Positions 1-64,000 of a stretch of 64,000 nt of DNA are shown here, in pieces (position 1 is the stretch's first letter; every line of letters begins with the position of its first letter). Source of the stretch: Pseudomonadales bacterium (GTDB taxonomy: Bacteria; Pseudomonadota; Gammaproteobacteria; Pseudomonadales; Ketobacteraceae). The position numbers and the translations under genes are program-made. The stretch spans positions 14,398 through 78,397 of the forward strand of contig PAPM01000002.1 in assembly GCA_002708905.1 (NCBI GenBank), given 5' to 3'. Below the pieces are notes generated by a model. It saw only the letters and a list, made by a program, of their open reading frames with translations. It searched no databases and was not told the DNA's origin.

Positions 1-336
1 GTTGTCGAAAGCGATCAACTTGAGCCAGCCACAACCGTAATAGGTCACGATGTCTGGATTGGGCAAGGCGCCATTCTGTTGCCTGGTTGTAAACATGTGG
101 GCAACGGCTCTATCATCGGAGCAGGCTCTATTGTCACAAAAGATGTACCTGACTACGCAATAGTCACAGGTAATCCTGCCAAAATCATTCGATATCGTTT
201 CGATGAGGAAAAGATAAAAGACCTGCAAGCCAGCTGCTGGTGGGACAAGCCGTTCTCACAGATCAAGAACCATAACAAAGACTTTTGCGTTTCATTGGAA
301 GATCTGAACGCCAACGACTCGATTCTTCAACGTTAA
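1..336 (+). CDS. CatB/WcaF-family O-acetyltransferase, 5' end missing
   Basis: The frame is open from the first base to the stop at 336, so the start lies outside the window; 111 C-terminal residues are visible. They form left-handed beta-helix hexapeptide repeats (GHDVWIGQGA, VGNGSIIGAGSIV) followed by the family's closing signature, GNPAKIIRYRF then a WWD motif near the C-terminus. Enzymes of this xenobiotic acyltransferase/WcaF type move acetyl or other acyl groups from CoA to a hydroxyl or amine; in a polysaccharide locus the acceptor is usually a sugar. The gene converges on the glycosyltransferase at 365-1561 with 28 bp between them. It is homologous to the C-terminal domain of the NRPS at 3955-9753. 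The substrate cannot be read from the sequence. Confidence 0.85.
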   Translation, partial: VVESDQLEPATTVIGHDVWIGQGAILLPGCKHVGNGSIIGAGSIVTKDVPDYAIVTGNPAKIIRYRFDEEKIKDLQASCWWDKPFSQIKNHNKDFCVSLEDLNANDSILQR

Positions 337-364
337 GCCGATTACGTTCGAGCTTCTCAAGTAA

Positions 365-1561
365 TTACGACTTATACAGACTAAGAAGCTTCTCTACGAG
401 GCGATTCCATGTGAACTCTCTAGCAATCCTGGCCTGAGCTGCCATTCCCATTGCTTTCGTTTTCTCAGGCGAAGCAGCGAGTTCATCAATAGCTTCCGCA
501 ATTAACGATACCATCGCATCTTTTTCCATTATAGGAATTTTCTTACCGCATTGTTCATCAATCATATAGCCCGGACCTCCGCGATCTACGCAAATGGTAG
601 CCAGACCTGCAGCCATCGCTTCGGAAACAGCTAGACCCCATGCTTCTTTCAAACTTGGAAACAGTAGTACATCCGCCGAATAGTACGCTTTCAATACGTC
701 GTCATGAGTTACGAAACCGTGAAAATTTACGACACTATTGAGATTCTTATTATTTACAAACTCACGTAACTCATCTTCCAACGGACCACGTCCGTAAATA
801 TTAAATTCAATGTTGGAGCTGCTCACCTTCGCCAACGCTTCCAACGCCAATCTAATACCTTTACTCTCAATAAGCCGTCCAACAAAAATCAAACGTAGAT
901 TTTCACTTTCGACTCTATCCGGTGCCACTTCCAGCTGCTCTGGGGGCTGTGGTGGTATCACCACTACCCTATCTGCAACCTGTGGAGGAAGAGCATCTTT
1001 AACGTATGGTGCAGATACCAATAGTTTATTGGTCGATGAAAAATGGGCCGACATTAATGGGTCGTAAGTTTGACGAATTCTGTCAATGAATGTAACCAGC
1101 CTGCGTAAGAAGTGGGCCTTACGTGTCGACTGGAAAATGGAGGGCATCTGCAACCCCCCATGTAATGGCCCAACCAGCAGCTTTAGTCCCAATCCGTACA
1201 AAGGCGTTGGATATCTTGGAGAGTGCGGTGCAATATGATGAGCAACGTCAAAAGTTTCCTGAGAAACTAGCTGTTTAGCCAGTTTGTGGGCTCTGAAAAA
1301 AAACTCCACATAATCTGGTTTAATCACACGATCAAACGCACCTGTCCACCGGAATGTGATTTTTGGCTTAACGATGCAAAGTTTAACGTTAGGGTGATCT
1401 TCAAATCCACAGGTAGTGTTGATTCGACTCCCCATTGTAATCAACGTCACATCGACGTACTTAGAAATGTTATTAATCCAGTGCCACGTTAGATGCGCTT
1501 CACCTACATCCTTGTTGTCTACTGCATACGCACACATGAGAACTTTCATTCGCTTCTGCAT
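365..1561 (-). CDS. Glycosyltransferase family 4 (GT-B fold)
   Basis: A 398-residue protein with a GT-B two-domain layout: an N-terminal acceptor domain and, from about residue 225, the nucleotide-sugar domain typical of family 4 (LRLIFVGRLIESKGI, then FPSLKEAWGLAVSEAMAAG, the E-x7-E donor-binding motif). It should transfer a sugar from an NDP-sugar (possibly the dTDP-rhamnose made nearby) to the growing lipid-linked repeat unit at the cytoplasmic face. The first ATG (1561) has a weak AAGGG upstream; a second ATG at 1549 overlaps the stop of the upstream gene as ATGA and may be the real, translationally coupled start. It is the last gene of the minus-strand series. Donor and acceptor are unknown. 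Confidence 0.9.
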   Translation of the reverse strand: MQKRMKVLMCAYAVDNKDVGEAHLTWHWINNISKYVDVTLITMGSRINTTCGFEDHPNVKLCIVKPKITFRWTGAFDRVIKPDYVEFFFRAHKLAKQLVSQETFDVAHHIAPHSPRYPTPLYGLGLKLLVGPLHGGLQMPSIFQSTRKAHFLRRLVTFIDRIRQTYDPLMSAHFSSTNKLLVSAPYVKDALPPQVADRVVVIPPQPPEQLEVAPDRVESENLRLIFVGRLIESKGIRLALEALAKVSSSNIEFNIYGRGPLEDELREFVNNKNLNSVVNFHGFVTHDDVLKAYYSADVLLFPSLKEAWGLAVSEAMAAGLATICVDRGGPGYMIDEQCGKKIPIMEKDAMVSLIAEAIDELAASPEKTKAMGMAAQARIAREFTWNRLVEKLLSLYKS

Positions 1562-2478
1562 CGCAGCAAACCCTTAAGTCCAGATTTATGATTATCTATA
1601 ACAGTCTCATACTTGTTGCTATTTGATAAAAGCGAAAAAACGTAGACAACGGGAAGACGAGAAGCGTAGAACGCAATCATCATCAAATAACCAAAAACAA
1701 ACGATGGTTTATTCCAATGCTTTTTCATGTATCTAATTGTTGATTGGTCTTTAATAAGTGCCCGCTTGCTGCCCAAACGTGCTGCGCTTGCACCACCCAA
1801 GTGGATGATATTAGCATCGGGATAAAACCCAAGCTTCCAGCCAGCTTTTACAAAGCGATAGCACCAATCAACTTCCTCTGAATACATAAAGAAACGCTCA
1901 TCCATGTCACCAACATCAGATAGGGCTTCTCGCTTCACCAGCATGAAACAACCTTTTAGAACCTGGACGTCCCGTTCGTCAGAGTAGTCCCACCATGTCA
2001 TTTCCGCACGACCAAATATCTTGCTTTTGGGGAGTGCTCTATATAGGCCTGTTACAAACAGCAGTGAATTAAAAATAGATGGAAACATTGAGCAATTGGG
2101 CTGCAATGAAAGATCTTTGTTAAGAATTTTGCAGGAAATCACCCCATAGTCTGGATGCTGTTTCGCGTAAGCCAATGTCTTTGATAACGCGTTTTCTAGC
2201 ACAATCGTATCACTATTTAAGAGCAACACATATTCAGAGTCTGCATATTTGAAACCTATATTATTAGCTGCAGCAAACCCAACGTTCTCAGAATTGGCTA
2301 TAAGCTTCACATCTGGAAACTCTCTTTTGATCATTTCAACTGAGCCATCTTCCGAAGCATTGTCAACAACAATAACTTCGTAATTGATCCCTTGAGTTTC
2401 TTTATAAACAGATTCTAAACACTCGCGTGTAACTTCAAGTGTGTTCCAGCTAACGATAACTATTGCTAGATCTTTCAT
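1546..2478 (-). CDS. Glycosyltransferase family 2, rhamnosyltransferase-like
   Basis: A 310-residue GT-A enzyme. The N-terminus (AIVIVSWNTLEVTRECLESV) is the family 2 nucleotide-binding strand, EVIVVDNASEDGS and LLLNSDT (DxD-type) give the metal/donor site, and GCFMLVKREAL with DERFFMYSEEVDWCYR is the acceptor-side motif typical of WbbL/RfbF-like rhamnosyltransferases. A C-terminal hydrophobic stretch (about residues 262-282) may anchor it to the membrane. A dTDP-L-rhamnose operon is present at 18105-21519, so rhamnose is a likely donor, but that is inference. It overlaps the next gene by a few bases and follows the polymerase-like gene after 39 bp, which points to one operon. Confidence 0.9.
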   Translation of the reverse strand: MKDLAIVIVSWNTLEVTRECLESVYKETQGINYEVIVVDNASEDGSVEMIKREFPDVKLIANSENVGFAAANNIGFKYADSEYVLLLNSDTIVLENALSKTLAYAKQHPDYGVISCKILNKDLSLQPNCSMFPSIFNSLLFVTGLYRALPKSKIFGRAEMTWWDYSDERDVQVLKGCFMLVKREALSDVGDMDERFFMYSEEVDWCYRFVKAGWKLGFYPDANIIHLGGASAARLGSKRALIKDQSTIRYMKKHWNKPSFVFGYLMMIAFYASRLPVVYVFSLLSNSNKYETVIDNHKSGLKGLLRCRSE

Positions 2479-2517
2479 GTCGTATTCGCTTAGGTTGGAA
2501 GAATGATTTTAGGTTCT

Positions 2518-3774
2518 CTACGCATTGGTACTTCCCTCCAAATCATATCTTTTTTTTCTGGTTTTAATTGAATTTTCGATTTCTTCTTTAAATGCTGATC
2601 TCAGGATCAATACAATCGCAAACCCTAACCCCAGGTAGAAATTAAAGTAGATGTATGCAGCGTTCCAGTAATGCACTGTCCCCGCCGAAACACAAAGTCC
2701 TGCAAATCCACAAAGCCAACCACGACGAATTGCCGTTAGCTTTTTGTCTTTAACTCTATATTTGAACAAGCCCTTTAGAATAAGGTAAATAGCTATCAAG
2801 TAACTAATAAGTGCAGGGAGGCCATACCTCAGCATAATCACAAGCCAGTAGTTGTCTACGCTAGACCCCATATACTCTGGCCTGACCCAGTCATTGAGAC
2901 CAATACCGAAAAATGGATTATCCGCAACATTCTGAGTTCCAAATATCCATATATAGTATCTGTTATAAGCAGTATGCGCACTGAATACCAAGACGCTAAG
3001 AATTGCCATGAAGCCTGAGCGGTTTGAAAACATCTCGGCAACGATATAGATAAAGAACACTATTGCTGCCAGCAGCATCCACCTTTTCTTGGTTTTAATG
3101 AACCTCTCCCAGCCGATTAATAGCGCCTGTGTCAATATTGATGCAATAGCGCCTGAAGAAAGCGACGTGGCTGTTGCAACTACAGGTAACATTGTCAACC
3201 ACCATCGAGTACAAAAATAGTAGAAGCCGATCACAGAGGAGGACACCACGCCATTCAGAATAGGGTGGTCAAATGTCGCCAGTGCTCTCTGTAAACCCAA
3301 CCGGGGGTCAATGTGTACATGGTGCCCACCAGATATGGCATCGGTAAAAGTTCTAAACCAGTTGAAACCGGTAACGCTTTCAGGAACTGAAATAAGCAAT
3401 AGTGACGCTACCGATATCATCATCACTTTAACCAGCTTTTCCAACTCCCGAACACTTTTAACGTAGGTAAGAACGATGAAAAAAGGTGCGGCCAGTTCGA
3501 TGAAATTTATACCGCCTGTTTCCACCCCTAGCGCAAAATCATGATTAACCCAGAGCGCGAAGAAGGACCATATCCCACAGAATATTATGAAAAATCCAGG
3601 ATTATCCGCCCTGAATCTAAGTTGTTGCGCAAATTTAGGTATGTTCGCAAGAAAAAATACGATAAGGAGGATTCTATAAGGCGTCAACCTCATAAAACCT
3701 AGATTCACTGATATGGACGTAGGCAGATACATTGCGAAATAGAACGCATAGAATAAATAGGGACTAAATCGCAT
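2518..3774 (-). CDS. O-antigen polymerase/ligase-like membrane protein (Wzy/WaaL superfamily)
   Basis: A 418-residue polytopic protein with roughly ten or more hydrophobic segments, starting at once with MRFSPYLFYAFYFAMYLP. A large periplasmic loop between late helices contains NPFFGIGLNDWVRPEYMG, the type of NPxxGxG-xx-W loop motif seen in Wzy polymerases and WaaL ligases. It would polymerise or attach the lipid-linked repeat unit on the periplasmic side. Family membership is judged from topology and this loop, since primary sequence is poorly conserved. It lies among glycosyltransferases, downstream of the NRPS gene with a 180-bp gap. No Wzx flippase or Wza/Wzc exporter is inside the window, so the export route is outside or different. 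Polymerase versus ligase cannot be settled here. Confidence 0.75.
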   Translation of the reverse strand: MRFSPYLFYAFYFAMYLPTSISVNLGFMRLTPYRILLIVFFLANIPKFAQQLRFRADNPGFFIIFCGIWSFFALWVNHDFALGVETGGINFIELAAPFFIVLTYVKSVRELEKLVKVMMISVASLLLISVPESVTGFNWFRTFTDAISGGHHVHIDPRLGLQRALATFDHPILNGVVSSSVIGFYYFCTRWWLTMLPVVATATSLSSGAIASILTQALLIGWERFIKTKKRWMLLAAIVFFIYIVAEMFSNRSGFMAILSVLVFSAHTAYNRYYIWIFGTQNVADNPFFGIGLNDWVRPEYMGSSVDNYWLVIMLRYGLPALISYLIAIYLILKGLFKYRVKDKKLTAIRRGWLCGFAGLCVSAGTVHYWNAAYIYFNFYLGLGFAIVLILRSAFKEEIENSIKTRKKRYDLEGSTNA

Positions 3775-3954
3775 AAAACTTCCAGTTTGGAACTGTCAAG
3801 ATTGGTGGGGTATCTTCAGCAACAGCTCTTTTGCAATCAAAGCAGAATAAAGACCAAGCCATCACAATCCTATAATCAATACACTTTTAACAGTAGTTTT
3901 AACGTTCTATAAATTGTAGCAGTCTTGTTCAACAGAATAAAAACTAAACGGCTT

Positions 3955-6900
3955 TTACCTTATCTGATTCCCTTCAAGTGGTTTCATAAATTCATCCCGC
4001 AGCTTTTGCAAATCTTCTATTGAATAATCCCACCATCGAACTTTCAGCAGTTTTTCAATGGTTTCCTGAGAAAAACGATACCGTATAACCTGCGCCGGGT
4101 AGCCCCCCACAATCGCATAAGGTGGCACATCACCCACCACCACTGCACCGGACGCAATAACCGCTCCGTCACCAATCTTCTTGGTAGGATAAAGTATCTT
4201 GGCGTCCGCACCGATCCATACATCGTTACCGATTTCGACCTGTACCCGATCCAGTTCATAACCCGGCGTGAAGCCAAACTGAGGATGATAGAACATACCG
4301 TGGGTGGAGAGTGTGTTCCTCGGGTGATCTGCATTCTGGATTAACGATGTTCGAAAAACTGAACAATACTTACCGATTTTAGTCGTCCTACGTAGATTTC
4401 GTACATTAAATCCCACGCTTGTGAAATCACCAATTTCAATATTGTAGTGTTTCTTAAACAGCTTCCTTAAGGTAACTGTGAATGTGGAGCCACCTTCCAA
4501 TTTCAGAATTGCTTTTTCTATTAGATTCTTGATCTTTCCTGGGCTTCTGCCATATATCCTTGCGAGGATTTGTTTACACAACCAGGACTCCCTCATGCCA
4601 AAACTGCCTTTGGCGTGCGTAGGCTCAGTCTTCGGCAATGCGGAAAAAACCGCAAGTATGTCATCTACCTTCTTACGCTCTTCGTCACTCAGGACTGAGT
4701 AATCCTGATACGCTGCCTGATCTCCGGCCTGGGTGATGGAAACAATTGCGTTGGAAAGCTTCTCTACCGATTGCAGTTCAAACAATATGGTGGGTGGGAG
4801 CTCAAGATCAAACTGCCGGTTGATTTTGGCTACCAGATGTAACGCCGAGAGGGAATGCCCCCCCATATCAAAGAAGTTCGCTTGCAATGAGGTAACAGGG
4901 GTTTTTAACACATCCTGGAAGAGTTTGAGCAATTGGGTGGTAACCGTATCCTGGGTCAGGTTAGTCGTGGCGGCCGCAGAATTGGTTTGCTCCTGAGGCG
5001 CAGGCAATTTCTTGCGGTCGACTTTTCCATTAGGTGTTAAGGGAAAACTCTCCAATTCAATAAACGCCGATGGAACCATGTAATCCGGCAAGCTGTTGCG
5101 GATATGCTCACGAACTCGATCCACCTCAATTTTGGTGCCTCCGGCGCCTACCATATAGGCCACCAGGCGAACATCACCCGGGCTATCCTCCCGCGCGATG
5201 ACGACATTATGGGCAATGCCCGGGTACTCCGAGATATGGGATTCAATATCACCCAGCTCGATTCGAAAACCCCGGATCTTGACTTGATTATCCATTCGCC
5301 CCAGAAACTCGATGTCTCCATTCGCCCGGCGAATGGCCAAATCACCCGTTCGATACAATCGAGTTCCCGGTTGGAATGGATTGGGTATGAATTTCTCACG
5401 GGTGATATCTTCCCGGTTGAAGTATCCCCGTGCCAGACCATCGCCACCGATTAACAACTCACCGGGAGCCCCAATAGGCTGCAGGGTTTGATGATCGCTG
5501 CAAATATACAGCTGCGTATTGGCAATCGGATGTCCAAGTATCAGTGCATCCTCTTTGCGTTTCACATTGCAAACGGAAGACCATATGGTGGTTTCAGTTG
5601 GCCCGTACAGATTCCAAACATCGCAACCCACGGCAATCAGCTTTTCCGCCAAGTCAATTCCCATGGCTTCACCGCCGCAAAGGGCTTTCATCCCCGGCAC
5701 ACCGGTCCAACCAAATTCCAGCAACATACGCCAGGTCACCGGGGTGGCCTGCAGAATCGTTGCACTGTGTTGGTTAAGGCTTTCCATAAGCAATGTGGGC
5801 GACATTGAGACTTCCCTTCTCTTCATCACCAATTGGGCACCGGTAATCAGGGGGAGGAAAATCTCCAGTGCTGCAATATCAAAACATATGGTGGTAATAG
5901 AATGAAGGATATCGCTCTCGGTGATACCGGGCTCTACCTGCATCGAACAGAGGAAATTCACCAGAGATTGATGCTGCAGCTGCACGCCTTTTGGTTTGCC
6001 GGTTGATCCGGAGGTATAGATTACGTAAGCCAGGTTTTCCGGCTGCACACTGACCGGCGGATTTTCAGAATAAGGTGAGTCAAAGAGTTCGGAATCCGGT
6101 GTAAGCATGACCTGGGTAGCATCACAGGCAGGCAGCTTTTCTGCCACTCCGGGCTGGGTGATCAGTACCATCGCCTGTGAGTCGTCGATCATGTAAACCA
6201 AGCGTTCTGCGGGAAAATCCGGGTCCAGTGGTACATATGCACCGCCGGCTTTCATAATTCCAAGCAGTGCAATCACCAGCTCAGCAGATCGGTTTAAGCA
6301 GACTGCGACCAGTTTTTCCGGCCCCACACCCAGTTCAATCAGGTGTTGGGCAAGCTGATTGGAGCGCACATTGAGTTCTTGGTAGCTCAGTGGGCCGGCT
6401 TCGGATATGAGAGCGGTTGCCTGCGGTTTGCGTTTAACCTGCTGTTGAAACAGCTCATGAGTACACTGTCGGTCAGGATACGACTGTTCGGTGTGATTCC
6501 ATTGTTCGAACACCATATCATGCTCGGTAGCAGACAGCAGTTCCAGATCCCAGGTTGGGCGTTCTGCATTTTCCACTGCACTGGTCAGCAGTTGGATATA
6601 GTTGTCGGCCATCCGGGCAACGGTATCCTGATTAAAAAGATCCGTGCTGTATTCCAGTGTGCCGCTGAGCGCCTCGTCTTCTTCCAGCATCGACAGAGTC
6701 AGATCAAACTTGGAACCACCCGGATGGGCTTCAATCGGAGTCAACGTCAATCCGGGAATGTTCCATTCGGTAAGCTTGGCATTGCGGTGAATAAACAGGT
6801 GCTGGAAATAAGGGGATATTCCGGCTTTGCGTTCCGGGCGCAACTCCTCCACCAAGCGTTCAAACGGCAATTCATCGTGGGACAAGGCGTCCAGGGTGGT

Positions 6901-9753
6901 TTTGCGCACTCGGGACACCAGCGTTTTGAACGAGGGGTTGCCCGACAGATCGGTGCGAATCACCAGGTTGTTGATGAACAGGCCGATGAGGCCTTCCGTT
7001 TCCATTCGGTTGCGGCGCCCGGTGGGTGTTCCAACCAGGATATCGTTTTGTTGTGTGTAACGATGCAATAGCAGTTGCCAACCTGCCAGCAGCACCATGA
7101 ACATGGTGGCGGACTCATCCCGGGCAAAGTACTCCAACGCAATTCGCAATGAGGCAGGAATGGTAAATTTGACCTGGCCGCCTTTGAGGGTGGGCTTGTC
7201 CGGGCGCCGGTGGTCACTGGGCAACTGAAGCGGCTCCGGTGGATTGGCCAGTTGTTCTTTCCAGTATTCAAGGTCTTCCTGATAGGAATGGTTTTGGCTG
7301 TTCTGTTGCTCCCAGGCGGCAAAATCCGCGAACTGGATCGCCAGCGGTTGCAACGGCGAATTCAGTGGTTGGCTGGCCGCCATTTGGGTGGAGAACGCAT
7401 CGTACAGCAACCCTAGCTCTTGAAAGAATATGCCGGAAGACCAAATGTTATCGTAAATAATGTGATTGAATATCAGGACCAGTACGTGATCCTCGCTGTC
7501 CAGCTTGATCAGCGAACTCTCAAACAACGCATCCAATGCCAGGTTATGCACCCTCGACAGGGATTGATGCACCAAATCATCCAGTTTTTTCTCACGATCA
7601 TCGCTGTTTAGATCAGATAGATCCATGGTGGTGAGCGAGATAGGATAGGGAGGGCGGATGACCTGGTAGGGGCCATTGTCGTCATGGGGGAAATTGGTTC
7701 TCAGGGTTTCATGACGCGCTACTATTTCGGTTAACGCCGCTTCTAATGCCTTCTTGTTCAGCTCGCCTCGCAAGCGGACTGTGTTGGAAATATTGTAGGA
7801 TGAGCTGCCCCCTTGCAACTGATTCACCAGCCACATTCTTCTTTGGGCATAGCTGGTGGGCAGCTCTTGATTTTCAGCTCTGGGTATTGGAAGCAGATCA
7901 GGGGTTGCATCCTCGGTTACGGATGCTGCAGAGTCGATGCTCTCTGCCAGTTGCTTGAGATCGATCGCATCAAACACAGATCGCATTGACAGCTTCACGC
8001 CGAAGCGTTTGTTGATTCTGGACACCAGCTGAGTGGCTTTCAACGAATCCCCACCATACTCGAAGAAACTCTGATTGGTGCTGAGTTTTTCTTTCTTCAG
8101 CAGTGCCTCGCACAGCTCTACCAGTACCTTTTCTGTTTCATTGGCGGGGGCTACATATTTATCAGTGACTATTTCAATTTCAGGGCTGGGATCCGGTAAT
8201 CGGTTGCGGTCCATCTTGTTGTTGGGCGTTTTTGGTAACGACTCCATTTTGATGAACATGGCGGGTATCATGTAATAAGGAAGTCGTTCCGCCAGATGTT
8301 GGCGCAACATCCTAACATTGATGGATTCTGATGCTTCGGTTGGGGTCAGTACCAGGTAAGCCACCAACTGGGTTTCCTGGCCGATGTCTTTCGCGACGAC
8401 GACGGTCTCTTCCACACAGGGGTGATCCAGCAATGCTGTTTCAATTTCACCGATTTCAATCCGGAAACCTCGAATTTTAACCTGAAAATCTTTTCTGCCT
8501 TTGTGGAGCAAAAGGCCGTTTTCCAGCATCATTCCCATATCACCGGTGCGGTACACTCGGGTACCCGGGTGGTCTGGATCAGTTTCAAATACCTTATTGG
8601 TTATCTCTTCGTCGTGCCAATAACCCAAGGCGATATATGGGCTTCGCACCGTGATCTCACCCACTTCTCCCGCCGCCACCGGGGCACCATCTTCTCCCAA
8701 TAGGCGTACTTCCACATCCTCTACCGGGTATCCGATGGGCACAACCTTGCCTTCCAATTTGGTATTGGGGTCAATCTTGAAATGGCGAATGGTGCCCGTT
8801 TCTGTCGACCCCAAGCCGGTGAAGAAATGGATGTGCTGCCCAAATATTTTGCGGGCCAGTTGCACATCGGAAGTCAGCACCCGCTCGCCTCCGAATATTA
8901 CCAACCTGATGGCATAGCCTGCGCCGGTTGTTTCATTTTCTGCAGCGAATTGACGGAATACAGAAGCGACCGAGTGATAGATAGTGATTTTATTTTCTGC
9001 AAGCCAGGCTGAGAGGTTTTCCAGTCCCTGTTCCCGGATGTCATAGGAATATAACGAGGCGCCATTCAGTAAAGCGCCATAAATACAATACACCGCTCCC
9101 ATAACGCTTGTTGAATATAACTGGGTGAAGCGGTCTTCGGGTGTGACGCCCTGCAGGTTGCTGCGCCGCATGCATCCGTGCAGGACATTCCGGTGGTTCT
9201 GCATGACTCCTTTGGGCTTCCCGGTTGAGCCTGAGGTGTAAAGGATGTAGGCGAGGGTGTCAGGGTCGATGCTGAGGTTGAGGTTGGTGTCATCCGTGGC
9301 AGGATCAATGGTGTCAAGGTTCACCAACACGGAGTCATCACCTGAAACGGATTGCGCTGAGCCCAGGTGTTCGGTATTGGTTAATATCAACGATGTCTGG
9401 GCATGATTGAATATGTATTCGTTTCTGGATTCAGGGAACGCTGGGTCAACGGGGACGTAGGTATTGCCGGACTTCAACACACCCAATATCGCCGCCATGT
9501 TGAGCGTACCTTTCTCCAGGTAGATAGCCACTCGCTGGGACGTTTGATTGTCCAGGCGGGCACAGATCGTTCGGGCGATTCTGTTTGCCTGGCGATTAAG
9601 CTCGTTGTAGGTGAGAGCTGACTTGGCATCTTCCATCGCCAGATGGTCACTGTAGAGTTCTACCTGCTGTTCAAACCGGGTTGCGATCGACTGTTCCGTT
9701 GCCACCTTTGGAAAGCTGGAAAACTCGTTCAGGTGAGTGTTATACATGCTCAT
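3955..9753 (-). CDS. Two-module NRPS ending in a CatB-type acyltransferase domain (A-PCP-C-A-PCP-XAT)
   Basis: About 1932 residues counted from the ATG at 9753; the frame extends to a TTG at 9768 and another ATG lies at 9747. Domain order: adenylation domain 1 (about 25-540; YILYTSGSTGKPKG), carrier protein 1 (phosphopantetheine Ser about 570 in GGDS), condensation domain (about 630-1060; NHIIYDN variant of HHxxxDG with His about 764), adenylation domain 2 (about 1085-1585; FDIAALEIF, LYGPTETTI), carrier protein 2 (Ser about 1634 in GGHS), then a linker and a beta-helix xenobiotic acyltransferase domain (about 1735-1932; catalytic-type His about 1810 in NADHP, closing VIRYRF and WWD). There is no thioesterase, reductase or epimerase. 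A1 has Met where alpha-amino-acid domains have the Asp that binds the amino group; A2 reads D-I-L-Q-L-G-L-I-W-K, a code I recall for glycine. I infer that the last domain hands the carrier-bound product to a glycan or other amine/hydroxyl. No phosphopantetheinyl transferase gene is in view. Confidence 0.9.
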   Translation of the reverse strand: MSMYNTHLNEFSSFPKVATEQSIATRFEQQVELYSDHLAMEDAKSALTYNELNRQANRIARTICARLDNQTSQRVAIYLEKGTLNMAAILGVLKSGNTYVPVDPAFPESRNEYIFNHAQTSLILTNTEHLGSAQSVSGDDSVLVNLDTIDPATDDTNLNLSIDPDTLAYILYTSGSTGKPKGVMQNHRNVLHGCMRRSNLQGVTPEDRFTQLYSTSVMGAVYCIYGALLNGASLYSYDIREQGLENLSAWLAENKITIYHSVASVFRQFAAENETTGAGYAIRLVIFGGERVLTSDVQLARKIFGQHIHFFTGLGSTETGTIRHFKIDPNTKLEGKVVPIGYPVEDVEVRLLGEDGAPVAAGEVGEITVRSPYIALGYWHDEEITNKVFETDPDHPGTRVYRTGDMGMMLENGLLLHKGRKDFQVKIRGFRIEIGEIETALLDHPCVEETVVVAKDIGQETQLVAYLVLTPTEASESINVRMLRQHLAERLPYYMIPAMFIKMESLPKTPNNKMDRNRLPDPSPEIEIVTDKYVAPANETEKVLVELCEALLKKEKLSTNQSFFEYGGDSLKATQLVSRINKRFGVKLSMRSVFDAIDLKQLAESIDSAASVTEDATPDLLPIPRAENQELPTSYAQRRMWLVNQLQGGSSSYNISNTVRLRGELNKKALEAALTEIVARHETLRTNFPHDDNGPYQVIRPPYPISLTTMDLSDLNSDDREKKLDDLVHQSLSRVHNLALDALFESSLIKLDSEDHVLVLIFNHIIYDNIWSSGIFFQELGLLYDAFSTQMAASQPLNSPLQPLAIQFADFAAWEQQNSQNHSYQEDLEYWKEQLANPPEPLQLPSDHRRPDKPTLKGGQVKFTIPASLRIALEYFARDESATMFMVLLAGWQLLLHRYTQQNDILVGTPTGRRNRMETEGLIGLFINNLVIRTDLSGNPSFKTLVSRVRKTTLDALSHDELPFERLVEELRPERKAGISPYFQHLFIHRNAKLTEWNIPGLTLTPIEAHPGGSKFDLTLSMLEEDEALSGTLEYSTDLFNQDTVARMADNYIQLLTSAVENAERPTWDLELLSATEHDMVFEQWNHTEQSYPDRQCTHELFQQQVKRKPQATALISEAGPLSYQELNVRSNQLAQHLIELGVGPEKLVAVCLNRSAELVIALLGIMKAGGAYVPLDPDFPAERLVYMIDDSQAMVLITQPGVAEKLPACDATQVMLTPDSELFDSPYSENPPVSVQPENLAYVIYTSGSTGKPKGVQLQHQSLVNFLCSMQVEPGITESDILHSITTICFDIAALEIFLPLITGAQLVMKRREVSMSPTLLMESLNQHSATILQATPVTWRMLLEFGWTGVPGMKALCGGEAMGIDLAEKLIAVGCDVWNLYGPTETTIWSSVCNVKRKEDALILGHPIANTQLYICSDHQTLQPIGAPGELLIGGDGLARGYFNREDITREKFIPNPFQPGTRLYRTGDLAIRRANGDIEFLGRMDNQVKIRGFRIELGDIESHISEYPGIAHNVVIAREDSPGDVRLVAYMVGAGGTKIEVDRVREHIRNSLPDYMVPSAFIELESFPLTPNGKVDRKKLPAPQEQTNSAAATTNLTQDTVTTQLLKLFQDVLKTPVTSLQANFFDMGGHSLSALHLVAKINRQFDLELPPTILFELQSVEKLSNAIVSITQAGDQAAYQDYSVLSDEERKKVDDILAVFSALPKTEPTHAKGSFGMRESWLCKQILARIYGRSPGKIKNLIEKAILKLEGGSTFTVTLRKLFKKHYNIEIGDFTSVGFNVRNLRRTTKIGKYCSVFRTSLIQNADHPRNTLSTHGMFYHPQFGFTPGYELDRVQVEIGNDVWIGADAKILYPTKKIGDGAVIASGAVVVGDVPPYAIVGGYPAQVIRYRFSQETIEKLLKVRWWDYSIEDLQKLRDEFMKPLEGNQIR

Positions 9754-9777
9754 GACCAATCCATTCAAAGTCAGGGT

Positions 9778-10746
9778 TCATCTCAAAGAAAAAATGGTGC
9801 AATGCTTTCTCACCCATTCTTTTGTACTGCGAGAGAAAGGTTCCCTTCCCCAGTACGCACCCGCCCAACCAGCACCGCGGTCCACGCGTGCGTCGTTGTG
9901 GATTTCCTCAATCAGGTATTCAAGTGGAGCCAACCCGTAGCGTTTGGTCAACTTGATTCGCATGTCCGTATCCATTCCATTGATGAACAACGTGGAGCCC
10001 GGCTTTAATAGATCCACCAGGTTGGCGAATGCTTCTTTTGATTTTGCTGGTGGCAGATGGAACAAAACATTTTGGGCAAACAACAAGTCAACTTTTCCCA
10101 ACGAGTTCATGAACGGCTTATCCAGCATATCACCCACTGCGAACTGAACGGGCGCCGCAATCTCCGGCTTGATTACGTATTCGTTATTGTCGATCTTATC
10201 GAAAGTTTCTGCGACGAATTCTTCGGTGACAAACGGCCCGCAATACACTTCATCACGGGAGTATTTTTGGGTTTGAGCCTGACTAATCACTTCCGGAACA
10301 ATATCGAAGCCACGAATTCTGAATTTCAAATTGGGAAACTTCGACTTCAATAAATGAGATAACGTGAAGGCCTCAGCGCCATTGCAGCAGGCAAAGATCA
10401 CGATTTCAATCACGTTATCATCGTGGAAGGACGAGCTCTGCAATAACTCGGGAATAACCCGGTCTACGATAGCCACGTATTGATTGGGGAAGCGGTAGAA
10501 CTGGGTGTAAACCCGATTTTTGCGAGGCTTTAGTTTCAATATCAACCGATACTTAATTGTTCGCAAAAAACGTTTCAATTTTGATTCGCGCATGTCTGGT
10601 TCACTGCTCACTGAAAATACTATCAGGTTCGTTGGTATCACAACCTTGGGGGGATAATAAAATTCTGGTCCGGGTAGAACTCCAAACTTGCCCGGTAACG
10701 TCAGACTATTTCCCCGAAAGGCACCGTAGATGGCCTTATTATTCAA
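9778..10746 (-). CDS. CheR-like class I SAM-dependent methyltransferase
   Basis: A 322-residue protein whose middle resembles CheR/class I methyltransferases: EIVIFACCNGAEAFTLSHLL is the SAM-binding motif I region (CheR has A-C-S-x-G-E-E-x-Y-S), RIRGFDIVPEVISQAQ is motif II with the acidic Asp, and VDLLFAQNVLFHLPP is motif IV. The stop is 24 bp before the NRPS start, so it probably precedes the NRPS in one transcript and may methylate the NRPS product, its substrate or a sugar. The start is uncertain: the longest frame begins at a TTG (10746) with no clear ribosome binding site; an ATG at 10593 would shorten it by 51 residues. It is not part of a chemotaxis cluster, so a CheR role is unlikely. 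Confidence 0.75.
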   Translation of the reverse strand: MNNKAIYGAFRGNSLTLPGKFGVLPGPEFYYPPKVVIPTNLIVFSVSSEPDMRESKLKRFLRTIKYRLILKLKPRKNRVYTQFYRFPNQYVAIVDRVIPELLQSSSFHDDNVIEIVIFACCNGAEAFTLSHLLKSKFPNLKFRIRGFDIVPEVISQAQTQKYSRDEVYCGPFVTEEFVAETFDKIDNNEYVIKPEIAAPVQFAVGDMLDKPFMNSLGKVDLLFAQNVLFHLPPAKSKEAFANLVDLLKPGSTLFINGMDTDMRIKLTKRYGLAPLEYLIEEIHNDARVDRGAGWAGAYWGREPFSRSTKEWVRKHCTIFSLR

Positions 10747-11207
10747 TCATTTAAAAATATTACACCTGAAAATTATCACATTTTCGGTGGTATGAGTTTT
10801 CATATTGATGAAAATAACACGGCGTAGCTGGAGGGCGAATACTGTTCAGAACAAATATCACATGCAGACCCCGCAACTATCGATCCAATTGTTCTTTTTC
10901 ATATTACAGATTGCTGCTTGGCCGAACTCATCGGGCAGACTGAGGGTAAAGACTCGACCGTTTTTGCTTGAAAACTAAAAGAGTGCTGAAATAGAGATTA
11001 AGGTGGCGCACCTCTCCGTGCTCAAACACTCCCTTGCACACTCCATTGCATCAAACACCTATTATTTGACCGGCTAATGATTCATGGTTTGGTGCCATTG
11101 CAATGCATACGCAATATTCGAACCACAACCAATTAAAAATTGAAAAATCAGTAACTTACCATTGGCCTATCGACACCTGTGTCAATTTTATCGACACATT
11201 TTGGCGC
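10747..11207. other. 461-bp non-coding gap upstream of the methyltransferase-NRPS genes
   Basis: No convincing gene is seen here. It lies between the 3' end of the ATPase gene and the 5' end of the methyltransferase, both on the minus strand, so it should carry the promoter for the methyltransferase-NRPS transcript. The part next to the methyltransferase (10741-10820) is AT-rich. I looked for a GEMM-type riboswitch core on both strands and did not find one. A plus-strand frame from 11103 runs into the ATPase gene and looks like its shadow. Confidence 0.5.
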
Positions 11208-12128
11208 TCAGCCCCTTCTGCTTTTTATACTGGTCACAACATTATTGAAAAGTTGTTCGAAGTCCTGTGCCTGATAGGCTTTGTCACCAAGCTGTCGTAT
11301 GGGGTTTTGTCCCAACGCCAGCAGGCCTCCTTCTGCACGCTCTTTCAGCACGCCCATGAGATACTCCTCGTCGATCACTTTGATGCGGTCGCCGAAGGCA
11401 AAGGACAGCGCAGTATCACAAAGTACGTTAATCAGACGCGGTACTCCTCGACTGGCTGCATAGATCAATTGATAAGCCGCTTTGGTGAACAAGTCCCGTT
11501 CAGCCCCTGCCTGCACCAATCTCCATTTTATATAGGAGGCCGTTTCCAGTGGCGTGAGAGGGGCAATATGGAAATCAACGGTTACCCGCTGGGAAAACTG
11601 CATCAGTTGCGGTTTGCTCAGTAAATCCCTGAGTTCTGGTTGGCCCACCAAAATGACCTGAAGAAACTGATCATTGGTGGCATTGATGTTGGACAGCATG
11701 CGCAGCTCTTCCAAGACATCTTCCCCCAGGTTTTGGGCTTCATCGATGATCAAAACCGTTCGTTTCTTCAACTCAAACTGTTTCTGCAGAAATTTGGAGA
11801 AGTTCTCATACAGCGCCACCGGGTGCTGCTCGCGATAATCCAGTTTGAAAGAGTGCAATACCCAGGGCAGCAATTCACCCATGTTCTTGCGTGTGTTGGT
11901 GATTAAACCGACAGTGATCTTACCCGGCAATTGCTTGAGCAGATGTTGAATGAGTGTGGTTTTTCCACTTCCAACCTCTCCGGTAATGACTGTGAAACCA
12001 GCTTGGTTGAGCACACCATACTCAAGCATCGCAAACGCAGCACTGTGAGTATTCCCCATATACAGAAACTCAGCATCTGATATAAGCGTAAACGGCTTTT
12101 TCTTGAGTCCAAAATATGATTCGTACAT
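11208..12128 (-). CDS. ExeA-like AAA+ ATPase of exosortase/EPS loci
   Basis: A 306-residue ATPase. It starts MYESYFGLKKKPFTL, the hallmark of the ExeA/GspA-like family, has a Walker A box GEVGSGKTT (about residues 50-58), Walker B TVLIIDEAQNL and a sensor region IIVGQPELRDLL-like segment (VILVGQPELRDLL). It lacks the C-terminal peptidoglycan-binding part of true ExeA, which matches the short 'secretion ATPase' form regularly found in PEP-CTERM/exosortase polysaccharide loci. The exosortase at 14623-16242 fits this. It likely supports export or chain-length control of the polysaccharide, but the mechanism of this subfamily is not established. The start codon ATG at 12128 is well supported by the conserved N-terminus. 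Confidence 0.85.
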   Translation of the reverse strand: MYESYFGLKKKPFTLISDAEFLYMGNTHSAAFAMLEYGVLNQAGFTVITGEVGSGKTTLIQHLLKQLPGKITVGLITNTRKNMGELLPWVLHSFKLDYREQHPVALYENFSKFLQKQFELKKRTVLIIDEAQNLGEDVLEELRMLSNINATNDQFLQVILVGQPELRDLLSKPQLMQFSQRVTVDFHIAPLTPLETASYIKWRLVQAGAERDLFTKAAYQLIYAASRGVPRLINVLCDTALSFAFGDRIKVIDEEYLMGVLKERAEGGLLALGQNPIRQLGDKAYQAQDFEQLFNNVVTSIKSRRG

Positions 12129-12307
12129 CGTGCGCTCCGTTACCCGTTCCGGGTACTCATCGCTGGGTTTCGTCGTGGATCAGCTGGTAAGGTGACCAAC
12201 ACCCCAAAGCAGATCTGCAGTAATAAACCGCCTGCCTGGGCATCAAAATCCGCTAAGGCGGGTTTTAATAATTTAGCAATCACCGAATCATTCATAAGTA
12301 AACTATT

Positions 12308-12790
12308 CTACTCTTCATTGACAAAAGATTTCAGTTTTTTGATCAAGTTCACTGAAGTCTCCGGACAACCCTGTTCGGGGCTGAGCTTAGTGGCCAAGCA
12401 CGCCGATATGGCGGTGTTCAGTTCCTGGGCCGTATTTACAAACTGTATCTGCTTGTATTTGGAGAACTTTTCCGCTGTCCCCAGCTGGTGATTGTTACGA
12501 TGCTCACCTTTCTCTGCAAGCCGCGGCATCAACACCAGGGGCTTTGCGTGCTCGAGGCCGGAAATGATGGTTCCCATACCCACATGGGAAACCACCACGT
12601 CAGCCTGATTAAACTTTTCTGTGTACTCTCCCGGGCCCAGTTTCTCTACACAAGTCATGTGCTTAGCTTGATACCGGGTTTCCCCGACCTGGGCAAATAC
12701 CTCGGTTTCCGGGTGTTCAGCTGCCCACAGATCCACCGCTTCAATTAGTCTTTCAAACGGCAACTGGGTGCCAACAGTTACGAAAATCAT
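12308..12790 (-). CDS. Alg13/PssE-like glycosyltransferase catalytic subunit
   Basis: The start at the ATG of 12790 gives MIFVTVGTQLPFERLIEAV, the typical beginning of the Alg13-type C-terminal half of GT28 enzymes; a longer frame to 12841 lies inside the upstream gene. The motif VVVSHVGMGTIISGLEHAKPLVLMPR is the MurG/Alg13 donor-binding region (H-x-G-x-G-T and the P-rich loop). About 160 residues, normal for this half. It overlaps the Alg14-like gene by four bases (ATGA), so the two halves are made together and should form a bipartite transferase, as with PssD/PssE or yeast Alg13/Alg14. The donor is probably a UDP-sugar. Confidence 0.88.
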   Translation of the reverse strand: MIFVTVGTQLPFERLIEAVDLWAAEHPETEVFAQVGETRYQAKHMTCVEKLGPGEYTEKFNQADVVVSHVGMGTIISGLEHAKPLVLMPRLAEKGEHRNNHQLGTAEKFSKYKQIQFVNTAQELNTAISACLATKLSPEQGCPETSVNLIKKLKSFVNEE

Positions 12791-13245
12791 ACAACTGATC
12801 CAAAATACTGAGGCCCGTCTTCCCGTGCCAAATGCTCCCACTGGGTTATATAAAGGTCTGCAAAACGCCCCACCTTCCGGCCGCTGACTGATAATTCATT
12901 GACATTGGCAATGCTGTCCACCCAAATCGTCTTGCTCCTAATCAGCTTAGCAAGCGTGAGCGCAAAAAAACCCGGCGCCGCGCCGGTACTGAGCACCACG
13001 TGTGGTCTTATTTTAATCAGTATAGCCAGCACATTTAAGGCAAGCCAAAGGATCTTAAACGGGTTGCTCTTCAATGAAGCGTCCGGCACATAGAAAAACC
13101 GTCCTTCGGGAGCACTTTGCGCGTAGGCTCGCTCAGTACAGGCAAAATACACGTCATGATCCTCAAATGCCGGGCGCAGCCGGTTCATCTGAACCCAATG
13201 CCCGCCACAGGATGAAATCAACAGTATTCTTTTCTTTGCCTTCAT
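12787..13245 (-). CDS. Alg14/PssD-like membrane-anchoring glycosyltransferase subunit
   Basis: A 152-residue protein beginning KKRILLISSCGGHWVQMNRLRP, the Alg14-type opening (S-x-GGH-x-x-x-x-x-x-L). It has a hydrophobic stretch around residues 65-80 (ILWLALNVLAILIKI) and VVLSTGAAPGFFALTLAKLI, the acceptor-domain G-x-x-P motif of GT28 N-terminal halves. It would hold the Alg13-like partner (12308-12790) at the membrane and bind the lipid-linked acceptor. The four-base stop/start overlap with that gene supports a complex. Length and order match the PssD-PssE pairs of exopolysaccharide loci. Confidence 0.88.
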   Translation of the reverse strand: MKAKKRILLISSCGGHWVQMNRLRPAFEDHDVYFACTERAYAQSAPEGRFFYVPDASLKSNPFKILWLALNVLAILIKIRPHVVLSTGAAPGFFALTLAKLIRSKTIWVDSIANVNELSVSGRKVGRFADLYITQWEHLAREDGPQYFGSVV

Positions 13246-13314
13246 TGAATGAATCTACTCCTTTGTAATTTCAACGCCCGGTCGCTTTAATCCCGCTATT
13301 TAGTTCCGATCCAT

Positions 13315-14154
13315 CTATGCCCGGGATGAGTTATCACGCTCCCAGGTACTGAAATCCGCAATGGCCATGCGATGGTCTGCATTACGCTTGGTTTGCCATT
13401 GCACATAGGCATAGACAAACGCCGCAGGCACCAACCACGGCTTCTTCAATACTAGAGACACCAGGGCTTGGGGGGAGTTCTCGCTACCCACCGACAGCTC
13501 CGGATATTTCATTTTCAGCTCCATGTTGCCGAACCGAACCCGGCTCTTGATCTTGATGAGATCCGAGAGGTTTTGGGGGGCAAAAATGGTGAACCGACAA
13601 CCGTTGGCCGTACGTCGTTCCTGTCCGCCGAACAAAGATCTGACATAGCCATCATCGGCAATGATCTGCGGGAACTCTCCAAAACGCTGGCGCCCCGCTT
13701 GTGACAGTATAAACACCCCCGATCCCACCATCTGACCATCGGCGAAATAGGGAAGGCGCATCCAAATTCCGTAAAAAGCTTTCACCATCACATTGGATCG
13801 GGACAAATCCACATGCAATCTGGGGGCCACTATTTCAACTCCGGGAGTTTCAAACTCCTGCAAGGCCCGTAGCAGATCCCCCCCCCTGAGCTGGATGTCC
13901 GCATCGATGTAAGCCCTTGGAAAGCCTGAGGCTGCCTGATCGCCCGCATTTAATGCCGCCACCTTTGAAGCAACATCCAGTTCGATCACCTTGACACCGG
14001 AGTAGCTCCGCGCGATGGCGGCAGTATCGTCTGCACACCCATTGCAAACCACGATAATTTCGAACTGACTGCCCTCCAATCCTTCAAGCAAGGCTGCAAG
14101 GCACCGCCCAATGACCGATGCTTCGTTATGTGCCGGAATAACAATACTAAACAC
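13315..14154 (-). CDS. Glycosyltransferase family 2
   Basis: A 279-residue GT-A enzyme starting at a GTG (14154): FSIVIPAHNEASVIGRCL is the family 2 N-terminus, IIVVCNGCADDTAAIA binds the nucleotide, and AYIDADIQL is the DxD metal site. GSGVFILSQAGRQRFGEFPQIIADDGYV carries the conserved acidic acceptor-side residues. A weak C-terminal hydrophobic stretch (PWLVPAAFVYAYV) could touch the membrane. It is the first gene of the minus-strand polysaccharide series and is followed after 69 bp by the Alg14/Alg13 pair. It is divergent from the exosortase gene. Sugar and linkage are unknown. Confidence 0.87.
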   Translation of the reverse strand: MFSIVIPAHNEASVIGRCLAALLEGLEGSQFEIIVVCNGCADDTAAIARSYSGVKVIELDVASKVAALNAGDQAASGFPRAYIDADIQLRGGDLLRALQEFETPGVEIVAPRLHVDLSRSNVMVKAFYGIWMRLPYFADGQMVGSGVFILSQAGRQRFGEFPQIIADDGYVRSLFGGQERRTANGCRFTIFAPQNLSDLIKIKSRVRFGNMELKMKYPELSVGSENSPQALVSLVLKKPWLVPAAFVYAYVQWQTKRNADHRMAIADFSTWERDNSSRA

Positions 14155-14622
14155 TGCTAAGTCCCTGTAAGATATTCAAAAGTATAAATGAAAGCTCGAA
14201 GACATTCTGCTTCCACTGGAATGCGAGAGTCTGTCAGTAATGGACCGCCATTTACCGCGATCCCGTGACTTGCAAAGCATGCTCTGCTCCGGTCTTGATT
14301 GCAAATCAAACGCTGGAAATCGCCTTTTCAGCCTGTGTCGAATTCATTGACACTTACTACCTGCAGATCCAGAATTAACCGGTATGTGTACTGTCTGATA
14401 GGACAATCCGGAATTACTTCGAATGAAGTATCAGAAGCCTGCTTTAGTGGATGGATTGATTCGCTTCTGTGTCGGTTTTTTTTGCACCTTTTCAGCAATC
14501 GCTCTAACCCCATGCAATGGCCGTTGAAACCAGGTGCCGGGCGAATGCTTTTATGCTACATCTGTCTGCAGGCTAATATAACTGTCCACTTTCAAATACC
14601 ACCCGTGGTTCAAGCAGGTTGA
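14155..14622. promoter_or_regulatory. 468-bp divergent intergenic region (GT2 / exosortase)
   Basis: The region separates the minus-strand glycosyltransferase start from the plus-strand exosortase start and must hold promoters for both directions. A 107-residue plus-strand frame (14299-14622) ends just before the exosortase ATG but has no family features, so I do not call it a gene. I saw no strong consensus -35/-10 pair and no clear operator palindrome. Confidence 0.4.
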
Positions 14623-16242
14623 ATGGGCTCTTTACAGACTAAACCAGCTTCACAAGCCCTTATCATTGGAAATGTCTTACTTATTTTTCTGGTGTTGGTT
14701 CTTGAGAAGTTTGCAATTGGCTCCCATGTGTATTCAGCGGTCAAGAATTCCCATGACACTATTCTCGGGGAGCTGCTTTTCAGCCATGGGAAAGCCATAT
14801 CCCGCTCCCTGGTGCTAGCCGCCGTTATTTTCCTGATTCTGATTCAAAAGCAGTTAAACCAATACCGAACACTGTATGTAACGCTCTACAGCACCCGATC
14901 CGTATATATGTTACTGGCCCAGGTAGGTGTATTCGGCCTGTTTTACTGGAGCACCACCCCCGCCTTCAGCGACGCCCCCTGGCAGGCGGTTTACCAAACC
15001 CTGTGGGTGATCTTCGGATTGCTGCTGGCACTGCTGACCCTGGCAGCCTTTGCCAGCCTCGGATTCTGGCATCGGATCCTGCAGGAACAAAAGTGGTCAA
15101 TCGTATTGGCTTTGGCCCTCAGCACATTGGTATGGACCCTGAGTATCGCCACCCAGGGGCTTTGGACCCATTTTGCAGATTTGACTTTCTATCTGGTTGC
15201 CGGCTGTCTGGAGTGGTTCAGCAATGATGTCTATGTGGATCCTGCGGGTCGCATCATCGGTTTCCACCGTTTTCTGGTGAACATAGACACGCAATGTTCT
15301 GGATACGAAGGCATTGGCCTCGTCACCGCATTTGTGTTTGTGTTCCTATACAGTTTTCGGGCGGATTTTCGCTTTCCCAGAGCGTTATTGCTGTTTCCAA
15401 TCGGCGCCGTCGTCATTTGGCTCTTTAACGTCGTACGCATCGTTGTGCTGATTCTAATTGGTGCCTTGTGGTCTCCGGACGTAGCAGTGTGGGGCTTCCA
15501 TACCCAAGCCGGTTGGATTACGTTTATCCTGACCTCGGTGGGGATAATGTGGCTGGCTCACCACAGTGCTTTTTTCGTCAAAAACATCGAGCCCAATTCA
15601 TCATCGTCCCGCACCATCAACCTTCCCATCGCCACGCTCCTGCCTTTGATCGCGCTTTTGGGTATGACTTTCATTACCCAGGCCTTATCCGGCCAGTTCG
15701 ATTGGCTCTATCCATTAAGAGTGATTGTCGTAGCGGGCACGATTATGTACTGCTTGCGCTATCTTGATCTGAGCCCCATTCAATGGAATTACTTTTCCAT
15801 TGTTGCCGGAATTGCAGTGGCTCTTATCTGGATTTTCATGGTTGAGAAAGATGCTGAGCTTGATCAACTGTATTCCGCCACATTTGCACAATCCGCCGGC
15901 TGGCTCGTTGTTTTATGGTTGCTGTTTCGGTTTATTGGCTCAGCGATCACCGTTCCTATTGCGGAAGAGCTTGGTTTCAGGAGCTATTTGCTGTGTAAGC
16001 TGTCGGCTGTACCCGTTGCAAATCGCGGTCCTATTGTTTTTTCGGCGTTAGGCTTCATAGGCAGTTCCCTGGCATTTGGGTTACTGCATGGCGCCTGGTT
16101 GGAAGGTACCATTGCGGGGTTAATCTATGCCTGGGTGCGCTACAGGAGCACTAATATCATGGATGCTATTATTGCTCACGGCGTTACCAATGCTGCGCTA
16201 TTTGGCTACGTGCTCTACACCGGTGAATGGTCGTTACTGTAA
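14623..16242 (+). CDS. xrtE: Exosortase E/CAAX-protease fusion (XrtE type)
   Basis: A 539-residue polytopic membrane protein joining two proteases. The first half is an exosortase: catalytic Cys225 in TQCSGYEG, Arg272 in FNVVRIV and His293 in WGFHTQAGW, each in or next to a hydrophobic segment. The second half is a CPBP/Abi (CAAX protease-like) domain: Glu448-Glu449 in EELGFRSYL, His489 in LLHGAW and His519 in IAHGVTNA. This fusion is the described exosortase E, thought to process and attach exported proteins carrying a VPEID-CTERM tail in Gram-negative bacteria that make exopolysaccharide. No gene in the window encodes a protein with that tail. It is divergent from the polysaccharide genes and convergent with the sugar-phosphate transferase, whose stop codon begins one base after its end. 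Confidence 0.9.
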   Translation: MGSLQTKPASQALIIGNVLLIFLVLVLEKFAIGSHVYSAVKNSHDTILGELLFSHGKAISRSLVLAAVIFLILIQKQLNQYRTLYVTLYSTRSVYMLLAQVGVFGLFYWSTTPAFSDAPWQAVYQTLWVIFGLLLALLTLAAFASLGFWHRILQEQKWSIVLALALSTLVWTLSIATQGLWTHFADLTFYLVAGCLEWFSNDVYVDPAGRIIGFHRFLVNIDTQCSGYEGIGLVTAFVFVFLYSFRADFRFPRALLLFPIGAVVIWLFNVVRIVVLILIGALWSPDVAVWGFHTQAGWITFILTSVGIMWLAHHSAFFVKNIEPNSSSSRTINLPIATLLPLIALLGMTFITQALSGQFDWLYPLRVIVVAGTIMYCLRYLDLSPIQWNYFSIVAGIAVALIWIFMVEKDAELDQLYSATFAQSAGWLVVLWLLFRFIGSAITVPIAEELGFRSYLLCKLSAVPVANRGPIVFSALGFIGSSLAFGLLHGAWLEGTIAGLIYAWVRYRSTNIMDAIIAHGVTNAALFGYVLYTGEWSLL

Positions 16243-17655
16243 TCAATAGGCGTTTTTACCAACAAAGCCCTTGGTGAAGGTAGCAAAAATTATTTTGCAA
16301 TCCATCCACAAAGACCAATGACGTATATATTCAAGATCATAGTGGATGCGCATTTTCATTTTATCCAGGGTATCCGTTTCACCGCGCCAACCGTTCACCT
16401 GAGCCCAACCGGTAATGCCGGGCTTCATCTTATGGCGCAACATATAGTACTCGATCTGCTTGCGGTACTCTTCGTTGTGCGCAACCGCGTGGGGGCGGGG
16501 GCCCACAATGGACATTGTACCCTGCAACACATTGATGAACTGGGGTAATTCATCCAGCGAGGTACGCCGCAGGAAGGCTCCGAACGGCGTAATGCGGGAA
16601 TCGTTCTTTGATGCTTGTTTTACGCTTTCCCCATTTTCCGTCACCCGCATGGAGCGGAATTTATAAACTTTGATCTTACGGCCATCCAGTCCATAACGGT
16701 CTTGGGCGAAAATGACAGGTCCACGGGAAGACAACTTCACCCCAATGGCAATCATCAACATGGGGATGGCAATAACGGTGAGGATGATCAGCGACAGTAT
16801 CAGATCTTCCATTCGCTTTAACAAAGACCAACCACCGCGCATGGGTGTGTCATACACACTAACCGTCTGCAATCCCCCCACTTGACCTATACGGGCATGA
16901 AGCAGGTTATAAATGAAGAAGTCGGGTATCAAATGTACATCGACCGTGGTGTCACCCAATAACCTCAGAATTTGCTCTATTCGATTCTTGGCAGAAAACG
17001 GTAAACCGACAAACAGTACTTCAAATTCACCTGATTGCGCACGACGCACTCCCTCATTCACGTCACCCTCAATCATGCCGGCGAACTGATTATTGACCCG
17101 TTCAGAAGAGTTTTCCCTTGAACGGTCATCAAAGATCGCCTTCAGCTTATAACCGGTTTCAGGATGGTTAAGGATCTCCTGGACCAGCTTGCAACCCGAT
17201 TCAGACAAACCAATAATCCCCACAGAACGAGTGTTACGGCCCTCTTTTCGCATCTTGTATAGAAAAAGCCGAAACAGGATTCGCCAGCCGGATAACAAAC
17301 ATAAGGTTGAAATGATCCACACGCCTAAAATAACTCTGGAGTAATGTTCTGCTGTCTTGGCAAAAAACACGAACATCAAAACGGGCAACAGAGCAATCGT
17401 CCAGCTCAGCAACGTATAAAACAACATCTCTTTGAGGGCACCGGCCCGCCAGGATCGGTAAAGCCACAGCAGCTCAGATACAAAGGAGTAGGACAGGTTG
17501 GCTATGAGCGCCAACACAAAATAGAGGAAATCGTATTTTGTTCCGTAGAGGTAAGTAGCCACCCACAGCGCGACCTGGATAATCACCAGATCCGCCAAAC
17601 GATATAAAAACGCAAATTGGTTTACGTTATTTCTAACAAATCCATCGCTAGTCAT
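16243..17655 (-). CDS. Undecaprenyl-phosphate sugar-1-phosphate transferase, copy 1 (WcaJ-like)
   Basis: A 470-residue polyprenyl glycosylphosphotransferase. Four or so N-terminal membrane segments (about residues 15-130) precede a CoA-binding-like domain (SVGIIGLSESGCKLVQ) and the C-terminal catalytic domain from about residue 275 (KRMEDLILSLIIL, DRYGLDGRKIKVYKFRSM, RRTSLDELPQFINVLQGTMSIVGPRP-type motifs, KPGITGWAQVNGWRGE). It should load the first sugar phosphate, probably glucose or galactose, onto undecaprenyl phosphate to start each repeat unit. It is nearly the same protein as copy 2 (21580-22980); over the last about 195 residues I count about 13 differences. It diverges from the rhamnose operon. 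Confidence 0.93.
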   Translation of the reverse strand: MTSDGFVRNNVNQFAFLYRLADLVIIQVALWVATYLYGTKYDFLYFVLALIANLSYSFVSELLWLYRSWRAGALKEMLFYTLLSWTIALLPVLMFVFFAKTAEHYSRVILGVWIISTLCLLSGWRILFRLFLYKMRKEGRNTRSVGIIGLSESGCKLVQEILNHPETGYKLKAIFDDRSRENSSERVNNQFAGMIEGDVNEGVRRAQSGEFEVLFVGLPFSAKNRIEQILRLLGDTTVDVHLIPDFFIYNLLHARIGQVGGLQTVSVYDTPMRGGWSLLKRMEDLILSLIILTVIAIPMLMIAIGVKLSSRGPVIFAQDRYGLDGRKIKVYKFRSMRVTENGESVKQASKNDSRITPFGAFLRRTSLDELPQFINVLQGTMSIVGPRPHAVAHNEEYRKQIEYYMLRHKMKPGITGWAQVNGWRGETDTLDKMKMRIHYDLEYIRHWSLWMDCKIIFATFTKGFVGKNAY

Positions 17656-18104
17656 AGTCGGTACTGCCCCAATACAGGTTACAACGGGTAGACTGTAAAG
17701 CTACTGCTCAACTATAGTAAAAATATGACTGAGCGCTTCATAGTGACGGTAACGATACGTAAATTTCTGTAAGTAAACAGATAGTTACTGAGAGCGAAGC
17801 GCGCATTGACATCCCATAAAATGGTATATTCTAGCTTATAAACTGATTGGCGTAGTCAGACTTTTTACCGATTCGAGCTGTCATTCTTACTTACCGTCAG
17901 CGTAATTTTCTCACCATAATCAAGTTGTACAATTACGACTGCCATAAGGCGCCAAGCATCTGGTGACCTGTTAATACCGCTCGCTGACAAGCCATGGGTG
18001 GTCCGATTTTTGAATGCAGTTCGGCAATATCAGTCAACTTCAGTTAAGTAAATCTATCCGGTTTGGTGTATTGGTTACCGGCTGAAAACAGGAAGGGTAA
18101 AAAA
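17656..18104. promoter_or_regulatory. 449-bp divergent promoter region (sugar-phosphate transferase 1 / rfb operon)
   Basis: No gene is seen. It must carry promoters for the transferase (minus) and rfbACDB (plus). A TTGACA at 17806-17811 is followed by AT-rich sequence with TATTCT at 17827, a 15-bp spacer that is short of the ideal 17, so it is only a candidate sigma70 promoter for the rfb operon. The likely rfbA ribosome binding site is GGAAGGG at 18091-18097. Confidence 0.4.
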
Positions 18105-18998
18105 ATGGGAATAAAAGGCATCATATTGGCCGGAGGCAGTGGTACACGACTGCATCCGCTTACACACAGCGTCAGCAAGCAGCTCATGCCAGTCTATGAT
18201 AAGCCAATGATTTACTATCCCTTATCCACTCTGATGCTGGCCGGGATAAGGGACATCTTGATCATAACCACCCCTCGCGATTCAGAAGCCTTTCAGCACC
18301 TGTTGGGCGATGGCAGTCAATGGGGCATCTCTATTGAGTATGCCCAACAACCTTCACCGGATGGCTTGGCACAGGCCTTTATTATCGGAGAGCAATTTAT
18401 CGGGCAGGACCGGGTGAGCCTGGTGCTTGGGGATAACCTCTTTTACGGTGGTGGTTTGTCCGCCAAATTACAGAAAGTAGCCGCCAAAGAAAACGGCGCC
18501 ACCGTCTTTGGATACTATGTAAAGGATCCCGAACGCTATGGTGTTGTAAGTTATTCTGACGATGGCCAGGTTACCGACATTGAAGAAAAGCCCAAGCATC
18601 CGAAATCCTCGATAGCTGTCACTGGCCTTTATTTCTATGACAACCAAGTGGTAGACATCGCCAAGCAGATCAAGCCATCCGAGCGCGGCGAGCTGGAAAT
18701 CACAGACATCAATAAAGTTTATCTGCAGCAACAGCAGCTGAGTGTGGAGGTATTGGGGCGTGGGTATGCCTGGCTCGATACAGGCACCCATGATTCGTTG
18801 CTCGACGCGGCCAACTTCATGAAATTGGTGGAAGATCGCCAGAGTCTCAAAATCGGTTGTCCGGAAGAGATCGCCTTTAACATGAAGTACATTGATTCAG
18901 AGCAAATGCTGAAGTTGATTGAGCCGCTGCGTAAGAGTGGTTACGGTCAGTATTTGGAAAAAGTTTTAACCGAGAAGTATGGGCCCTCCAAAATATGA
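18105..18998 (+). CDS. rfbA: Glucose-1-phosphate thymidylyltransferase
   Basis: The enzyme joins dTTP and glucose 1-phosphate to make dTDP-glucose, the first step of dTDP-L-rhamnose synthesis in the cytoplasm. From the ATG at 18105 (RBS GGAAGGG just upstream) it has 297 residues, the usual size. Motifs: [16 protein letters not shown] (nucleotide binding and the catalytic Arg), [17 protein letters not shown], and [10 protein letters not shown] with the metal-binding Asp. The frame is open further upstream to 18063 but the extra residues are not conserved. Its stop overlaps the rfbC start as ATGA, and the order rfbACDB is kept in a tight operon. Confidence 0.96.
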
Positions 18999-19555
18999 AT
19001 ATCGTTCAGACCGCAATTCCAGACGTCAAAATTATTGAGCCGAAGGTCTTCGGTGATGACCGGGGATTTTTTCTAGAAAGTTGGCGTGACAGCTGGGCGG
19101 AAGAGCTCGGTATCGAAGGGCGCTTTATTCAGGATAACCATAGTAAATCAAAGCACCTGACGCTTCGTGGACTCCATTACCAGATTCAGAATCCCCAAGG
19201 CAAATTAGTGCGTGTTACCGAGGGGCGGGTATTCGATGTCGCTGTCGATATGCGGGAGCAGTCTCCCTATTTCGGACGTTGGGTTGGTGTGGAATTGTCT
19301 GCAGAGAATAAACGATTGTTCTGGGTACCACCTGGATTTGCCCACGGTTTTTTGGTTTTATCTGACACGGCTGAATTCCTGTACAAGTGTACCGAATACT
19401 ATGCACCGGAATACGAACGCAGTCTGGCATGGGACGATCCGGATGTGGGTATAGAGTGGCCCCTGTCAGCGGGCCAAACACCACTTTTATCAGCAAAAGA
19501 CGCTGCAGGCTCGTCACTCAAGAACGCGGATGTATTCAAGGACGCTCTTAAATGA
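18995..19555 (+). CDS. rfbC: dTDP-4-dehydrorhamnose 3,5-epimerase
   Basis: Catalyses the double epimerisation at C3 and C5 of dTDP-4-keto-6-deoxyglucose. The 186-residue length is standard. Visible motifs: [15 protein letters not shown] at the N-terminus, [20 protein letters not shown] with the active-site His of the LRGLHYQ motif, [11 protein letters not shown], and [15 protein letters not shown], the cupin-fold signature with catalytic Asp/Tyr environment. It overlaps rfbA by four bases at the start and rfbD by four at the end, both ATGA, so the three are translationally coupled. Confidence 0.96.
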
Positions 19556-20418
19556 AAGTTCTTGTAATCGGAGCACAGGGTCAACTTGGACAATGTCTAA
19601 TCCCGAGACTGGATGGCTACGAAGTTGTCGCTGCAAGTCGGTCTGAACTTGATCTTTCCAAAGTTACTAACATCGTTCCTTACATCAAGGACATTAGCCC
19701 TCAATACGTCATTAATTTATCGGCTTACACCGCTGTAGACAAAGCTGAATCAGAAGTTGAGTTGGCACATACCATTAATGAGCACGCTGTTGCGTCCATT
19801 GCTCAGGCTTGTCGGGATATTGATTGCCCCCTGCTTCATGTTTCAACCGATTTCGTTTTCGGTGGAGACAAATCCGAGCCTTATGCCGTCGACGCTGCCT
19901 GTCAACCCATTGGCGCCTATGGAAAATCCAAATGGGCCGGTGAGCAGGCCATAGCACGCTATAAACCGCAGGGAAGTATTATTATCCGGACCGCATGGCT
20001 GTACTCGGACGTTGGCGCAAACTTCATGTTGTCCATGCTGCGGCTGATGAACCAGCGGGATAAGTTGGGCATCGTCAGTGATCAAATCGGAACTCCCACT
20101 TCAGCCCACAGCCTGGCGCGGATTATTGTTCGCTTCCTGCAACAAGGGGGCAACGGGATCTACCATTGGACGGATGCCGGCGTCGCCAGTTGGTATGATT
20201 TTGCCGTGGCCATCTATGAAGAAGGGCTGGTGCGGGGACTGGTACCACCTGGTGTGTCAATTGCTCCGATCACAACAGCAGAGTATCCTACCCCCGCAAG
20301 CAGGCCGGCTTTTAGTGTGCTGGATAAATCCAGGACCTACGATGCGGTTCAAGCACCCAAGATTCATTGGCGCGAAGAATTGCGACAAGTGTTGGACCGC
20401 CTTGCGGACAATAGTTGA
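19552..20418 (+). CDS. rfbD: dTDP-4-dehydrorhamnose reductase
   Basis: Reduces dTDP-4-keto-L-rhamnose to dTDP-L-rhamnose with NAD(P)H, the last pathway step. This 288-residue short-chain dehydrogenase-type protein starts [16 protein letters not shown] (Gly-rich NAD(P)-binding loop), has LLHVSTDFVFGG with the catalytic Thr/Ser region and the YGKSKWAGEQ motif containing the Tyr-x3-Lys pair. The C-terminal part (GIYHWTDAG, RPAFSVLDKSR) is typical of RfbD/RmlD. It overlaps rfbC by four bases; rfbB starts 33 bp after its stop. Confidence 0.95.
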   Translation: MKVLVIGAQGQLGQCLIPRLDGYEVVAASRSELDLSKVTNIVPYIKDISPQYVINLSAYTAVDKAESEVELAHTINEHAVASIAQACRDIDCPLLHVSTDFVFGGDKSEPYAVDAACQPIGAYGKSKWAGEQAIARYKPQGSIIIRTAWLYSDVGANFMLSMLRLMNQRDKLGIVSDQIGTPTSAHSLARIIVRFLQQGGNGIYHWTDAGVASWYDFAVAIYEEGLVRGLVPPGVSIAPITTAEYPTPASRPAFSVLDKSRTYDAVQAPKIHWREELRQVLDRLADNS

Positions 20419-20451
20419 TTCAGAAATTTGATTGATAGAAAGGAGACCGTA

Positions 20452-21519
20452 GTGCGCAAGCTTTTGATCACCGGTGGCGCGGGTTTTATCGGGGTAAACT
20501 TTGTTTATTATTGCCTGGAACGATACCCGGATTGCCAAATTGTGGTGTTGGACGCACTGACTTACGCTGGAAACCGTGCCAGTCTTGATCAGGCTCTTCG
20601 AAGCAATCGTGTAGAGTTTGTTCAAGGTGACATCAGAAATCAGGAGCTGGTGATTGAATTACTGCAAAAGCACAACCTGGATACGATCGTTCATTTCGCT
20701 GCTGAAAGTCATGTTGATCGGTCCATAACGGGGCCCGATGCATTTATTGATACCAATGTTGTGGGTACCCACTCTTTACTGAAAGCCGCAAGGGAAGTAT
20801 GGCTCAATCAAAAGCAGAATTTCGATACTCATCGCTTTCATCATATATCCACAGACGAAGTATTTGGTTCCCTCGACAGTCGTGACCCAGCTTTCACTGA
20901 ATCAAATCAGTACGAACCCAACTCTCCCTATTCTGCATCAAAAGCCGCATCAGACCATTTGGTTCGAGCCTACCAGCATACCTATGGATTGAACACCACC
21001 ACCAGTAACTGCTCAAATAACTATGGTCCCTATCATTTCCCGGAAAAGCTGATTCCACTCTGCATTACCAATGTCCTGCGCGGCAAATCGCTCCCGATAT
21101 ACGGTGACGGAAAAAATATTCGGGATTGGTTGTTTGTAAAAGACCACTGTGTAGGCATCGGCTTAATACTGGAACAGGGTAAAGTAGGTGAGACTTACAA
21201 TGTGGGTGGAATCAATGAATGGGACAATCTTTCCCTGGTAAACCTGCTTTGCGAGACTATGGATACCGTATTCAACGCGCGCCCCGACCTAAAAGCACTT
21301 TATCCCGATAGCCCGATGGCCAACGGCCAATCCAGCAAGGAGCTGATTACCTTCGTAACCGACCGTGCCGGTCACGATCGTCGCTACGCTATTGACGCAA
21401 CCAAGATTCGCACAGAATTGGGATATAAGCCCAGTGTCAACTTTAACCAAGGCCTGGCAGAAACGGTTGATTGGTATCTGGATAATAAAGAATGGTGGCA
21501 ACCTTTGTTGCCCAAGTAA
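20452..21519 (+). CDS. rfbB: dTDP-glucose 4,6-dehydratase
   Basis: Converts dTDP-glucose to dTDP-4-keto-6-deoxyglucose using bound NAD. I place the start at the GTG of 20452 because AGGAG at 20441-20445 is correctly spaced before it and the product begins RKLLITGGAGFIGVNFV, as in the family; the frame is open to a TTG at 20428. The 355-residue product shows the Rossmann Gly motif, HFAAESHVDRSI, HISTDEVFGSL and the YSASKAASDHLV catalytic Tyr-x3-Lys. It closes the rfb operon; in many bacteria rfbB is first, so the A-C-D-B order is a local variant. A bidirectional terminator follows. Confidence 0.95.
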   Translation: MRKLLITGGAGFIGVNFVYYCLERYPDCQIVVLDALTYAGNRASLDQALRSNRVEFVQGDIRNQELVIELLQKHNLDTIVHFAAESHVDRSITGPDAFIDTNVVGTHSLLKAAREVWLNQKQNFDTHRFHHISTDEVFGSLDSRDPAFTESNQYEPNSPYSASKAASDHLVRAYQHTYGLNTTTSNCSNNYGPYHFPEKLIPLCITNVLRGKSLPIYGDGKNIRDWLFVKDHCVGIGLILEQGKVGETYNVGGINEWDNLSLVNLLCETMDTVFNARPDLKALYPDSPMANGQSSKELITFVTDRAGHDRRYAIDATKIRTELGYKPSVNFNQGLAETVDWYLDNKEWWQPLLPK

Positions 21520-21533
21520 TTCTCATAATCAGT

Positions 21534-21569
21534 CATAAAAAAAGCCATCATACGATGGCTTTTTTTATG
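21534..21569. terminator. Bidirectional intrinsic terminator between rfbB and sugar-phosphate transferase 2
   Basis: A perfect 16-bp inverted repeat (21534-21549 and 21554-21569) with a 4-nt loop: a GCCATC/GATGGC core flanked by seven A on the left and seven T on the right. It therefore gives a stem with a U tract in both directions, as expected between the convergent rfbB (stop at 21519) and the minus-strand transferase (stop at 21580). Confidence 0.93.
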
Positions 21570-21579
21570 ACTGCGGTTT

Positions 21580-22980
21580 TTAGTAGGCGTTCTGACCAAC
21601 GAACCCTTTTGTAAACGTTGCCAGAATAATCCTGCAATCCATCCACAAAGACCAATTTCGAATGTATTCCAAATCATAGTGGATACGCATCTTCATCTTA
21701 TCCAGAGTATCAGTCTCTCCACGCCAGCCATTAATCTGAGCCCAGCCGGTAATACCCGGTTTCATCTTATGACGCAGCATGTAGTACTCGATTTGCTTTC
21801 TATATTCTTCATTGTGAGCCACCGCATGGGGACGTGGACCCACAATGGACATGGTCCCTTGCAACACATTGATGAACTGCGGTAACTCATCCAGCGAGGT
21901 ACGTCGCAGGAAGGCTCCAAAAGGCGTAATCCGGTTATCATTTTTTGAAGCCTGGACCACCTTGTTTCCGTTTTCAGTCACCCGCATGGAGCGAAACTTG
22001 TAGACCTTTATCTTGCGACCATCCAGACCGTAGCGATCCTGAGCAAAGATTACCGGACCACGAGATGACAACTTTACCCCAATGGCGATAAACAGCATGG
22101 GGATTGCGATCACCGTCAGGATGACAAAGGACAGTACCAAATCTTCCATCCGCTTCAACAAAGACCAGCCACCACGAATGGGCGTGTCGTAGACACTGAC
22201 CGTCTGCAAATCGCCAACCTGGCCAATACGGGCATGGAGCAGGTTATAGATAAAGAAATCAGGAATCAGGTGCACGTCTACCGTTGTATCACCCAACAAT
22301 CGCAGAATATGTTCGATGCGATTCTTGGCTGTGAAAGGCAGTCCGATAAACAACTCGTCAAACTCGCCCGATTGTGCACGTCGAACACCTTCCGCTACAT
22401 TGCCTTCGATACTGGACACAAATTCACAATCCAATCGATCCGATGTGCGATCATCGAAAATACCTTTTAATACATAACCGGTTTCCGGATGATCTCTCAG
22501 TTCTTTCGCCAGTTTACAGCCGGAATCAGACAGGCCAATGATCCCTACTTTACGGGTGTTGTGACCATGACGTCGCATGTGGAAAAGAAAATACCGGAAC
22601 ATGATTCTCCACCCGCAGAGCGCCACCAGAGTGGTCAAAATCCAAGTACCCAATAGCACTCTGGAAAAATGCTCAGCGATCTGGGCAAAGAACACGAACA
22701 GCAACACCGGCAGCAGAGCAATAGCCCAGCTCAGAAAGCTGTAGAACAGCATTTCCTTCATTGCACCCGCGCGCCAGGAGCGATAGAGCCACAACAGCTC
22801 GGATACAAACGAGAAAGATACATTGGCGATCAGTGCCAACACGAAGTGCTGGAAGTCATACTGAACACCATAAAAGTAAGTGCCTACATAAAGCGTTGTC
22901 TGAATGATTACGAGATCGACTAATCGATACAGAAACGCAAACTGATTTACGTTGTTTCTCACAAATCCATCGTTACTCAT
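21580..22980 (-). CDS. Undecaprenyl-phosphate sugar-1-phosphate transferase, copy 2 (WcaJ-like)
   Basis: A 466-residue paralogue of the protein at 16243-17655, in the same orientation and with the same domain order: N-terminal membrane segments, middle nucleotide-binding-like domain (KVGIIGLSDSGCKLAK), catalytic C-terminus (DRYGLDGRKIKVYKFRSM, GPRPHAVAHNEEYR, KPGITGWAQINGWRGE). The two proteins begin almost alike (DGFVRNNVNQFAFLYRL) and differ mostly around residues 20-60 and 150-200. At DNA level many third positions differ, so the duplication is not recent. It should start repeat-unit assembly on undecaprenyl phosphate; whether the two copies use different sugars cannot be told. Confidence 0.93.
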   Translation of the reverse strand: MSNDGFVRNNVNQFAFLYRLVDLVIIQTTLYVGTYFYGVQYDFQHFVLALIANVSFSFVSELLWLYRSWRAGAMKEMLFYSFLSWAIALLPVLLFVFFAQIAEHFSRVLLGTWILTTLVALCGWRIMFRYFLFHMRRHGHNTRKVGIIGLSDSGCKLAKELRDHPETGYVLKGIFDDRTSDRLDCEFVSSIEGNVAEGVRRAQSGEFDELFIGLPFTAKNRIEHILRLLGDTTVDVHLIPDFFIYNLLHARIGQVGDLQTVSVYDTPIRGGWSLLKRMEDLVLSFVILTVIAIPMLFIAIGVKLSSRGPVIFAQDRYGLDGRKIKVYKFRSMRVTENGNKVVQASKNDNRITPFGAFLRRTSLDELPQFINVLQGTMSIVGPRPHAVAHNEEYRKQIEYYMLRHKMKPGITGWAQINGWRGETDTLDKMKMRIHYDLEYIRNWSLWMDCRIILATFTKGFVGQNAY

Positions 22981-23677
22981 AATACTACGTCGCCCAAATC
23001 AATAAGAGTTAGCCATGCACATTAAAAAATGAAGCAAAATGTCCCTGGCCGAAGCCTGGAATTCAACTCCGGATGATTCCAAAATTTCTTCACCGGCCCC
23101 AGGTTTAAAATTCAGGGCCAATCTTGCCGAGCCAAAACAAAGTGGCTGTTTCAAAGCAAGCTGGAAGGAGCACGAAAGCAATAACGACTGACCTTAGGGG
23201 TCAATCTCCTTTGCCTGAAACAGAACCATCTCTGTTCCGAAACGTTCGGTGAATAATCCTTCAATATCACCTGTGAACGGGTCACTCGCTACGGTACGAC
23301 TTAGTTTGCAAACAGTAGGCCAAAAAAAATATCTTTTAAAATCAATGACTTTTATATTATGTGTACTTCTGGTGTTAAGAATACCGACAGAAGTTTTCTA
23401 TTAATTGAACAAAAAACAATCTAAAATGCACCCTACTTGTGGCGATAACCAACTGTTTTAATTGATAAAATTCTAAAAATTAAAGGAAATTAACAAGCAA
23501 AACCGGTCGCACTCATTTAGGGATCATGTTCCCCAAACTGTTCATTTTTAACACTTAATCAGAGCAACATTACTGTAAAGAAATGTTTACAGTTTAACCT
23601 GATTTTGCAGTGTCGGAATCCCTTACACCTTGGAGACAGCTCAACAGAACGTTGTTATTGAAGACTAACTTGTTGTT
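22981..23677. other. 697-bp non-coding gap between polysaccharide locus and mnmE
   Basis: No gene is supported: the only frames are short and lack family features. Both flanking genes are on the minus strand, so the right end would hold the 3' end of the mnmE transcript and the left end the promoter of the sugar-phosphate transferase. The stretch 23330-23610 is distinctly AT-rich compared with its surroundings. This is the boundary between the polysaccharide locus and the conserved origin genes, where mnmG would normally begin. I saw no tRNA, integrase remnant or direct repeat marking an insertion. Confidence 0.5.
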
Positions 23678-25066
23678 TTATTTACCAATACAGAAGCTGG
23701 AGAAGATTCTTCCCAGGAGATCATCCGGGGTAAACCGCCCGGTAATTTCACCCAAGTGTTCCTGGGTAAGACGCAGGTCTTCCGCCAGCAACTCCCCCGC
23801 TCCGGCACCCACTAATTGATCACGGCCCTGGTGCAGTGCCTGTTGCGCCTTTTTCAATGCTTCAATGTGACGCTGGCGTGCAGTAAAACTGCCCTGACTC
23901 TCTCCACGGTAGCCCATCACAGACTTCAAATGCTCCCGCAGCAAGTCCACCCCGGCACCGGTTTTAGCAGACAAGGGGATCACGGTGGTTCCCCGCTGAT
24001 CCAGGGCACCCACGCCATCCACCAGGTCGATTTTATTCAACACCACAGTCAGGGGGGTCGCTTTGGGCAGTTGCTCAACGAATTCAGGCCATAAAACCCG
24101 GGGGGTATAATCGTCCCCTTGGATGCTGGTGGCGTCCACCAACATAATCACGCGATCCGCCTGGTTTATTTCCTGCCAGGCTCTGCGGATACCTTCCTGT
24201 TCCACCTCATCCGGGCTTTCCCGCAGACCTGCGGTGTCTGTAATATGAAGTGGCATACCATCCAGATGAATATGCTCCCGCAATACATCCCGGGTGGTTC
24301 CGGCTACTGAAGTAACGATGGCGCTATCCCGTCCGGAAAGAGCATTCAGGAGACTGGATTTACCAGCATTCGGCTTCCCGGCCAACACGACTTTCATGCC
24401 CTCCTTCATCAACACACCGCGATTGGCGGCCTGGAAAACCTGATCCAGCTGTTCAATGATGGCGTCCAGGTCAGTCAACACCTTGCCGTCCGCCAGAAAA
24501 TCAATCTCCTCCTCCGGGAAATCAATGGCGGCTTCCACATACATCCGGAGGGCGATAACCTGCTCTACCAGGGTGCCGATCTGATCCGAGAATGCACCTT
24601 GCAGGGAACGCAATGCGCTGCGGGCTGCCTGTTCAGAGGAAGAATCAATCAGATCCGCAATGGCTTCAGCCTGGGCCAGGTCAATTTTGTCGTTGAGAAA
24701 AGCCCGCTCGGAGAATTCACCGGGCCGGGCGACCCTGGCACCCAGATCCACCACCTGGTTCAACAGGGACGCCATCACCACCGGACCGCCATGGCCCTGT
24801 AGCTCCACCACATCCTCGCCGGTAAAGGAGTTCGGGCCGGGGAAAAACAGCACCAGGCCTTCGTCCAGAACCCGGCCCTCAGCATCATGGAAACGGGCGA
24901 AATGGGCATAGCGGGGTTCAAACGGTAGGTTGCGTTTACATAGAGTGCGGGCAATGACGTTGGCTTTGGGCCCGGAAATTCGCACAATGCCAACTCCACC
25001 GCGCCCAGGCGGAGTTGCCTGGGCCGCAATGGTGTCGTTGTCCAACGCGCGAACGCTGTCGTTCAT
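23678..25066 (-). CDS. mnmE: tRNA uridine-5-carboxymethylaminomethyl modification GTPase
   Basis: With MnmG it modifies the wobble uridine of several tRNAs. The 462-residue protein has the N-terminal folate-binding/dimerisation domain ([22 protein letters not shown]), the helical domain with an inserted G domain ([37 protein letters not shown]) and the C-terminal CIGK motif with the catalytic Cys. All expected parts are present. It is transcribed with yidC 20 bp upstream. Its usual neighbour mnmG is absent downstream, where the polysaccharide locus lies instead. Confidence 0.97.
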
Positions 25067-25086
25067 AATCAGAGCCGGTTACCGAA

Positions 25087-26772
25087 TCAGCTGCTGGCGC
25101 CGGATTCGATGCGCTTGGTAATCACATATTGCTGAGCAATGGACAGTAGATTGTTGGTCACCCAATACAGTACCAGACCCGCCGGGAACCACAGGAACAT
25201 CACCGTGAACAGGATCGGCATCATCTTCATTACCTTGGCCTGCATGGGATCTGGTGGTGCCGGGTTTAACAATTGTTGCACGAACATGCTCCCCCCCATG
25301 ATCAACGGCAGAACAAAATAGGGATCCATCACCGCCAGATCCTGAATCCAGAACAGGAATGGCGCCTGGCGCAGCTCCACACTTTCCAGAAGAGCCCAAT
25401 ACAACGCAAGGAACACCGGCATCTGAATCAGGATGGGTAAGCAACCGCCCAGAGGATTGATCTTCTCCTTCTTATAGAGATTCATCATTTCCTGGGACAG
25501 TTTCTGACGGTCATCACCGTACTGCTCACGCATGCGCGTCATTTCCGGCGCCACTTTGCGCATCTTGGCCATGGACTTATAACTGAGTGCGGAAGGATAG
25601 AAGAACACCAGTTTCACCAACATGGTGAGCATGATAATGGCGAAGCCCCAGTTGCCGGTCCAGGAATGGAACATCTCCAGGAACCAGAACAGAATTTCTG
25701 AAATAAAGAACAATGGCCCGAAATCGATGGCCAGATCCAAACCTTTGCCAGGTAAAAGCGCCTTCAGGGTTTTCTGGATTTTCGGTCCTGCATAGAATTG
25801 TGCGCTGAAGGTATGGGATTGACCCGGCTCGACCACTACCTTGGGCGTAGTGAATCCAATGATGTTGTCACCCTTGGCCACACGGGTACTGTAGTGATGG
25901 GTCTGTTCCTGATCCGGTATCCAGGCACTCATAAAATAGTGCTGGATCATGGCCAGCCAGCCACCGGGGATCTTCTTGTTCAGAGGCGTTTCCGCCATAT
26001 CTTCAAAGCTGATCTTGTTGTAGGTCTTTTCCTGATCCCAATAGGCGCCGCCTAAATAGGTAGGCAGACCGAACCCTACCATGCTGTTCAAACCCGGATC
26101 CGGACTGCTGTCCCGCTTGATCTGGCCATACATCAAGCCCTGCCAGCTTTGGGATCCATTATTGATCACATTGTGATCCACCTTGATGGCATGGCTGCCT
26201 TTGGTGAAGGTGAACACTTTGCTGATCAGGGCGCCGTTTTCCTGCTGGTAACGCAAGGTCACCGATAACTCTTGCCCCTCCAGGGAGTATTGGGTCTTGT
26301 CACTGGAGTATTGGGGGCGACCTGCCGGATTACCGTCCGGGCCATTTGGTCCAATCAGACCACTCTGGGATATATAGGTTTGTTCACTATTGTTTTGCAA
26401 CAAAGTAAAGGGAACGTTCGGGGTAGACAGGGAGGCCGGGTAATCCTTTAAGCCCACTGCAACTATGTCACCACCAACCGGATTGATTTTTACCGTCAGT
26501 ACATCCGTCTCAACACTTATCAGGCCTTGGGTCGGCTTCAATGTTTCCAGCGCCGGGGTATCTGCAACAGTGGAAGGATCAACGGGTACATCGGCAGAAG
26601 CTTCAACCACCTCAGTGGGAACGTCGCCAGCCTCGTCCTGTGGATAACTTTGTGTATAAGATTGAGCCTGTGCTGCTTGAGGGGCTTCTACATAATCTTT
26701 CTGCCATTGCAGAATCATCATGTAAGACACTACCGCAAGGGCGGCGATCAATAGGGTTCGTTGCCAGTCCAT
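25087..26772 (-). CDS. yidC: Membrane protein insertase YidC
   Basis: Inserts and folds inner-membrane proteins, alone or with SecYEG. About 561 residues from the ATG at 26772 (MDWQRTLLIAALAVVSYMM); a GTG at 26778 overlaps the yidD stop as GTGA and is an alternative start. Layout: N-terminal signal-anchor, a Gln/Pro/Val-rich linker, the large periplasmic beta domain (about 65-340), then the conserved five-helix insertase core (WGFAIIMLTMLVKLVFFYPSALSYKSMAKMR split over the cytoplasmic loop, INPLGGCLPILIQMPVFLALYW, GLVLYWVTNNLLSIAQQY). It sits in the classic rpmH-rnpA-yidD-yidC-mnmE string. Confidence 0.97.
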   Translation of the reverse strand: MDWQRTLLIAALAVVSYMMILQWQKDYVEAPQAAQAQSYTQSYPQDEAGDVPTEVVEASADVPVDPSTVADTPALETLKPTQGLISVETDVLTVKINPVGGDIVAVGLKDYPASLSTPNVPFTLLQNNSEQTYISQSGLIGPNGPDGNPAGRPQYSSDKTQYSLEGQELSVTLRYQQENGALISKVFTFTKGSHAIKVDHNVINNGSQSWQGLMYGQIKRDSSPDPGLNSMVGFGLPTYLGGAYWDQEKTYNKISFEDMAETPLNKKIPGGWLAMIQHYFMSAWIPDQEQTHHYSTRVAKGDNIIGFTTPKVVVEPGQSHTFSAQFYAGPKIQKTLKALLPGKGLDLAIDFGPLFFISEILFWFLEMFHSWTGNWGFAIIMLTMLVKLVFFYPSALSYKSMAKMRKVAPEMTRMREQYGDDRQKLSQEMMNLYKKEKINPLGGCLPILIQMPVFLALYWALLESVELRQAPFLFWIQDLAVMDPYFVLPLIMGGSMFVQQLLNPAPPDPMQAKVMKMMPILFTVMFLWFPAGLVLYWVTNNLLSIAQQYVITKRIESGASS

Positions 26773-26774
26773 CT

Positions 26775-27041
26775 TCACTTACTGTCTGTCGTATTAATTT
26801 TCGATTGGTCATGGCCTTGGCAGCATTCAGTTCCCGGCACCGGATCGTAACCACCAGGGCCCCAAGGATGACATTTAGATAGCCGCCGCAAGGTTAACAG
26901 GCTGCCGCGTGCAAAGCCATAGCGTTGGATCGCTTCTTGGGCGTAAGTTGAGCACGAGGGTTCGAAGCGGCAATGGGGAGGCATCAACGGGCTAAGGGCC
27001 AGTTTGTATATCTTGAGAAGGAACAGGGCCAGCTGTTTCAA
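26775..27041 (-). CDS. yidD: Membrane protein insertion efficiency factor YidD
   Basis: An 88-residue protein of the YidD family, which helps YidC-dependent insertion. It has the amphipathic N-terminal helix (LALFLLKIYKLALSPL) and the conserved cysteine motif CRFEPSCSTYAQEAI, followed by RLSKCHPWGPGGYDPVP. Position between rnpA and yidC is universal in this group. Its stop overlaps the start region of yidC; rnpA ends 12 bp before it. Confidence 0.95.
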   Translation of the reverse strand: MKQLALFLLKIYKLALSPLMPPHCRFEPSCSTYAQEAIQRYGFARGSLLTLRRLSKCHPWGPGGYDPVPGTECCQGHDQSKINTTDSK

Positions 27042-27053
27042 GGTCTCCTCCCG

Positions 27054-27431
27054 CTAGGATGTGGCAGGGGGATTATGGCACCGGCGCACCAGCTTGGGCC
27101 AGTATTTCTGCAGCTCTGCGGCCAGCTGTCTGGAATCCATCTCCCGAGTGCCGGGGCGGGCCAGGACCACAATGTCGATACCAATGAGTTGCTGCTGAGC
27201 TAAACGGAACTGAGTGCGCACGACTCTTTTGAATAGATTTCGATCAACAGCGCGTTTCAGGTGTTTCTTGGCAACGACCAAACCCAGCCGAGCCGGTTGC
27301 TCAGGCTGGGTTTTGCGTGCAAGAAGCAGGAAGGCGGAATGACTGACCCGTCCTTCTGTCTGGTCGAATACCGCTTTGTATTGCGACGGGGACAGTAGGC
27401 GCTGGTGGCGTTGAAAGGAAAGTTGGCTCAC
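27054..27431 (-). CDS. rnpA: Ribonuclease P protein component
   Basis: Protein subunit of RNase P, which trims the 5' leader of tRNA precursors. The 125-residue product has the basic core KHLKRAVDRNLFKRVVR, which contains the family's RNxxKRxxR RNA-binding signature, and LSFQRHQRLLSPSQYKAVF at the N-terminus. The frame starts at a GTG (27431). It follows rpmH after 17 bp and precedes yidD, the standard order. Confidence 0.95.
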   Translation of the reverse strand: MSQLSFQRHQRLLSPSQYKAVFDQTEGRVSHSAFLLLARKTQPEQPARLGLVVAKKHLKRAVDRNLFKRVVRTQFRLAQQQLIGIDIVVLARPGTREMDSRQLAAELQKYWPKLVRRCHNPPATS

Positions 27432-27448
27432 GCCACCGATTCAGCTCA

Positions 27449-27583
27449 TTAAGCGCTCAGACGATGACGGCCTTTGGCGCGACGACGGGCCAGTACTTTT
27501 CGGCCGTTCTTGGTAGCCATACGGGCACGAAAACCGTGGGTGCGCTTACGCTTCAGATTGCTAGGTTGGAATGTTCTTTTCAT
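27449..27583 (-). CDS. rpmH: 50S ribosomal protein L34
   Basis: A 44-residue highly basic protein read on the minus strand from the ATG at 27583: [20 protein letters not shown], then [20 protein letters not shown] and a C-terminal RLSA. This is a full-length L34. It is the first gene of the rpmH-rnpA-yidD-yidC-mnmE string and is divergent from dnaA across the origin region. Confidence 0.97.
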
Positions 27584-28133
27584 GGTACGACCGCTCTGAT
27601 GTTTTCAAGTGTTCCAGGGTAGGTTGCTGCAGGTTTATTCCTTGCAAGTCCGTTAAGACCCTGAACCACCATGGGAAAAAGAGGCGCAATTCTAAGGTTA
27701 AGGGGAATGACTGTCAATCCGAGATTTGAAGCGGGTTTTACACAATCCACAGGTCGTAATAATAAATAAAGAATATATAAAGAAAAGATTATGTTTGTTA
27801 TTACTAGTGTTGATAGTTTTTGTGGATAAGTAATATAAATCGATAAAAATCATGATTTTACATGGTTAATAACCGTGTGTTATAAAACGGTATTACCTGC
27901 TGGGAAATTGATGATATCAATGTGGATAAGTGGAAGTCTGTAATTATCCACCATTTGGTACCCAGTCTGTCCCTGTATTCATGCAGGTTTTGTCCACAAG
28001 ATAAATTCATTCGATCAGTCAAGGAGTTGAGGTATAAAAAACTCACTTTCTTCTGTGGATAAGTCTCCTATCGGGGTATATCATTCTTGGTTCAATCCGT
28101 TTCAAATCGTAGAAATCACTGGGGGCTGGCCAA
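27584..28133. other. oriC: Chromosomal replication origin (oriC) with DnaA boxes
   Basis: A 550-bp gap between divergent rpmH and dnaA. Perfect DnaA boxes (TTATCCACA, seen here as TGTGGATAA) lie at 27821-27829, 27921-27929 and 28054-28062; one-mismatch copies lie at 27944-27952 (TTATCCACC) and 27990-27998 (TTGTCCACA). The stretch from about 27740 to 27890 is strongly AT-rich and would serve as the unwinding element. The gene context (rpmH, dnaA, dnaN, recF, gyrB) is the classic gammaproteobacterial origin. Promoters for rpmH and dnaA must be here too. Confidence 0.93.
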
Positions 28134-29585
28134 GTGGTAAGTTCGCTATGGCATCAATGCCTTGATCGACTACAAGAAGAATTACCCTCGCAACAATTCA
28201 ATATGTGGATACGGCCGCTTCAAGCTGAAGTGGATGGTGTCCAATTGCGTTTGCTGGCACCCAACCGGTTTGTACTGGACTGGGTGAATGAGAAGTTTCT
28301 GGGTCGCATATCTGAGTTAATGAAAGAACTGACCCTGGATGAGGAGCCGCTTACGGTGGTGTTGGCCATCGGCTCCAGGCAGTCCAAGCCCACCCCTTCC
28401 AACGTGGATACCTCAACGGGGCGCTCCGGTCGATCGGTGACGGTGGTCGAGCACGCGGTTCCCGATGGGTCAGCCAACGAAGCCGGGTCCTATGCCGGGA
28501 CCAATAAAGCACCTATAAAGGAAAGCAAAGCCCGTGAAGTGGACATGGGCGGCACCATCAAACACAAGACCAACCTGAATCCGGCTTTCACCTTTACCAG
28601 CTTTGTGGAAGGTAAATCGAACCAGCTGGCCCGAGCTGCCGCAACCCAGGTGGCCGAGAATCCCGGCCAGGCCTATAACCCGCTCTTCCTTTATGGTGGC
28701 GTGGGTTTGGGTAAGACCCACTTGATGCACGCGGTGGGCAATTTCATGATGGCCCAGAACCCCAATGCCAAGGTGGTCTATTTGCATTCAGAGCGCTTTG
28801 TGGCGGACATGGTGAAAGCGCTGCAGATTAATGCTATTAACGAATTCAAACGCTTCTATCGGTCGGTGGATGCCTTGTTGATCGATGACATCCAGTTCTT
28901 CGCCGGTAAGGAACGCTCCCAGGAAGAATTTTTCCATACGTTTAACGCCTTGTTGGAAGGTGGTCAGCAGATGATCCTGACCAGTGACCGCTATCCCAAA
29001 GAGATCAGCGGTGTGGAGGAGCGTCTCAAGAGCCGGTTTGGCTGGGGCCTCACGGTTGCCGTAGAGCCACCGGAACTGGAAACCCGGGTTGCCATCCTGA
29101 TGAAGAAAGCGGAAGAGGCCAAGATTATTCTTCCGGATGAGGCGGCTTTCTTCGTTGCGCAACGGGTGCGCTCCAATGTGCGTGAATTGGAAGGTGCATT
29201 GAAGCGGGTGGTGGCTAATGCACACTTCACCGGTAAGCCGATTACCCTGGATTTTGTAAAAGAATCATTAAAAGACCTGCTGGCGTTGCAGGAGAAGCAA
29301 GTCAGTATTGATAATATCCAGAAAACAGTGGCAGAGTACTTCAAGATCAAAATAGCGGATATATTATCCAAACGCCGCAGTCGGTCCGTTGCCCGTCCCC
29401 GCCAAATCGCGATGGCCTTAGCCAAAGAGCTGACCAATCACAGTTTGCCGGAGATTGGTGATGCCTTCGGCGGTCGGGACCACACCACTGTTTTACACGC
29501 CTGTCGCAAGATTAAGGAGCTGCGTGAAACCAGTTCCGATGTGCGTGAAGATTATACGAATTTATTGAGGTTGTTGACTTCATAA
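28134..29585 (+). CDS. dnaA: Chromosomal replication initiator protein DnaA
   Basis: Binds DnaA boxes and opens the origin. The 483-residue product starts at a GTG (28134), supported by the conserved [20 protein letters not shown] at the N-terminus. Domain I (to about 85) is followed by a variable, low-complexity domain II (about 85-145), the AAA+ domain III ([14 protein letters not shown], Walker [11 protein letters not shown], Walker [12 protein letters not shown], sensor 2 region [10 protein letters not shown]) and the helix-turn-helix domain IV with the box-reading [13 protein letters not shown] motif. dnaN follows after a short gap holding a palindrome. Confidence 0.98.
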
Positions 29586-29598
29586 GTTAGCGCTAACT
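29585..29598. promoter_or_regulatory. 14-bp perfect palindrome between dnaA and dnaN
   Basis: AGTTAGCGCTAACT reads the same on both strands and starts on the last base of the dnaA stop codon, 17 bp before the dnaN ATG. The position could suit an operator or a short RNA hairpin in the dnaA-dnaN message. No family of regulator is recognised for it. Confidence 0.4.
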
Positions 29599-29614
29599 AA
29601 CTTTAGGATTGGAT

Positions 29615-30718
29615 ATGAACTTTACCATAGAGCGGGAAAAACTATTACGACCCTTGCAACAGGTAGCCGGTGTAGTGGAGCGTCGGCAAACCTTGCCGGT
29701 ATTGTCCAATGTATTAATGGTGGTGGACGGCGATACGCTTTCCCTTACCGGCACGGATCTCGAAGTGGAGCTGGTGGCTCATGTCCCGCTGGAGACTGAG
29801 TACGAGCACGCGGAAATTACCGTGCCGGCAAAAAAGCTGCTCGATATCTGTAAATCCTTGCCCGATGAAAGCGTTATTCAATTTGTTACGGAAGAGCAGA
29901 AATTGCTGGTGAAGGCCGGCCGCAGCCGATTCAGCCTGGCCACGCTTCCCTCCAATGAATTCCCAAACCTGGAAGAAGCCACCGGGAACGTGACCTTCTC
30001 CATTAACCAGGGGTATTTGAAGTCTGTTATCGATCGCACCGGTTTTGCGATGGCTCAGCAGGACGTTCGGTTCTATCTGAACGGTATGTTGTTTGAGGTG
30101 TCCACTAATCTGTTGCGCGCGGTTTCTACTGACGGCCATCGTCTGGCATTGTGTAACGCCGAGATTCAGGTAGAAGTGGAAGCACCGGTCCAGGCCATTG
30201 TTCCTCGTAAAGGTGTTTTGGAGCTGTCCAAGTTGTTTTCTGATATGGATGCTGATGTGTCCGTATCCCTCAGTGCCAATCATATTCGGGTTGAAAATTC
30301 CGATCTTCGCTTTACTTCAAAATTGATCGACGGCAAGTTCCCGGACTATGAACGGGTATTGCCAAAGAACAGCGACAAGACTGTGTTAAGTGACAAGAAC
30401 GAGATGAAACAGTGTTTCTCCCGGGTTTCGATCCTGTCCAACGAGAAATACCGCGGTGTCCGCTTACGGTTCGAAAACGGTAGTCTAACGACGGTTGCCA
30501 ATAACCCGGAGCAGGAAGAAGCCGAGGAAACCATCAATGTCGATTATGGTGGCGGTGAACTCGAGATCGGATTCAACGTTAATTACCTTTTGGACGTTAT
30601 GAACGTGATTCGAAGCGAGAGCGTTAAGATTCTGCTCGCAGACTCGAACAGTAGCGCTTTGATTACAGATGCTAATGACGATTCCGCGATGTACGTTGTA
30701 ATGCCAATGCGTTTGTAA
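29615..30718 (+). CDS. dnaN: DNA polymerase III beta subunit (sliding clamp)
   Basis: Ring clamp that tethers DNA polymerase to the template. The ATG at 29615 gives MNFTIEREKLLRPLQQVAGV, the conserved start; a TTG two codons upstream is open but unlikely. The 367-residue length fits three repeated clamp domains (about 1-120, 128-245, 246-367). The C-terminal YVVMPMRL is typical and contributes to the peptide-binding pocket. It lies between dnaA and recF as in most gammaproteobacteria; recF starts 7 bp after its stop. Confidence 0.97.
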   Translation: MNFTIEREKLLRPLQQVAGVVERRQTLPVLSNVLMVVDGDTLSLTGTDLEVELVAHVPLETEYEHAEITVPAKKLLDICKSLPDESVIQFVTEEQKLLVKAGRSRFSLATLPSNEFPNLEEATGNVTFSINQGYLKSVIDRTGFAMAQQDVRFYLNGMLFEVSTNLLRAVSTDGHRLALCNAEIQVEVEAPVQAIVPRKGVLELSKLFSDMDADVSVSLSANHIRVENSDLRFTSKLIDGKFPDYERVLPKNSDKTVLSDKNEMKQCFSRVSILSNEKYRGVRLRFENGSLTTVANNPEQEEAEETINVDYGGGELEIGFNVNYLLDVMNVIRSESVKILLADSNSSALITDANDDSAMYVVMPMRL

Positions 30719-30725
30719 ACTCTGT

Positions 30726-34288
<3,563 letters not shown>

Positions 34289-34369
34289 GTAAGCACTTAC
34301 ACACATTCTTGGTTTGGGCGGGTTGGTGAGATACCATCTTGCTGATATAAGCGCTTTAGCCCTGTAAAC

Positions 34370-34399
34370 AAACGTCCTTAGTGTTTGCTAAGGACGTTT
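34370..34399. terminator. Hairpin terminator between convergent gyrB and the sigma54 regulator
   Basis: An 11-bp perfect inverted repeat (AAACGTCCTTA at 34370-34380 and its complement at 34389-34399) with an 8-nt loop. One arm lies in the last codons of the minus-strand regulator, whose stop is at 34388-34390. On the minus strand the stem is followed by TTTGTTTA, so it would end regulator transcripts; it can also act on gyrB transcripts, less strongly. Confidence 0.7.
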
Positions 34400-35866
34400 A
34401 ATACCAAATTGCGATAAACGATAGGCCAGTGTAGAAGGTTTCAATCCCAGCAACTCTGCGGCTCCATCTGCACCTGAAATTTTCCAATTGGTGTGATGCA
34501 TTGCATTCAGTAGATTTTGTTTCTCTAATTGTCGAAGTTCGATGTCCGTCAATATGTCTGCCTGACCCACAACGCTATCTGTATTCAACGGTGCTGAATG
34601 ATCGGGGCTTGGCAACGCCGTCTCCAGGTTAAGGCGATTAGTTCCGGCCGAAAGAATCACGGCACGCTCCACCACGTTCTTTAGTTCGCGAATATTTCCG
34701 GGCCAGCTATGCGCTTTTAATTTTGCGACTTGAGCGCGGGTTAATGCAAAGGACTTCCGGCCCAGCTGTCGACAATAGCAATCAATAAAATGCTGGGCAA
34801 TGGGATGGATGTCGTCGCTGCGGTTTTTCAATGGCGGTACTTCCACGGGAAAAACTGAAAGCCGGTAATAAAGATCCTCACGAAAGCGCCCCTGTTTCAC
34901 TTCCTCCTCCAGGTCCCGATTGGTGGCGGCAATAATCCGTACATTGACCTTCTGGGTGCGCTCATCGCCCACCTTTTCAAATTCGCTTTCTTGCAGAGCC
35001 CGTAGCAGTTTACCCTGTAAATCCAGGGGAATTTCACCCACTTCATCCAGAAACAACGTACCGTTGTTCGCCAGCTGCATCTTGCCCACCCGATGCCGGT
35101 GAGCTCCGGTGAAGGCGCCTCGGACATGACCGAAAAATTCACTTTCGAACAATTCCTTGGGAATGGAAGCGCAATTAACTTTGACCAGAGGCTGCTGGGC
35201 GCGATCACTGTTGAGATGAATTGCTCGGGCAATCATTTCTTTACCAACGCCGGACTCACCAAGAATCAGCACGCTGGTGGGTGTCCGGGCTACGGCCTCA
35301 ATCTGCGACAGGGTGCGTTTAAGCGCCTGGCTCTCACCAATTATCTCACCGAAATTGGCGGTGACGTTGATTTCATCACGCAGATAATCCCGCTCTTGTT
35401 CCAACTGCTCCTTGAGTTGTTTGATCTCTTTGAAGGCCTTTTCCCTTTCTTCCTCCATCCTGACCCGTTCGGAGATGTCTTTGAATATCACGACGGCCCC
35501 ACTTAGCTTGCCGTTCTCCCAGATCGGAGTACTGGTGTATTCCACCGGTACCGCATAGCCATCTGAATGCCAAAACACCTCATCATCCACTTGGTGCACT
35601 TCCCCATCCTTGAGCGCCGCGTAAATCGGACATTCCTCGGTGGGATAGTGGGTTCCATCCAGGTGGGTATGGTGGTGCAGATCGTGTAGTGAAACACCGA
35701 TTACTTCCTGTTCCTTCCAACCGAGAATCCGAACCGCGGCCTCATTCACAAAGGTGGCCTTGCCCTGGCAATCCAGTCCATAGATGCCTTCTCCTGCTGC
35801 TTTCAAGATCAATTGATGGAGGCGGTGCAGGCTCGGTTCGTTTTGCAGAGTAGAGCATTCAGTCAT
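34388..35866 (-). CDS. PAS-domain sigma54-dependent transcriptional activator
   Basis: About 492 residues from the ATG at 35866; the frame runs on to a TTG at 35935 but that would overlap the putative enhancer sites. Order: PAS domain (about 15-140) with a His/Cys-rich HHHTHLDGTHYPTEECPIY segment, a short coiled coil (RMEEEREKAFKEIKQLKEQL), the sigma54 AAA+ domain with Walker A LGESGVGKEMIARAIH, the sigma54-contact loop GAFTGAH, Walker B GTLFLDEVGEI, and a Fis-type helix-turn-helix at the C-terminus (ISGADGAAELLGLKPSTLAYRL). No receiver domain, so it senses a signal directly through PAS. It is divergent from the bufferin-type operon and is its likely activator. The signal is unknown; the Cys/His segment may bind metal, but similar motifs occur in many PAS domains. 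Confidence 0.92.
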   Translation of the reverse strand: MTECSTLQNEPSLHRLHQLILKAAGEGIYGLDCQGKATFVNEAAVRILGWKEQEVIGVSLHDLHHHTHLDGTHYPTEECPIYAALKDGEVHQVDDEVFWHSDGYAVPVEYTSTPIWENGKLSGAVVIFKDISERVRMEEEREKAFKEIKQLKEQLEQERDYLRDEINVTANFGEIIGESQALKRTLSQIEAVARTPTSVLILGESGVGKEMIARAIHLNSDRAQQPLVKVNCASIPKELFESEFFGHVRGAFTGAHRHRVGKMQLANNGTLFLDEVGEIPLDLQGKLLRALQESEFEKVGDERTQKVNVRIIAATNRDLEEEVKQGRFREDLYYRLSVFPVEVPPLKNRSDDIHPIAQHFIDCYCRQLGRKSFALTRAQVAKLKAHSWPGNIRELKNVVERAVILSAGTNRLNLETALPSPDHSAPLNTDSVVGQADILTDIELRQLEKQNLLNAMHHTNWKISGADGAAELLGLKPSTLAYRLSQFGIKRP

Positions 35867-35910
35867 GGTTGATTCGCCGCTTTCGAAAAGGTTTAGGCGC
35901 TGAAAAATAA

Positions 35911-35961
35911 CAAATATCTGAGAGTAAATCCTCAAATAATTGTGATTCTCAAATATTCGAG
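35911..35961. promoter_or_regulatory. Three related 12-bp sites, candidate enhancer (UAS) for the sigma54 activator
   Basis: Copies of CTCARATAWTYG: CTCAGATATTTG on the minus strand at 35911-35922, CTCAAATAATTG at 35931-35942 and CTCAAATATTCG at 35948-35959; the last is part of a 14-bp near-palindrome (35948-35961, 12 of 14 matching). Centres are about 20 and 17 bp apart. They lie upstream of the regulator start and about 50-100 bp before a -24/-12-like element, the normal place for activator-binding sites. Confidence 0.55.
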
Positions 35962-36006
35962 ACTTTAGCTGTAACCTATCTATTTGATTTCAATGGTTTT
36001 TTTAGT

Positions 36007-36023
36007 TGGCACGATTGCTGATA
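36007..36023 (+). promoter_or_regulatory. Candidate -24/-12 promoter of the exported-protein/bufferin operon
   Basis: TGGCACG at 36007-36013 matches the -24 element of sigma54 promoters exactly. At the required distance the -12 position reads CTGAT rather than TTGCA, keeping the TG but not the final C. A start site near 36033 would leave a 45-nt leader before the first gene. The match is incomplete; the neighbouring sigma54 activator raises its likelihood. Confidence 0.45.
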
Positions 36024-36078
36024 TGTAAGAGGAGTGATCAACAATAACCAAATTCACAATATACCAGGAGAGAACATC

Positions 36079-36393
36079 ATGAAACTCAAAACCACACTGA
36101 AATTAACAGGATTGGCCGGCGCCCTGCTACTGACCGGCTTTGCCACTGCCGCCATTACGGATTCCGGCGCACAGCTTACCGCAGAACGCCCTCTGCAATT
36201 GGCCTATTTCCATATCAAGACCGGGGAGCGCCAGGCCCCCACCGTGGCTACTGAACATAGCCGCCGTAATACCTGCGTCTGGGTACACCGGTTTGAAAAG
36301 CGAATTTCGGTTTACCAGAACCGTTATTGTGAGGCGTCTTTTGCCCCCTCACCCACCACTGCTGGCTACGCGTCAGTAAATCACACCTTTTAA
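36079..36393 (+). CDS. Small exported protein of unknown function
   Basis: A 104-residue protein starting at the ATG of 36079, preceded by GGAGAG; the frame is open to 36034. It begins with a Sec-type signal peptide (MKLKTTLKLTGLAGALLLTG, cleavage probably after FATAA). The mature part of about 75 residues has two cysteines (in RNTCVWVH and NRYCEAS), and no family is recognised. Its leader matches that of the next gene's product at 12 of the first 17 positions, so one leader may derive from the other. First gene of the operon, next to the sigma54-type promoter. It could be a second secreted metal-related protein; this is a guess. Confidence 0.7.
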   Translation: MKLKTTLKLTGLAGALLLTGFATAAITDSGAQLTAERPLQLAYFHIKTGERQAPTVATEHSRRNTCVWVHRFEKRISVYQNRYCEASFAPSPTTAGYASVNHTF

Positions 36394-36439
36394 CCAACCC
36401 TTAACACACAAAACCAAAGTCGAAAAAAGGAGAACACCA

Positions 36440-36916
36440 ATGAAACTATCCAACACGTTGAAACTGGCTACCGCAGCAGGCGCGTTACTGATCAGCAGCA
36501 TGAGCTTCGCTTCGGCGATCAACATCGCTGATAACGACCTGGCCATCCATGGTTATGACCCGGTGGCGTACTTCACCCAAAGCAAGGCTGTGGAAGGCTC
36601 AGCCAAATACACCGCCACCTACGAGGGTGCGATCTATCGCTTTGCCAGCGAAAAAAACCGCGACCTGTTCAAATCCGACGCCGATCATTACGCACCCCAG
36701 TTTGGTGGCTACTGCGCCATGGGTGTGGTGCTGAACAAAAAGCTCGATGTGGATCCACAGGCCTTTCATATCGCAGATAACAAACTCTATCTGAACCTCA
36801 ACAAAGACGTTCAGAAGAAGTGGTTAACGGATGTAAACGGTCATGTGAAGACAGGTGTGCGCATCTGGAACGGTATTGAAGATCTGCCGGTTGAGGTTGT
36901 CAACGCAGACGACTGA
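36440..36916 (+). CDS. Exported YHS-domain protein
   Basis: 158 residues with a signal peptide ([20 protein letters not shown], cleavage near SFASA). The mature protein is a YHS-type domain: [42 protein letters not shown] split by the loop, and FGGYCAMGV with the conserved Cys. YHS domains are small metal-associated folds found in copper ATPases and in periplasmic proteins, so copper or another soft metal is a reasonable ligand. It has an AGGAG ribosome site, follows the first small gene by 46 bp and precedes the bufferin-type gene by 25 bp, so it belongs to the same operon. Confidence 0.85.
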
Positions 36917-36941
36917 TCGTCACAGTTACAAGGAGAACATC

Positions 36942-37223
36942 ATGAACACCAAGCAACGTATCGCCAGTGCTGCTTTGGCATTGGCTATCACCACCATCGC
37001 CACAGCACCGGTTTATGCCGAGGGCAAAGAGAAGTGTTATGGCGTTGCCGCGGCCGGACAAAATGACTGCGGCAACCTGGCCGGTACTCACTCCTGTGCC
37101 GGAGCGTCGAAAGTGGATTACGACCCCGGTGAATGGAAATTAGTAGCCAAAGGCACTTGCGAAAGTATTGGTGGAATGTTGAAAGCCGAAGCCAAGAAAC
37201 GCTATCAGGAAAGCCAGCGTTAA
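36942..37223 (+). CDS. bufA: DUF2282 bufferin-type precursor peptide (BufA-like)
   Basis: A 93-residue exported precursor: signal peptide to about residue 26 (ending in TAPVYA), then a DUF2282 core with four cysteines at 32, 43, 52 and 73 in the family pattern EKCYG...NDCGN...HSCAG...KGTCESIGG. Members of this family are substrates of DUF692 (MNIO) iron enzymes that turn cysteines into modified, copper-binding groups; the products are called bufferins. The start ATG at 36942 has AGGAGA six bases before. The maturase gene follows 35 bp later, and the DUF2063 and DoxX-like genes complete the known set. The nature of the modification in this strain is inference. Confidence 0.9.
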
Positions 37224-37258
37224 TCTCTCTGTTAATGATCTACCTTAGGTGAAAAACG

Positions 37259-38125
37259 ATGACCTGTTCAAAGAATTCTGTAGTCGGTGTGGGATTACGT
37301 TATCCACATTATGAGATGGCGTTGAATGGGTCATCGTCCATAGATTTCGTTGAAGTACATGCTGAAAATTTTTTTGCAGAAGGCGGTATCACGGCAGTAC
37401 TGCTTGATGATATCCGCAGTCACTACAAACTCAGCCTGCATGGTACGGCGTTGGGTTTGGGATCGGCAATGGGTGTCAATGAGCACTATCTTGAACGCCT
37501 AAAACATTTGGTTGAACGCAGTGATCCCTGGCTGCTATCGGATCATGCAGCCTTTACCTGGAGTCGCTTTAATCACCAAGACGTTCACGCCGGAGACTTA
37601 CTGCCACTGGAGTTTTCCCATCAAGCCATGACTGTGATGGCGGAAAACGTAGATCGGGTTCAACAACGTCTCGGTCAAAAAATCCTGGTGGAAAATATAT
37701 CTCAATACGTAACATTCCATCCCGCTACGTTGAGTGAGACGGAATTTCTGGTGTCATTGGTGGAGCGCACTCAATGCGGTTTGTTGGTGGACCTGAATAA
37801 TCTGTTGGTGAATGCCCACAACGCTGGTTGCGATGACCCGTTGTCTTACGCTAAAGCATGGCTCCGTGAGATTCCGCCCCACAGCATTGGTGAATTTCAT
37901 CTGGCAGGCAGTACGCCGGTGCCGGCATCGGAAATCCTGGTGGACGACCATGCCCAACCGGTTACCGATTCCGGCTGGTCGTTATTCAGATTCGCCACTG
38001 AACTGGCCGGCCCCAGGCCTACCCTTATTGAGTGGGATAACCAATTGCCGACATGGCCGGAACTGGTGCAGCAGGCAGAACGTGCCCGCGCCATTATCCA
38101 TGAGGTGCACACGAATGCTCACTGA
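37259..38125 (+). CDS. bufB: DUF692 multinuclear non-heme iron oxidative enzyme (BufB-like maturase)
   Basis: A 288-residue TIM-barrel protein of the DUF692/MNIO family. Probable iron ligands are visible in family motifs: FVEVHAENFF, LSLHGTALGLGS, LLSDHAAFTW, ILVENIS, LLVDLNNLLVNAHN and GEFHLAGS. It should use O2 and iron to modify cysteines of the BufA-like precursor encoded just upstream. The reading frame overlaps the DUF2063 gene by 11 bases, as expected for subunits that act together. A perfect DnaA-box sequence (37300-37308) lies in its 5' coding region, probably by chance. Confidence 0.92.
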   Translation: MTCSKNSVVGVGLRYPHYEMALNGSSSIDFVEVHAENFFAEGGITAVLLDDIRSHYKLSLHGTALGLGSAMGVNEHYLERLKHLVERSDPWLLSDHAAFTWSRFNHQDVHAGDLLPLEFSHQAMTVMAENVDRVQQRLGQKILVENISQYVTFHPATLSETEFLVSLVERTQCGLLVDLNNLLVNAHNAGCDDPLSYAKAWLREIPPHSIGEFHLAGSTPVPASEILVDDHAQPVTDSGWSLFRFATELAGPRPTLIEWDNQLPTWPELVQQAERARAIIHEVHTNAH

Positions 38126-38885
38126 TTTGGAACGTAAGGCGTTGCAGAACCGGCAACGACAGTTGGTCAATAACCTGTTTGATCAACGTAAGCCAGCGGC
38201 GAACGGACTGATGGTATATCGCAACAGCCTGCTGATGAATGCAGCTCGCGCACTTAGCCTGACCTATCCGGTCATGACCCAACTGATCGGCGAGCAAGCC
38301 ATGACGATACTGGCCCGGGAATTACTGCTGAACCATCCACCACACTCAGGTGACTGGGCTGAATGGGGCGGGGAACTTTCGGATCTGGTTCGTCAAACCC
38401 AGGCACTTGCCGAGATGGGTTTCCTGCAGGATGTAGCACGACTGGAATGGGTTTTACACCAGGTTGGCCGCGCATCACCTGCGCCGATTGACGTGACCAC
38501 ATTGCAGCACCTGGAGCAGATTCCTCTGAATCGGGTGCGGATTCATGTCTCCCCTGCCATTGCCCGTATCAGCAGTGACTATCCGCTTGAAGCGATCTGG
38601 CGGGCACATCGGCACCTTGCTCACAGCGAGTCATTGGATCATCGCGGATTGGCCGAGGCCGTTGCCGATCATCAGGGTGAATCTCATCTGCTCATCTACC
38701 AGCAGAGCGCTGTTCCCCGAATCCGACCGTTATCGGCACTGGAGAATCAATGGTTCATCGATATTCAGCGGGGGCTTAGTGTGGCTGAACTTTTGGATCG
38801 CCACCCGCAGATGGATTTTGCGCAATGGCTTTCAGACGCCATAGCCCATCGGTTGATTACCCATTTAAGTAAACACTTTTTTTAA
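38115..38885 (+). CDS. bufC: DUF2063 protein, partner of the MNIO enzyme (BufC-like)
   Basis: 256 residues from the ATG at 38115, inside the end of the upstream gene. The N-terminal part (LQNRQRQLVNNLFDQ, MVYRNSLLMNAARALSLTYPV) is the DUF2063 'putative DNA-binding' domain; in MNIO systems this type of partner instead helps present the precursor peptide to the enzyme. The C-terminal half (about 120-256) is more variable. The 11-bp overlap with the DUF692 gene and the order A-B-C match other bufferin operons. Confidence 0.9.
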   Translation: MLTDLERKALQNRQRQLVNNLFDQRKPAANGLMVYRNSLLMNAARALSLTYPVMTQLIGEQAMTILARELLLNHPPHSGDWAEWGGELSDLVRQTQALAEMGFLQDVARLEWVLHQVGRASPAPIDVTTLQHLEQIPLNRVRIHVSPAIARISSDYPLEAIWRAHRHLAHSESLDHRGLAEAVADHQGESHLLIYQQSAVPRIRPLSALENQWFIDIQRGLSVAELLDRHPQMDFAQWLSDAIAHRLITHLSKHFF

Positions 38886-38936
38886 CCGGTCCCAGTGACC
38901 TCGAACTCATAGAGAAATGAAACAAGGAGAACCCCC

Positions 38937-39416
38937 ATGACAAAGCCTACGCAACTTGTTCAATCCCTGGTACGACAGGTAGACACCAGTCTGCCGAAAA
39001 TTCATTCCCCTGCCAGTTTGCTGGCCCGCCTGTATCTGGCCAACGTCTTTTTCAGCGCTGGCCTGACCAAACTGAGAGATTGGGACAGCACGTTGTTTCT
39101 GTTTGAGGAGGAGTACAACGTTCCTTTGTTGCCATACGAGCTGGCCGCTTATCTCGGTACCTTCGGCGAGCTGGTGTTTCCGCTGTTGCTGGTGCTGGGA
39201 TTCCTGACTCGGTTTTCGGCCATCGCTTTATCGGTGGTGAATGTGGTGGCGGTAATCAGTCTCACCGATATTCCTGTTGCAGCGCTTTATCTCCATGTCA
39301 TCTGGGGAGTGCTTTTGCTGCAGCTGGCAATCTATGGCGGCGGGCTGTTTTCGCTGGATGCCGTCATTGAAAAGTGGTGGCAGGGAAAACCCAAACGCAC
39401 TGGAGCAATTGCCTGA
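38937..39416 (+). CDS. DoxX-family membrane protein (BufD-like)
   Basis: 159 residues with four hydrophobic segments. ARLYLANVFFSAGLTKLRDW is the DoxX family's opening helix, and YLGTFGELVFPLLLVLG and the following helices (FSAIALSVVNVVAVISL, LYLHVIWGVLLLQLAIYG) complete the fold. DoxX-like proteins commonly accompany bufferin operons; their task, perhaps electron or redox supply, is not settled. It has an AAGGAG ribosome site and starts 51 bp after the DUF2063 gene. Confidence 0.88.
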   Translation: MTKPTQLVQSLVRQVDTSLPKIHSPASLLARLYLANVFFSAGLTKLRDWDSTLFLFEEEYNVPLLPYELAAYLGTFGELVFPLLLVLGFLTRFSAIALSVVNVVAVISLTDIPVAALYLHVIWGVLLLQLAIYGGGLFSLDAVIEKWWQGKPKRTGAIA

Positions 39417-39449
39417 ATTCTCAAATCCCCCCTCAACTGGAGTAAGATC

Positions 39450-39902
39450 ATGACAGCAAAACCTGAAACCCCAAAACCTGAAACTCAAAGACCCCCGCTG
39501 CCACCGTTTACTGAACAAACCGCCCGCATAAAAGTCCAGGCGGCCGAAGATGCCTGGAATACCCGGGACCCCAAGCGTGTCGCCCTGGCTTATACGCTGG
39601 ACTCCCAATGGCGTAACCGCAGTGAATTCCTGGTGGGGCGGGAGCAGATCGAAGCATTCCTGACCCGAAAATGGGAGAAGGAGTTGGATTACCGGTTGCG
39701 CAAAGAACTCTGGGCATTTACGGCGAATCGAATTGCCGTGACCTTTGAGTATGAATGGCACGATGACGACTACAACTGGACCCGATCCTATGGCAATGAA
39801 TTGTGGGAGTTTGCGGAGAACGGCTTGATGCAACGTCGTATCGCCAGCATCAATGATTTGCCGATTCTGGAAGAACAGCGCAAGTTCAAGTCCACGGATT
39901 AA
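39450..39902 (+). CDS. DUF1348 / NTF2-like small protein
   Basis: A 150-residue cytoplasmic protein of the DUF1348 (nuclear transport factor 2-like, SnoaL-type) family: [27 protein letters not shown] and [21 protein letters not shown] are the family's characteristic blocks. The N-terminus has a Pro/Glu-rich repeat-like stretch ([10 protein letters not shown]). Such cone-shaped folds bind small ligands, but no reaction is established. It follows the DoxX gene by 33 bp and is probably the last gene of the operon. Its link to the metal system is positional only. Confidence 0.8.
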
Positions 39903-40215
39903 CCAGATATCCTCAAACCCGCTCTTTCTGACAAACCTGTGGATAAAAATGTGAATAAGGAAAAGGGCTCTCAAGGGTGTCCAATGCAGGGAAGCCTGTG
40001 AGTGCCCGCTAGCCGGAAAGTACAAGCTACTTGCTCAAAACAAAGAAAGCTTAATTAAAACAGTGACTTAATATGTTTTACGCCACGTTGTGGTGAATCT
40101 GGAGTAAGTGAAGGCTTACACCAACCTGGAAAGAAATAAACTAGATTTAGTAAATTCTGCAGCTGTGGATAACTGTGTTACTTAAGGAAACGGACCCCGT
40201 GAAATTCGGGAACAC
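39903..40215. other. 313-bp convergent gap with two perfect DnaA boxes
   Basis: No gene. Both flanking genes end here (DUF1348 on plus, plsC on minus), so promoters are not expected. Two perfect DnaA-box sequences in the same orientation (TGTGGATAA) lie at 39938-39946 and 40164-40172, about 12 kb from oriC. The region is AT-rich around 40050-40150. No clear intrinsic terminator was found. Confidence 0.7.
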
Positions 40216-40935
40216 TCATGATTCATTAGTGAGCAAAAGCTGTTTTTCTGTATTCAACCACTGCTCCAGTTGAGCGTTCAGTTCCTTCGCGGATTTACCG
40301 ACGGGTGACACCGGCTCACCGATTTTCACCACAATCTCCCCGGGTATTTTGGCTAACTTATGAGCAGGCCAATGTTGCCCGGCATTGTGTACCACCGGCA
40401 GTACCTCTACTCCGCTTTTCACCGCCAACATGGCACCACCGGGCATATGGCTGCGGGTGTCGGTGGTGGGGACCCGAGTACCCTCTGGGAAGATCAGCAC
40501 GGATAATCCATCACTCAACCGGTTCTGCCCCTGGCGCAGGATTTCCTTCATGGCGGTGGCCTTCTTTTTCCGGTCGATGACGATGGGGCGCGACCAACGC
40601 AGCAGCCAGCCAAAGATCGGAATGTAGGTAAGCTCTTTCTTGAGCACGGTGCACACTGGATACAGCAAATGATAGAGCGCGTAGGTTTCCCAGGTACTTT
40701 GATGATTGGAAACGATTACTAAAGGCTTGGTGGGGATGTTTTCCTGTCCGATCACCCGCACGCGAATACCGCAGATAATGCGCAGGTACCATAGAATGCT
40801 TTGCGTCCAGATCACGAAAAACCGGGTACGGCCACGAAAGCCGATAAAGGGACCGATCAATACCACAGGCACACTGATCAGAATCACACTCATGCTATAG
40901 AACAGATTGAAGATCAGACCGCGAATGATATTCAT
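40216..40935 (-). CDS. plsC: 1-acyl-sn-glycerol-3-phosphate acyltransferase
   Basis: Adds the second acyl chain to lysophosphatidic acid, making phosphatidic acid at the inner membrane. The 239-residue protein has an N-terminal membrane segment (LIFNLFYSMSVILISVPVVLIG), the catalytic block SNHQSTWETYAL (the HX4E form of the HX4D motif found in related Pseudomonas enzymes), and the second motif FPEGTRVP. In Pseudomonas-like genomes plsC lies between gyrB and glyS, often with gmhB; here gmhB is missing and the bufferin block separates plsC from gyrB. Confidence 0.92.
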   Translation of the reverse strand: MNIIRGLIFNLFYSMSVILISVPVVLIGPFIGFRGRTRFFVIWTQSILWYLRIICGIRVRVIGQENIPTKPLVIVSNHQSTWETYALYHLLYPVCTVLKKELTYIPIFGWLLRWSRPIVIDRKKKATAMKEILRQGQNRLSDGLSVLIFPEGTRVPTTDTRSHMPGGAMLAVKSGVEVLPVVHNAGQHWPAHKLAKIPGEIVVKIGEPVSPVGKSAKELNAQLEQWLNTEKQLLLTNES

Positions 40936-40995
40936 GGATAAATTGTGTAACCCTCAATTGGGGGCCAGGCGCCCCCGGAAAAATCGCAAACGAAT

Positions 40996-43038
40996 TTATT
41001 GCAGCTCGGCAATATCAGCAATATCCAAAAACAGTTGGTGCAACTGGCTCAACAGGGAAAGGCGATTGTTGCGTAGCGCATCATCGTCCACGTTCACCAT
41101 CACCTTATCGAAAAACGCATCCACCGGTTCACGCAATGCAGCCAATGACTCCAGCCGCGACGGATAATCCATCTTGCTATCACTTTGGTGTAAAGCGATG
41201 GCGCTGGCAAGGGTCTGCTCTTCCGAATCTTGTAACAGAGATTCATTCAGGGGTGGCAGCGCGGCATTCTGATCCCGCTTGGAAAGGATATTGCCAACCC
41301 GTTTGTTGGCGGCGGCCAAAGCTTCCGCCTGTGGCAATTGCTTGAACGCCTGTACCGCTTTGGCCCGTTGGTAAAAATCCAGCGGTTGCGTGGGGTTCAC
41401 CGCCAACACGGCCTTCACGATATCAACGCTGATACCCTCTTCCACAAACCAGGTCTGATAGCGGCCGTTCATAAACGCCATAAAATCGGCTACGGCATTT
41501 TCATTGGTCAGTTTGGAACCATATAAGGCCGCTGCCTGTTTACCCAGCTCCAATAAATCCAGCGCCAGTTCTTTGCCAACAATAATGCGCAGTGCTCCCA
41601 ATGCGGCGCGACGCAATGCAAACGGATCTTTGTCACCGGTGGGGTGCTTGCCGATGCCCAGAATACCCACCAGCGTATCCACTTTATCGGCAATGGCAAC
41701 GGCCTGACCGGTAGCGGTGCTTGGCAGCTCGTCGCCGGAGAATCGGGGTTGGTATTGTTCGTTCAATGCCAACGCCACTTCATTGGCTTCGCCATCATGA
41801 CGGGCATAATAGGTGCCCATGATGCCCTGCAGCTCCGGAAACTCACCCACCATCTCGGTGGATAGATCGCACTTTGAAAGCAGGCCCGCCCGTTCTGCCA
41901 TCACTACGTCGGCGCCCAGGGTTTTGGCAATATAACCCGCCAGTTTTGAAACCCGCTCGGCCTTGTCATAGACACTGCCCAATTCATTCTGGAACACCAC
42001 GTTTTTCAAGCGCTCGTTATGGGATTCCAGTTTGTTTTTCTTGTCCTGATTGAAAAAGAATTCGGCGTCGTTCAATCGCGGTCGCACCACTTTCTCATTG
42101 CCTTCCACAATGAATTCGGGGTTGGTACTTTCCAGATTGGCCACGGTAATAAAGCGCGGCAGCAACTTGCCGTCGCTGTCCAGCAGGCAGAAATATTTCT
42201 GGTTATCCTGCATGGTGGAGATCAGGGCTTCCTGGGGAACTTCCAGGAACCGCTCTTCGAAGGAACACACCAGGGGTACCGGCCATTCCACCAATGCGGT
42301 CACTTCGTCCAGCAAATCTTCCGGCACAATGGCGCTGCCGTTTTCTTTGGCGGCCAGTTCATGCACTTTGGATTTAATAATCTCACGGCGCTCGGCAAAA
42401 TCCGCGATTACCCAGGCGGCGCGCAGGTCTTCCAGATAATTGGCGGGCGCACTGATGCGCACTTTCTCCGGATGATGGAAGCGATGACCTTTAGATTCGT
42501 GGCCGGCGGTTTGCGCGAGGATATTGCACTCCACCACCTGATCACCCAACAGCATGACCAGCCATTGCGTTGGGCGCACAAACTCCACTCGGGACGCACC
42601 CCAACGCATACGCTTGGGAATGGGTAAATCATTCAGGGATTGGGCAACGATCTCCGGCAACAATTGTTCCGCCGGATTGCCTTTTACTTCCTGTACGAAA
42701 CGCAGCTTGGGTCCGCTGCGGTCCAGGTCTTCCACAGAAACGCCGTTCTTTTTGGCAAAACCCAACGCCGCTTTCGTAGGATTGCCGTCGGCATCAAAGG
42801 CGGCTTGCAGCGGTGGACCATCGATGTTCTGCACGCGATCCGGTTGTTGTTTTGCCAGGGCTTTCACCAACACCGCCAGGCGTCGGGGTGCGGCATAGGT
42901 TTTCACTTCACCGTGCGGTAAACCGGCGGCTTCCAGACCTTTTACAATTCCGTCGCTGAAACTTTGGGCTAATTTCTTCAGGGCTTTCGGTGGCAGTTCT
43001 TCGGTGCCCAGTTCCACCAGGAAATCTGCATTACTCAT
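40996..43038 (-). CDS. glyS: Glycyl-tRNA synthetase beta subunit
   Basis: Forms the alpha2beta2 bacterial glycyl-tRNA synthetase with GlyQ. The 680-residue length is normal. The N-terminus [20 protein letters not shown], the block GGPS-like tRNA-binding region and the central FGWP-type motif [18 protein letters not shown] are typical, as is [18 protein letters not shown], a hallmark near residue 470, and the C-terminal anticodon-binding domain. Its start overlaps the glyQ stop as ATGA. Confidence 0.97.
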
Positions 43039-43997
43039 GCTGCGTCCTCCTGTGCCAGTTTCGCCAGGACTTCATCGCGCAGGTCGGCCTCCGCCATGGG
43101 GAAGCCCAGTTTGGCGCGGGCTTTCAGGTAGCTCTTGGCAATGTTGCGGGCCAGGGTGCGCACGCGCAGGATAAAACGCTGACGCTCGGTGACGGAGATG
43201 GCGCGACGGGCATCCAGCAGGTTAAAGGTATGGGACGCTTTCACCACCATTTCATAGGCGGGCAACGGCAATTCCTGTTCCATCAGTTTGTTGGATTCCG
43301 CTTCGTAGTAATCAAACAGCTCGAACAGCTTGGGAACATTGGCGTGCTCGAAGTTGTAGGTGGACATCTCCACTTCGTTCTGGTGGAACACGTCGCCGTA
43401 GGTGACCTTGCCGAAGGGGCCGTCGGTCCACACCAGGTCATAGACGGAATCCACACCCTGCAGGTACATGCACAGGCGCTCTAGTCCATAGGTGATCTCG
43501 CCGGTGACCGGATAGCACTCCACACCGCCTACTTGTTGGAAGTAGGTGAACTGGGTGACTTCCATCCCGTTCAGCCACACTTCCCAACCCAGACCCCAGG
43601 CACCCAGGGTGGGGGATTCCCAATTATCTTCCACAAAGCGCACATCGTGGGCATTGGTGTCGATGCCCAGCAAGCGCAGGGATTCCAGATACAGCTCCTG
43701 AATATTGGCGGGGCTGGGCTTCAGCACCACCTGGAACTGATAGTAGTGTTGCAGACGGTTGGGGTTTTCCCCATAGCGGCCATCCGTAGGACGGCGGCTG
43801 GGCTGAACATAAGCGGCATTCCAGGTTTCCGGTCCAATGGCCCGCAGGAAGGTGGCGGTATGAAAGGTGCCCGCTCCCATTTCCATGTCATAGGGCTGGA
43901 TCACCACACAGCCCTGGGAAGCCCAGAAGTTCTGAAGCGTAAGAATTAATTCCTGAAAAGTCAGGGACTTACTTTGGCCGGGTGTCTGTTCGCTCAT
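43035..43997 (-). CDS. glyQ: Glycyl-tRNA synthetase alpha subunit
   Basis: Catalytic class II subunit that activates glycine. I use the ATG at 43997 ([20 protein letters not shown]), giving 320 residues; the frame is open to 44030. Recognisable blocks are [60 protein letters not shown] in pieces and [19 protein letters not shown]. It is cotranscribed with glyS through a four-base overlap. Confidence 0.97.
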
Positions 43998-44171
43998 GGA
44001 AAACCTTGATCGTGAAGCGCTCGAATTCAAAAAGGCGCCTATTATAGCCTGATAACCGCAACGGCTTCGATACTTGGATGGGTTTGTGTGGAGTTGTGTG
44101 GGGTTAGCAGAGGAATAGTGTAAATATTCTTGATTATCAGGTGGTTGGGGTAAGCGCTGTCTGAAGATGGC

Positions 44172-44858
44172 TTACTGAGGCAAGAATAAACTTACACAGG
44201 CGCCGGTAAGCCGATCGCTGGCGCCCAGTTCGACGCGGCCGACCTTGTCCCCTTCGGTATGTTGGCCAATCAGCCGCTGAGCAAAGTACAGTCCCAAGCC
44301 CGTTGATTGACCATCGGCTTTTACGCCACTTTGGGCAATGTCGGCATTCAGCAGCGCGGCAGGAAACCCCGGGCCGTTGTCGTGAATCTGGATGCGTAGG
44401 AAAAAATCATCCACCATATCGGCGCTCAACAGAATGGTTTTAGCACCCTCTTTGACCGCGTTGTATATGGCGGTATCTAATACAATGTTGACGATACCGG
44501 CATCAAAAAAGCCATCCAGTTCTTCGTCGCAGTCAAAGTCCAGGTTCAGATGGTGAGCGCGCACGGTATTGGCGTGGCGGGCGACTTTCTCTTCCAGAAA
44601 ATCCAGCAGGAACTGTTGATCCTGATTGACCAGGTTGTCCCCTTCCAGGGTTTTATAACTGGCCAACACTCTTACCAATTCAGCACCAATAAATTCGGCT
44701 TCTGATTTGATCTGTTCAGCGTTATGGGAGGTGGTTTCGTCCAGAGGCAGTGCCGCCAACAGTTGATCCAGTTGCGAGAACATCAGCCCGAAGCGGTTCT
44801 TGATTTCGTGGATGGAGGCTGCGAGCAGTTGATCAGCCAGTTGCGGTTTGTGCGTCAT
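44172..44858 (-). CDS. Sensor histidine kinase-like protein without sensor domain
   Basis: About 228 residues from the ATG at 44858. The phosphoacceptor-type helix has LLAASIHEIKNRFGLM with the H-E-x-K-N box, and the C-terminal GHKL domain has the N box (TAIYNAVKEGA), G1 (IHDNGPGFPAAL) and G2 (GQSTGLGLYFAQRL). There is no membrane segment or input domain, so it must take its input from a partner. The gene overlaps the response regulator gene upstream by 26 bases, which makes that protein its obvious partner. Confidence 0.85.
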   Translation of the reverse strand: MTHKPQLADQLLAASIHEIKNRFGLMFSQLDQLLAALPLDETTSHNAEQIKSEAEFIGAELVRVLASYKTLEGDNLVNQDQQFLLDFLEEKVARHANTVRAHHLNLDFDCDEELDGFFDAGIVNIVLDTAIYNAVKEGAKTILLSADMVDDFFLRIQIHDNGPGFPAALLNADIAQSGVKADGQSTGLGLYFAQRLIGQHTEGDKVGRVELGASDRLTGACVSLFLPQ

Positions 44859-46485
44859 CGGAGGATTGTTCCGCCCATTGCAGTCGAAGTTTTTCCAGCG
44901 TGGGATAACGGGGATCACCGCTGTCCATATTCTGTAGCAGGCCGAACAGTTCATTGGCCTGGTTGAGTCGTTCCTTGGTGCGATCACCCTGCTTGTATAG
45001 ATTAACCACGGCTTTTAAGGCATCCAACTGACAATCCACATCGGCGCAGGGCAAGCGCGTGGCCTTGTACAGTACATCCCAGGCTTCCTCATAATCCTTG
45101 ATTCCCAGTAATTCATTACCGCGTTTTTTCAACAGCTCCAGACGCGCTTCCGGAACCTTGGAAAGGTGGAAATCCATAATGTTGTAGTACTTGGTTTGCA
45201 GGCGCCGGTCAGTGCCGATCTTTTGCAGCAGTTCGGTGGCGTAGGCAGTGGAATCCGCTTCATCTTCAAACTGCAGCTTGGCCACCAACACATCCAGTTG
45301 ATCGTCCAGCGACAGCGTTGCGTCGTCTTTGAGCATGGTGCGGACGGCGCGATAGGCCATCTTGCCTTCAATCTGTTTGCCGGAGTTAAACAGGGTTTGT
45401 GCCTCTACCAATCCGCATTTCACCATCTGCGATAAATTCAGATGAAATTCGGTTTTAGCCAACTCTATCAGATTGAACGCCTCGCTGGTGGCGATCTTCT
45501 GGTCGCGCATACTGCCGTGTTTGACTTTGGACTGCAGGGATTTTGCATAACGAATATAATTTTCTGCGTTACGGAACACCGAATTCTTGGAAAGGCCGGT
45601 GGCTTTGCGGCAGGCTTTATACATGGTATCCATGTCACCGTTCAGTTCCGCCAGTCGCGCCAGCTCCTGTTGCCGCACCACGGCTTTCGGCGATTCTTCC
45701 ACGGCTTGCTGCAGTACCGTCTGGGCGGACTTGAATTTACCCTGGGCTTCCAACACCTTGGATAACCAGTCGAAGGCTTCCACGTATTTGGATTTGGTTT
45801 TAGCCAGGCTTTCCAGCAGAGTTTGCGCTTCTTTATAGTTACCCTGAAAATATTCCACCTTGCCCATACCCAACACGGCCCAGGCGACGCGCTTAATGCC
45901 CAACACGGTATCGAAGATATCGCGGGCCTCTTCATAACGCTTTTCATTCAGCAGCAACTTACCTTTGATACGGTAAGCCGGTAGTGCAAACTTGGGCTTC
46001 TCAACCGCCAGTCGATTGCAGGCTTCCAGGGCACCGTTGATGTCTTTCTTATCAATGGCGCGGTTGATCTCCCGATAGACATCCTTGGTGCGGATGATGC
46101 GGTTCAGCCGGGTGCGCAGAATCTCCAGGGTGACCGGCTTGGTGATATATCCATCCGGTTCGTATTCCAAAGCCCCCATGACCATTTCGACGGTCTGGGC
46201 GGCGGTGACCATGATGTACACCGTGGCAGCGGGAATCAGTCCGGAGTAACGTACTTCCTCCAGAATCTGTTGCCCGTCTTTGCCGCGCCCCAGTTCATAG
46301 TCGGAGAAGATGATGTCATAGCGGTTCAGGGCCATCTTGGCCAGGGCCTCTTCGCCATTGTTCACGGTCTCCATCTGCTGCACACCCATATTGGACAGCA
46401 TGGACTTCATGGAAGAACGCATCTCCGCCAGATCCTCAATGATCAGCACGCTCTTCTTGTGATAGGGAATCAGATCTAACGCCAT
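44833..46485 (-). CDS. Response regulator with a long tetratricopeptide-repeat output region
   Basis: 550 residues: receiver domain (1-130) with phosphoacceptor Asp in IIFSDYELGRG, VYIMVTAAQT and the conserved Lys in DGYITKPVTLEILRTRL, then a helical region made mainly of TPR-like repeats (about 160-540; for example RYEEARDIFDTVLGIKRVAW and YKEAQTLLESLAKTKSKYV). It has no DNA-binding domain, so output is through protein-protein contact. The kinase-like gene starts inside its 3' end. Homologues of this architecture occur in pseudomonads; the process controlled is not known to me. Confidence 0.88.
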   Translation of the reverse strand: MALDLIPYHKKSVLIIEDLAEMRSSMKSMLSNMGVQQMETVNNGEEALAKMALNRYDIIFSDYELGRGKDGQQILEEVRYSGLIPAATVYIMVTAAQTVEMVMGALEYEPDGYITKPVTLEILRTRLNRIIRTKDVYREINRAIDKKDINGALEACNRLAVEKPKFALPAYRIKGKLLLNEKRYEEARDIFDTVLGIKRVAWAVLGMGKVEYFQGNYKEAQTLLESLAKTKSKYVEAFDWLSKVLEAQGKFKSAQTVLQQAVEESPKAVVRQQELARLAELNGDMDTMYKACRKATGLSKNSVFRNAENYIRYAKSLQSKVKHGSMRDQKIATSEAFNLIELAKTEFHLNLSQMVKCGLVEAQTLFNSGKQIEGKMAYRAVRTMLKDDATLSLDDQLDVLVAKLQFEDEADSTAYATELLQKIGTDRRLQTKYYNIMDFHLSKVPEARLELLKKRGNELLGIKDYEEAWDVLYKATRLPCADVDCQLDALKAVVNLYKQGDRTKERLNQANELFGLLQNMDSGDPRYPTLEKLRLQWAEQSSDDAQTATG

Positions 46486-46549
46486 CTACCGCGCCACAGT
46501 CCTTTGACTAATGCTCATCCTATAAGTGTAGGAGCTTTACCGCGTGGCG

Positions 46550-46580
46550 CCAGCCGTTGCCTTGGGTGAGGCAACGGCTG
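46550..46580. terminator. GC-rich hairpin after the desaturase gene
   Basis: An 11-bp perfect inverted repeat (CAGCCGTTGCC at 46550-46560 and its complement at 46570-46580) with a 9-nt loop, lying 21 bp beyond the end of the minus-strand desaturase gene. There is no T tract after it on either strand, so it may be a weak terminator or an RNA 3'-end stabiliser. Confidence 0.5.
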
Positions 46581-46601
46581 TGGGGATGGAATCAAGGGGA
46601 A

Positions 46602-47510
46602 TCAGGCACCCAGATTATAGGGATGCAAGCCGAAAGCCTTCACCTTGGCGGGTTGTTGTTGATCGTGATACGACTGGGCCGCTTGCCACACCTTTTTATA
46701 GCGATAGAACGGCACCGTGGGATACAGGTGGTGGGCCAGATGGTAGTTCTGGTACATCATCAGGGGCGTCAGCAGCCACTCCCAGCCTTCCCGGATCAGG
46801 GTGGCCTGGAACGGCGCGTCCTTGTCCTTATATGTGTGCGGCACATGGGGCAAATACATAAATACCAGGCAGATGAGCCAGACCATCAGGCGGGTGGGGA
46901 TGAACCATAGAATCAGTACTTCCATTGGGAAGAATATGGCCACGGCCCCGACAATGGACAGGCCCACGGCCAGTTCGGTGTAGATGCGGGCCAGATTGAT
47001 GTCGGGGTATTGGTCACGGTATTTGTTATAGACCCAAATGTAGCGAAAATCCCAGAAAAACCATAAAAAGAGCACGTTCTTCCAGTCCTGGACCAGATCG
47101 TGATCCGGGTCCAGGGTGTCGTTGGTGAAGCGGTGATGCTGCATGTGCATTAATCCCAACAGCTTGCCGCTGGTGAGGGGCAGGTAGCCGAAGGCGGTTT
47201 GATACAGCGCCCATTCGTTGATCCAGGATTTGCTGGACACCGACTTGTGCATGGCGTCGTGGGCCGGTGTGAACAGGGCATAGTAAGCGACCGTGTTCAC
47301 CAGGCAGCCCAACCACAGGTTGATCTGATCGGTGAGGGCCAGATACCACACGCCTGCGACGATGGCTTGGGAGGCCAGCAGCAACAGCACGGTGGGCCAC
47401 GCAACCACCGGTTTCTTGCGCAGGGTGGCAATGGCTGCTTTCTCCGCTGCGCTCATCTTAGCTTGGGGCTTGGCGTTGGGCTGGATATGGGGCATCGCAT
47501 TCGATGTCAT
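46602..47510 (-). CDS. Membrane fatty acid desaturase/hydroxylase family protein
   Basis: About 302 residues from the ATG at 47510 (frame open to 47558; AGGAG lies 13 bp before the chosen ATG). Three histidine boxes bind the di-iron centre: HDAMHKS, HMQHHRF and HLAHHLYP. Several hydrophobic segments surround them (VAWPTVLLLLASQAIVAGVW, VGAVAIFFPMEVLILWFI). It would introduce a double bond or hydroxyl into fatty acyl or carotenoid-like chains at the membrane; the substrate is not readable. The AraC regulator gene lies 117 bp upstream in the same direction. Confidence 0.88.
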   Translation of the reverse strand: MTSNAMPHIQPNAKPQAKMSAAEKAAIATLRKKPVVAWPTVLLLLASQAIVAGVWYLALTDQINLWLGCLVNTVAYYALFTPAHDAMHKSVSSKSWINEWALYQTAFGYLPLTSGKLLGLMHMQHHRFTNDTLDPDHDLVQDWKNVLFLWFFWDFRYIWVYNKYRDQYPDINLARIYTELAVGLSIVGAVAIFFPMEVLILWFIPTRLMVWLICLVFMYLPHVPHTYKDKDAPFQATLIREGWEWLLTPLMMYQNYHLAHHLYPTVPFYRYKKVWQAAQSYHDQQQPAKVKAFGLHPYNLGA

Positions 47511-47627
47511 CGGGAAGGCTCCTATTGTTCTTTTATCGTGCCTGAGAATGGCATACACGGACTGTTTACAGGAGGACCGGTGCGGACGCTGAGGGGGACA
47601 TTTGCCGCCAACATGAAGGAGTGTTGA

Positions 47628-48641
47628 TCAGCGTCGGTATTCAGAGGGCAGCAAGCCAAACCAGCGTTTGAACGCGCGCCGGAAACTGGATTGGTCGTGA
47701 TAACCCAGCTGCTCGGCGATGGACTCAATGGTGTGATGGGTGTGTTCCAGATAGTACTGGGCCAGCCGCTTCTGTTCCTGGTCCACCAGTTGTTTGTAAG
47801 TACTTCCTTCCTCCCTGAGCCTTCTTAGTAGGGTGCGGGGTGAAACGTTCAGCATGAAAGCCACCTGATCCTGACCCAGCGTACGGCCCGGTGCCTGGCG
47901 CAGGATGGTCAGGGTGCGGGCGGTAAACGAGGCCTGCTTGTGCAATTTCTCAAACTGTTGCTCACATTGCTGTACGGCCCACTGTTGCAGGCTGGCATCG
48001 TGGGTGGCCACGGCTAAATCACCCACTTCCCGGGGCAGAATCATGCGATTCACCCTGTGACCAAAAGACAAGCGGCCGGGCAGGATCTCATGGTAGAGTG
48101 CGCCGTATTCCGGTTCCGGAAAGCCCAACTCAATGGTGATGTCGGCCACCCGGTCCCCCAACAGGAAGCTCAGGGTGGAGACCTGGGATACCAGCAGTGC
48201 ATCCAGCAGGAACTGGCCCACGGCATCCCGCTCCACCCGCAGTTCAAAACAGACAATCAGATGCCGGGCATCGGCGTCCAGGGTTTGCTCAATGAACTGG
48301 GCCCGGGTGGGATGGTAGCGGGACAGCACCTGCAGGCCTTCCAGCACGGTGGGGCAGGCCATGGTGGCGACACCCACCAGGCCGTGGGTCATCAGGGAGT
48401 AGCGTTCCCCCGCCCGCAGGCCCAGACCGGCATCGCCATAGAGTGCCAGGGCATTGGTGATGATCTGGTGCTGGTCCGGCCAGCAAATATAGCCTTCTTT
48501 CTCCAGAAACTGTTGCGGACTGAGTTGGCTGCCCGCCAACAGGGACGGCAGCTGGTCGTTGGAAAGATTCAGCACCCCCGCCAGAATGCGGGAGTAATCG
48601 ATGGCAAAAACCAGATCTTCAGAAGTCGATGGCCTGGGCAA
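47628..48641 (-). CDS. AraC-family regulator with N-terminal Arabinose_bd-like domain
   Basis: 337 residues. The N-terminal two thirds belong to the ligand-sensing type seen in OruR/ArgR-like AraC proteins (ALYGDAGLGLRAGERYSLMTHGLVGVA), and the C-terminus is the double helix-turn-helix (VAFMLNVSPRTLLRRLREEG and IAEQLGYHDQSSFRRAFKRWFG). The longest frame starts at a TTG (48641) with AGGCGG seven bases before, overlapping the next gene by 23 bp. It probably controls the desaturase gene just downstream, possibly in response to a fatty acid; this is inference from position. Confidence 0.88.
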   Translation of the reverse strand: MPRPSTSEDLVFAIDYSRILAGVLNLSNDQLPSLLAGSQLSPQQFLEKEGYICWPDQHQIITNALALYGDAGLGLRAGERYSLMTHGLVGVATMACPTVLEGLQVLSRYHPTRAQFIEQTLDADARHLIVCFELRVERDAVGQFLLDALLVSQVSTLSFLLGDRVADITIELGFPEPEYGALYHEILPGRLSFGHRVNRMILPREVGDLAVATHDASLQQWAVQQCEQQFEKLHKQASFTARTLTILRQAPGRTLGQDQVAFMLNVSPRTLLRRLREEGSTYKQLVDQEQKRLAQYYLEHTHHTIESIAEQLGYHDQSSFRRAFKRWFGLLPSEYRR

Positions 48642-49263
48642 TGCGTTCCGCCTGTTTGGCCATAAAGCGGTCTATTTCCGCCTGACGATTGTTGGAGGGG
48701 GTTTCCCCTTCGTGATAACGGCACATTTCCATGGCCAGGCGCTTGGCCCGTTCGGCCTGGTCAGCGTTTTCCAGTTGGGAGGCGATGCGGAACAGCTGCA
48801 GGGCACAGAGTTCGTATTGGGAACGGGCGTCTTCAGTATCAACGCCGTCTTCCCAGTATTTCTGTTCAATCTGTAGCATGGGGCGGAAGCGTTTGGCATC
48901 GCGGGCGGCGTTATAGCCTTCCTGCCAGGCCTGGGCCAGGACCGTTTCCTCGAAGGGATTAACCCGTTCCATGCTGGGATCGTATTCGGAATCCCCCAGG
49001 TCATAGGCAATGTGTTCGGCCTTTAACTGGGCCACCTTGGTGTCTTCTGCGTGCTCGCTCTGGTACTTCGCCAGCATCAGCTGTGCCTGGGCATTGCAGA
49101 CCTGTAACGCCCGGTGGGCGGAGTCGGTGATGGTTTGATTCAGTCTGGACGTGTTAAAGGTCTGGGTATTACCGGCGTGAAACAGATCATCCTGATCAGA
49201 AAATATCGCCAGATCGTCAATTTCGATGATCAGGTCCGGTTGATCCAGTTTAGGCGCTTCCAC
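48619..49263 (-). CDS. Conserved hypothetical protein
   Basis: A 214-residue soluble, acidic and helix-rich protein that I do not recognise. It starts at a GTG (49263) preceded by the good ribosome site AGGGGAAA. No signal peptide, membrane segment or catalytic motif is visible; the Gln/Ala/Glu-rich segments (VCNAQAQLMLAKYQ, FMAKQAERIAQAI) suggest coiled-coil or helical bundle structure. It overlaps the AraC gene start by 23 bases, so the two are cotranscribed. Confidence 0.75.
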   Translation of the reverse strand: MEAPKLDQPDLIIEIDDLAIFSDQDDLFHAGNTQTFNTSRLNQTITDSAHRALQVCNAQAQLMLAKYQSEHAEDTKVAQLKAEHIAYDLGDSEYDPSMERVNPFEETVLAQAWQEGYNAARDAKRFRPMLQIEQKYWEDGVDTEDARSQYELCALQLFRIASQLENADQAERAKRLAMEMCRYHEGETPSNNRQAEIDRFMAKQAERIAQAIDF

Positions 49264-49355
49264 AGCCTTTCCCCTCGTGTTCTATTTATTCTATTAATAA
49301 TTCTAACAGCCAGACCTGATTTATACAGGATTCATTTTGTTCAGGCAGTGGCCAC

Positions 49356-50330
49356 TTAACTCGGAAGCTCCAGTATCACTTTGCCTGTGGTCTGGTTACT
49401 GGCCACCAGGTCAAAGGCCTGGCTGGCTTGGTCAATGGGGAAGGTGCTGTGGACGATGGGTTTGAGTATGCCTTGTTCAAACCGGGGCCACACCTGTTCC
49501 CGCATTTGCGCAATCACGGCTGCCTTGGCGGCATCGCTGCGGCTGCGCAGGGTGGAACCAATGACACGAATGCGTTTCACCAGCAGACGGCCCAAATCCA
49601 GCGAGCCGGTGCGCCCTCCCATCAGCCCGATGATCACCAGGCTGCCATCGGTGTCCAGGCATCTTATGTTCTGCTCCAGATAATTGCCGCCAACTGGATC
49701 AAGTATTGCGGCAACACCGGTCTTGCCGGCCCACTCTTTTACTGCGGTCTCAAAATCGCCTTCAGTGCGCACATGACCACCATCGGCCCCCAACGCCATG
49801 CAGCTATCCAGTTTGGCCTGATCCCCCACGGTAACGAACACCGGGTTGCCCTGCGCTTTACATAGCTGGATAGCGGCTGTACCCACGCCGCTGGCCCCCG
49901 CATGGAGGATGGCTTTTTGTCCCGGTTGCAGTTCCGCCAGCATAAACAGGTTCATCCAGGCGGTGGCGAATACTTCCGGCAGGGCAGTGGCCTGAATGAA
50001 ATCGAATCCCGCCGGAATGGGTAGAACATGATCGGCATGACACACCACCGTTTCGGCATAACCCCCGCCTGCCAGCAGGGCGCAGACCCTGTCCCCCACC
50101 TGCCACTGGCTTACACTGGTTCCCACCGCCTTGATTTCACCGGCACATTCCAGGCCCAGAATCTCGCTGGCGCCCGGCGGCGGTGGGTAGAGTCCGGCCC
50201 GCTGCATCAGGTCGGCCCGATTCACGGCGGTGGTACGTACGGCAATGGCGACCTGATCCGCTCCCAATGGGGGCTCCGGTTGTTCCTGCCAGCTCAGGCT
50301 TTTATCTGATTCAATCACAATGGCTTTCAT
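49356..50330 (-). CDS. Zinc-free NAD(P)H quinone oxidoreductase (QOR/PIG3 type)
   Basis: 324 residues of the medium-chain reductase superfamily. Marks are AVNRADLMQRAGLYPPPPGAS at the N-terminus (the PIG3-like substrate region), GLECAGEIKAVG, the nucleotide motif ILHAGASGVGTAAIQL (A-x-x-G-x-x-G) and the lack of the zinc-ligand cysteines of alcohol dehydrogenases. It reduces quinones or related electrophiles with NADPH. Its start overlaps the stop of the TPR gene as ATGA, which links it to the TonB operon in transcription though not obviously in function. Confidence 0.92.
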   Translation of the reverse strand: MKAIVIESDKSLSWQEQPEPPLGADQVAIAVRTTAVNRADLMQRAGLYPPPPGASEILGLECAGEIKAVGTSVSQWQVGDRVCALLAGGGYAETVVCHADHVLPIPAGFDFIQATALPEVFATAWMNLFMLAELQPGQKAILHAGASGVGTAAIQLCKAQGNPVFVTVGDQAKLDSCMALGADGGHVRTEGDFETAVKEWAGKTGVAAILDPVGGNYLEQNIRCLDTDGSLVIIGLMGGRTGSLDLGRLLVKRIRVIGSTLRSRSDAAKAAVIAQMREQVWPRFEQGILKPIVHSTFPIDQASQAFDLVASNQTTGKVILELPS

Positions 50331-51577
50331 GACGGGTCGGCCTCCAACATCAGCTTTTCCTGCCGTTCTTTCTCATAACGGGCGTATTTAATCCACTGTT
50401 GAGCCTGAGTGCTGCGTTCTTCGTCCAGGGCAGCTTGCTCAAATGCAGCGATGGCTTCGTCATATTGTTTCAGATTTACCAGGCATTGTCCCAACATCAG
50501 CCAGGCGGTGGTGGTTTGCTTTACGCCGCCTTTATTCAGGCCTTGCACCAGGGCTGTGCTGGCTTCCTCCCAGCGAGCCAACTGGTAAAGCGCATTGCCC
50601 AGCATAATATCCAGCTCACCGTCTTCGGCTTGTTCAGCCGCAGCCCGCAGGGGGCTCAAAGCGGCTTCGTACTCCCGGGCCATGGTGTAAGCAGAGGCCA
50701 GGAAGCGCAGGTTGCGAATGTTGCGTTGCACCACGCCTTTCTTCATGCCCTCTTCCAGTATCTGGGAAGCTTTCTGGGGCGCACCCTCGGCAAAGTACAC
50801 ACTGGCCAGTGATACAAACTGGGATTCCGTACTCAGTAGATCCTTGCGTTCAGACAACGCCAGAATCGCCAGGTATTTATCCATTTTTTCCAACTGCGCA
50901 TAAGCACTGGCCAGGGCCAGCCAATACTCTTTTTTCGGGAACCAGGCCAACAGCATTTTGATGGTTTCAATGCGGTGTTTCATATCGTTCATTTGCGCCA
51001 GGCTGGCCTGCAATAAATTAAGCCAGGCTTCCTTTGGTTTTTTGTTCTGGGCGATGTAACTGTCGATGGCGGATTGCAGATTGGAAGCGGCGGATTTGAA
51101 TTGCTTTAATTCGTAATGACAATGTGCAATCAGCGCGTACACCTCCTCCTTGTTGTCGGATTCGTTTTCCAACCAACGGCGCAGGTGGGGTAATGCGTCA
51201 CTGTAATGGTTGCGCGCCATATACACTTGCCCGAGCATTTTGTGATTGCTGTTGCTGAGCGTTACGGGAATATCGAACTCGAACACTTTTTCCAGTGCGT
51301 CCACTGATTTACCCAGCGTGCCCTGCTGGTAATAAACGTAACCCAGCATATGCCAGATCATGGCGTTGTCGTAGGGAGAATTACTCTTGCTATCAACGAT
51401 GTCTTCCAACATCTTCTGCGCTGAGTCCGTGTTATTTTTCTGTAAAGCCGTTTGTGATGCGACAATGACTTTATAAACACGGGCGGTGAGAGAGGGACTG
51501 TCGGCATGCGCGATGTTGGCCAAGCCCGGGCTCAGAAACATCATTATGGAAATTAAAACGCGCAGGCACTTCATCAT
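50327..51577 (-). CDS. Exported TPR protein of a TonB2-type system
   Basis: A 416-residue periplasmic protein: signal peptide (MMKCLRVLISIMMFLSPG, cleavage near ANIAHA) then tetratricopeptide repeats over almost the whole length (MIWHMLGYVYYQQGTLGKSV, MARNHYSDALPHLRRWLENE, YTMAREYEAALSPLRAAAEQ). A TPR protein in the last position of a DUF3450-ExbB-ExbB-ExbD-TonB cluster is the known layout in Vibrio and Shewanella, where it takes part in TonB-dependent uptake. It overlaps tonB and the quinone oxidoreductase gene by four bases each. Confidence 0.88.
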   Translation of the reverse strand: MMKCLRVLISIMMFLSPGLANIAHADSPSLTARVYKVIVASQTALQKNNTDSAQKMLEDIVDSKSNSPYDNAMIWHMLGYVYYQQGTLGKSVDALEKVFEFDIPVTLSNSNHKMLGQVYMARNHYSDALPHLRRWLENESDNKEEVYALIAHCHYELKQFKSAASNLQSAIDSYIAQNKKPKEAWLNLLQASLAQMNDMKHRIETIKMLLAWFPKKEYWLALASAYAQLEKMDKYLAILALSERKDLLSTESQFVSLASVYFAEGAPQKASQILEEGMKKGVVQRNIRNLRFLASAYTMAREYEAALSPLRAAAEQAEDGELDIMLGNALYQLARWEEASTALVQGLNKGGVKQTTTAWLMLGQCLVNLKQYDEAIAAFEQAALDEERSTQAQQWIKYARYEKERQEKLMLEADPS

Positions 51578-52179
51578 TTCTTCAACTTGAACCGAATACG
51601 GTTTTGCACACCCTGCACTTCAACCGGTGTACCGGCAATGCTGCGGGGTTTGAAACGAAAACGGCGAACGGCATCCAGTGCTGCCTGGTCAAATGTGCCA
51701 CGGGGGTTGGCGTCCACCACGCGGGGATTCTTCACTTCACCCTGGGTACCGATGGTGAACTCCACCACCACCCAACCTTCCACCCGATCGAACAGGGCCT
51801 TGCGGGGATATTGGGGTGGCACGCGGTAGACCGGCAGGTATTCACCGTCCCCTTCTCCGATACCCAAACCGGGTTCCAATGCAAAGCTCTCCATTACCGG
51901 TTGCTCTGAAATGGCAAAGCTTTCTCCGGTAAGGTCCATTGACTCGATTTGTAACGCGGCCGGTGGTGGTGGTTCAGCAGGTTTGGGTGGCGGCTCCGGT
52001 TTGATGTCTTCCAGCCGCAGATTGCGATCACGCTTCTCGCGGATGAAGTTCACCATATTCAGCGTGTTATTGTTGGCGACGGGTACTTCACTGGTTTTAA
52101 TCAGCGCGATCATCAATGCAAACAGAAAGGTGACCATCCAGAAGGCCAGCACAAATGCAATGAGATAGCGCCGGAGCAT
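51574..52179 (-). CDS. tonB: TonB-family protein
   Basis: 201 residues that pass energy from the ExbB/ExbD complex to outer-membrane receptors. The N-terminal anchor (RRYLIAFVLAFWMVTFLFAL) is followed by a short Pro/Lys/Glu-rich spacer (KPEPPPKPAEPPPPA) and the C-terminal TonB domain (VYRVPPQYPRKALFDRVEGW, ANPRGTFDQAALDAVRRFRF). The spacer is short, as in TonB2-type proteins. The gene starts 2 bp after exbD and overlaps the TPR gene by four bases. Confidence 0.93.
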   Translation of the reverse strand: MLRRYLIAFVLAFWMVTFLFALMIALIKTSEVPVANNNTLNMVNFIREKRDRNLRLEDIKPEPPPKPAEPPPPAALQIESMDLTGESFAISEQPVMESFALEPGLGIGEGDGEYLPVYRVPPQYPRKALFDRVEGWVVVEFTIGTQGEVKNPRVVDANPRGTFDQAALDAVRRFRFKPRSIAGTPVEVQGVQNRIRFKLKK

Positions 52180-52181
52180 GA

Positions 52182-52589
52182 TTACTCTTCACTGGCCGCG
52201 ATGGAAATGGATGAAATGCCGGCTTGGCGGGCTGCATCCATCACCTGCACCAGCTTTTCGTTGGTGGAGCGCCGGTCCGCCTGCACGATCAGGCCGCCTT
52301 GCGGGTTTTCCATATGCATACGTTCCAGCAGGGGTCGCACACTGCGTTCGTCCACCCGGTGTCGGTCAATCCAGATGGTGTCGGTGCCGTCGATGGCGAT
52401 TTTAATATTGGCGGTTTCCTTGGTGGTGGCGGTCTTGGCCTGGGGACGATTGATATCAATGCCGGTTTCCTTCACGAAGGACGCCGTCACCACAAAAAAG
52501 ATCAACATGATGAACACAATGTCCAACATGGGCGTCATGTCGATATTGGCTTCATCATCCTCAGTCACGTGGGCAAACGGCCGTCTCAT
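52182..52589 (-). CDS. exbD: Biopolymer transport protein ExbD
   Basis: 135 residues from the ATG at 52589; a longer frame to 52862 overlaps exbB and has unrelated sequence. It has the single membrane helix with the key aspartate just before it (IDMTPMLDIVFIMLIFFVVTA) and the periplasmic domain (PQGGLIVQADRRSTNEKLVQV). It uses the proton motive force with ExbB to drive TonB. The start overlaps the exbB stop as ATGA. Confidence 0.95.
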   Translation of the reverse strand: MRRPFAHVTEDDEANIDMTPMLDIVFIMLIFFVVTASFVKETGIDINRPQAKTATTKETANIKIAIDGTDTIWIDRHRVDERSVRPLLERMHMENPQGGLIVQADRRSTNEKLVQVMDAARQAGISSISIAASEE

Positions 52590-53152
52590 GCGGGAGTACC
52601 TCCTGTTGTGCTGCGTGCAGCGGCGCGGGTAGAAAGCGACAGTTGATCCGCAACGCTTTGTACCTGCACTTCGTAATAACGGAGCAGGGCGCGGTAGGCC
52701 ATCAGTCCAAAGATGGCGGCACCCATTCCGGCCATGGTGGGCAGAGTGGCGCGGGAAATTCCTGAAGCCATCGACCGGGTATTGTTCATGCCGAAGGCAT
52801 TCATTACGTCGAAGATTTCGATCATGCCGGTCACGGTACCCAGCAAACCAAACAACGGGCACAGGGTCACCAGGGTCTTGATAACCGGCAGGGAAAAGTG
52901 CGCTTTATGACTGATCTCTGCCACCAGTTTTTGGCGAATCTGGCGTGCATACCAGGAGCGGCGATCATTGCGGGAGAACCAGGAGTGCGTGACGCGGTTA
53001 ACTTCCTTGGGCAGCGCAAAGCGATAAAACAGTACCCGTTCAATCACCAGCGTCCACATCAACAGCGTATTCATGCCGATGGTCCACAGCACCACGCCAC
53101 CGGCAAAGTGGAAATCCCGCACAATTGCGAAGGCTTCCATCACCGCCCACAT
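52586..53152 (-). CDS. exbB: ExbB/TolQ-family proton channel subunit (short)
   Basis: 188 residues with three membrane segments: one N-terminal (VVLWTIGMNTLLMWTLVIERVL) and two in the conserved MotA/TolQ/ExbB core (LPVIKTLVTLCPLFGLLGTVTGMIEIF in two parts, and MAGMGAAIFGLMAYRALLRYY). The LFGLLGTVTGMI motif lines the channel. This is the short ExbB2 that pairs with ExbD; the longer homologue is encoded immediately upstream, sharing one base at the stop/start (TGATG). Confidence 0.93.
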   Translation of the reverse strand: MWAVMEAFAIVRDFHFAGGVVLWTIGMNTLLMWTLVIERVLFYRFALPKEVNRVTHSWFSRNDRRSWYARQIRQKLVAEISHKAHFSLPVIKTLVTLCPLFGLLGTVTGMIEIFDVMNAFGMNNTRSMASGISRATLPTMAGMGAAIFGLMAYRALLRYYEVQVQSVADQLSLSTRAAARSTTGGTPA

Positions 53153-54537
53153 CAGCTGTGCTCCTGCTCCGCTTTTTCCGCCACCAGGCCGGTACTCTGT
53201 TCTTCCAGTATCGAGATAACGGCTTTACTGCGGGTACTGGCCAAGGCATGGAAAAACACAACCGGAATAGCAACGGATAAACCTAATACAGTGGTCACCA
53301 GTGCCTGGGAAATACCACCGGCCATCAGTTTTGGATCGCCGGTGCCGAACAACGTAATGGTTTGGAAGGTATTGATCATGCCGGTGACCGTGCCCAGCAG
53401 ACCCAACAGCGGAGCCACAACGGCGACGATCTTGATGATCGCCAAATGTTTTTCCAGTGGGCCACGCTCCCGTAAAATCGCTTCGCCCAGTTTCAGTTCC
53501 AGGGATTCCAGCGGCAGGCTTTTATGTTGTTCATAGGTCAGAATGATGCGGCCCAGCGGATTGTCGCGACGGGTTTCCTTCAGACGAATCTGATCGGACA
53601 CCTTACGGGTGACCACGATCAGGTACATGATGCGCTCCAGCGCCAGGATCGTACCAATTATACCCACAACAATAATGACGTAGCCGATAAAGCCACCCTG
53701 CTCCACCCGGTCTGCAAAATCCGGCGCATCCAGCAACATATTCAGCAAGGTACCCTGAGTGGGATCGATCGCCACGGCGTTAAAGCCTTCGCTACTTTGC
53801 GTGTAGTCTTCCACATAACTCAGCATGTAGCGCGGCGGCTGACGATTCAGATCGATGATCTTTCCGGTTTCCGGAATGAACTGCAGATAGCGGTTACCGG
53901 AGAGCAGGTTAAACGAACCCAGTCGCACCACATCGGCCTGTACCGGTTCACCGTCAGTGGTGATCACCTCCAGGTTCAGGTGTTTGATCTTGCCGGATTC
54001 CACCATCTCACGCTGCATTTGATACCAGAGCTGTTCGATGTTGTTGATATTGGGCAGACTGCGGCTGCCGCCCAGGCGGTCCGCAAGATCTTCCATCTCC
54101 AGGTTGCGCGATGGAAATTCCACAGAGGTGATGGATTGTTGCAACAGGTTGGAGGCTTCGGCGGTATCGCTCTGCAACTGAATGAACAGCTCTTTCAATG
54201 ACCCCATGCGTTTGTCCAGACGGCGGGTCAGCTCATCCAGTTGTTCCTTGTTTTCGGCGTAAGTGGTCTCTAACAGCTCGCTGCGTCGCTCCAGCTTTTT
54301 ACGCTCGCTAACTGTGTCATTAAGCATACCTTCCTGTTTGGATTTCTCTGCCAGGAAGCGTTGCTCCCGCTGTTTGTTTTCACGGGATTGTTCAATACGG
54401 CCCTGTTTCACCAGCTTCAGCAATTCATCCAGGGATTCTATTTCCTCCTTGGGCTGCCATACGGCATTGGCCGTCGGCATTATTGCCAGACACAGCAGCA
54501 TCACCAGCATTGCGGGAATTCGATTAAACCACATCAT
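53152..54537 (-). CDS. Long ExbB-like protein with periplasmic N-terminal domain (TtpC-type)
   Basis: 461 residues. A signal peptide (PAMLVMLLCLAIMPTANA) is followed by a long helical, coiled-coil-rich periplasmic domain (about 25-260; ENKQREQRFLAEKSKQEG) and a C-terminal MotA/TolQ/ExbB domain (about 270-450) with GYVIIVVGIIGTILALERIM and PLLGLLGTVTGMINTFQTI. This architecture is the TtpC protein of Vibrio TonB2 systems. The neighbours on both sides complete that cluster. It overlaps the DUF3450 gene by four bases. Confidence 0.9.
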   Translation of the reverse strand: MMWFNRIPAMLVMLLCLAIMPTANAVWQPKEEIESLDELLKLVKQGRIEQSRENKQREQRFLAEKSKQEGMLNDTVSERKKLERRSELLETTYAENKEQLDELTRRLDKRMGSLKELFIQLQSDTAEASNLLQQSITSVEFPSRNLEMEDLADRLGGSRSLPNINNIEQLWYQMQREMVESGKIKHLNLEVITTDGEPVQADVVRLGSFNLLSGNRYLQFIPETGKIIDLNRQPPRYMLSYVEDYTQSSEGFNAVAIDPTQGTLLNMLLDAPDFADRVEQGGFIGYVIIVVGIIGTILALERIMYLIVVTRKVSDQIRLKETRRDNPLGRIILTYEQHKSLPLESLELKLGEAILRERGPLEKHLAIIKIVAVVAPLLGLLGTVTGMINTFQTITLFGTGDPKLMAGGISQALVTTVLGLSVAIPVVFFHALASTRSKAVISILEEQSTGLVAEKAEQEHS

Positions 54538-55313
54538 GGGGCAGGCTCCGGTGCCGGCATGGGCAACGTCAACATTTCGGGTGCCGCCTGCTTCTTGGCT
54601 ACTTTTAATCCCAGGCGAATATCACGGGCATACAGGCTGCCCAGCTCTTGCCAGGATTTGGTTTCTTTATTCCAGGCGCCGCGTTCACTGCCGTCCAGGG
54701 TCTGGTACATCAAACCAATGCGGCCTACCCGTAGAAATTCCACTTCACTGGAACGTTCATCCCGGGTCAGGGTGCCACGATAGCTTTCGATGGTATTGCC
54801 ATACTCCATTTCCACTTTGTAGGCGTCCACCACCTGACGAAACTTTTCCGCAATGGTGACGTCGGCACGGGCCAGTGTGTGTTTCAGGAAGGCGATACGG
54901 CCAAAGCGCTCCTCCAACAGAAAGGGGGCGTCCAAGCGGATGAAGGTTTCCAGGGACAGCACCATGCGATCCAGCAACGGAGTAAGCTGCCGCTCAATAA
55001 TGGCGACATCCTCGATGGCTTTTTCCGTTTCCAGCATGCCCTGCTGCTGACGCCGGATCTGCTGGGTGAGTTGGGTGTTATAGGAGGTTAAATCCTCAAT
55101 GCGCTTGAGCTCCAGTTGAAAATCCTGGAACAACTGCTGAGTCTTGTCGGCGATCTTGTTGACCCGTTCCTGAGACTGCACGGCGGATTTGACGTTGGCC
55201 TGTTCCCCTTCAATGATGCGATCAACCTTGTCCGCCAGGGTAACCCCTGGCGTCATGATGCCCGTCAACGCGAAAAGGCAGGCCACCACCCATCGATTGC
55301 TTCGTATAAGCAT
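54534..55313 (-). CDS. DUF3450 periplasmic protein
   Basis: 259 residues with a signal peptide (cleavage near GVTLA) and a helical, coiled-coil mature part (VNKIADKTQQLFQDFQLELK, TQQIRRQQQGMLETEKAIED). The later segment GTLTRDERSSEVEFLRVGRI is the DUF3450 family block. It is the first gene of the TonB2-type operon and regularly occurs beside TtpC-like ExbB; a structural role with that periplasmic domain is likely but unproven. The operon promoter must lie in the 46-bp gap before it or within mvaB. Confidence 0.88.
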   Translation of the reverse strand: MLIRSNRWVVACLFALTGIMTPGVTLADKVDRIIEGEQANVKSAVQSQERVNKIADKTQQLFQDFQLELKRIEDLTSYNTQLTQQIRRQQQGMLETEKAIEDVAIIERQLTPLLDRMVLSLETFIRLDAPFLLEERFGRIAFLKHTLARADVTIAEKFRQVVDAYKVEMEYGNTIESYRGTLTRDERSSEVEFLRVGRIGLMYQTLDGSERGAWNKETKSWQELGSLYARDIRLGLKVAKKQAAPEMLTLPMPAPEPAP

Positions 55314-55359
55314 AATGTGTAGTTGGACCTTTCTCGTTATTACCCTGTTTTGGTTCTAT

Positions 55360-56304
55360 TTATATACAGGGGTTTTGTTTATTTTGTTCCCTGATTTCCT
55401 GGGATTTCATCCATTGCAGAATCCGTCCACCTAGCTGCTGACCGGTAGCCCGCTCAGCGGCCTCCACGGCAATGCGCAGCTTGGCAACGTCAATACCGGT
55501 ATCAAAACCGGCTTCTTCCAACATATAGACCAGATCTTCCGTGGCAACGTTCCCTGATGCCCCCGGTGCGAACGGGCAACCACCCAGACCGCCCACGGAG
55601 CTGTCGAAACGACGCACGCCCTGGGTGATGCCGGCCCACGCCATGGCCAAGGCCTGACCGCGGGTATCGTGCAGATGCAGGTTGAACCGGTCTGCGCCGA
55701 ATTGTTGCACAAGTGGGCCGAGAATATCATTGATCTGCTGCGGGTTTCCGGCACCTATGGTGTCGCCAATGGAGATTTCATCTGCCCCGAACTCGATCAT
55801 CTCAGCGGCCATGCGATGCACCACGTCCACCGGTGTTTTCCCATCGTAAGGACAGGACAACGCGCCGGACACATAACCGCGGATTTTCACCCCATCGGCT
55901 TTGGCCTGCTGGATCACTTCGCGGCAGACTTCAGTGGCCTGCTGCGTGGTCATATTAAGGTTGCGCAGATTGAACGTATCGGTGGAGGACACCACCACCG
56001 CCACAGAGTTTACGCCGTTTTCCCTGGCTCGCTGGTAGCCCTTCATATTAGGCACCAATGCGGAGATCTCGACATCATCCTTTAGACTGAATTGGGCCAG
56101 GCCGGCCAGCACCTCGGCAGCGTCAGCCATCTGGGGTACCGCTTTGGGGTGCACAAAGGCCACCGCTTCAAGGCAGGTAACGCCGGCGTCCAGCAGGGCT
56201 TTTGCCATCTCCAGTTTGGCGGCGGTGGAAACAGGGTTGGGCTGGTTCTGCAGGCCGTCGCGCAGGCCCACTTCATTTATAAAGATACGTTCGCGCATGG
56301 TCAT
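55360..56304 (-). CDS. mvaB: Hydroxymethylglutaryl-CoA lyase
   Basis: Splits 3-hydroxy-3-methylglutaryl-CoA into acetyl-CoA and acetoacetate, the last step of leucine breakdown. The 314-residue TIM-barrel protein has INEVGLRDGLQNQP with the catalytic metal Asp, FNLHLHDTRGQALAM with metal-binding His residues, and the lyase signature GGLGGCPFAPGASGNVATED with the active-site Cys. The CoA transferase gene lies upstream in the same direction with a 76-bp gap, so a shared catabolic route is likely; related lyases also act in isoprenoid breakdown. Confidence 0.93.
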   Translation of the reverse strand: MTMRERIFINEVGLRDGLQNQPNPVSTAAKLEMAKALLDAGVTCLEAVAFVHPKAVPQMADAAEVLAGLAQFSLKDDVEISALVPNMKGYQRARENGVNSVAVVVSSTDTFNLRNLNMTTQQATEVCREVIQQAKADGVKIRGYVSGALSCPYDGKTPVDVVHRMAAEMIEFGADEISIGDTIGAGNPQQINDILGPLVQQFGADRFNLHLHDTRGQALAMAWAGITQGVRRFDSSVGGLGGCPFAPGASGNVATEDLVYMLEEAGFDTGIDVAKLRIAVEAAERATGQQLGGRILQWMKSQEIREQNKQNPCI

Positions 56305-56380
56305 TGTTCTTCTGGTCCGTAATTATAATCGATAGAGGTGATCAACAGTGTCGATTATAAAGTAACTGACGATGCAGTCA

Positions 56381-57580
56381 TCAGCTGATCACCCCATTTT
56401 GACGTAATTCAGCGATTTGTGAATCACTCATTTGCAGTAACTCGTTAAGAACTGTGTCTGTATGCTGGCCCAATGCCGGAGGGGGAGTGAATACTTGCTC
56501 ACCACTTGCAGACAGTTTTACAGGGTTTCCAGGTTGTCGGACAATCTTACCATTTCCAAGAGGCACTTCAACCACCATGTCTCGCGCCACAATCTGGGTG
56601 TCATTCAGGGCATGCTCAAAATCATTCACCGGGGCGGCGGGAATGCGGTGTTCTTTCAATTGCTCCAACCAGTATTCGCAGGTTTCTTTCTCAATGTGTT
56701 CCTGCACCCGGGCGTTGATGAAATGGCGATGCTCCCAGCGTATGGGCTGCGTGGCGAATTTTGGGTCCATTAGCTCCGGGTCGTTGAACATCGCTGCCAG
56801 TTTGCCGAAGAAAGCGTCACCCATACAGGCCAGAATCAGGTAGCGGGTCTTGGTTTTAAAGGTGCCATAGGGCACGTGCACAAAGTGACTGTTGCCCACC
56901 GCCGGTGGTTGCACACCGCTCATCAGGTACATGGTGGCCATGTAGTTGAGCATGGACACCTGGCAATCCTGCATGGAGATATCCACATGCTGGCCTTCTC
57001 CGTTTTGATCCCGCTGGTTCAGTGCTGCCAGAATACCAATGGTGGCAAACAGGCCGCCCCCCAGATCGCCAATGGGAATCCCCGCCCGCAGGGGCGGCGC
57101 TCCTTCCTCCCCGGTGATGGACATGCCGCCCCCCATGCCCTGGGCCACCAGATCGAACGCTGCCCGGTTACGGTCGGGACCGGTCTCGCCGAAGCCGGTA
57201 ATGGAACAGGTGATGATGCGGGGGTTATGCTGCTTCAACACTTCGTAATCGATCCCCAGGCGCTTGGGTACCCCCTCGCCAAAGTTGTTGATCACCACAT
57301 CCGCTTTTTTCACCAATTCATAGAACAGGGCCAGTCCCTCCGGTTTTTTCAGGTCGATGGCCACACTCTTCTTATTGCGGGACAGGGTAAGAAAGTAAGC
57401 GCCTACACCGTCTATGGAATACATCTCATCGTTAGCCAGTAGTTTGCGTGTACCTTCCCCCTGGCCCGGCGGTTCCACCTTGATGCAGTTGGCACCCATA
57501 TCCGCCAGCAACTGGCTGGAATAGGGGCCGGACAACATGTGAGTCAGATCCAGAATCGTAATATGGGACAGCGCACTCAT
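56381..57580 (-). CDS. Family III (CaiB/BaiF) CoA transferase
   Basis: About 399 residues from the ATG at 57580 (frame open to 57625). Hallmarks: ITILDLTHMLSGPYSSQLLADMGANCIKVE split by the loop, NKKSVAIDLKKPEGLALF, ADVVINNFGEGVPKRLG and DLVAQGMGGGMSITGEEG; the catalytic Asp is in the D-M-Q-D-C segment (VDISMQDCQV). It moves CoA between acids, for example succinyl-CoA to a dicarboxylate. With the HMG-CoA lyase downstream, an HMG or similar acyl acid is a reasonable acceptor. A TTGTATGCAA half-conserved palindrome lies 25 bp upstream of the start. Confidence 0.9.
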   Translation of the reverse strand: MSALSHITILDLTHMLSGPYSSQLLADMGANCIKVEPPGQGEGTRKLLANDEMYSIDGVGAYFLTLSRNKKSVAIDLKKPEGLALFYELVKKADVVINNFGEGVPKRLGIDYEVLKQHNPRIITCSITGFGETGPDRNRAAFDLVAQGMGGGMSITGEEGAPPLRAGIPIGDLGGGLFATIGILAALNQRDQNGEGQHVDISMQDCQVSMLNYMATMYLMSGVQPPAVGNSHFVHVPYGTFKTKTRYLILACMGDAFFGKLAAMFNDPELMDPKFATQPIRWEHRHFINARVQEHIEKETCEYWLEQLKEHRIPAAPVNDFEHALNDTQIVARDMVVEVPLGNGKIVRQPGNPVKLSASGEQVFTPPPALGQHTDTVLNELLQMSDSQIAELRQNGVIS

Positions 57581-57604
57581 GGGCAAACCTTCTTTTTCAA
57601 TAAT

Positions 57605-57689
57605 TTGTATGCAATTGATACCCAATCGAGCCTTAACAGGGCCAAAAATAGTAGTTGAAACTGCTCGATCATTATGATTGTATACAATC
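57605..57689. promoter_or_regulatory. GntR-like operator pair in the divergent CoA transferase/VOC promoter region
   Basis: GATTGTATACAATC at 57676-57689 is a perfect 14-bp palindrome of the TTGTATACAA kind bound by FCD-type GntR regulators. A one-mismatch copy of the core, TTGTATGCAA, lies at 57605-57614. They sit between the divergent starts at 57580 and 57766, so one regulator could control both directions. No GntR gene is in the window. Confidence 0.6.
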
Positions 57690-57765
57690 TACAAACATGA
57701 CCCATAAGTCAATCACAAAATTCACGCCTCATTTTTGACAAGAAGAGACCGCAGAGAGAAGTGCC

Positions 57766-58434
57766 ATGAGCGAGCCAACTACTCAGGACAAGAACCAGGA
57801 CAATAAGGGCCAGCCAGAAAGCAGGCCAACCATCGCGCGCAAAGCCGTGCACAACATGCATCACACCGCCTTCCGCTGCCGTGATGCGGAACAAACCCGT
57901 TGGTTCTATGAAGATGTACTGGGCTTCAAACTGGCTGCCGCCATGGTGTTCGACGAAGAACCCGGTGCCTCCAAGAAGCGCGAATATATGCACCTGTTCT
58001 TCCAAACCACCGACGGCAACTTCATCGCCTTCTTTGATGTGCCCGACGACGTGGAAGAAAAAATGTTTATCGCCCGTCATGGCTTTGACCAGCACATTGC
58101 CTTTGAAGTAGAGAGCATGGAACAACTGAAAGCCTGGCGTCGTCACATCAACAAAATGGGTCGTCCCTGCTTTGGCCCCATCGACCATGGCTTTGTGCAC
58201 TCCATCTATATGTACGATCCCAATGGCGTACAGGTGGAACTCACCCTGAAAGACCAAAACTACGATGCCATTCTGGCGGAAGACAGTGCCAAGGCGCACG
58301 ATGTTTTGAAAGAGTGGACCGAGCGCACCCGACCTGAAAAATTGAAACGCCTGGACGCGGCCATGATCGACCAGCGCGGCATTGATATGAGCAAAGCGGA
58401 TTTCTCCAAAGTGAAAAAAGAGGGAGCACAATAA
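57766..58434 (+). CDS. VOC-superfamily protein, extradiol dioxygenase/glyoxalase-like
   Basis: 222 residues with a polar N-terminal extension of about 25. A single vicinal-oxygen-chelate module pair shows the usual metal triad: His in NMHHTAFRCRD, His in GFDQHIAFEVES and Glu in GVQVELTL. The Tyr in HSIYMYDPNG is also typical. Members cleave catechols or isomerise small substrates; which applies here is unknown. The stop overlaps the next start (TAATG), so it works with the alpha/beta hydrolase, a pairing seen in aromatic ring-cleavage routes. The C-terminal 50 residues are charged and outside the fold. Confidence 0.82.
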   Translation: MSEPTTQDKNQDNKGQPESRPTIARKAVHNMHHTAFRCRDAEQTRWFYEDVLGFKLAAAMVFDEEPGASKKREYMHLFFQTTDGNFIAFFDVPDDVEEKMFIARHGFDQHIAFEVESMEQLKAWRRHINKMGRPCFGPIDHGFVHSIYMYDPNGVQVELTLKDQNYDAILAEDSAKAHDVLKEWTERTRPEKLKRLDAAMIDQRGIDMSKADFSKVKKEGAQ

Positions 58435-59606
58435 TGACAACAAAGTACGAATACGATCGCATCCCTTACCTGTTGGCGTTTGCTGAACAATCCAAATTCA
58501 AGGATACCTATGGCGGCACGGCGGATATCGTCGCCCTGGAATCCTATTGGCTGAAACCCAAAGACAAACCCAGCGACACCGTTATTATTTTTATGCACCC
58601 CATCGGTGGTGGTGCTTACCTGCCCATGGTGTCTGCCCTGGCCAAAAAAGGCTGTCATGTTATTTATTGCAATAGCCGTTACCGCGGTACTGACAGCGCC
58701 CTGATCATGGAAAAGGTAGCCCTGGATATGGCGGCCTGCGTACGGGATGCGAAAGAGAAGAAAGGCTATAAGAAAGTCGTATTAGCCGGCTGGAGTGGCG
58801 GCGGTTCCCTCTCCCTGTTCTATCAAGCCCAGGCGGAAAACCCCACCATTACCGAAACCCCCGCCGGCGATCCGGTGGACTTGGTTGGCGCCAACCTGAT
58901 CCCCGCCGATGGTATGATGCTGCTGGCGGCCCACATCAGTCGCGCCGGCACCATGACCGAGTGGATGGACGCTTCCATCCTGGATGAAAACGATCCCACC
59001 AAGCGAGATCCCGAACTGGACCTGTACGATCCCAACAACCCCAACCAGCCACCTTACTCTGCTGAGTTTGTGGAAAAGTATCGCGCAGCCCAGATTGCCC
59101 GTAACCGCAAAATCACCGCCTGGGTAAAACAAAAGCTGGAAGATTTCCGCAAGGACGGCCTCACCACGGAAGAATTTGCTTTCGTGGTCCACGGCACCAT
59201 GGCCGACCCCCGTTGGCTTGACCCAACGCAAGACCCCAACGACCGCATGCCCGGTTGGTGTTACCTGGGTGATCCCAAAGTGGTGAACAACGGCCCTGTA
59301 GGCCTGGCGCGCTTCTGTACCCTGCGCGGTTGGATGTCGCAGTGGAGCTATGACGATTCCAATGCCAATGGTTTGACCTGTGCCGAGCAGATCACCGTGC
59401 CTACATTGGTGATTGGTAATACCGGCGATGATGCCTGTACGCCGAGCCATACCCACCGGCTGTACGAAGCCGTTGGGCATGATGATAAGGAAATCTACGA
59501 AGTGAAAGGTGCCAACGACTATTACTTCGGACAAAAAGATAAATTGGATGAAGCCACTGGTAAGTGTCTGGAGTGGTTGGTGAAGAAGGGCTTCATGGAA
59601 GCGTGA
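58434..59606 (+). CDS. Alpha/beta hydrolase
   Basis: A 390-residue hydrolase. The nucleophile elbow is VVLAGWSGGGSLSLFY (Ser in GWSGG), the oxyanion region is FMHPIGGGAYLPMVSALAKK, and the late strand TLVIGNTGDDACTPSHTHRLY gives the catalytic Asp region; a His follows in AVGHDDKEIYEV. It has a lid insertion (about 170-280). It is translated with the VOC gene through a one-base overlap. The substrate may be a ring-cleavage product or an ester; this is inference from the pairing. Confidence 0.85.
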   Translation: MTTKYEYDRIPYLLAFAEQSKFKDTYGGTADIVALESYWLKPKDKPSDTVIIFMHPIGGGAYLPMVSALAKKGCHVIYCNSRYRGTDSALIMEKVALDMAACVRDAKEKKGYKKVVLAGWSGGGSLSLFYQAQAENPTITETPAGDPVDLVGANLIPADGMMLLAAHISRAGTMTEWMDASILDENDPTKRDPELDLYDPNNPNQPPYSAEFVEKYRAAQIARNRKITAWVKQKLEDFRKDGLTTEEFAFVVHGTMADPRWLDPTQDPNDRMPGWCYLGDPKVVNNGPVGLARFCTLRGWMSQWSYDDSNANGLTCAEQITVPTLVIGNTGDDACTPSHTHRLYEAVGHDDKEIYEVKGANDYYFGQKDKLDEATGKCLEWLVKKGFMEA

Positions 59607-59641
59607 TTTAGGTTAATCATTTCGATATAGAGTTTAAAAGA

Positions 59642-59675
59642 AAAGCGGCTGACGGCGGGGACTGTCAGCCGCTTT
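59642..59675 (+). terminator. Intrinsic terminator after the VOC-hydrolase operon
   Basis: A perfect 12-bp inverted repeat (AAAGCGGCTGAC at 59642-59653, complement at 59664-59675) with a 10-nt loop, followed by CTCTTGT. It is 35 bp after the hydrolase stop, and can also serve the convergent gene ending at 59716. Confidence 0.8.
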
Positions 59676-59715
59676 CTCTTGTAAAGATGGTCTTAATGCA
59701 ATTTGAACTATGCCA

Positions 59716-60204
59716 TTATCGACATCCTGTGCAATCATGGTCATGAGGTACAGCACAGGTAACACTACCGTCCGGCTCACTGCTCAGGCCACCAGGGCAG
59801 GTTGATATCATCTCATCACACCGACCATGACAGTTAAAATAGGTCCACACAGTCGCACTGGAACTACTACGATCACTGGTAAAAGAGCCCCCGGCATTAA
59901 GACTAAGCTCAGCAGAAGTCGGTATGGAGCAAGTGATGCTGCCATCCGGCTCGGTGCTTAAACCGCCATGGAGCCCGTCACAGGCACTTGCATAACCGTT
60001 TGAGCACCAATTGGTATCTGGAGAATAGCAATTAATTGCTGTCTCACCGTCAGCTTCCTCCTTTGCAGGTTCGTCAGCGGAGTAGTTTGCACTGGGGTAG
60101 AAAACACTCCAGTTGAGCACGGTGTTTTGAGTTTCTGCCAGTGACACATTCAGCAAGAAGCTGGTTACTATGGTGAAAAGTACTCTAGTCCGGTTGGTTC
60201 TCAT
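59716..60204 (-). CDS. Cysteine-rich secreted protein with an internal repeat
   Basis: A 162-residue protein with a signal peptide (FTIVTSFLLNVSLA) and a GGAGG ribosome site. The mature part has about ten cysteines. A 15-residue unit occurs twice: GGLSTEPDGSITCSIP (about residues 79-94) and GGLSSEPDGSVTCAVP (about 139-154), each preceded by a cysteine, with a C-H-G-R-C-D segment between. The C-terminus ends HDHDCTGCR. No family is recognised. The pattern suggests disulfide-bonded or metal-binding repeats on the cell surface or in the periplasm. It is a lone gene with terminators on its 3' side. Confidence 0.7.
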   Translation of the reverse strand: MRTNRTRVLFTIVTSFLLNVSLAETQNTVLNWSVFYPSANYSADEPAKEEADGETAINCYSPDTNWCSNGYASACDGLHGGLSTEPDGSITCSIPTSAELSLNAGGSFTSDRSSSSATVWTYFNCHGRCDEMISTCPGGLSSEPDGSVTCAVPHDHDCTGCR

Positions 60205-60539
60205 GATGTGCCTCCTCCATTAGTCATCCCATGCATCCGCAACCCAACATTGAGTGTGTTCCTATTTCCAGTCGCTTATAAGTCACAATTGCACAAATAA
60301 GATGATACGTAATGCCATGTAGTTGAGAATTTAGAAGATCAGCTGGAATGAGCTTTAACAGGCAATAAGGGAAATTTGATGAGTGGACCGAATCCGAAGC
60401 AAAAGGATTAGTAATCCCAGTAATAAATTCCATATTGAGACAATGACAGTGTAGCCATTAGAATGTTGGGTTGATTTCAGGAACAGACTAATGGCGCGGC
60501 TATGGTGTCGCGTTCAATATGCAGAACAGGAAAATAATA
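60205..60539. other. 335-bp intergenic region between divergent secreted protein and MFS transporter
   Basis: Holds the promoters of the two divergent genes. A 69-residue minus-strand frame (60224-60433) has no ribosome site and no family features and overlaps the area where the secreted protein's promoter should be, so it is not called. Nothing else is recognised. Confidence 0.45.
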
Positions 60540-61811
60540 ATGACAACGACTCCATCGGTCCTCAATGAATGGCGAAATTACTGGCATCTCGCAATTGCCG
60601 CTGGGTTGGGTTATGCCACAGCCGTCTTATACGTATATTCCATGGGGCCTTTCATTGAGCCGATTCACCAGGAATTTGGCTGGTCCTATGGCTTCATCTC
60701 TTCCGGCATTACCATTGCAGCGGGCGTTGCCGCAGTCTGTGCAATTCCAGTGGGTATTGCCGTGGATAAGGTTGGTCCGCGTCTGGTGGGATTAATCGGT
60801 GTACCGATGATGGCGGCGGCGGTGGCCCTGTTGGGCACGGCAACCGGTACAGAATTAAACTGGTATATCCTGTGGTCCCTGGTTGCCCTGGCGACCTTGC
60901 CGGTGCAGGCGACGGTCTGGGCTGCAGCCGTCACCAGCCGCTTTAAAAAATCCCGTGGCCTGGCGTTGGCGGTAACCTTGTCGGGAGCCTCAGTGGGTGC
61001 CGCTATCTTCCCGGTATTGGCCACCTGGTTGATTGAATCCTATGGTTGGAAAATTGCGTACATGGGCATGAGCGGCATCTGGCTGATCATCGTTTTCCCA
61101 ATGTTGCTGCTGTTCTTCCGTGGCGCTACGGATGAGAAACGCAAACCGGAGGACACTGCTTCAGCGGAAGACAACAGCGAACCCGTGCTAACCGGTATTA
61201 CCTTACCGGAAAGCTTACGTTTGATGGCGTTTTACAAGCTGTTTTTCTCTGCGGGTTTCTTTGCGCTCACAGTAGTGGGTATCAATGTTCACTTCGTCCC
61301 GATCCTGCAAAGTCACGGTACGGAAAGATTGGCCGCCGCCGGAATTGCCGGCTTAATTGGCATCTTTTCCATTGTCGGTCGCTTCGGTACTGGTTTTCTG
61401 TTGGATAAATTCTCTGCCCACATAATTGGCGGGATCGCTTTTGTCATTCCCATTTCAGCCTGCGCCGTCCTCTTGATTGACGGTGGCAACCCACTCTATC
61501 AATCCATCGCCGCCTGCATCTTTGGCCTTACCCTGGGTGCGGAAGTGGACGTGGTTGCATTCCTGACAGCAAAATATTTCGGCTTAAAATATTATGGATC
61601 GGTCTACGGAGCGATGGTGATGTCGTTGGCCTTAGGGGTGGCACTTGGTCCGCTTAGTGCCGGCATTGCATTCGATACCTTTGGTACCTATGACCATTTT
61701 CTGATTCTGACGATGGTGCTGACGGGTATCAGTGCAATAGCGCTCTTTACCATGGGTGCGACCCCGGCAATGGATCAGGAAGGGGCGAAGCAACATGAGT
61801 TTGGCAGTTAA
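60540..61811 (+). CDS. Major facilitator superfamily transporter (monocarboxylate/oxalate-formate antiporter-like)
   Basis: 423 residues from the ATG at 60540 (AGGAAA eight bases before; frame open to 60519). Twelve hydrophobic segments are visible in two halves joined by a charged loop of about 30 residues (TDEKRKPEDTASAEDNSEP). The motif between helices 2 and 3 is GIAVDKVGPRLVG, the MFS A-motif; WSYGFISSGITIAAGVAAV resembles OFA/monocarboxylate porters. It should import or exchange an organic acid across the inner membrane. It is convergent with an AraC regulator. Confidence 0.88.
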   Translation: MTTTPSVLNEWRNYWHLAIAAGLGYATAVLYVYSMGPFIEPIHQEFGWSYGFISSGITIAAGVAAVCAIPVGIAVDKVGPRLVGLIGVPMMAAAVALLGTATGTELNWYILWSLVALATLPVQATVWAAAVTSRFKKSRGLALAVTLSGASVGAAIFPVLATWLIESYGWKIAYMGMSGIWLIIVFPMLLLFFRGATDEKRKPEDTASAEDNSEPVLTGITLPESLRLMAFYKLFFSAGFFALTVVGINVHFVPILQSHGTERLAAAGIAGLIGIFSIVGRFGTGFLLDKFSAHIIGGIAFVIPISACAVLLIDGGNPLYQSIAACIFGLTLGAEVDVVAFLTAKYFGLKYYGSVYGAMVMSLALGVALGPLSAGIAFDTFGTYDHFLILTMVLTGISAIALFTMGATPAMDQEGAKQHEFGS

Positions 61812-61850
61812 CAGGTTGTGAATTAATCCGGTATTGTTCTTTATGAGTTG

Positions 61851-62672
61851 TCACCCATACCGGCTCAACCATTCCGTAGGTGACATCCCCAGCTGGGCAC
61901 GAAACGCCCGGGACAGGGCACTGGGGCTGCCATAGCCCACGGTGTCTGAAATCCATTGCACCGGTTTGCCCTGCCGCAACAGGGATTGGGCAATGGCCAG
62001 ACGCCATTGTGTCAGGTAGTTGCCCGGGGTGATGCCTACGACATCGTGAAAGTGGGTGGCAAACCGCGCCCGCGACATTCCACACTGCTCCGCCAGTTGC
62101 TCCAGCGTCCATGCTTGTGCCGGGGCGCTGTGCATGGCGTTGATGGCCTTTGCCAAGCGTGCGTCTGCAAGACCGGCCAGCAAACCCACCTGCAGTCGTT
62201 GTTGATCCATGGCGTCCCGCAGCACCTGTATGAACACCACCTCCATCAGCCGGTCGAGCACCGCCTGGCGTCCGCAGTGATGCTGATCCGCCTCCAGAAA
62301 CAGCAGTTGCAGTGCCTGCGCCAGATCGGGCATATCCTGCAACCGGATCACCATGATCTCTGGCAGGGCCCGGGTCAGTGGGTTGCCCAGGCCGGCACCG
62401 AATTCCAGTGAGGCGCAAACGGTCTCGACGGTCTCGTCAACCGGTATCAAGCGGTGGCGGGTGGGATTCATGTAGAAAAAGACACTGGGCTCATCGATCA
62501 GCAAAGCTGGATGGTGGGGTGATTCAACCCGAAGGGGGCCCTGCTTTACCACATGAATGTAGCCGAGTTCATCACTGTCATAAAACTCGGCGTTGTTGCA
62601 CAACGCCCCGGCCTGAAATACGCGGGCGTGCAGTTTAAAACACTTCAGTAATTCAACCAGCCTGTCTTCCAT
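61851..62672 (-). CDS. AraC-family regulator with cupin sensor (RclR-like)
   Basis: About 273 residues from the ATG at 62672; the open frame to 62780 runs into the divergent promoter region. The N-terminus is a Cupin_6-type sensor (FKLHARVFQAGALCN, FYMNPTRHRLIPVD) with a Cys and several His, and the C-terminus has the two helix-turn-helix units (LAEQCGMSRARFATHFHDVVG and DTVGYGSPSALSRAFRAQLG). This class often controls genes for quinone, aldehyde or oxidant stress next door. It is divergent from the CMD-like and cytochrome P460 genes, its likely targets. Confidence 0.88.
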   Translation of the reverse strand: MEDRLVELLKCFKLHARVFQAGALCNNAEFYDSDELGYIHVVKQGPLRVESPHHPALLIDEPSVFFYMNPTRHRLIPVDETVETVCASLEFGAGLGNPLTRALPEIMVIRLQDMPDLAQALQLLFLEADQHHCGRQAVLDRLMEVVFIQVLRDAMDQQRLQVGLLAGLADARLAKAINAMHSAPAQAWTLEQLAEQCGMSRARFATHFHDVVGITPGNYLTQWRLAIAQSLLRQGKPVQWISDTVGYGSPSALSRAFRAQLGMSPTEWLSRYG

Positions 62673-62810
62673 GCCGGACTCTTTCCATAGATTGATACGA
62701 TTAGTATCTAAATAGAGACGATAAGATACCACAAGTATTGCGCTGGCTGTCAATATGGCTCTGCATTCCCAAGGATGCAACGACTTAATGACTGATCAAG
62801 GAGAGCCAAG

Positions 62811-63356
62811 ATGCCTCGTATTCAACCTGTAGTAACGGACAACACCGACGCCAAAACCGCCGCCACCCTGAAGGCGGTGCAATCAAAACTGGGCGTTCTA
62901 CCCAACATGTTCACAACCCTCGCCCACGCCCCTACGGTGCTCACGGGTTATCTGCAACTCTCAGAAACCCTGGGTCAGGGGCGCCTGAACGCGCGCCAGC
63001 GGGAGATGGTGGCCATTGCCGTGGCCCAACAAAACCACTGTGAATACTGCCTGAGTGCCCATGCGGTGCTGGGTAAGGGGGCGGGCCTTACCGACGGCGA
63101 TATCGAGCGTGCCCGTGACGGTGTTGCCACGGATGAACTGGACGATGCCATCGTGCAGCTGGCGTTGCGCATTACCACCTCCCGCGGCGGCATCACCGAT
63201 GAGGAGCTGGCGGTGTCCCGTCAGGCCGGGTTGGACGACGGGCTGATTCTGGAAGTGGTGGGTCAGGTGGCATTGAACGTCCTGACCAATTACGTGAACC
63301 GCGTGGCCGGCACAGCGGTGGATTTTCCCCTGCTGAAGCTGGACTCGGTCGCCTGA
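62811..63356 (+). CDS. Carboxymuconolactone decarboxylase/AhpD-family protein
   Basis: A 181-residue all-helical protein. The redox motif is HCEYCLSAHAVLGKGAG, the C-x2-C-x3-H pattern of the AhpD/CMD family, which reduces peroxides or related substrates. TVLTGYLQLSETLGQGRLNARQREM is the family's first block. It has a strong ribosome site (AAGGAG). It is divergent from the AraC regulator and is followed 54 bp later by the cytochrome P460 gene, so the two form an inducible unit. True lactone decarboxylase activity is unlikely because that subfamily lacks the Cys pair. Confidence 0.9.
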   Translation: MPRIQPVVTDNTDAKTAATLKAVQSKLGVLPNMFTTLAHAPTVLTGYLQLSETLGQGRLNARQREMVAIAVAQQNHCEYCLSAHAVLGKGAGLTDGDIERARDGVATDELDDAIVQLALRITTSRGGITDEELAVSRQAGLDDGLILEVVGQVALNVLTNYVNRVAGTAVDFPLLKLDSVA

Positions 63357-63410
63357 GCCTGTAGTGCCCGATGAAAGGATGAGCACGATTTCAGATAAAG
63401 GAGAACAAAC

Positions 63411-64000
63411 ATGAAGATGTTGCTAAAAGCCGGAGCGCTGGCCTGTGTGATGGCGGTCGGAATGGGCGTGAGTTTGCAGACCCTGGCGCAACCACCATCA
63501 AAGGAAAATATTGGTGCGGCGGTGTTCAATAAAAAAGGAAACCTGATATTGCCGGAAGGATTTCGTGAATGGGTGTTTATAGGTGCACCCCTGACGCCCC
63601 ATGGATTGAATAACGGCAAGGCCGGGTTTCCGGAGTTCCACCATGTGTATGTGAACCCTGATGCCTTTCGGGTTTACCAACAGACGGGTGTTTTCCCGGA
63701 GGGAACCGTCATCGTGAAGGAGCTGGTGTTGCTGCAGAAGGGAGATTATCCCGACGGTTCCAAACTGGCGCCTTCCGGACGGGGCTACTTCGGTGGTGAG
63801 TTCCAGGGTATGGATGTGATGGTGAAAGACACCCGGCGTTTTCCTTCCGGAAATGGCTGGGGTTTTTTTAACTTCGGCCATCATGCACCACCCTATGTGG
63901 CCTCCGCAGAAGCGGCATCGGCGGACAGCTGCTCCGGTTGCCATGCCTCCAACGCCGGCCAGGAAATGGTGTTCAAAAAGTACTATCCGGTTTTGCAATA
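63411..64000 (+). CDS. Cytochrome P460-domain c-type haem protein (stop codon cut by window end)
   Basis: About 196 residues are visible; the final two bases are TA, so only the last base of a probable stop is missing. The ATG at 63411 has GGAGAA before it. A signal peptide (MKMLLKAGALACVMAVGMG, cleavage near LAQ) exports it; the mature part has the P460 blocks LPEGFREWVFIGAPLTP and HHVYVNPDAF and one haem c site CSGCH near residue 176. P460 family members oxidise hydroxylamine or NO, or act as haem electron carriers. It probably shares regulation with the CMD-like gene under the divergent AraC protein. Confidence 0.88.
   Translation, partial: MKMLLKAGALACVMAVGMGVSLQTLAQPPSKENIGAAVFNKKGNLILPEGFREWVFIGAPLTPHGLNNGKAGFPEFHHVYVNPDAFRVYQQTGVFPEGTVIVKELVLLQKGDYPDGSKLAPSGRGYFGGEFQGMDVMVKDTRRFPSGNGWGFFNFGHHAPPYVASAEAASADSCSGCHASNAGQEMVFKKYYPVLQ

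Follow-up and report, generated by a model that had tools for sequence, protein, structure and literature searches.

The locus described here raises the question of where a modular synthetase sends its product when the domain behind its last carrier is an acyltransferase and its neighbours are genes for a polysaccharide. The gene lies in a 64,000-nucleotide stretch of DNA (the window) on contig C2 of a 5.4-Mb genome, that of a marine-type bacterium whose nearest named relative is a Ketobacter MAG. An initial annotation had read it as an NRPS of the order A-PCP-C-A-PCP, closed by a left-handed beta-helix (LbH) acyltransferase and devoid of a thioesterase or reductase, and this architecture was borne out by Pfam, profile comparison and Foldseek (Table 1). 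Pfam reports two AMP-binding, one Condensation and two PP-binding matches in the protein and no match to a TE or reductase family. With active residues in its A, PCP and C domains the protein is an NRPS; both carrier Ser residues, the second His and the Asp of the C domain, and Lys517 are present in all 14 aligned proteins that share the A-PCP-C-A-PCP-LbH order. The gene end annotated at 9753 coincides with an in-frame ATG, but the open frame continues to 9768, where a TTG start lies five codons earlier. Comparison with a Ketobacter relative shows purifying constraint throughout the frame, with a dN/dS of 0.03-0.12 for all seven parts measured, and this constraint, together with long open frames in 16 genomes, ruled out an assembly or frame artefact as the origin of the fusion. 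The PPTase family PF01648 has two matches in the same genome.

Table 1. Coordinates of the synthetase gene, its domains and neighbouring genes in the window.
Feature	Position	Strand	Basis and remarks
3' end of stand-alone LbH acyltransferase gene (~262 aa in genome)	1..336	(+)	ORF, Pfam, genome contig
GT4 glycosyltransferase	365..1561	(-)	Pfam; 30% identical to the gene at that place in the other Ketobacter
GT2 glycosyltransferase	1546..2478	(-)	Pfam
Wzy/O-antigen-ligase-like membrane protein	2518..3774	(-)	PF04932, 31.3 bits (cut-off 31.7)
NRPS gene A1-PCP1-C-A2-PCP2-LbH, 1937 aa	3955..9768	(-)	Pfam; TTG start; alternative ATG at 9753
C-terminal LbH (XAT-class) acyltransferase, aa 1725-1937, N-terminal helices included	3958..4596	(-)	Profile, alignment, AF2 model, Foldseek
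Presumed catalytic His1815 (ADHP), aligned to the His of CatB-type 6mfk	4324..4326	(-)	Alignment
PCP2, GGHSL, Ser1639, carrier adjoining LbH	4744..4935	(-)	Pfam; alignment
A2 domain, code DILQLGLIWK	4999..6450	(-)	Pfam; alignment; code reading
Condensation domain, NHIIYDN, second His present	6517..7869	(-)	Pfam; alignment
PCP1, GGDSL, Ser575	7924..8136	(-)	Pfam; alignment
A1 domain, code MGYHIGGTIK, Met at Asp235 position	8194..9681	(-)	Pfam; LgrA alignment; code reading
CheR-like SAM methyltransferase, directly upstream of NRPS	9778..10746	(-)	Pfam; homologue in 14/16 loci
XrtA/PEP-CTERM system-associated ATPase-like	11208..12128	(-)	TIGR03015, 284.6 bits (below cut-off 324.5)
Glyco_tran_28_C and Alg14 genes (Alg13/Alg14-like glycosyltransferase pair)	12308..13245	(-)	Family matches
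GT2 glycosyltransferase	13315..14154	(-)	Family match

By fold and by sequence similarity to VatD, CatB and ApmA, the C-terminal domain belongs among the LbH acyltransferases to the xenobiotic-acetyltransferase (XAT) class, and the label "CatB-type" given to it initially is right at the level of that class. A five-row profile of the domain matched structures of ApmA (E 3e-29), a CatB-type enzyme (E 3e-28) and VatD (E 7e-28). The AF2 model built from a 46-row alignment reached a mean pLDDT of 87.4 and was used in preference to one from a 4-row alignment (pLDDT 39.9); in Foldseek it returned VatD, ApmA and CatB as best matches, with E of about 1e-12 and modest TM-scores of about 0.5-0.6 (query length). 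A check for loss of the active-site His left the initial proposal standing, as the residue is present in 18/18 fused LbHs and in 38/39 stand-alone LbHs of the alignment. In profile alignments, the His of the window protein shares a column with that of CatB-type 6mfk and lies one column off that of ApmA (ANH).

The fused LbHs resemble VatD, CatB, PaXAT and ApmA in fold, active-site His and C-terminal WW region. However, the solved members of that group are free-standing acetyltransferases, whereas the present domains follow a carrier within one polypeptide, group as a separate clade and carry fixed differences. Maximum-likelihood analysis places 17 of the 18 fused LbHs (the domain of genome G1055 was left out) in a single clade with support of 100/98, set against 39 stand-alone LbHs, 36 of them from viral contigs. 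Position 1861 is Pro in 18/18 fused domains and Gly in 39/39 stand-alone ones, and 16 positions are near-fixed in the fused LbHs yet uncommon in the stand-alone set. Motifs of the NRPS-borne members include A[DE]HPRNT, a YPT turn ahead of IGDG, and PLEG close to the C-terminal end. From viral contigs, 82 loci were retrieved, of which 36 entered the tree and 41 a second AF2 alignment; no carrier-LbH fusion was found among the 53 with a measured frame (longest 334 aa; two were misread, at 2 and 8 aa), and a plasmid search for the fusion gave no match at E 1e-30.

Such fixed differences could also mark a degenerate or structural module that serves trimerisation without catalysis, and the Hexapep family indeed falls below the Pfam cut-off in the window protein (aa 1844-1878, 22.5 bits against a cut-off of 27). 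Hexapep is likewise below cut-off in the Verrucomicrobia protein described below and is not reported by Pfam in the G1055 protein; in these three proteins the LbH assignment comes from profile matches (E 1.7e-120 for G1055) and from alignment. A purely structural role is nevertheless highly improbable, given the invariant His, the dN/dS of the LbH part (two pairs were measured, with values of 0.105 and 0.038), and the confident AF2 model.

The carrier-LbH fusion is rare and patchy, with 18 proteins in 16 genomes of two phyla: two Ketobacter, 12 genomes of the Microbulbifer hainanensis genus, one of a further genus of that family (G1055) and one Verrucomicrobia MAG. It occurs in 2/15 genomes of the Ketobacter family and in 13/144 of the Microbulbifer family, the 13 being G1055 and the genus's 12, which are NRPS-LbH genomes found among 48 at E <= 1e-50 (this genus includes G762). 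In samples drawn around the Ketobacter genome, which is itself counted each time, the fusion was found in 1/194 genomes of the order at a cut-off of 1e-40 and in at least 3/390 at 1e-50, in at least 1/274 of the class (1e-50) and in at least 1/398 of the phylum (1e-45); for the last three samples the best 5, 8 and 7 candidates per genome were scored, respectively. Sampling was centred on this genome and, on the Microbulbifer side, on G636, and a single scan of genome contigs used patterns of one protein, so that other phyla are under-sampled. The scan gave four loci, namely those of two known fusion genomes, the Verrucomicrobia MAG and L014; the last was dropped as a member, since it reads as a stand-alone serine-acetyltransferase-like protein.

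Among the 18 proteins, the LbH stands behind four kinds of upstream line. Fourteen are A-PCP-C-A-PCP-LbH (the window protein by Pfam, 13 others by full-length alignment), and the Verrucomicrobia protein is C-A-PCP-LbH (Pfam). The 4582-aa protein of G1055 (L136:908-14656) has 4 A, 4 C and 5 PCP domains by Pfam, ordered A-PCP-C-A-PCP-C-PCP-C-A-PCP-C-A-PCP by their motifs, before its LbH. The remaining two are KS-AT-ACP-LbH, one typed by Pfam and the other 90% identical to it. In 16/16 NRPS members the last domain is an LbH and not a TE, reductase or terminal C domain, a uniformity that follows from selection, as the LbH was the query. What the LbH is tied to is a carrier rather than any single chain type, and the occurrence of one LbH lineage behind both NRPS and PKS carriers is the expected look of a carrier-specific release domain.

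The chain that the last carrier would hold was read from A-domain codes, for which all A domains were aligned with their core motifs as anchors. The A1 code is [MI][GA]YH[IT]GGT[IM]K across the 14 A-PCP-C-A-PCP-LbH proteins and MGVHIGGTVK in G1055. Position 235 is Met or Ile, never Asp, in 15/15 members beginning with A1, and the LgrA alignment agrees. Lacking the Asp235 of amino-acid-activating A domains, A1 should load and activate a carboxylic acid that has no alpha-amino group. The A2 code is DILQLGLIWK in 10/14 proteins and differs at one position in the other four (DILQLGMIWK, n=1; DILQFGLIWK, n=3). We take DILQLGLIWK to be a glycine code; a literature look-up of that string found nothing. 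The product of the window synthetase is probably an acyl-Gly. The two-residue product suggested initially is doubtful on these grounds, and a dipeptide was rejected from the LgrA alignment and code reading of A1.

The predicted chains of the relatives differ. The Verrucomicrobia A domain has the code DFWNIGMVHK, presumably specifying Thr, and the C motif of this line (L012:6698-10648), HPILLD, has apparently lost its second His, as judged by eye. This would leave a Thr-coded A-PCP-LbH as the working core, and the line may simply transfer threonyl. The C-A-PCP protein associated with the PKS has the code DVWHVSLVDK in both Ketobacter, which we assume to be Ser-like. The carried chain would thus be acyl-glycine in the window, perhaps aminoacyl in one relative and longer in another.

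The fusion had been placed among glycosyltransferases in a polysaccharide locus, and the surrounding genes confirm this as a Wzx/Wzy-type exopolysaccharide locus. It holds a flippase, an initiating transferase, glycosyltransferases and a polymerase-like gene, the last called from a sub-threshold Pfam match and a crude hydropathy count. The genes on the other side of the NRPS (L010) code for Wzx, a pyruvyltransferase, an FrhB-like protein, an asparagine-synthase-type amidotransferase, an alpha/beta-hydrolase and two stand-alone LbHs, as well as Wzc-like and Wzz-like proteins that are best matched by XrtA-associated models, with scores below the cut-offs. The asparagine-synthase-like gene of this Ketobacter (L010:1205-3187) has a counterpart in Microbulbifer at L013:18760-20340, by a weak match (E 1e-6). 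One of the two stand-alone LbH genes is that which the initial annotation noted at 1-336. It is an LbH, 31% identical to the fused domain, but positions 1-336 hold only the last 111 codons of a gene for about 262 aa whose start lies beyond the window (L010:13945-14733). Contig C2 has nine ambiguous bases within its first 20 kb, some of them in this gene and none in the window.

Farther along the locus, an exosortase E/protease of VPEID-CTERM type is encoded at window positions 14623-16242, and two WcaJ-type undecaprenyl-phosphate glucose phosphotransferases (16243-17655 and 21580-22980) flank a dTDP-rhamnose gene set. Identity to the other Ketobacter is 30% for the GT4, 67-76% for its GT2, Wzy-like and LbH neighbours, and mostly above 90% for genes further out, a pattern that reads as an exchanged segment and hints at glycan structures that differ. 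No amino-sugar aminotransferase was found among the genes typed near the NRPS, which leaves no obvious acceptor for an N-acyl product. The locus adjoins mnmE, yidC, dnaA and gyrB; in G584, the relative of the same genus, both halves of the locus lie on one contig of 54,092 bases and mnmG follows the other end.

The PKS line is part of this same locus. On contig C21 of the Ketobacter genome (L009:1476-9122), a C-A-PCP protein and an alpha/beta-hydrolase-family protein precede KS-AT-ACP-LbH, with an Acyl_transf_3 protein upstream of this second line and an Alginate_lyase-family protein downstream of the PKS. In G584 a distance of 24 kb separates the NRPS-LbH from the PKS-LbH, and genes for Wzx, pyruvyltransferase, FrhB, Wzc and Wzz lie between them, so the second LbH-terminated line belongs to the same polysaccharide locus as the first.

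Association with glycan genes extends to the other genomes. A tblastn search with typed genes found Wzx, GT2, PS_pyruv_trans and Wzy-like genes in 16/16 fusion loci, and FrhB and the CheR-like methyltransferase in 14/16 each. The queries came from three loci (that of the window, L013/G762 and L012), whose self-matches are trivial and whose genes were typed by Pfam; of the three polymerase-like queries, two have no Pfam match and one is just below the cut-off. The G1055 locus holds the same cassette genes as the others. A check of whether the fusion sits mostly outside glycan loci likewise left the initial proposal standing, with glycan-type loci in 16/16 genomes. To control for simple proximity, the Microbulbifer Wzy-like protein was searched across the Microbulbifer hainanensis genus, and its gene is present in 12/48 genomes (E <= 1e-40), exactly the 12 that carry NRPS-LbH. 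Randomly labelled sets of this size would agree once in 7e10, a figure that is a guide only because of shared descent; the 12 loci belong to a single genus and have a common ancestry, and 12/12 does not represent 12 independent events. A crude hydropathy count, by which the 1937-aa NRPS also scores 3 TM-like segments, gives 11 for the Microbulbifer Wzy-like protein; this protein has no Pfam or NCBIfam match and is called "Wzy" by position and topology. Overall, the fusion is real, recurrent and linked to polysaccharide assembly.

Most NRPS and PKS products are small molecules, and the assembly line could conceivably make a small diffusible metabolite, which the LbH would attach to an alcohol or amine of small size; the polysaccharide genes would then be mere neighbours. 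Further large NRPS frames do lie on contig C23 of the same genome. However, the NRPS and the Wzy-like gene occur in the same 12/48 genomes, Wzx, GT2 and pyruvyltransferase accompany the fusion in 16/16 loci of two phyla, and one Ketobacter locus contains two LbH-terminated lines, all of which makes a diffusible product unlikely.

The reading that we favour, with a probability of roughly 0.57, is that the LbH serves as the release domain of the synthetase, transferring the chain from the last carrier to a glycan precursor. A1 would charge PCP1 with a carboxylic acid that lacks an alpha-amino group, and the C domain would link that acid to the residue, probably Gly, placed on PCP2 by A2. The phosphopantetheine arm of PCP2 would then enter the inter-subunit groove of an LbH trimer, which in VatD, CatB and ApmA is the CoA site. 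Before Wzx export, the acyl-glycyl chain would pass to a sugar acceptor, either a sugar nucleotide or a lipid-linked repeat unit, whose hydroxyl or amine would be activated by His1815. Judging from the fusion, the clade and the locus, the acceptor would most likely be a precursor of the very polysaccharide that this locus makes. The direct carrier-to-glycan transfer proposed initially gains from co-inheritance and from the single LbH clade behind different lines, but it is a step that we infer rather than observe.

The main alternative assigns the LbH a CoA-dependent tailoring role, as an acetyltransferase acting on the carrier-bound chain or on the sugar, with another enzyme of the locus releasing and attaching the chain. 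Characterised XAT enzymes take acetyl from acetyl-CoA, and the closest solved relatives of the domain, VatD, CatB and ApmA, are acetyltransferases, several of them solved with CoA or acetyl-CoA. Separate candidates are at hand in the Ketobacter locus, namely the two stand-alone LbH genes and an alpha/beta-hydrolase (L010:3456-4313), and a second hydrolase lies between the C-A-PCP and PKS genes (L009:4625-5443); either hydrolase could release the chain. Typing of 10 proteins each in L013 (Microbulbifer) and L012 (Verrucomicrobia) gave no member of this family. In L045, and by Pfam in L045 only, a GNAT/Acetyltransf_6 gene adjoins the NRPS, and open frames of similar size and place are found in 7/12 loci of the Microbulbifer genus, L045 included. 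These observations keep a tailoring role as a tentative, clearly less probable explanation, because the LbH occupies the position of a release domain, terminal behind the last carrier, in 18/18 proteins whatever the chain type (Gly-coded, Thr-coded or polyketide), and because no TE or reductase family was seen among the locus genes typed, which are part of the whole.

Off-loading onto a glycan by the LbH itself has parallels in known systems. LpxA and LpxD are LbH acyltransferases that move acyl groups from carrier-protein phosphopantetheine to a sugar nucleotide, and by analogy the NRPS-LbH would likewise use a carrier thioester donor and a sugar acceptor. However, LpxA and LpxD are unfused, use fatty-acid ACP donors and belong to another LbH branch; the LpxA-type structure 3r0s is only a weak profile match to the domain (E 6e-5). 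In perosamine tetronylation of Vibrio cholerae O1, a ligase and a carrier protein encoded in the O-antigen locus supply the sugar acyl group; unlike NRPS-LbH, that system consists of discrete small proteins, with no NRPS chain and no fusion. DltA is the ligase of the Dlt pathway. In this pathway (DltC-DltB/DltX/DltD), a carrier-bound amino acid thioester serves as donor for the decoration of a glycopolymer (PMC12148441). Dlt works through a membrane MBOAT and an extracellular Tyr relay, whereas the present LbH is of soluble type and forms one protein with a multi-domain NRPS or PKS.

An NRPS or PKS with a terminal LbH was not described in the literature searched, which covered few subscription journals. 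The route had been put forward as one not known to have been described, and this is true only in part: LbH-mediated transfer from carrier to sugar is known from LpxA and LpxD, but its fusion to an NRPS or PKS was not found in that literature. Both the domains and the logic (carrier to sugar through an LbH) are familiar, in a combination that may be new. We consider the odds somewhat better than even that these proteins form a new NRPS/PKS off-loading class, in which a carrier-specialised XAT-type LbH passes acyl-aminoacyl, aminoacyl, longer peptidyl or polyketide chains directly from the last carrier onto polysaccharide repeat units. If so, modular synthetases would write short peptides or polyketides onto surface polysaccharides within one enzyme, and template-built chains of variable length would become glycan side groups. 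This would join natural-product assembly lines with capsule and EPS chemistry, fields that have stayed mostly apart, and would provide both a signature by which such glycans could be sought in genomes and a release domain capable of making glycoconjugates.
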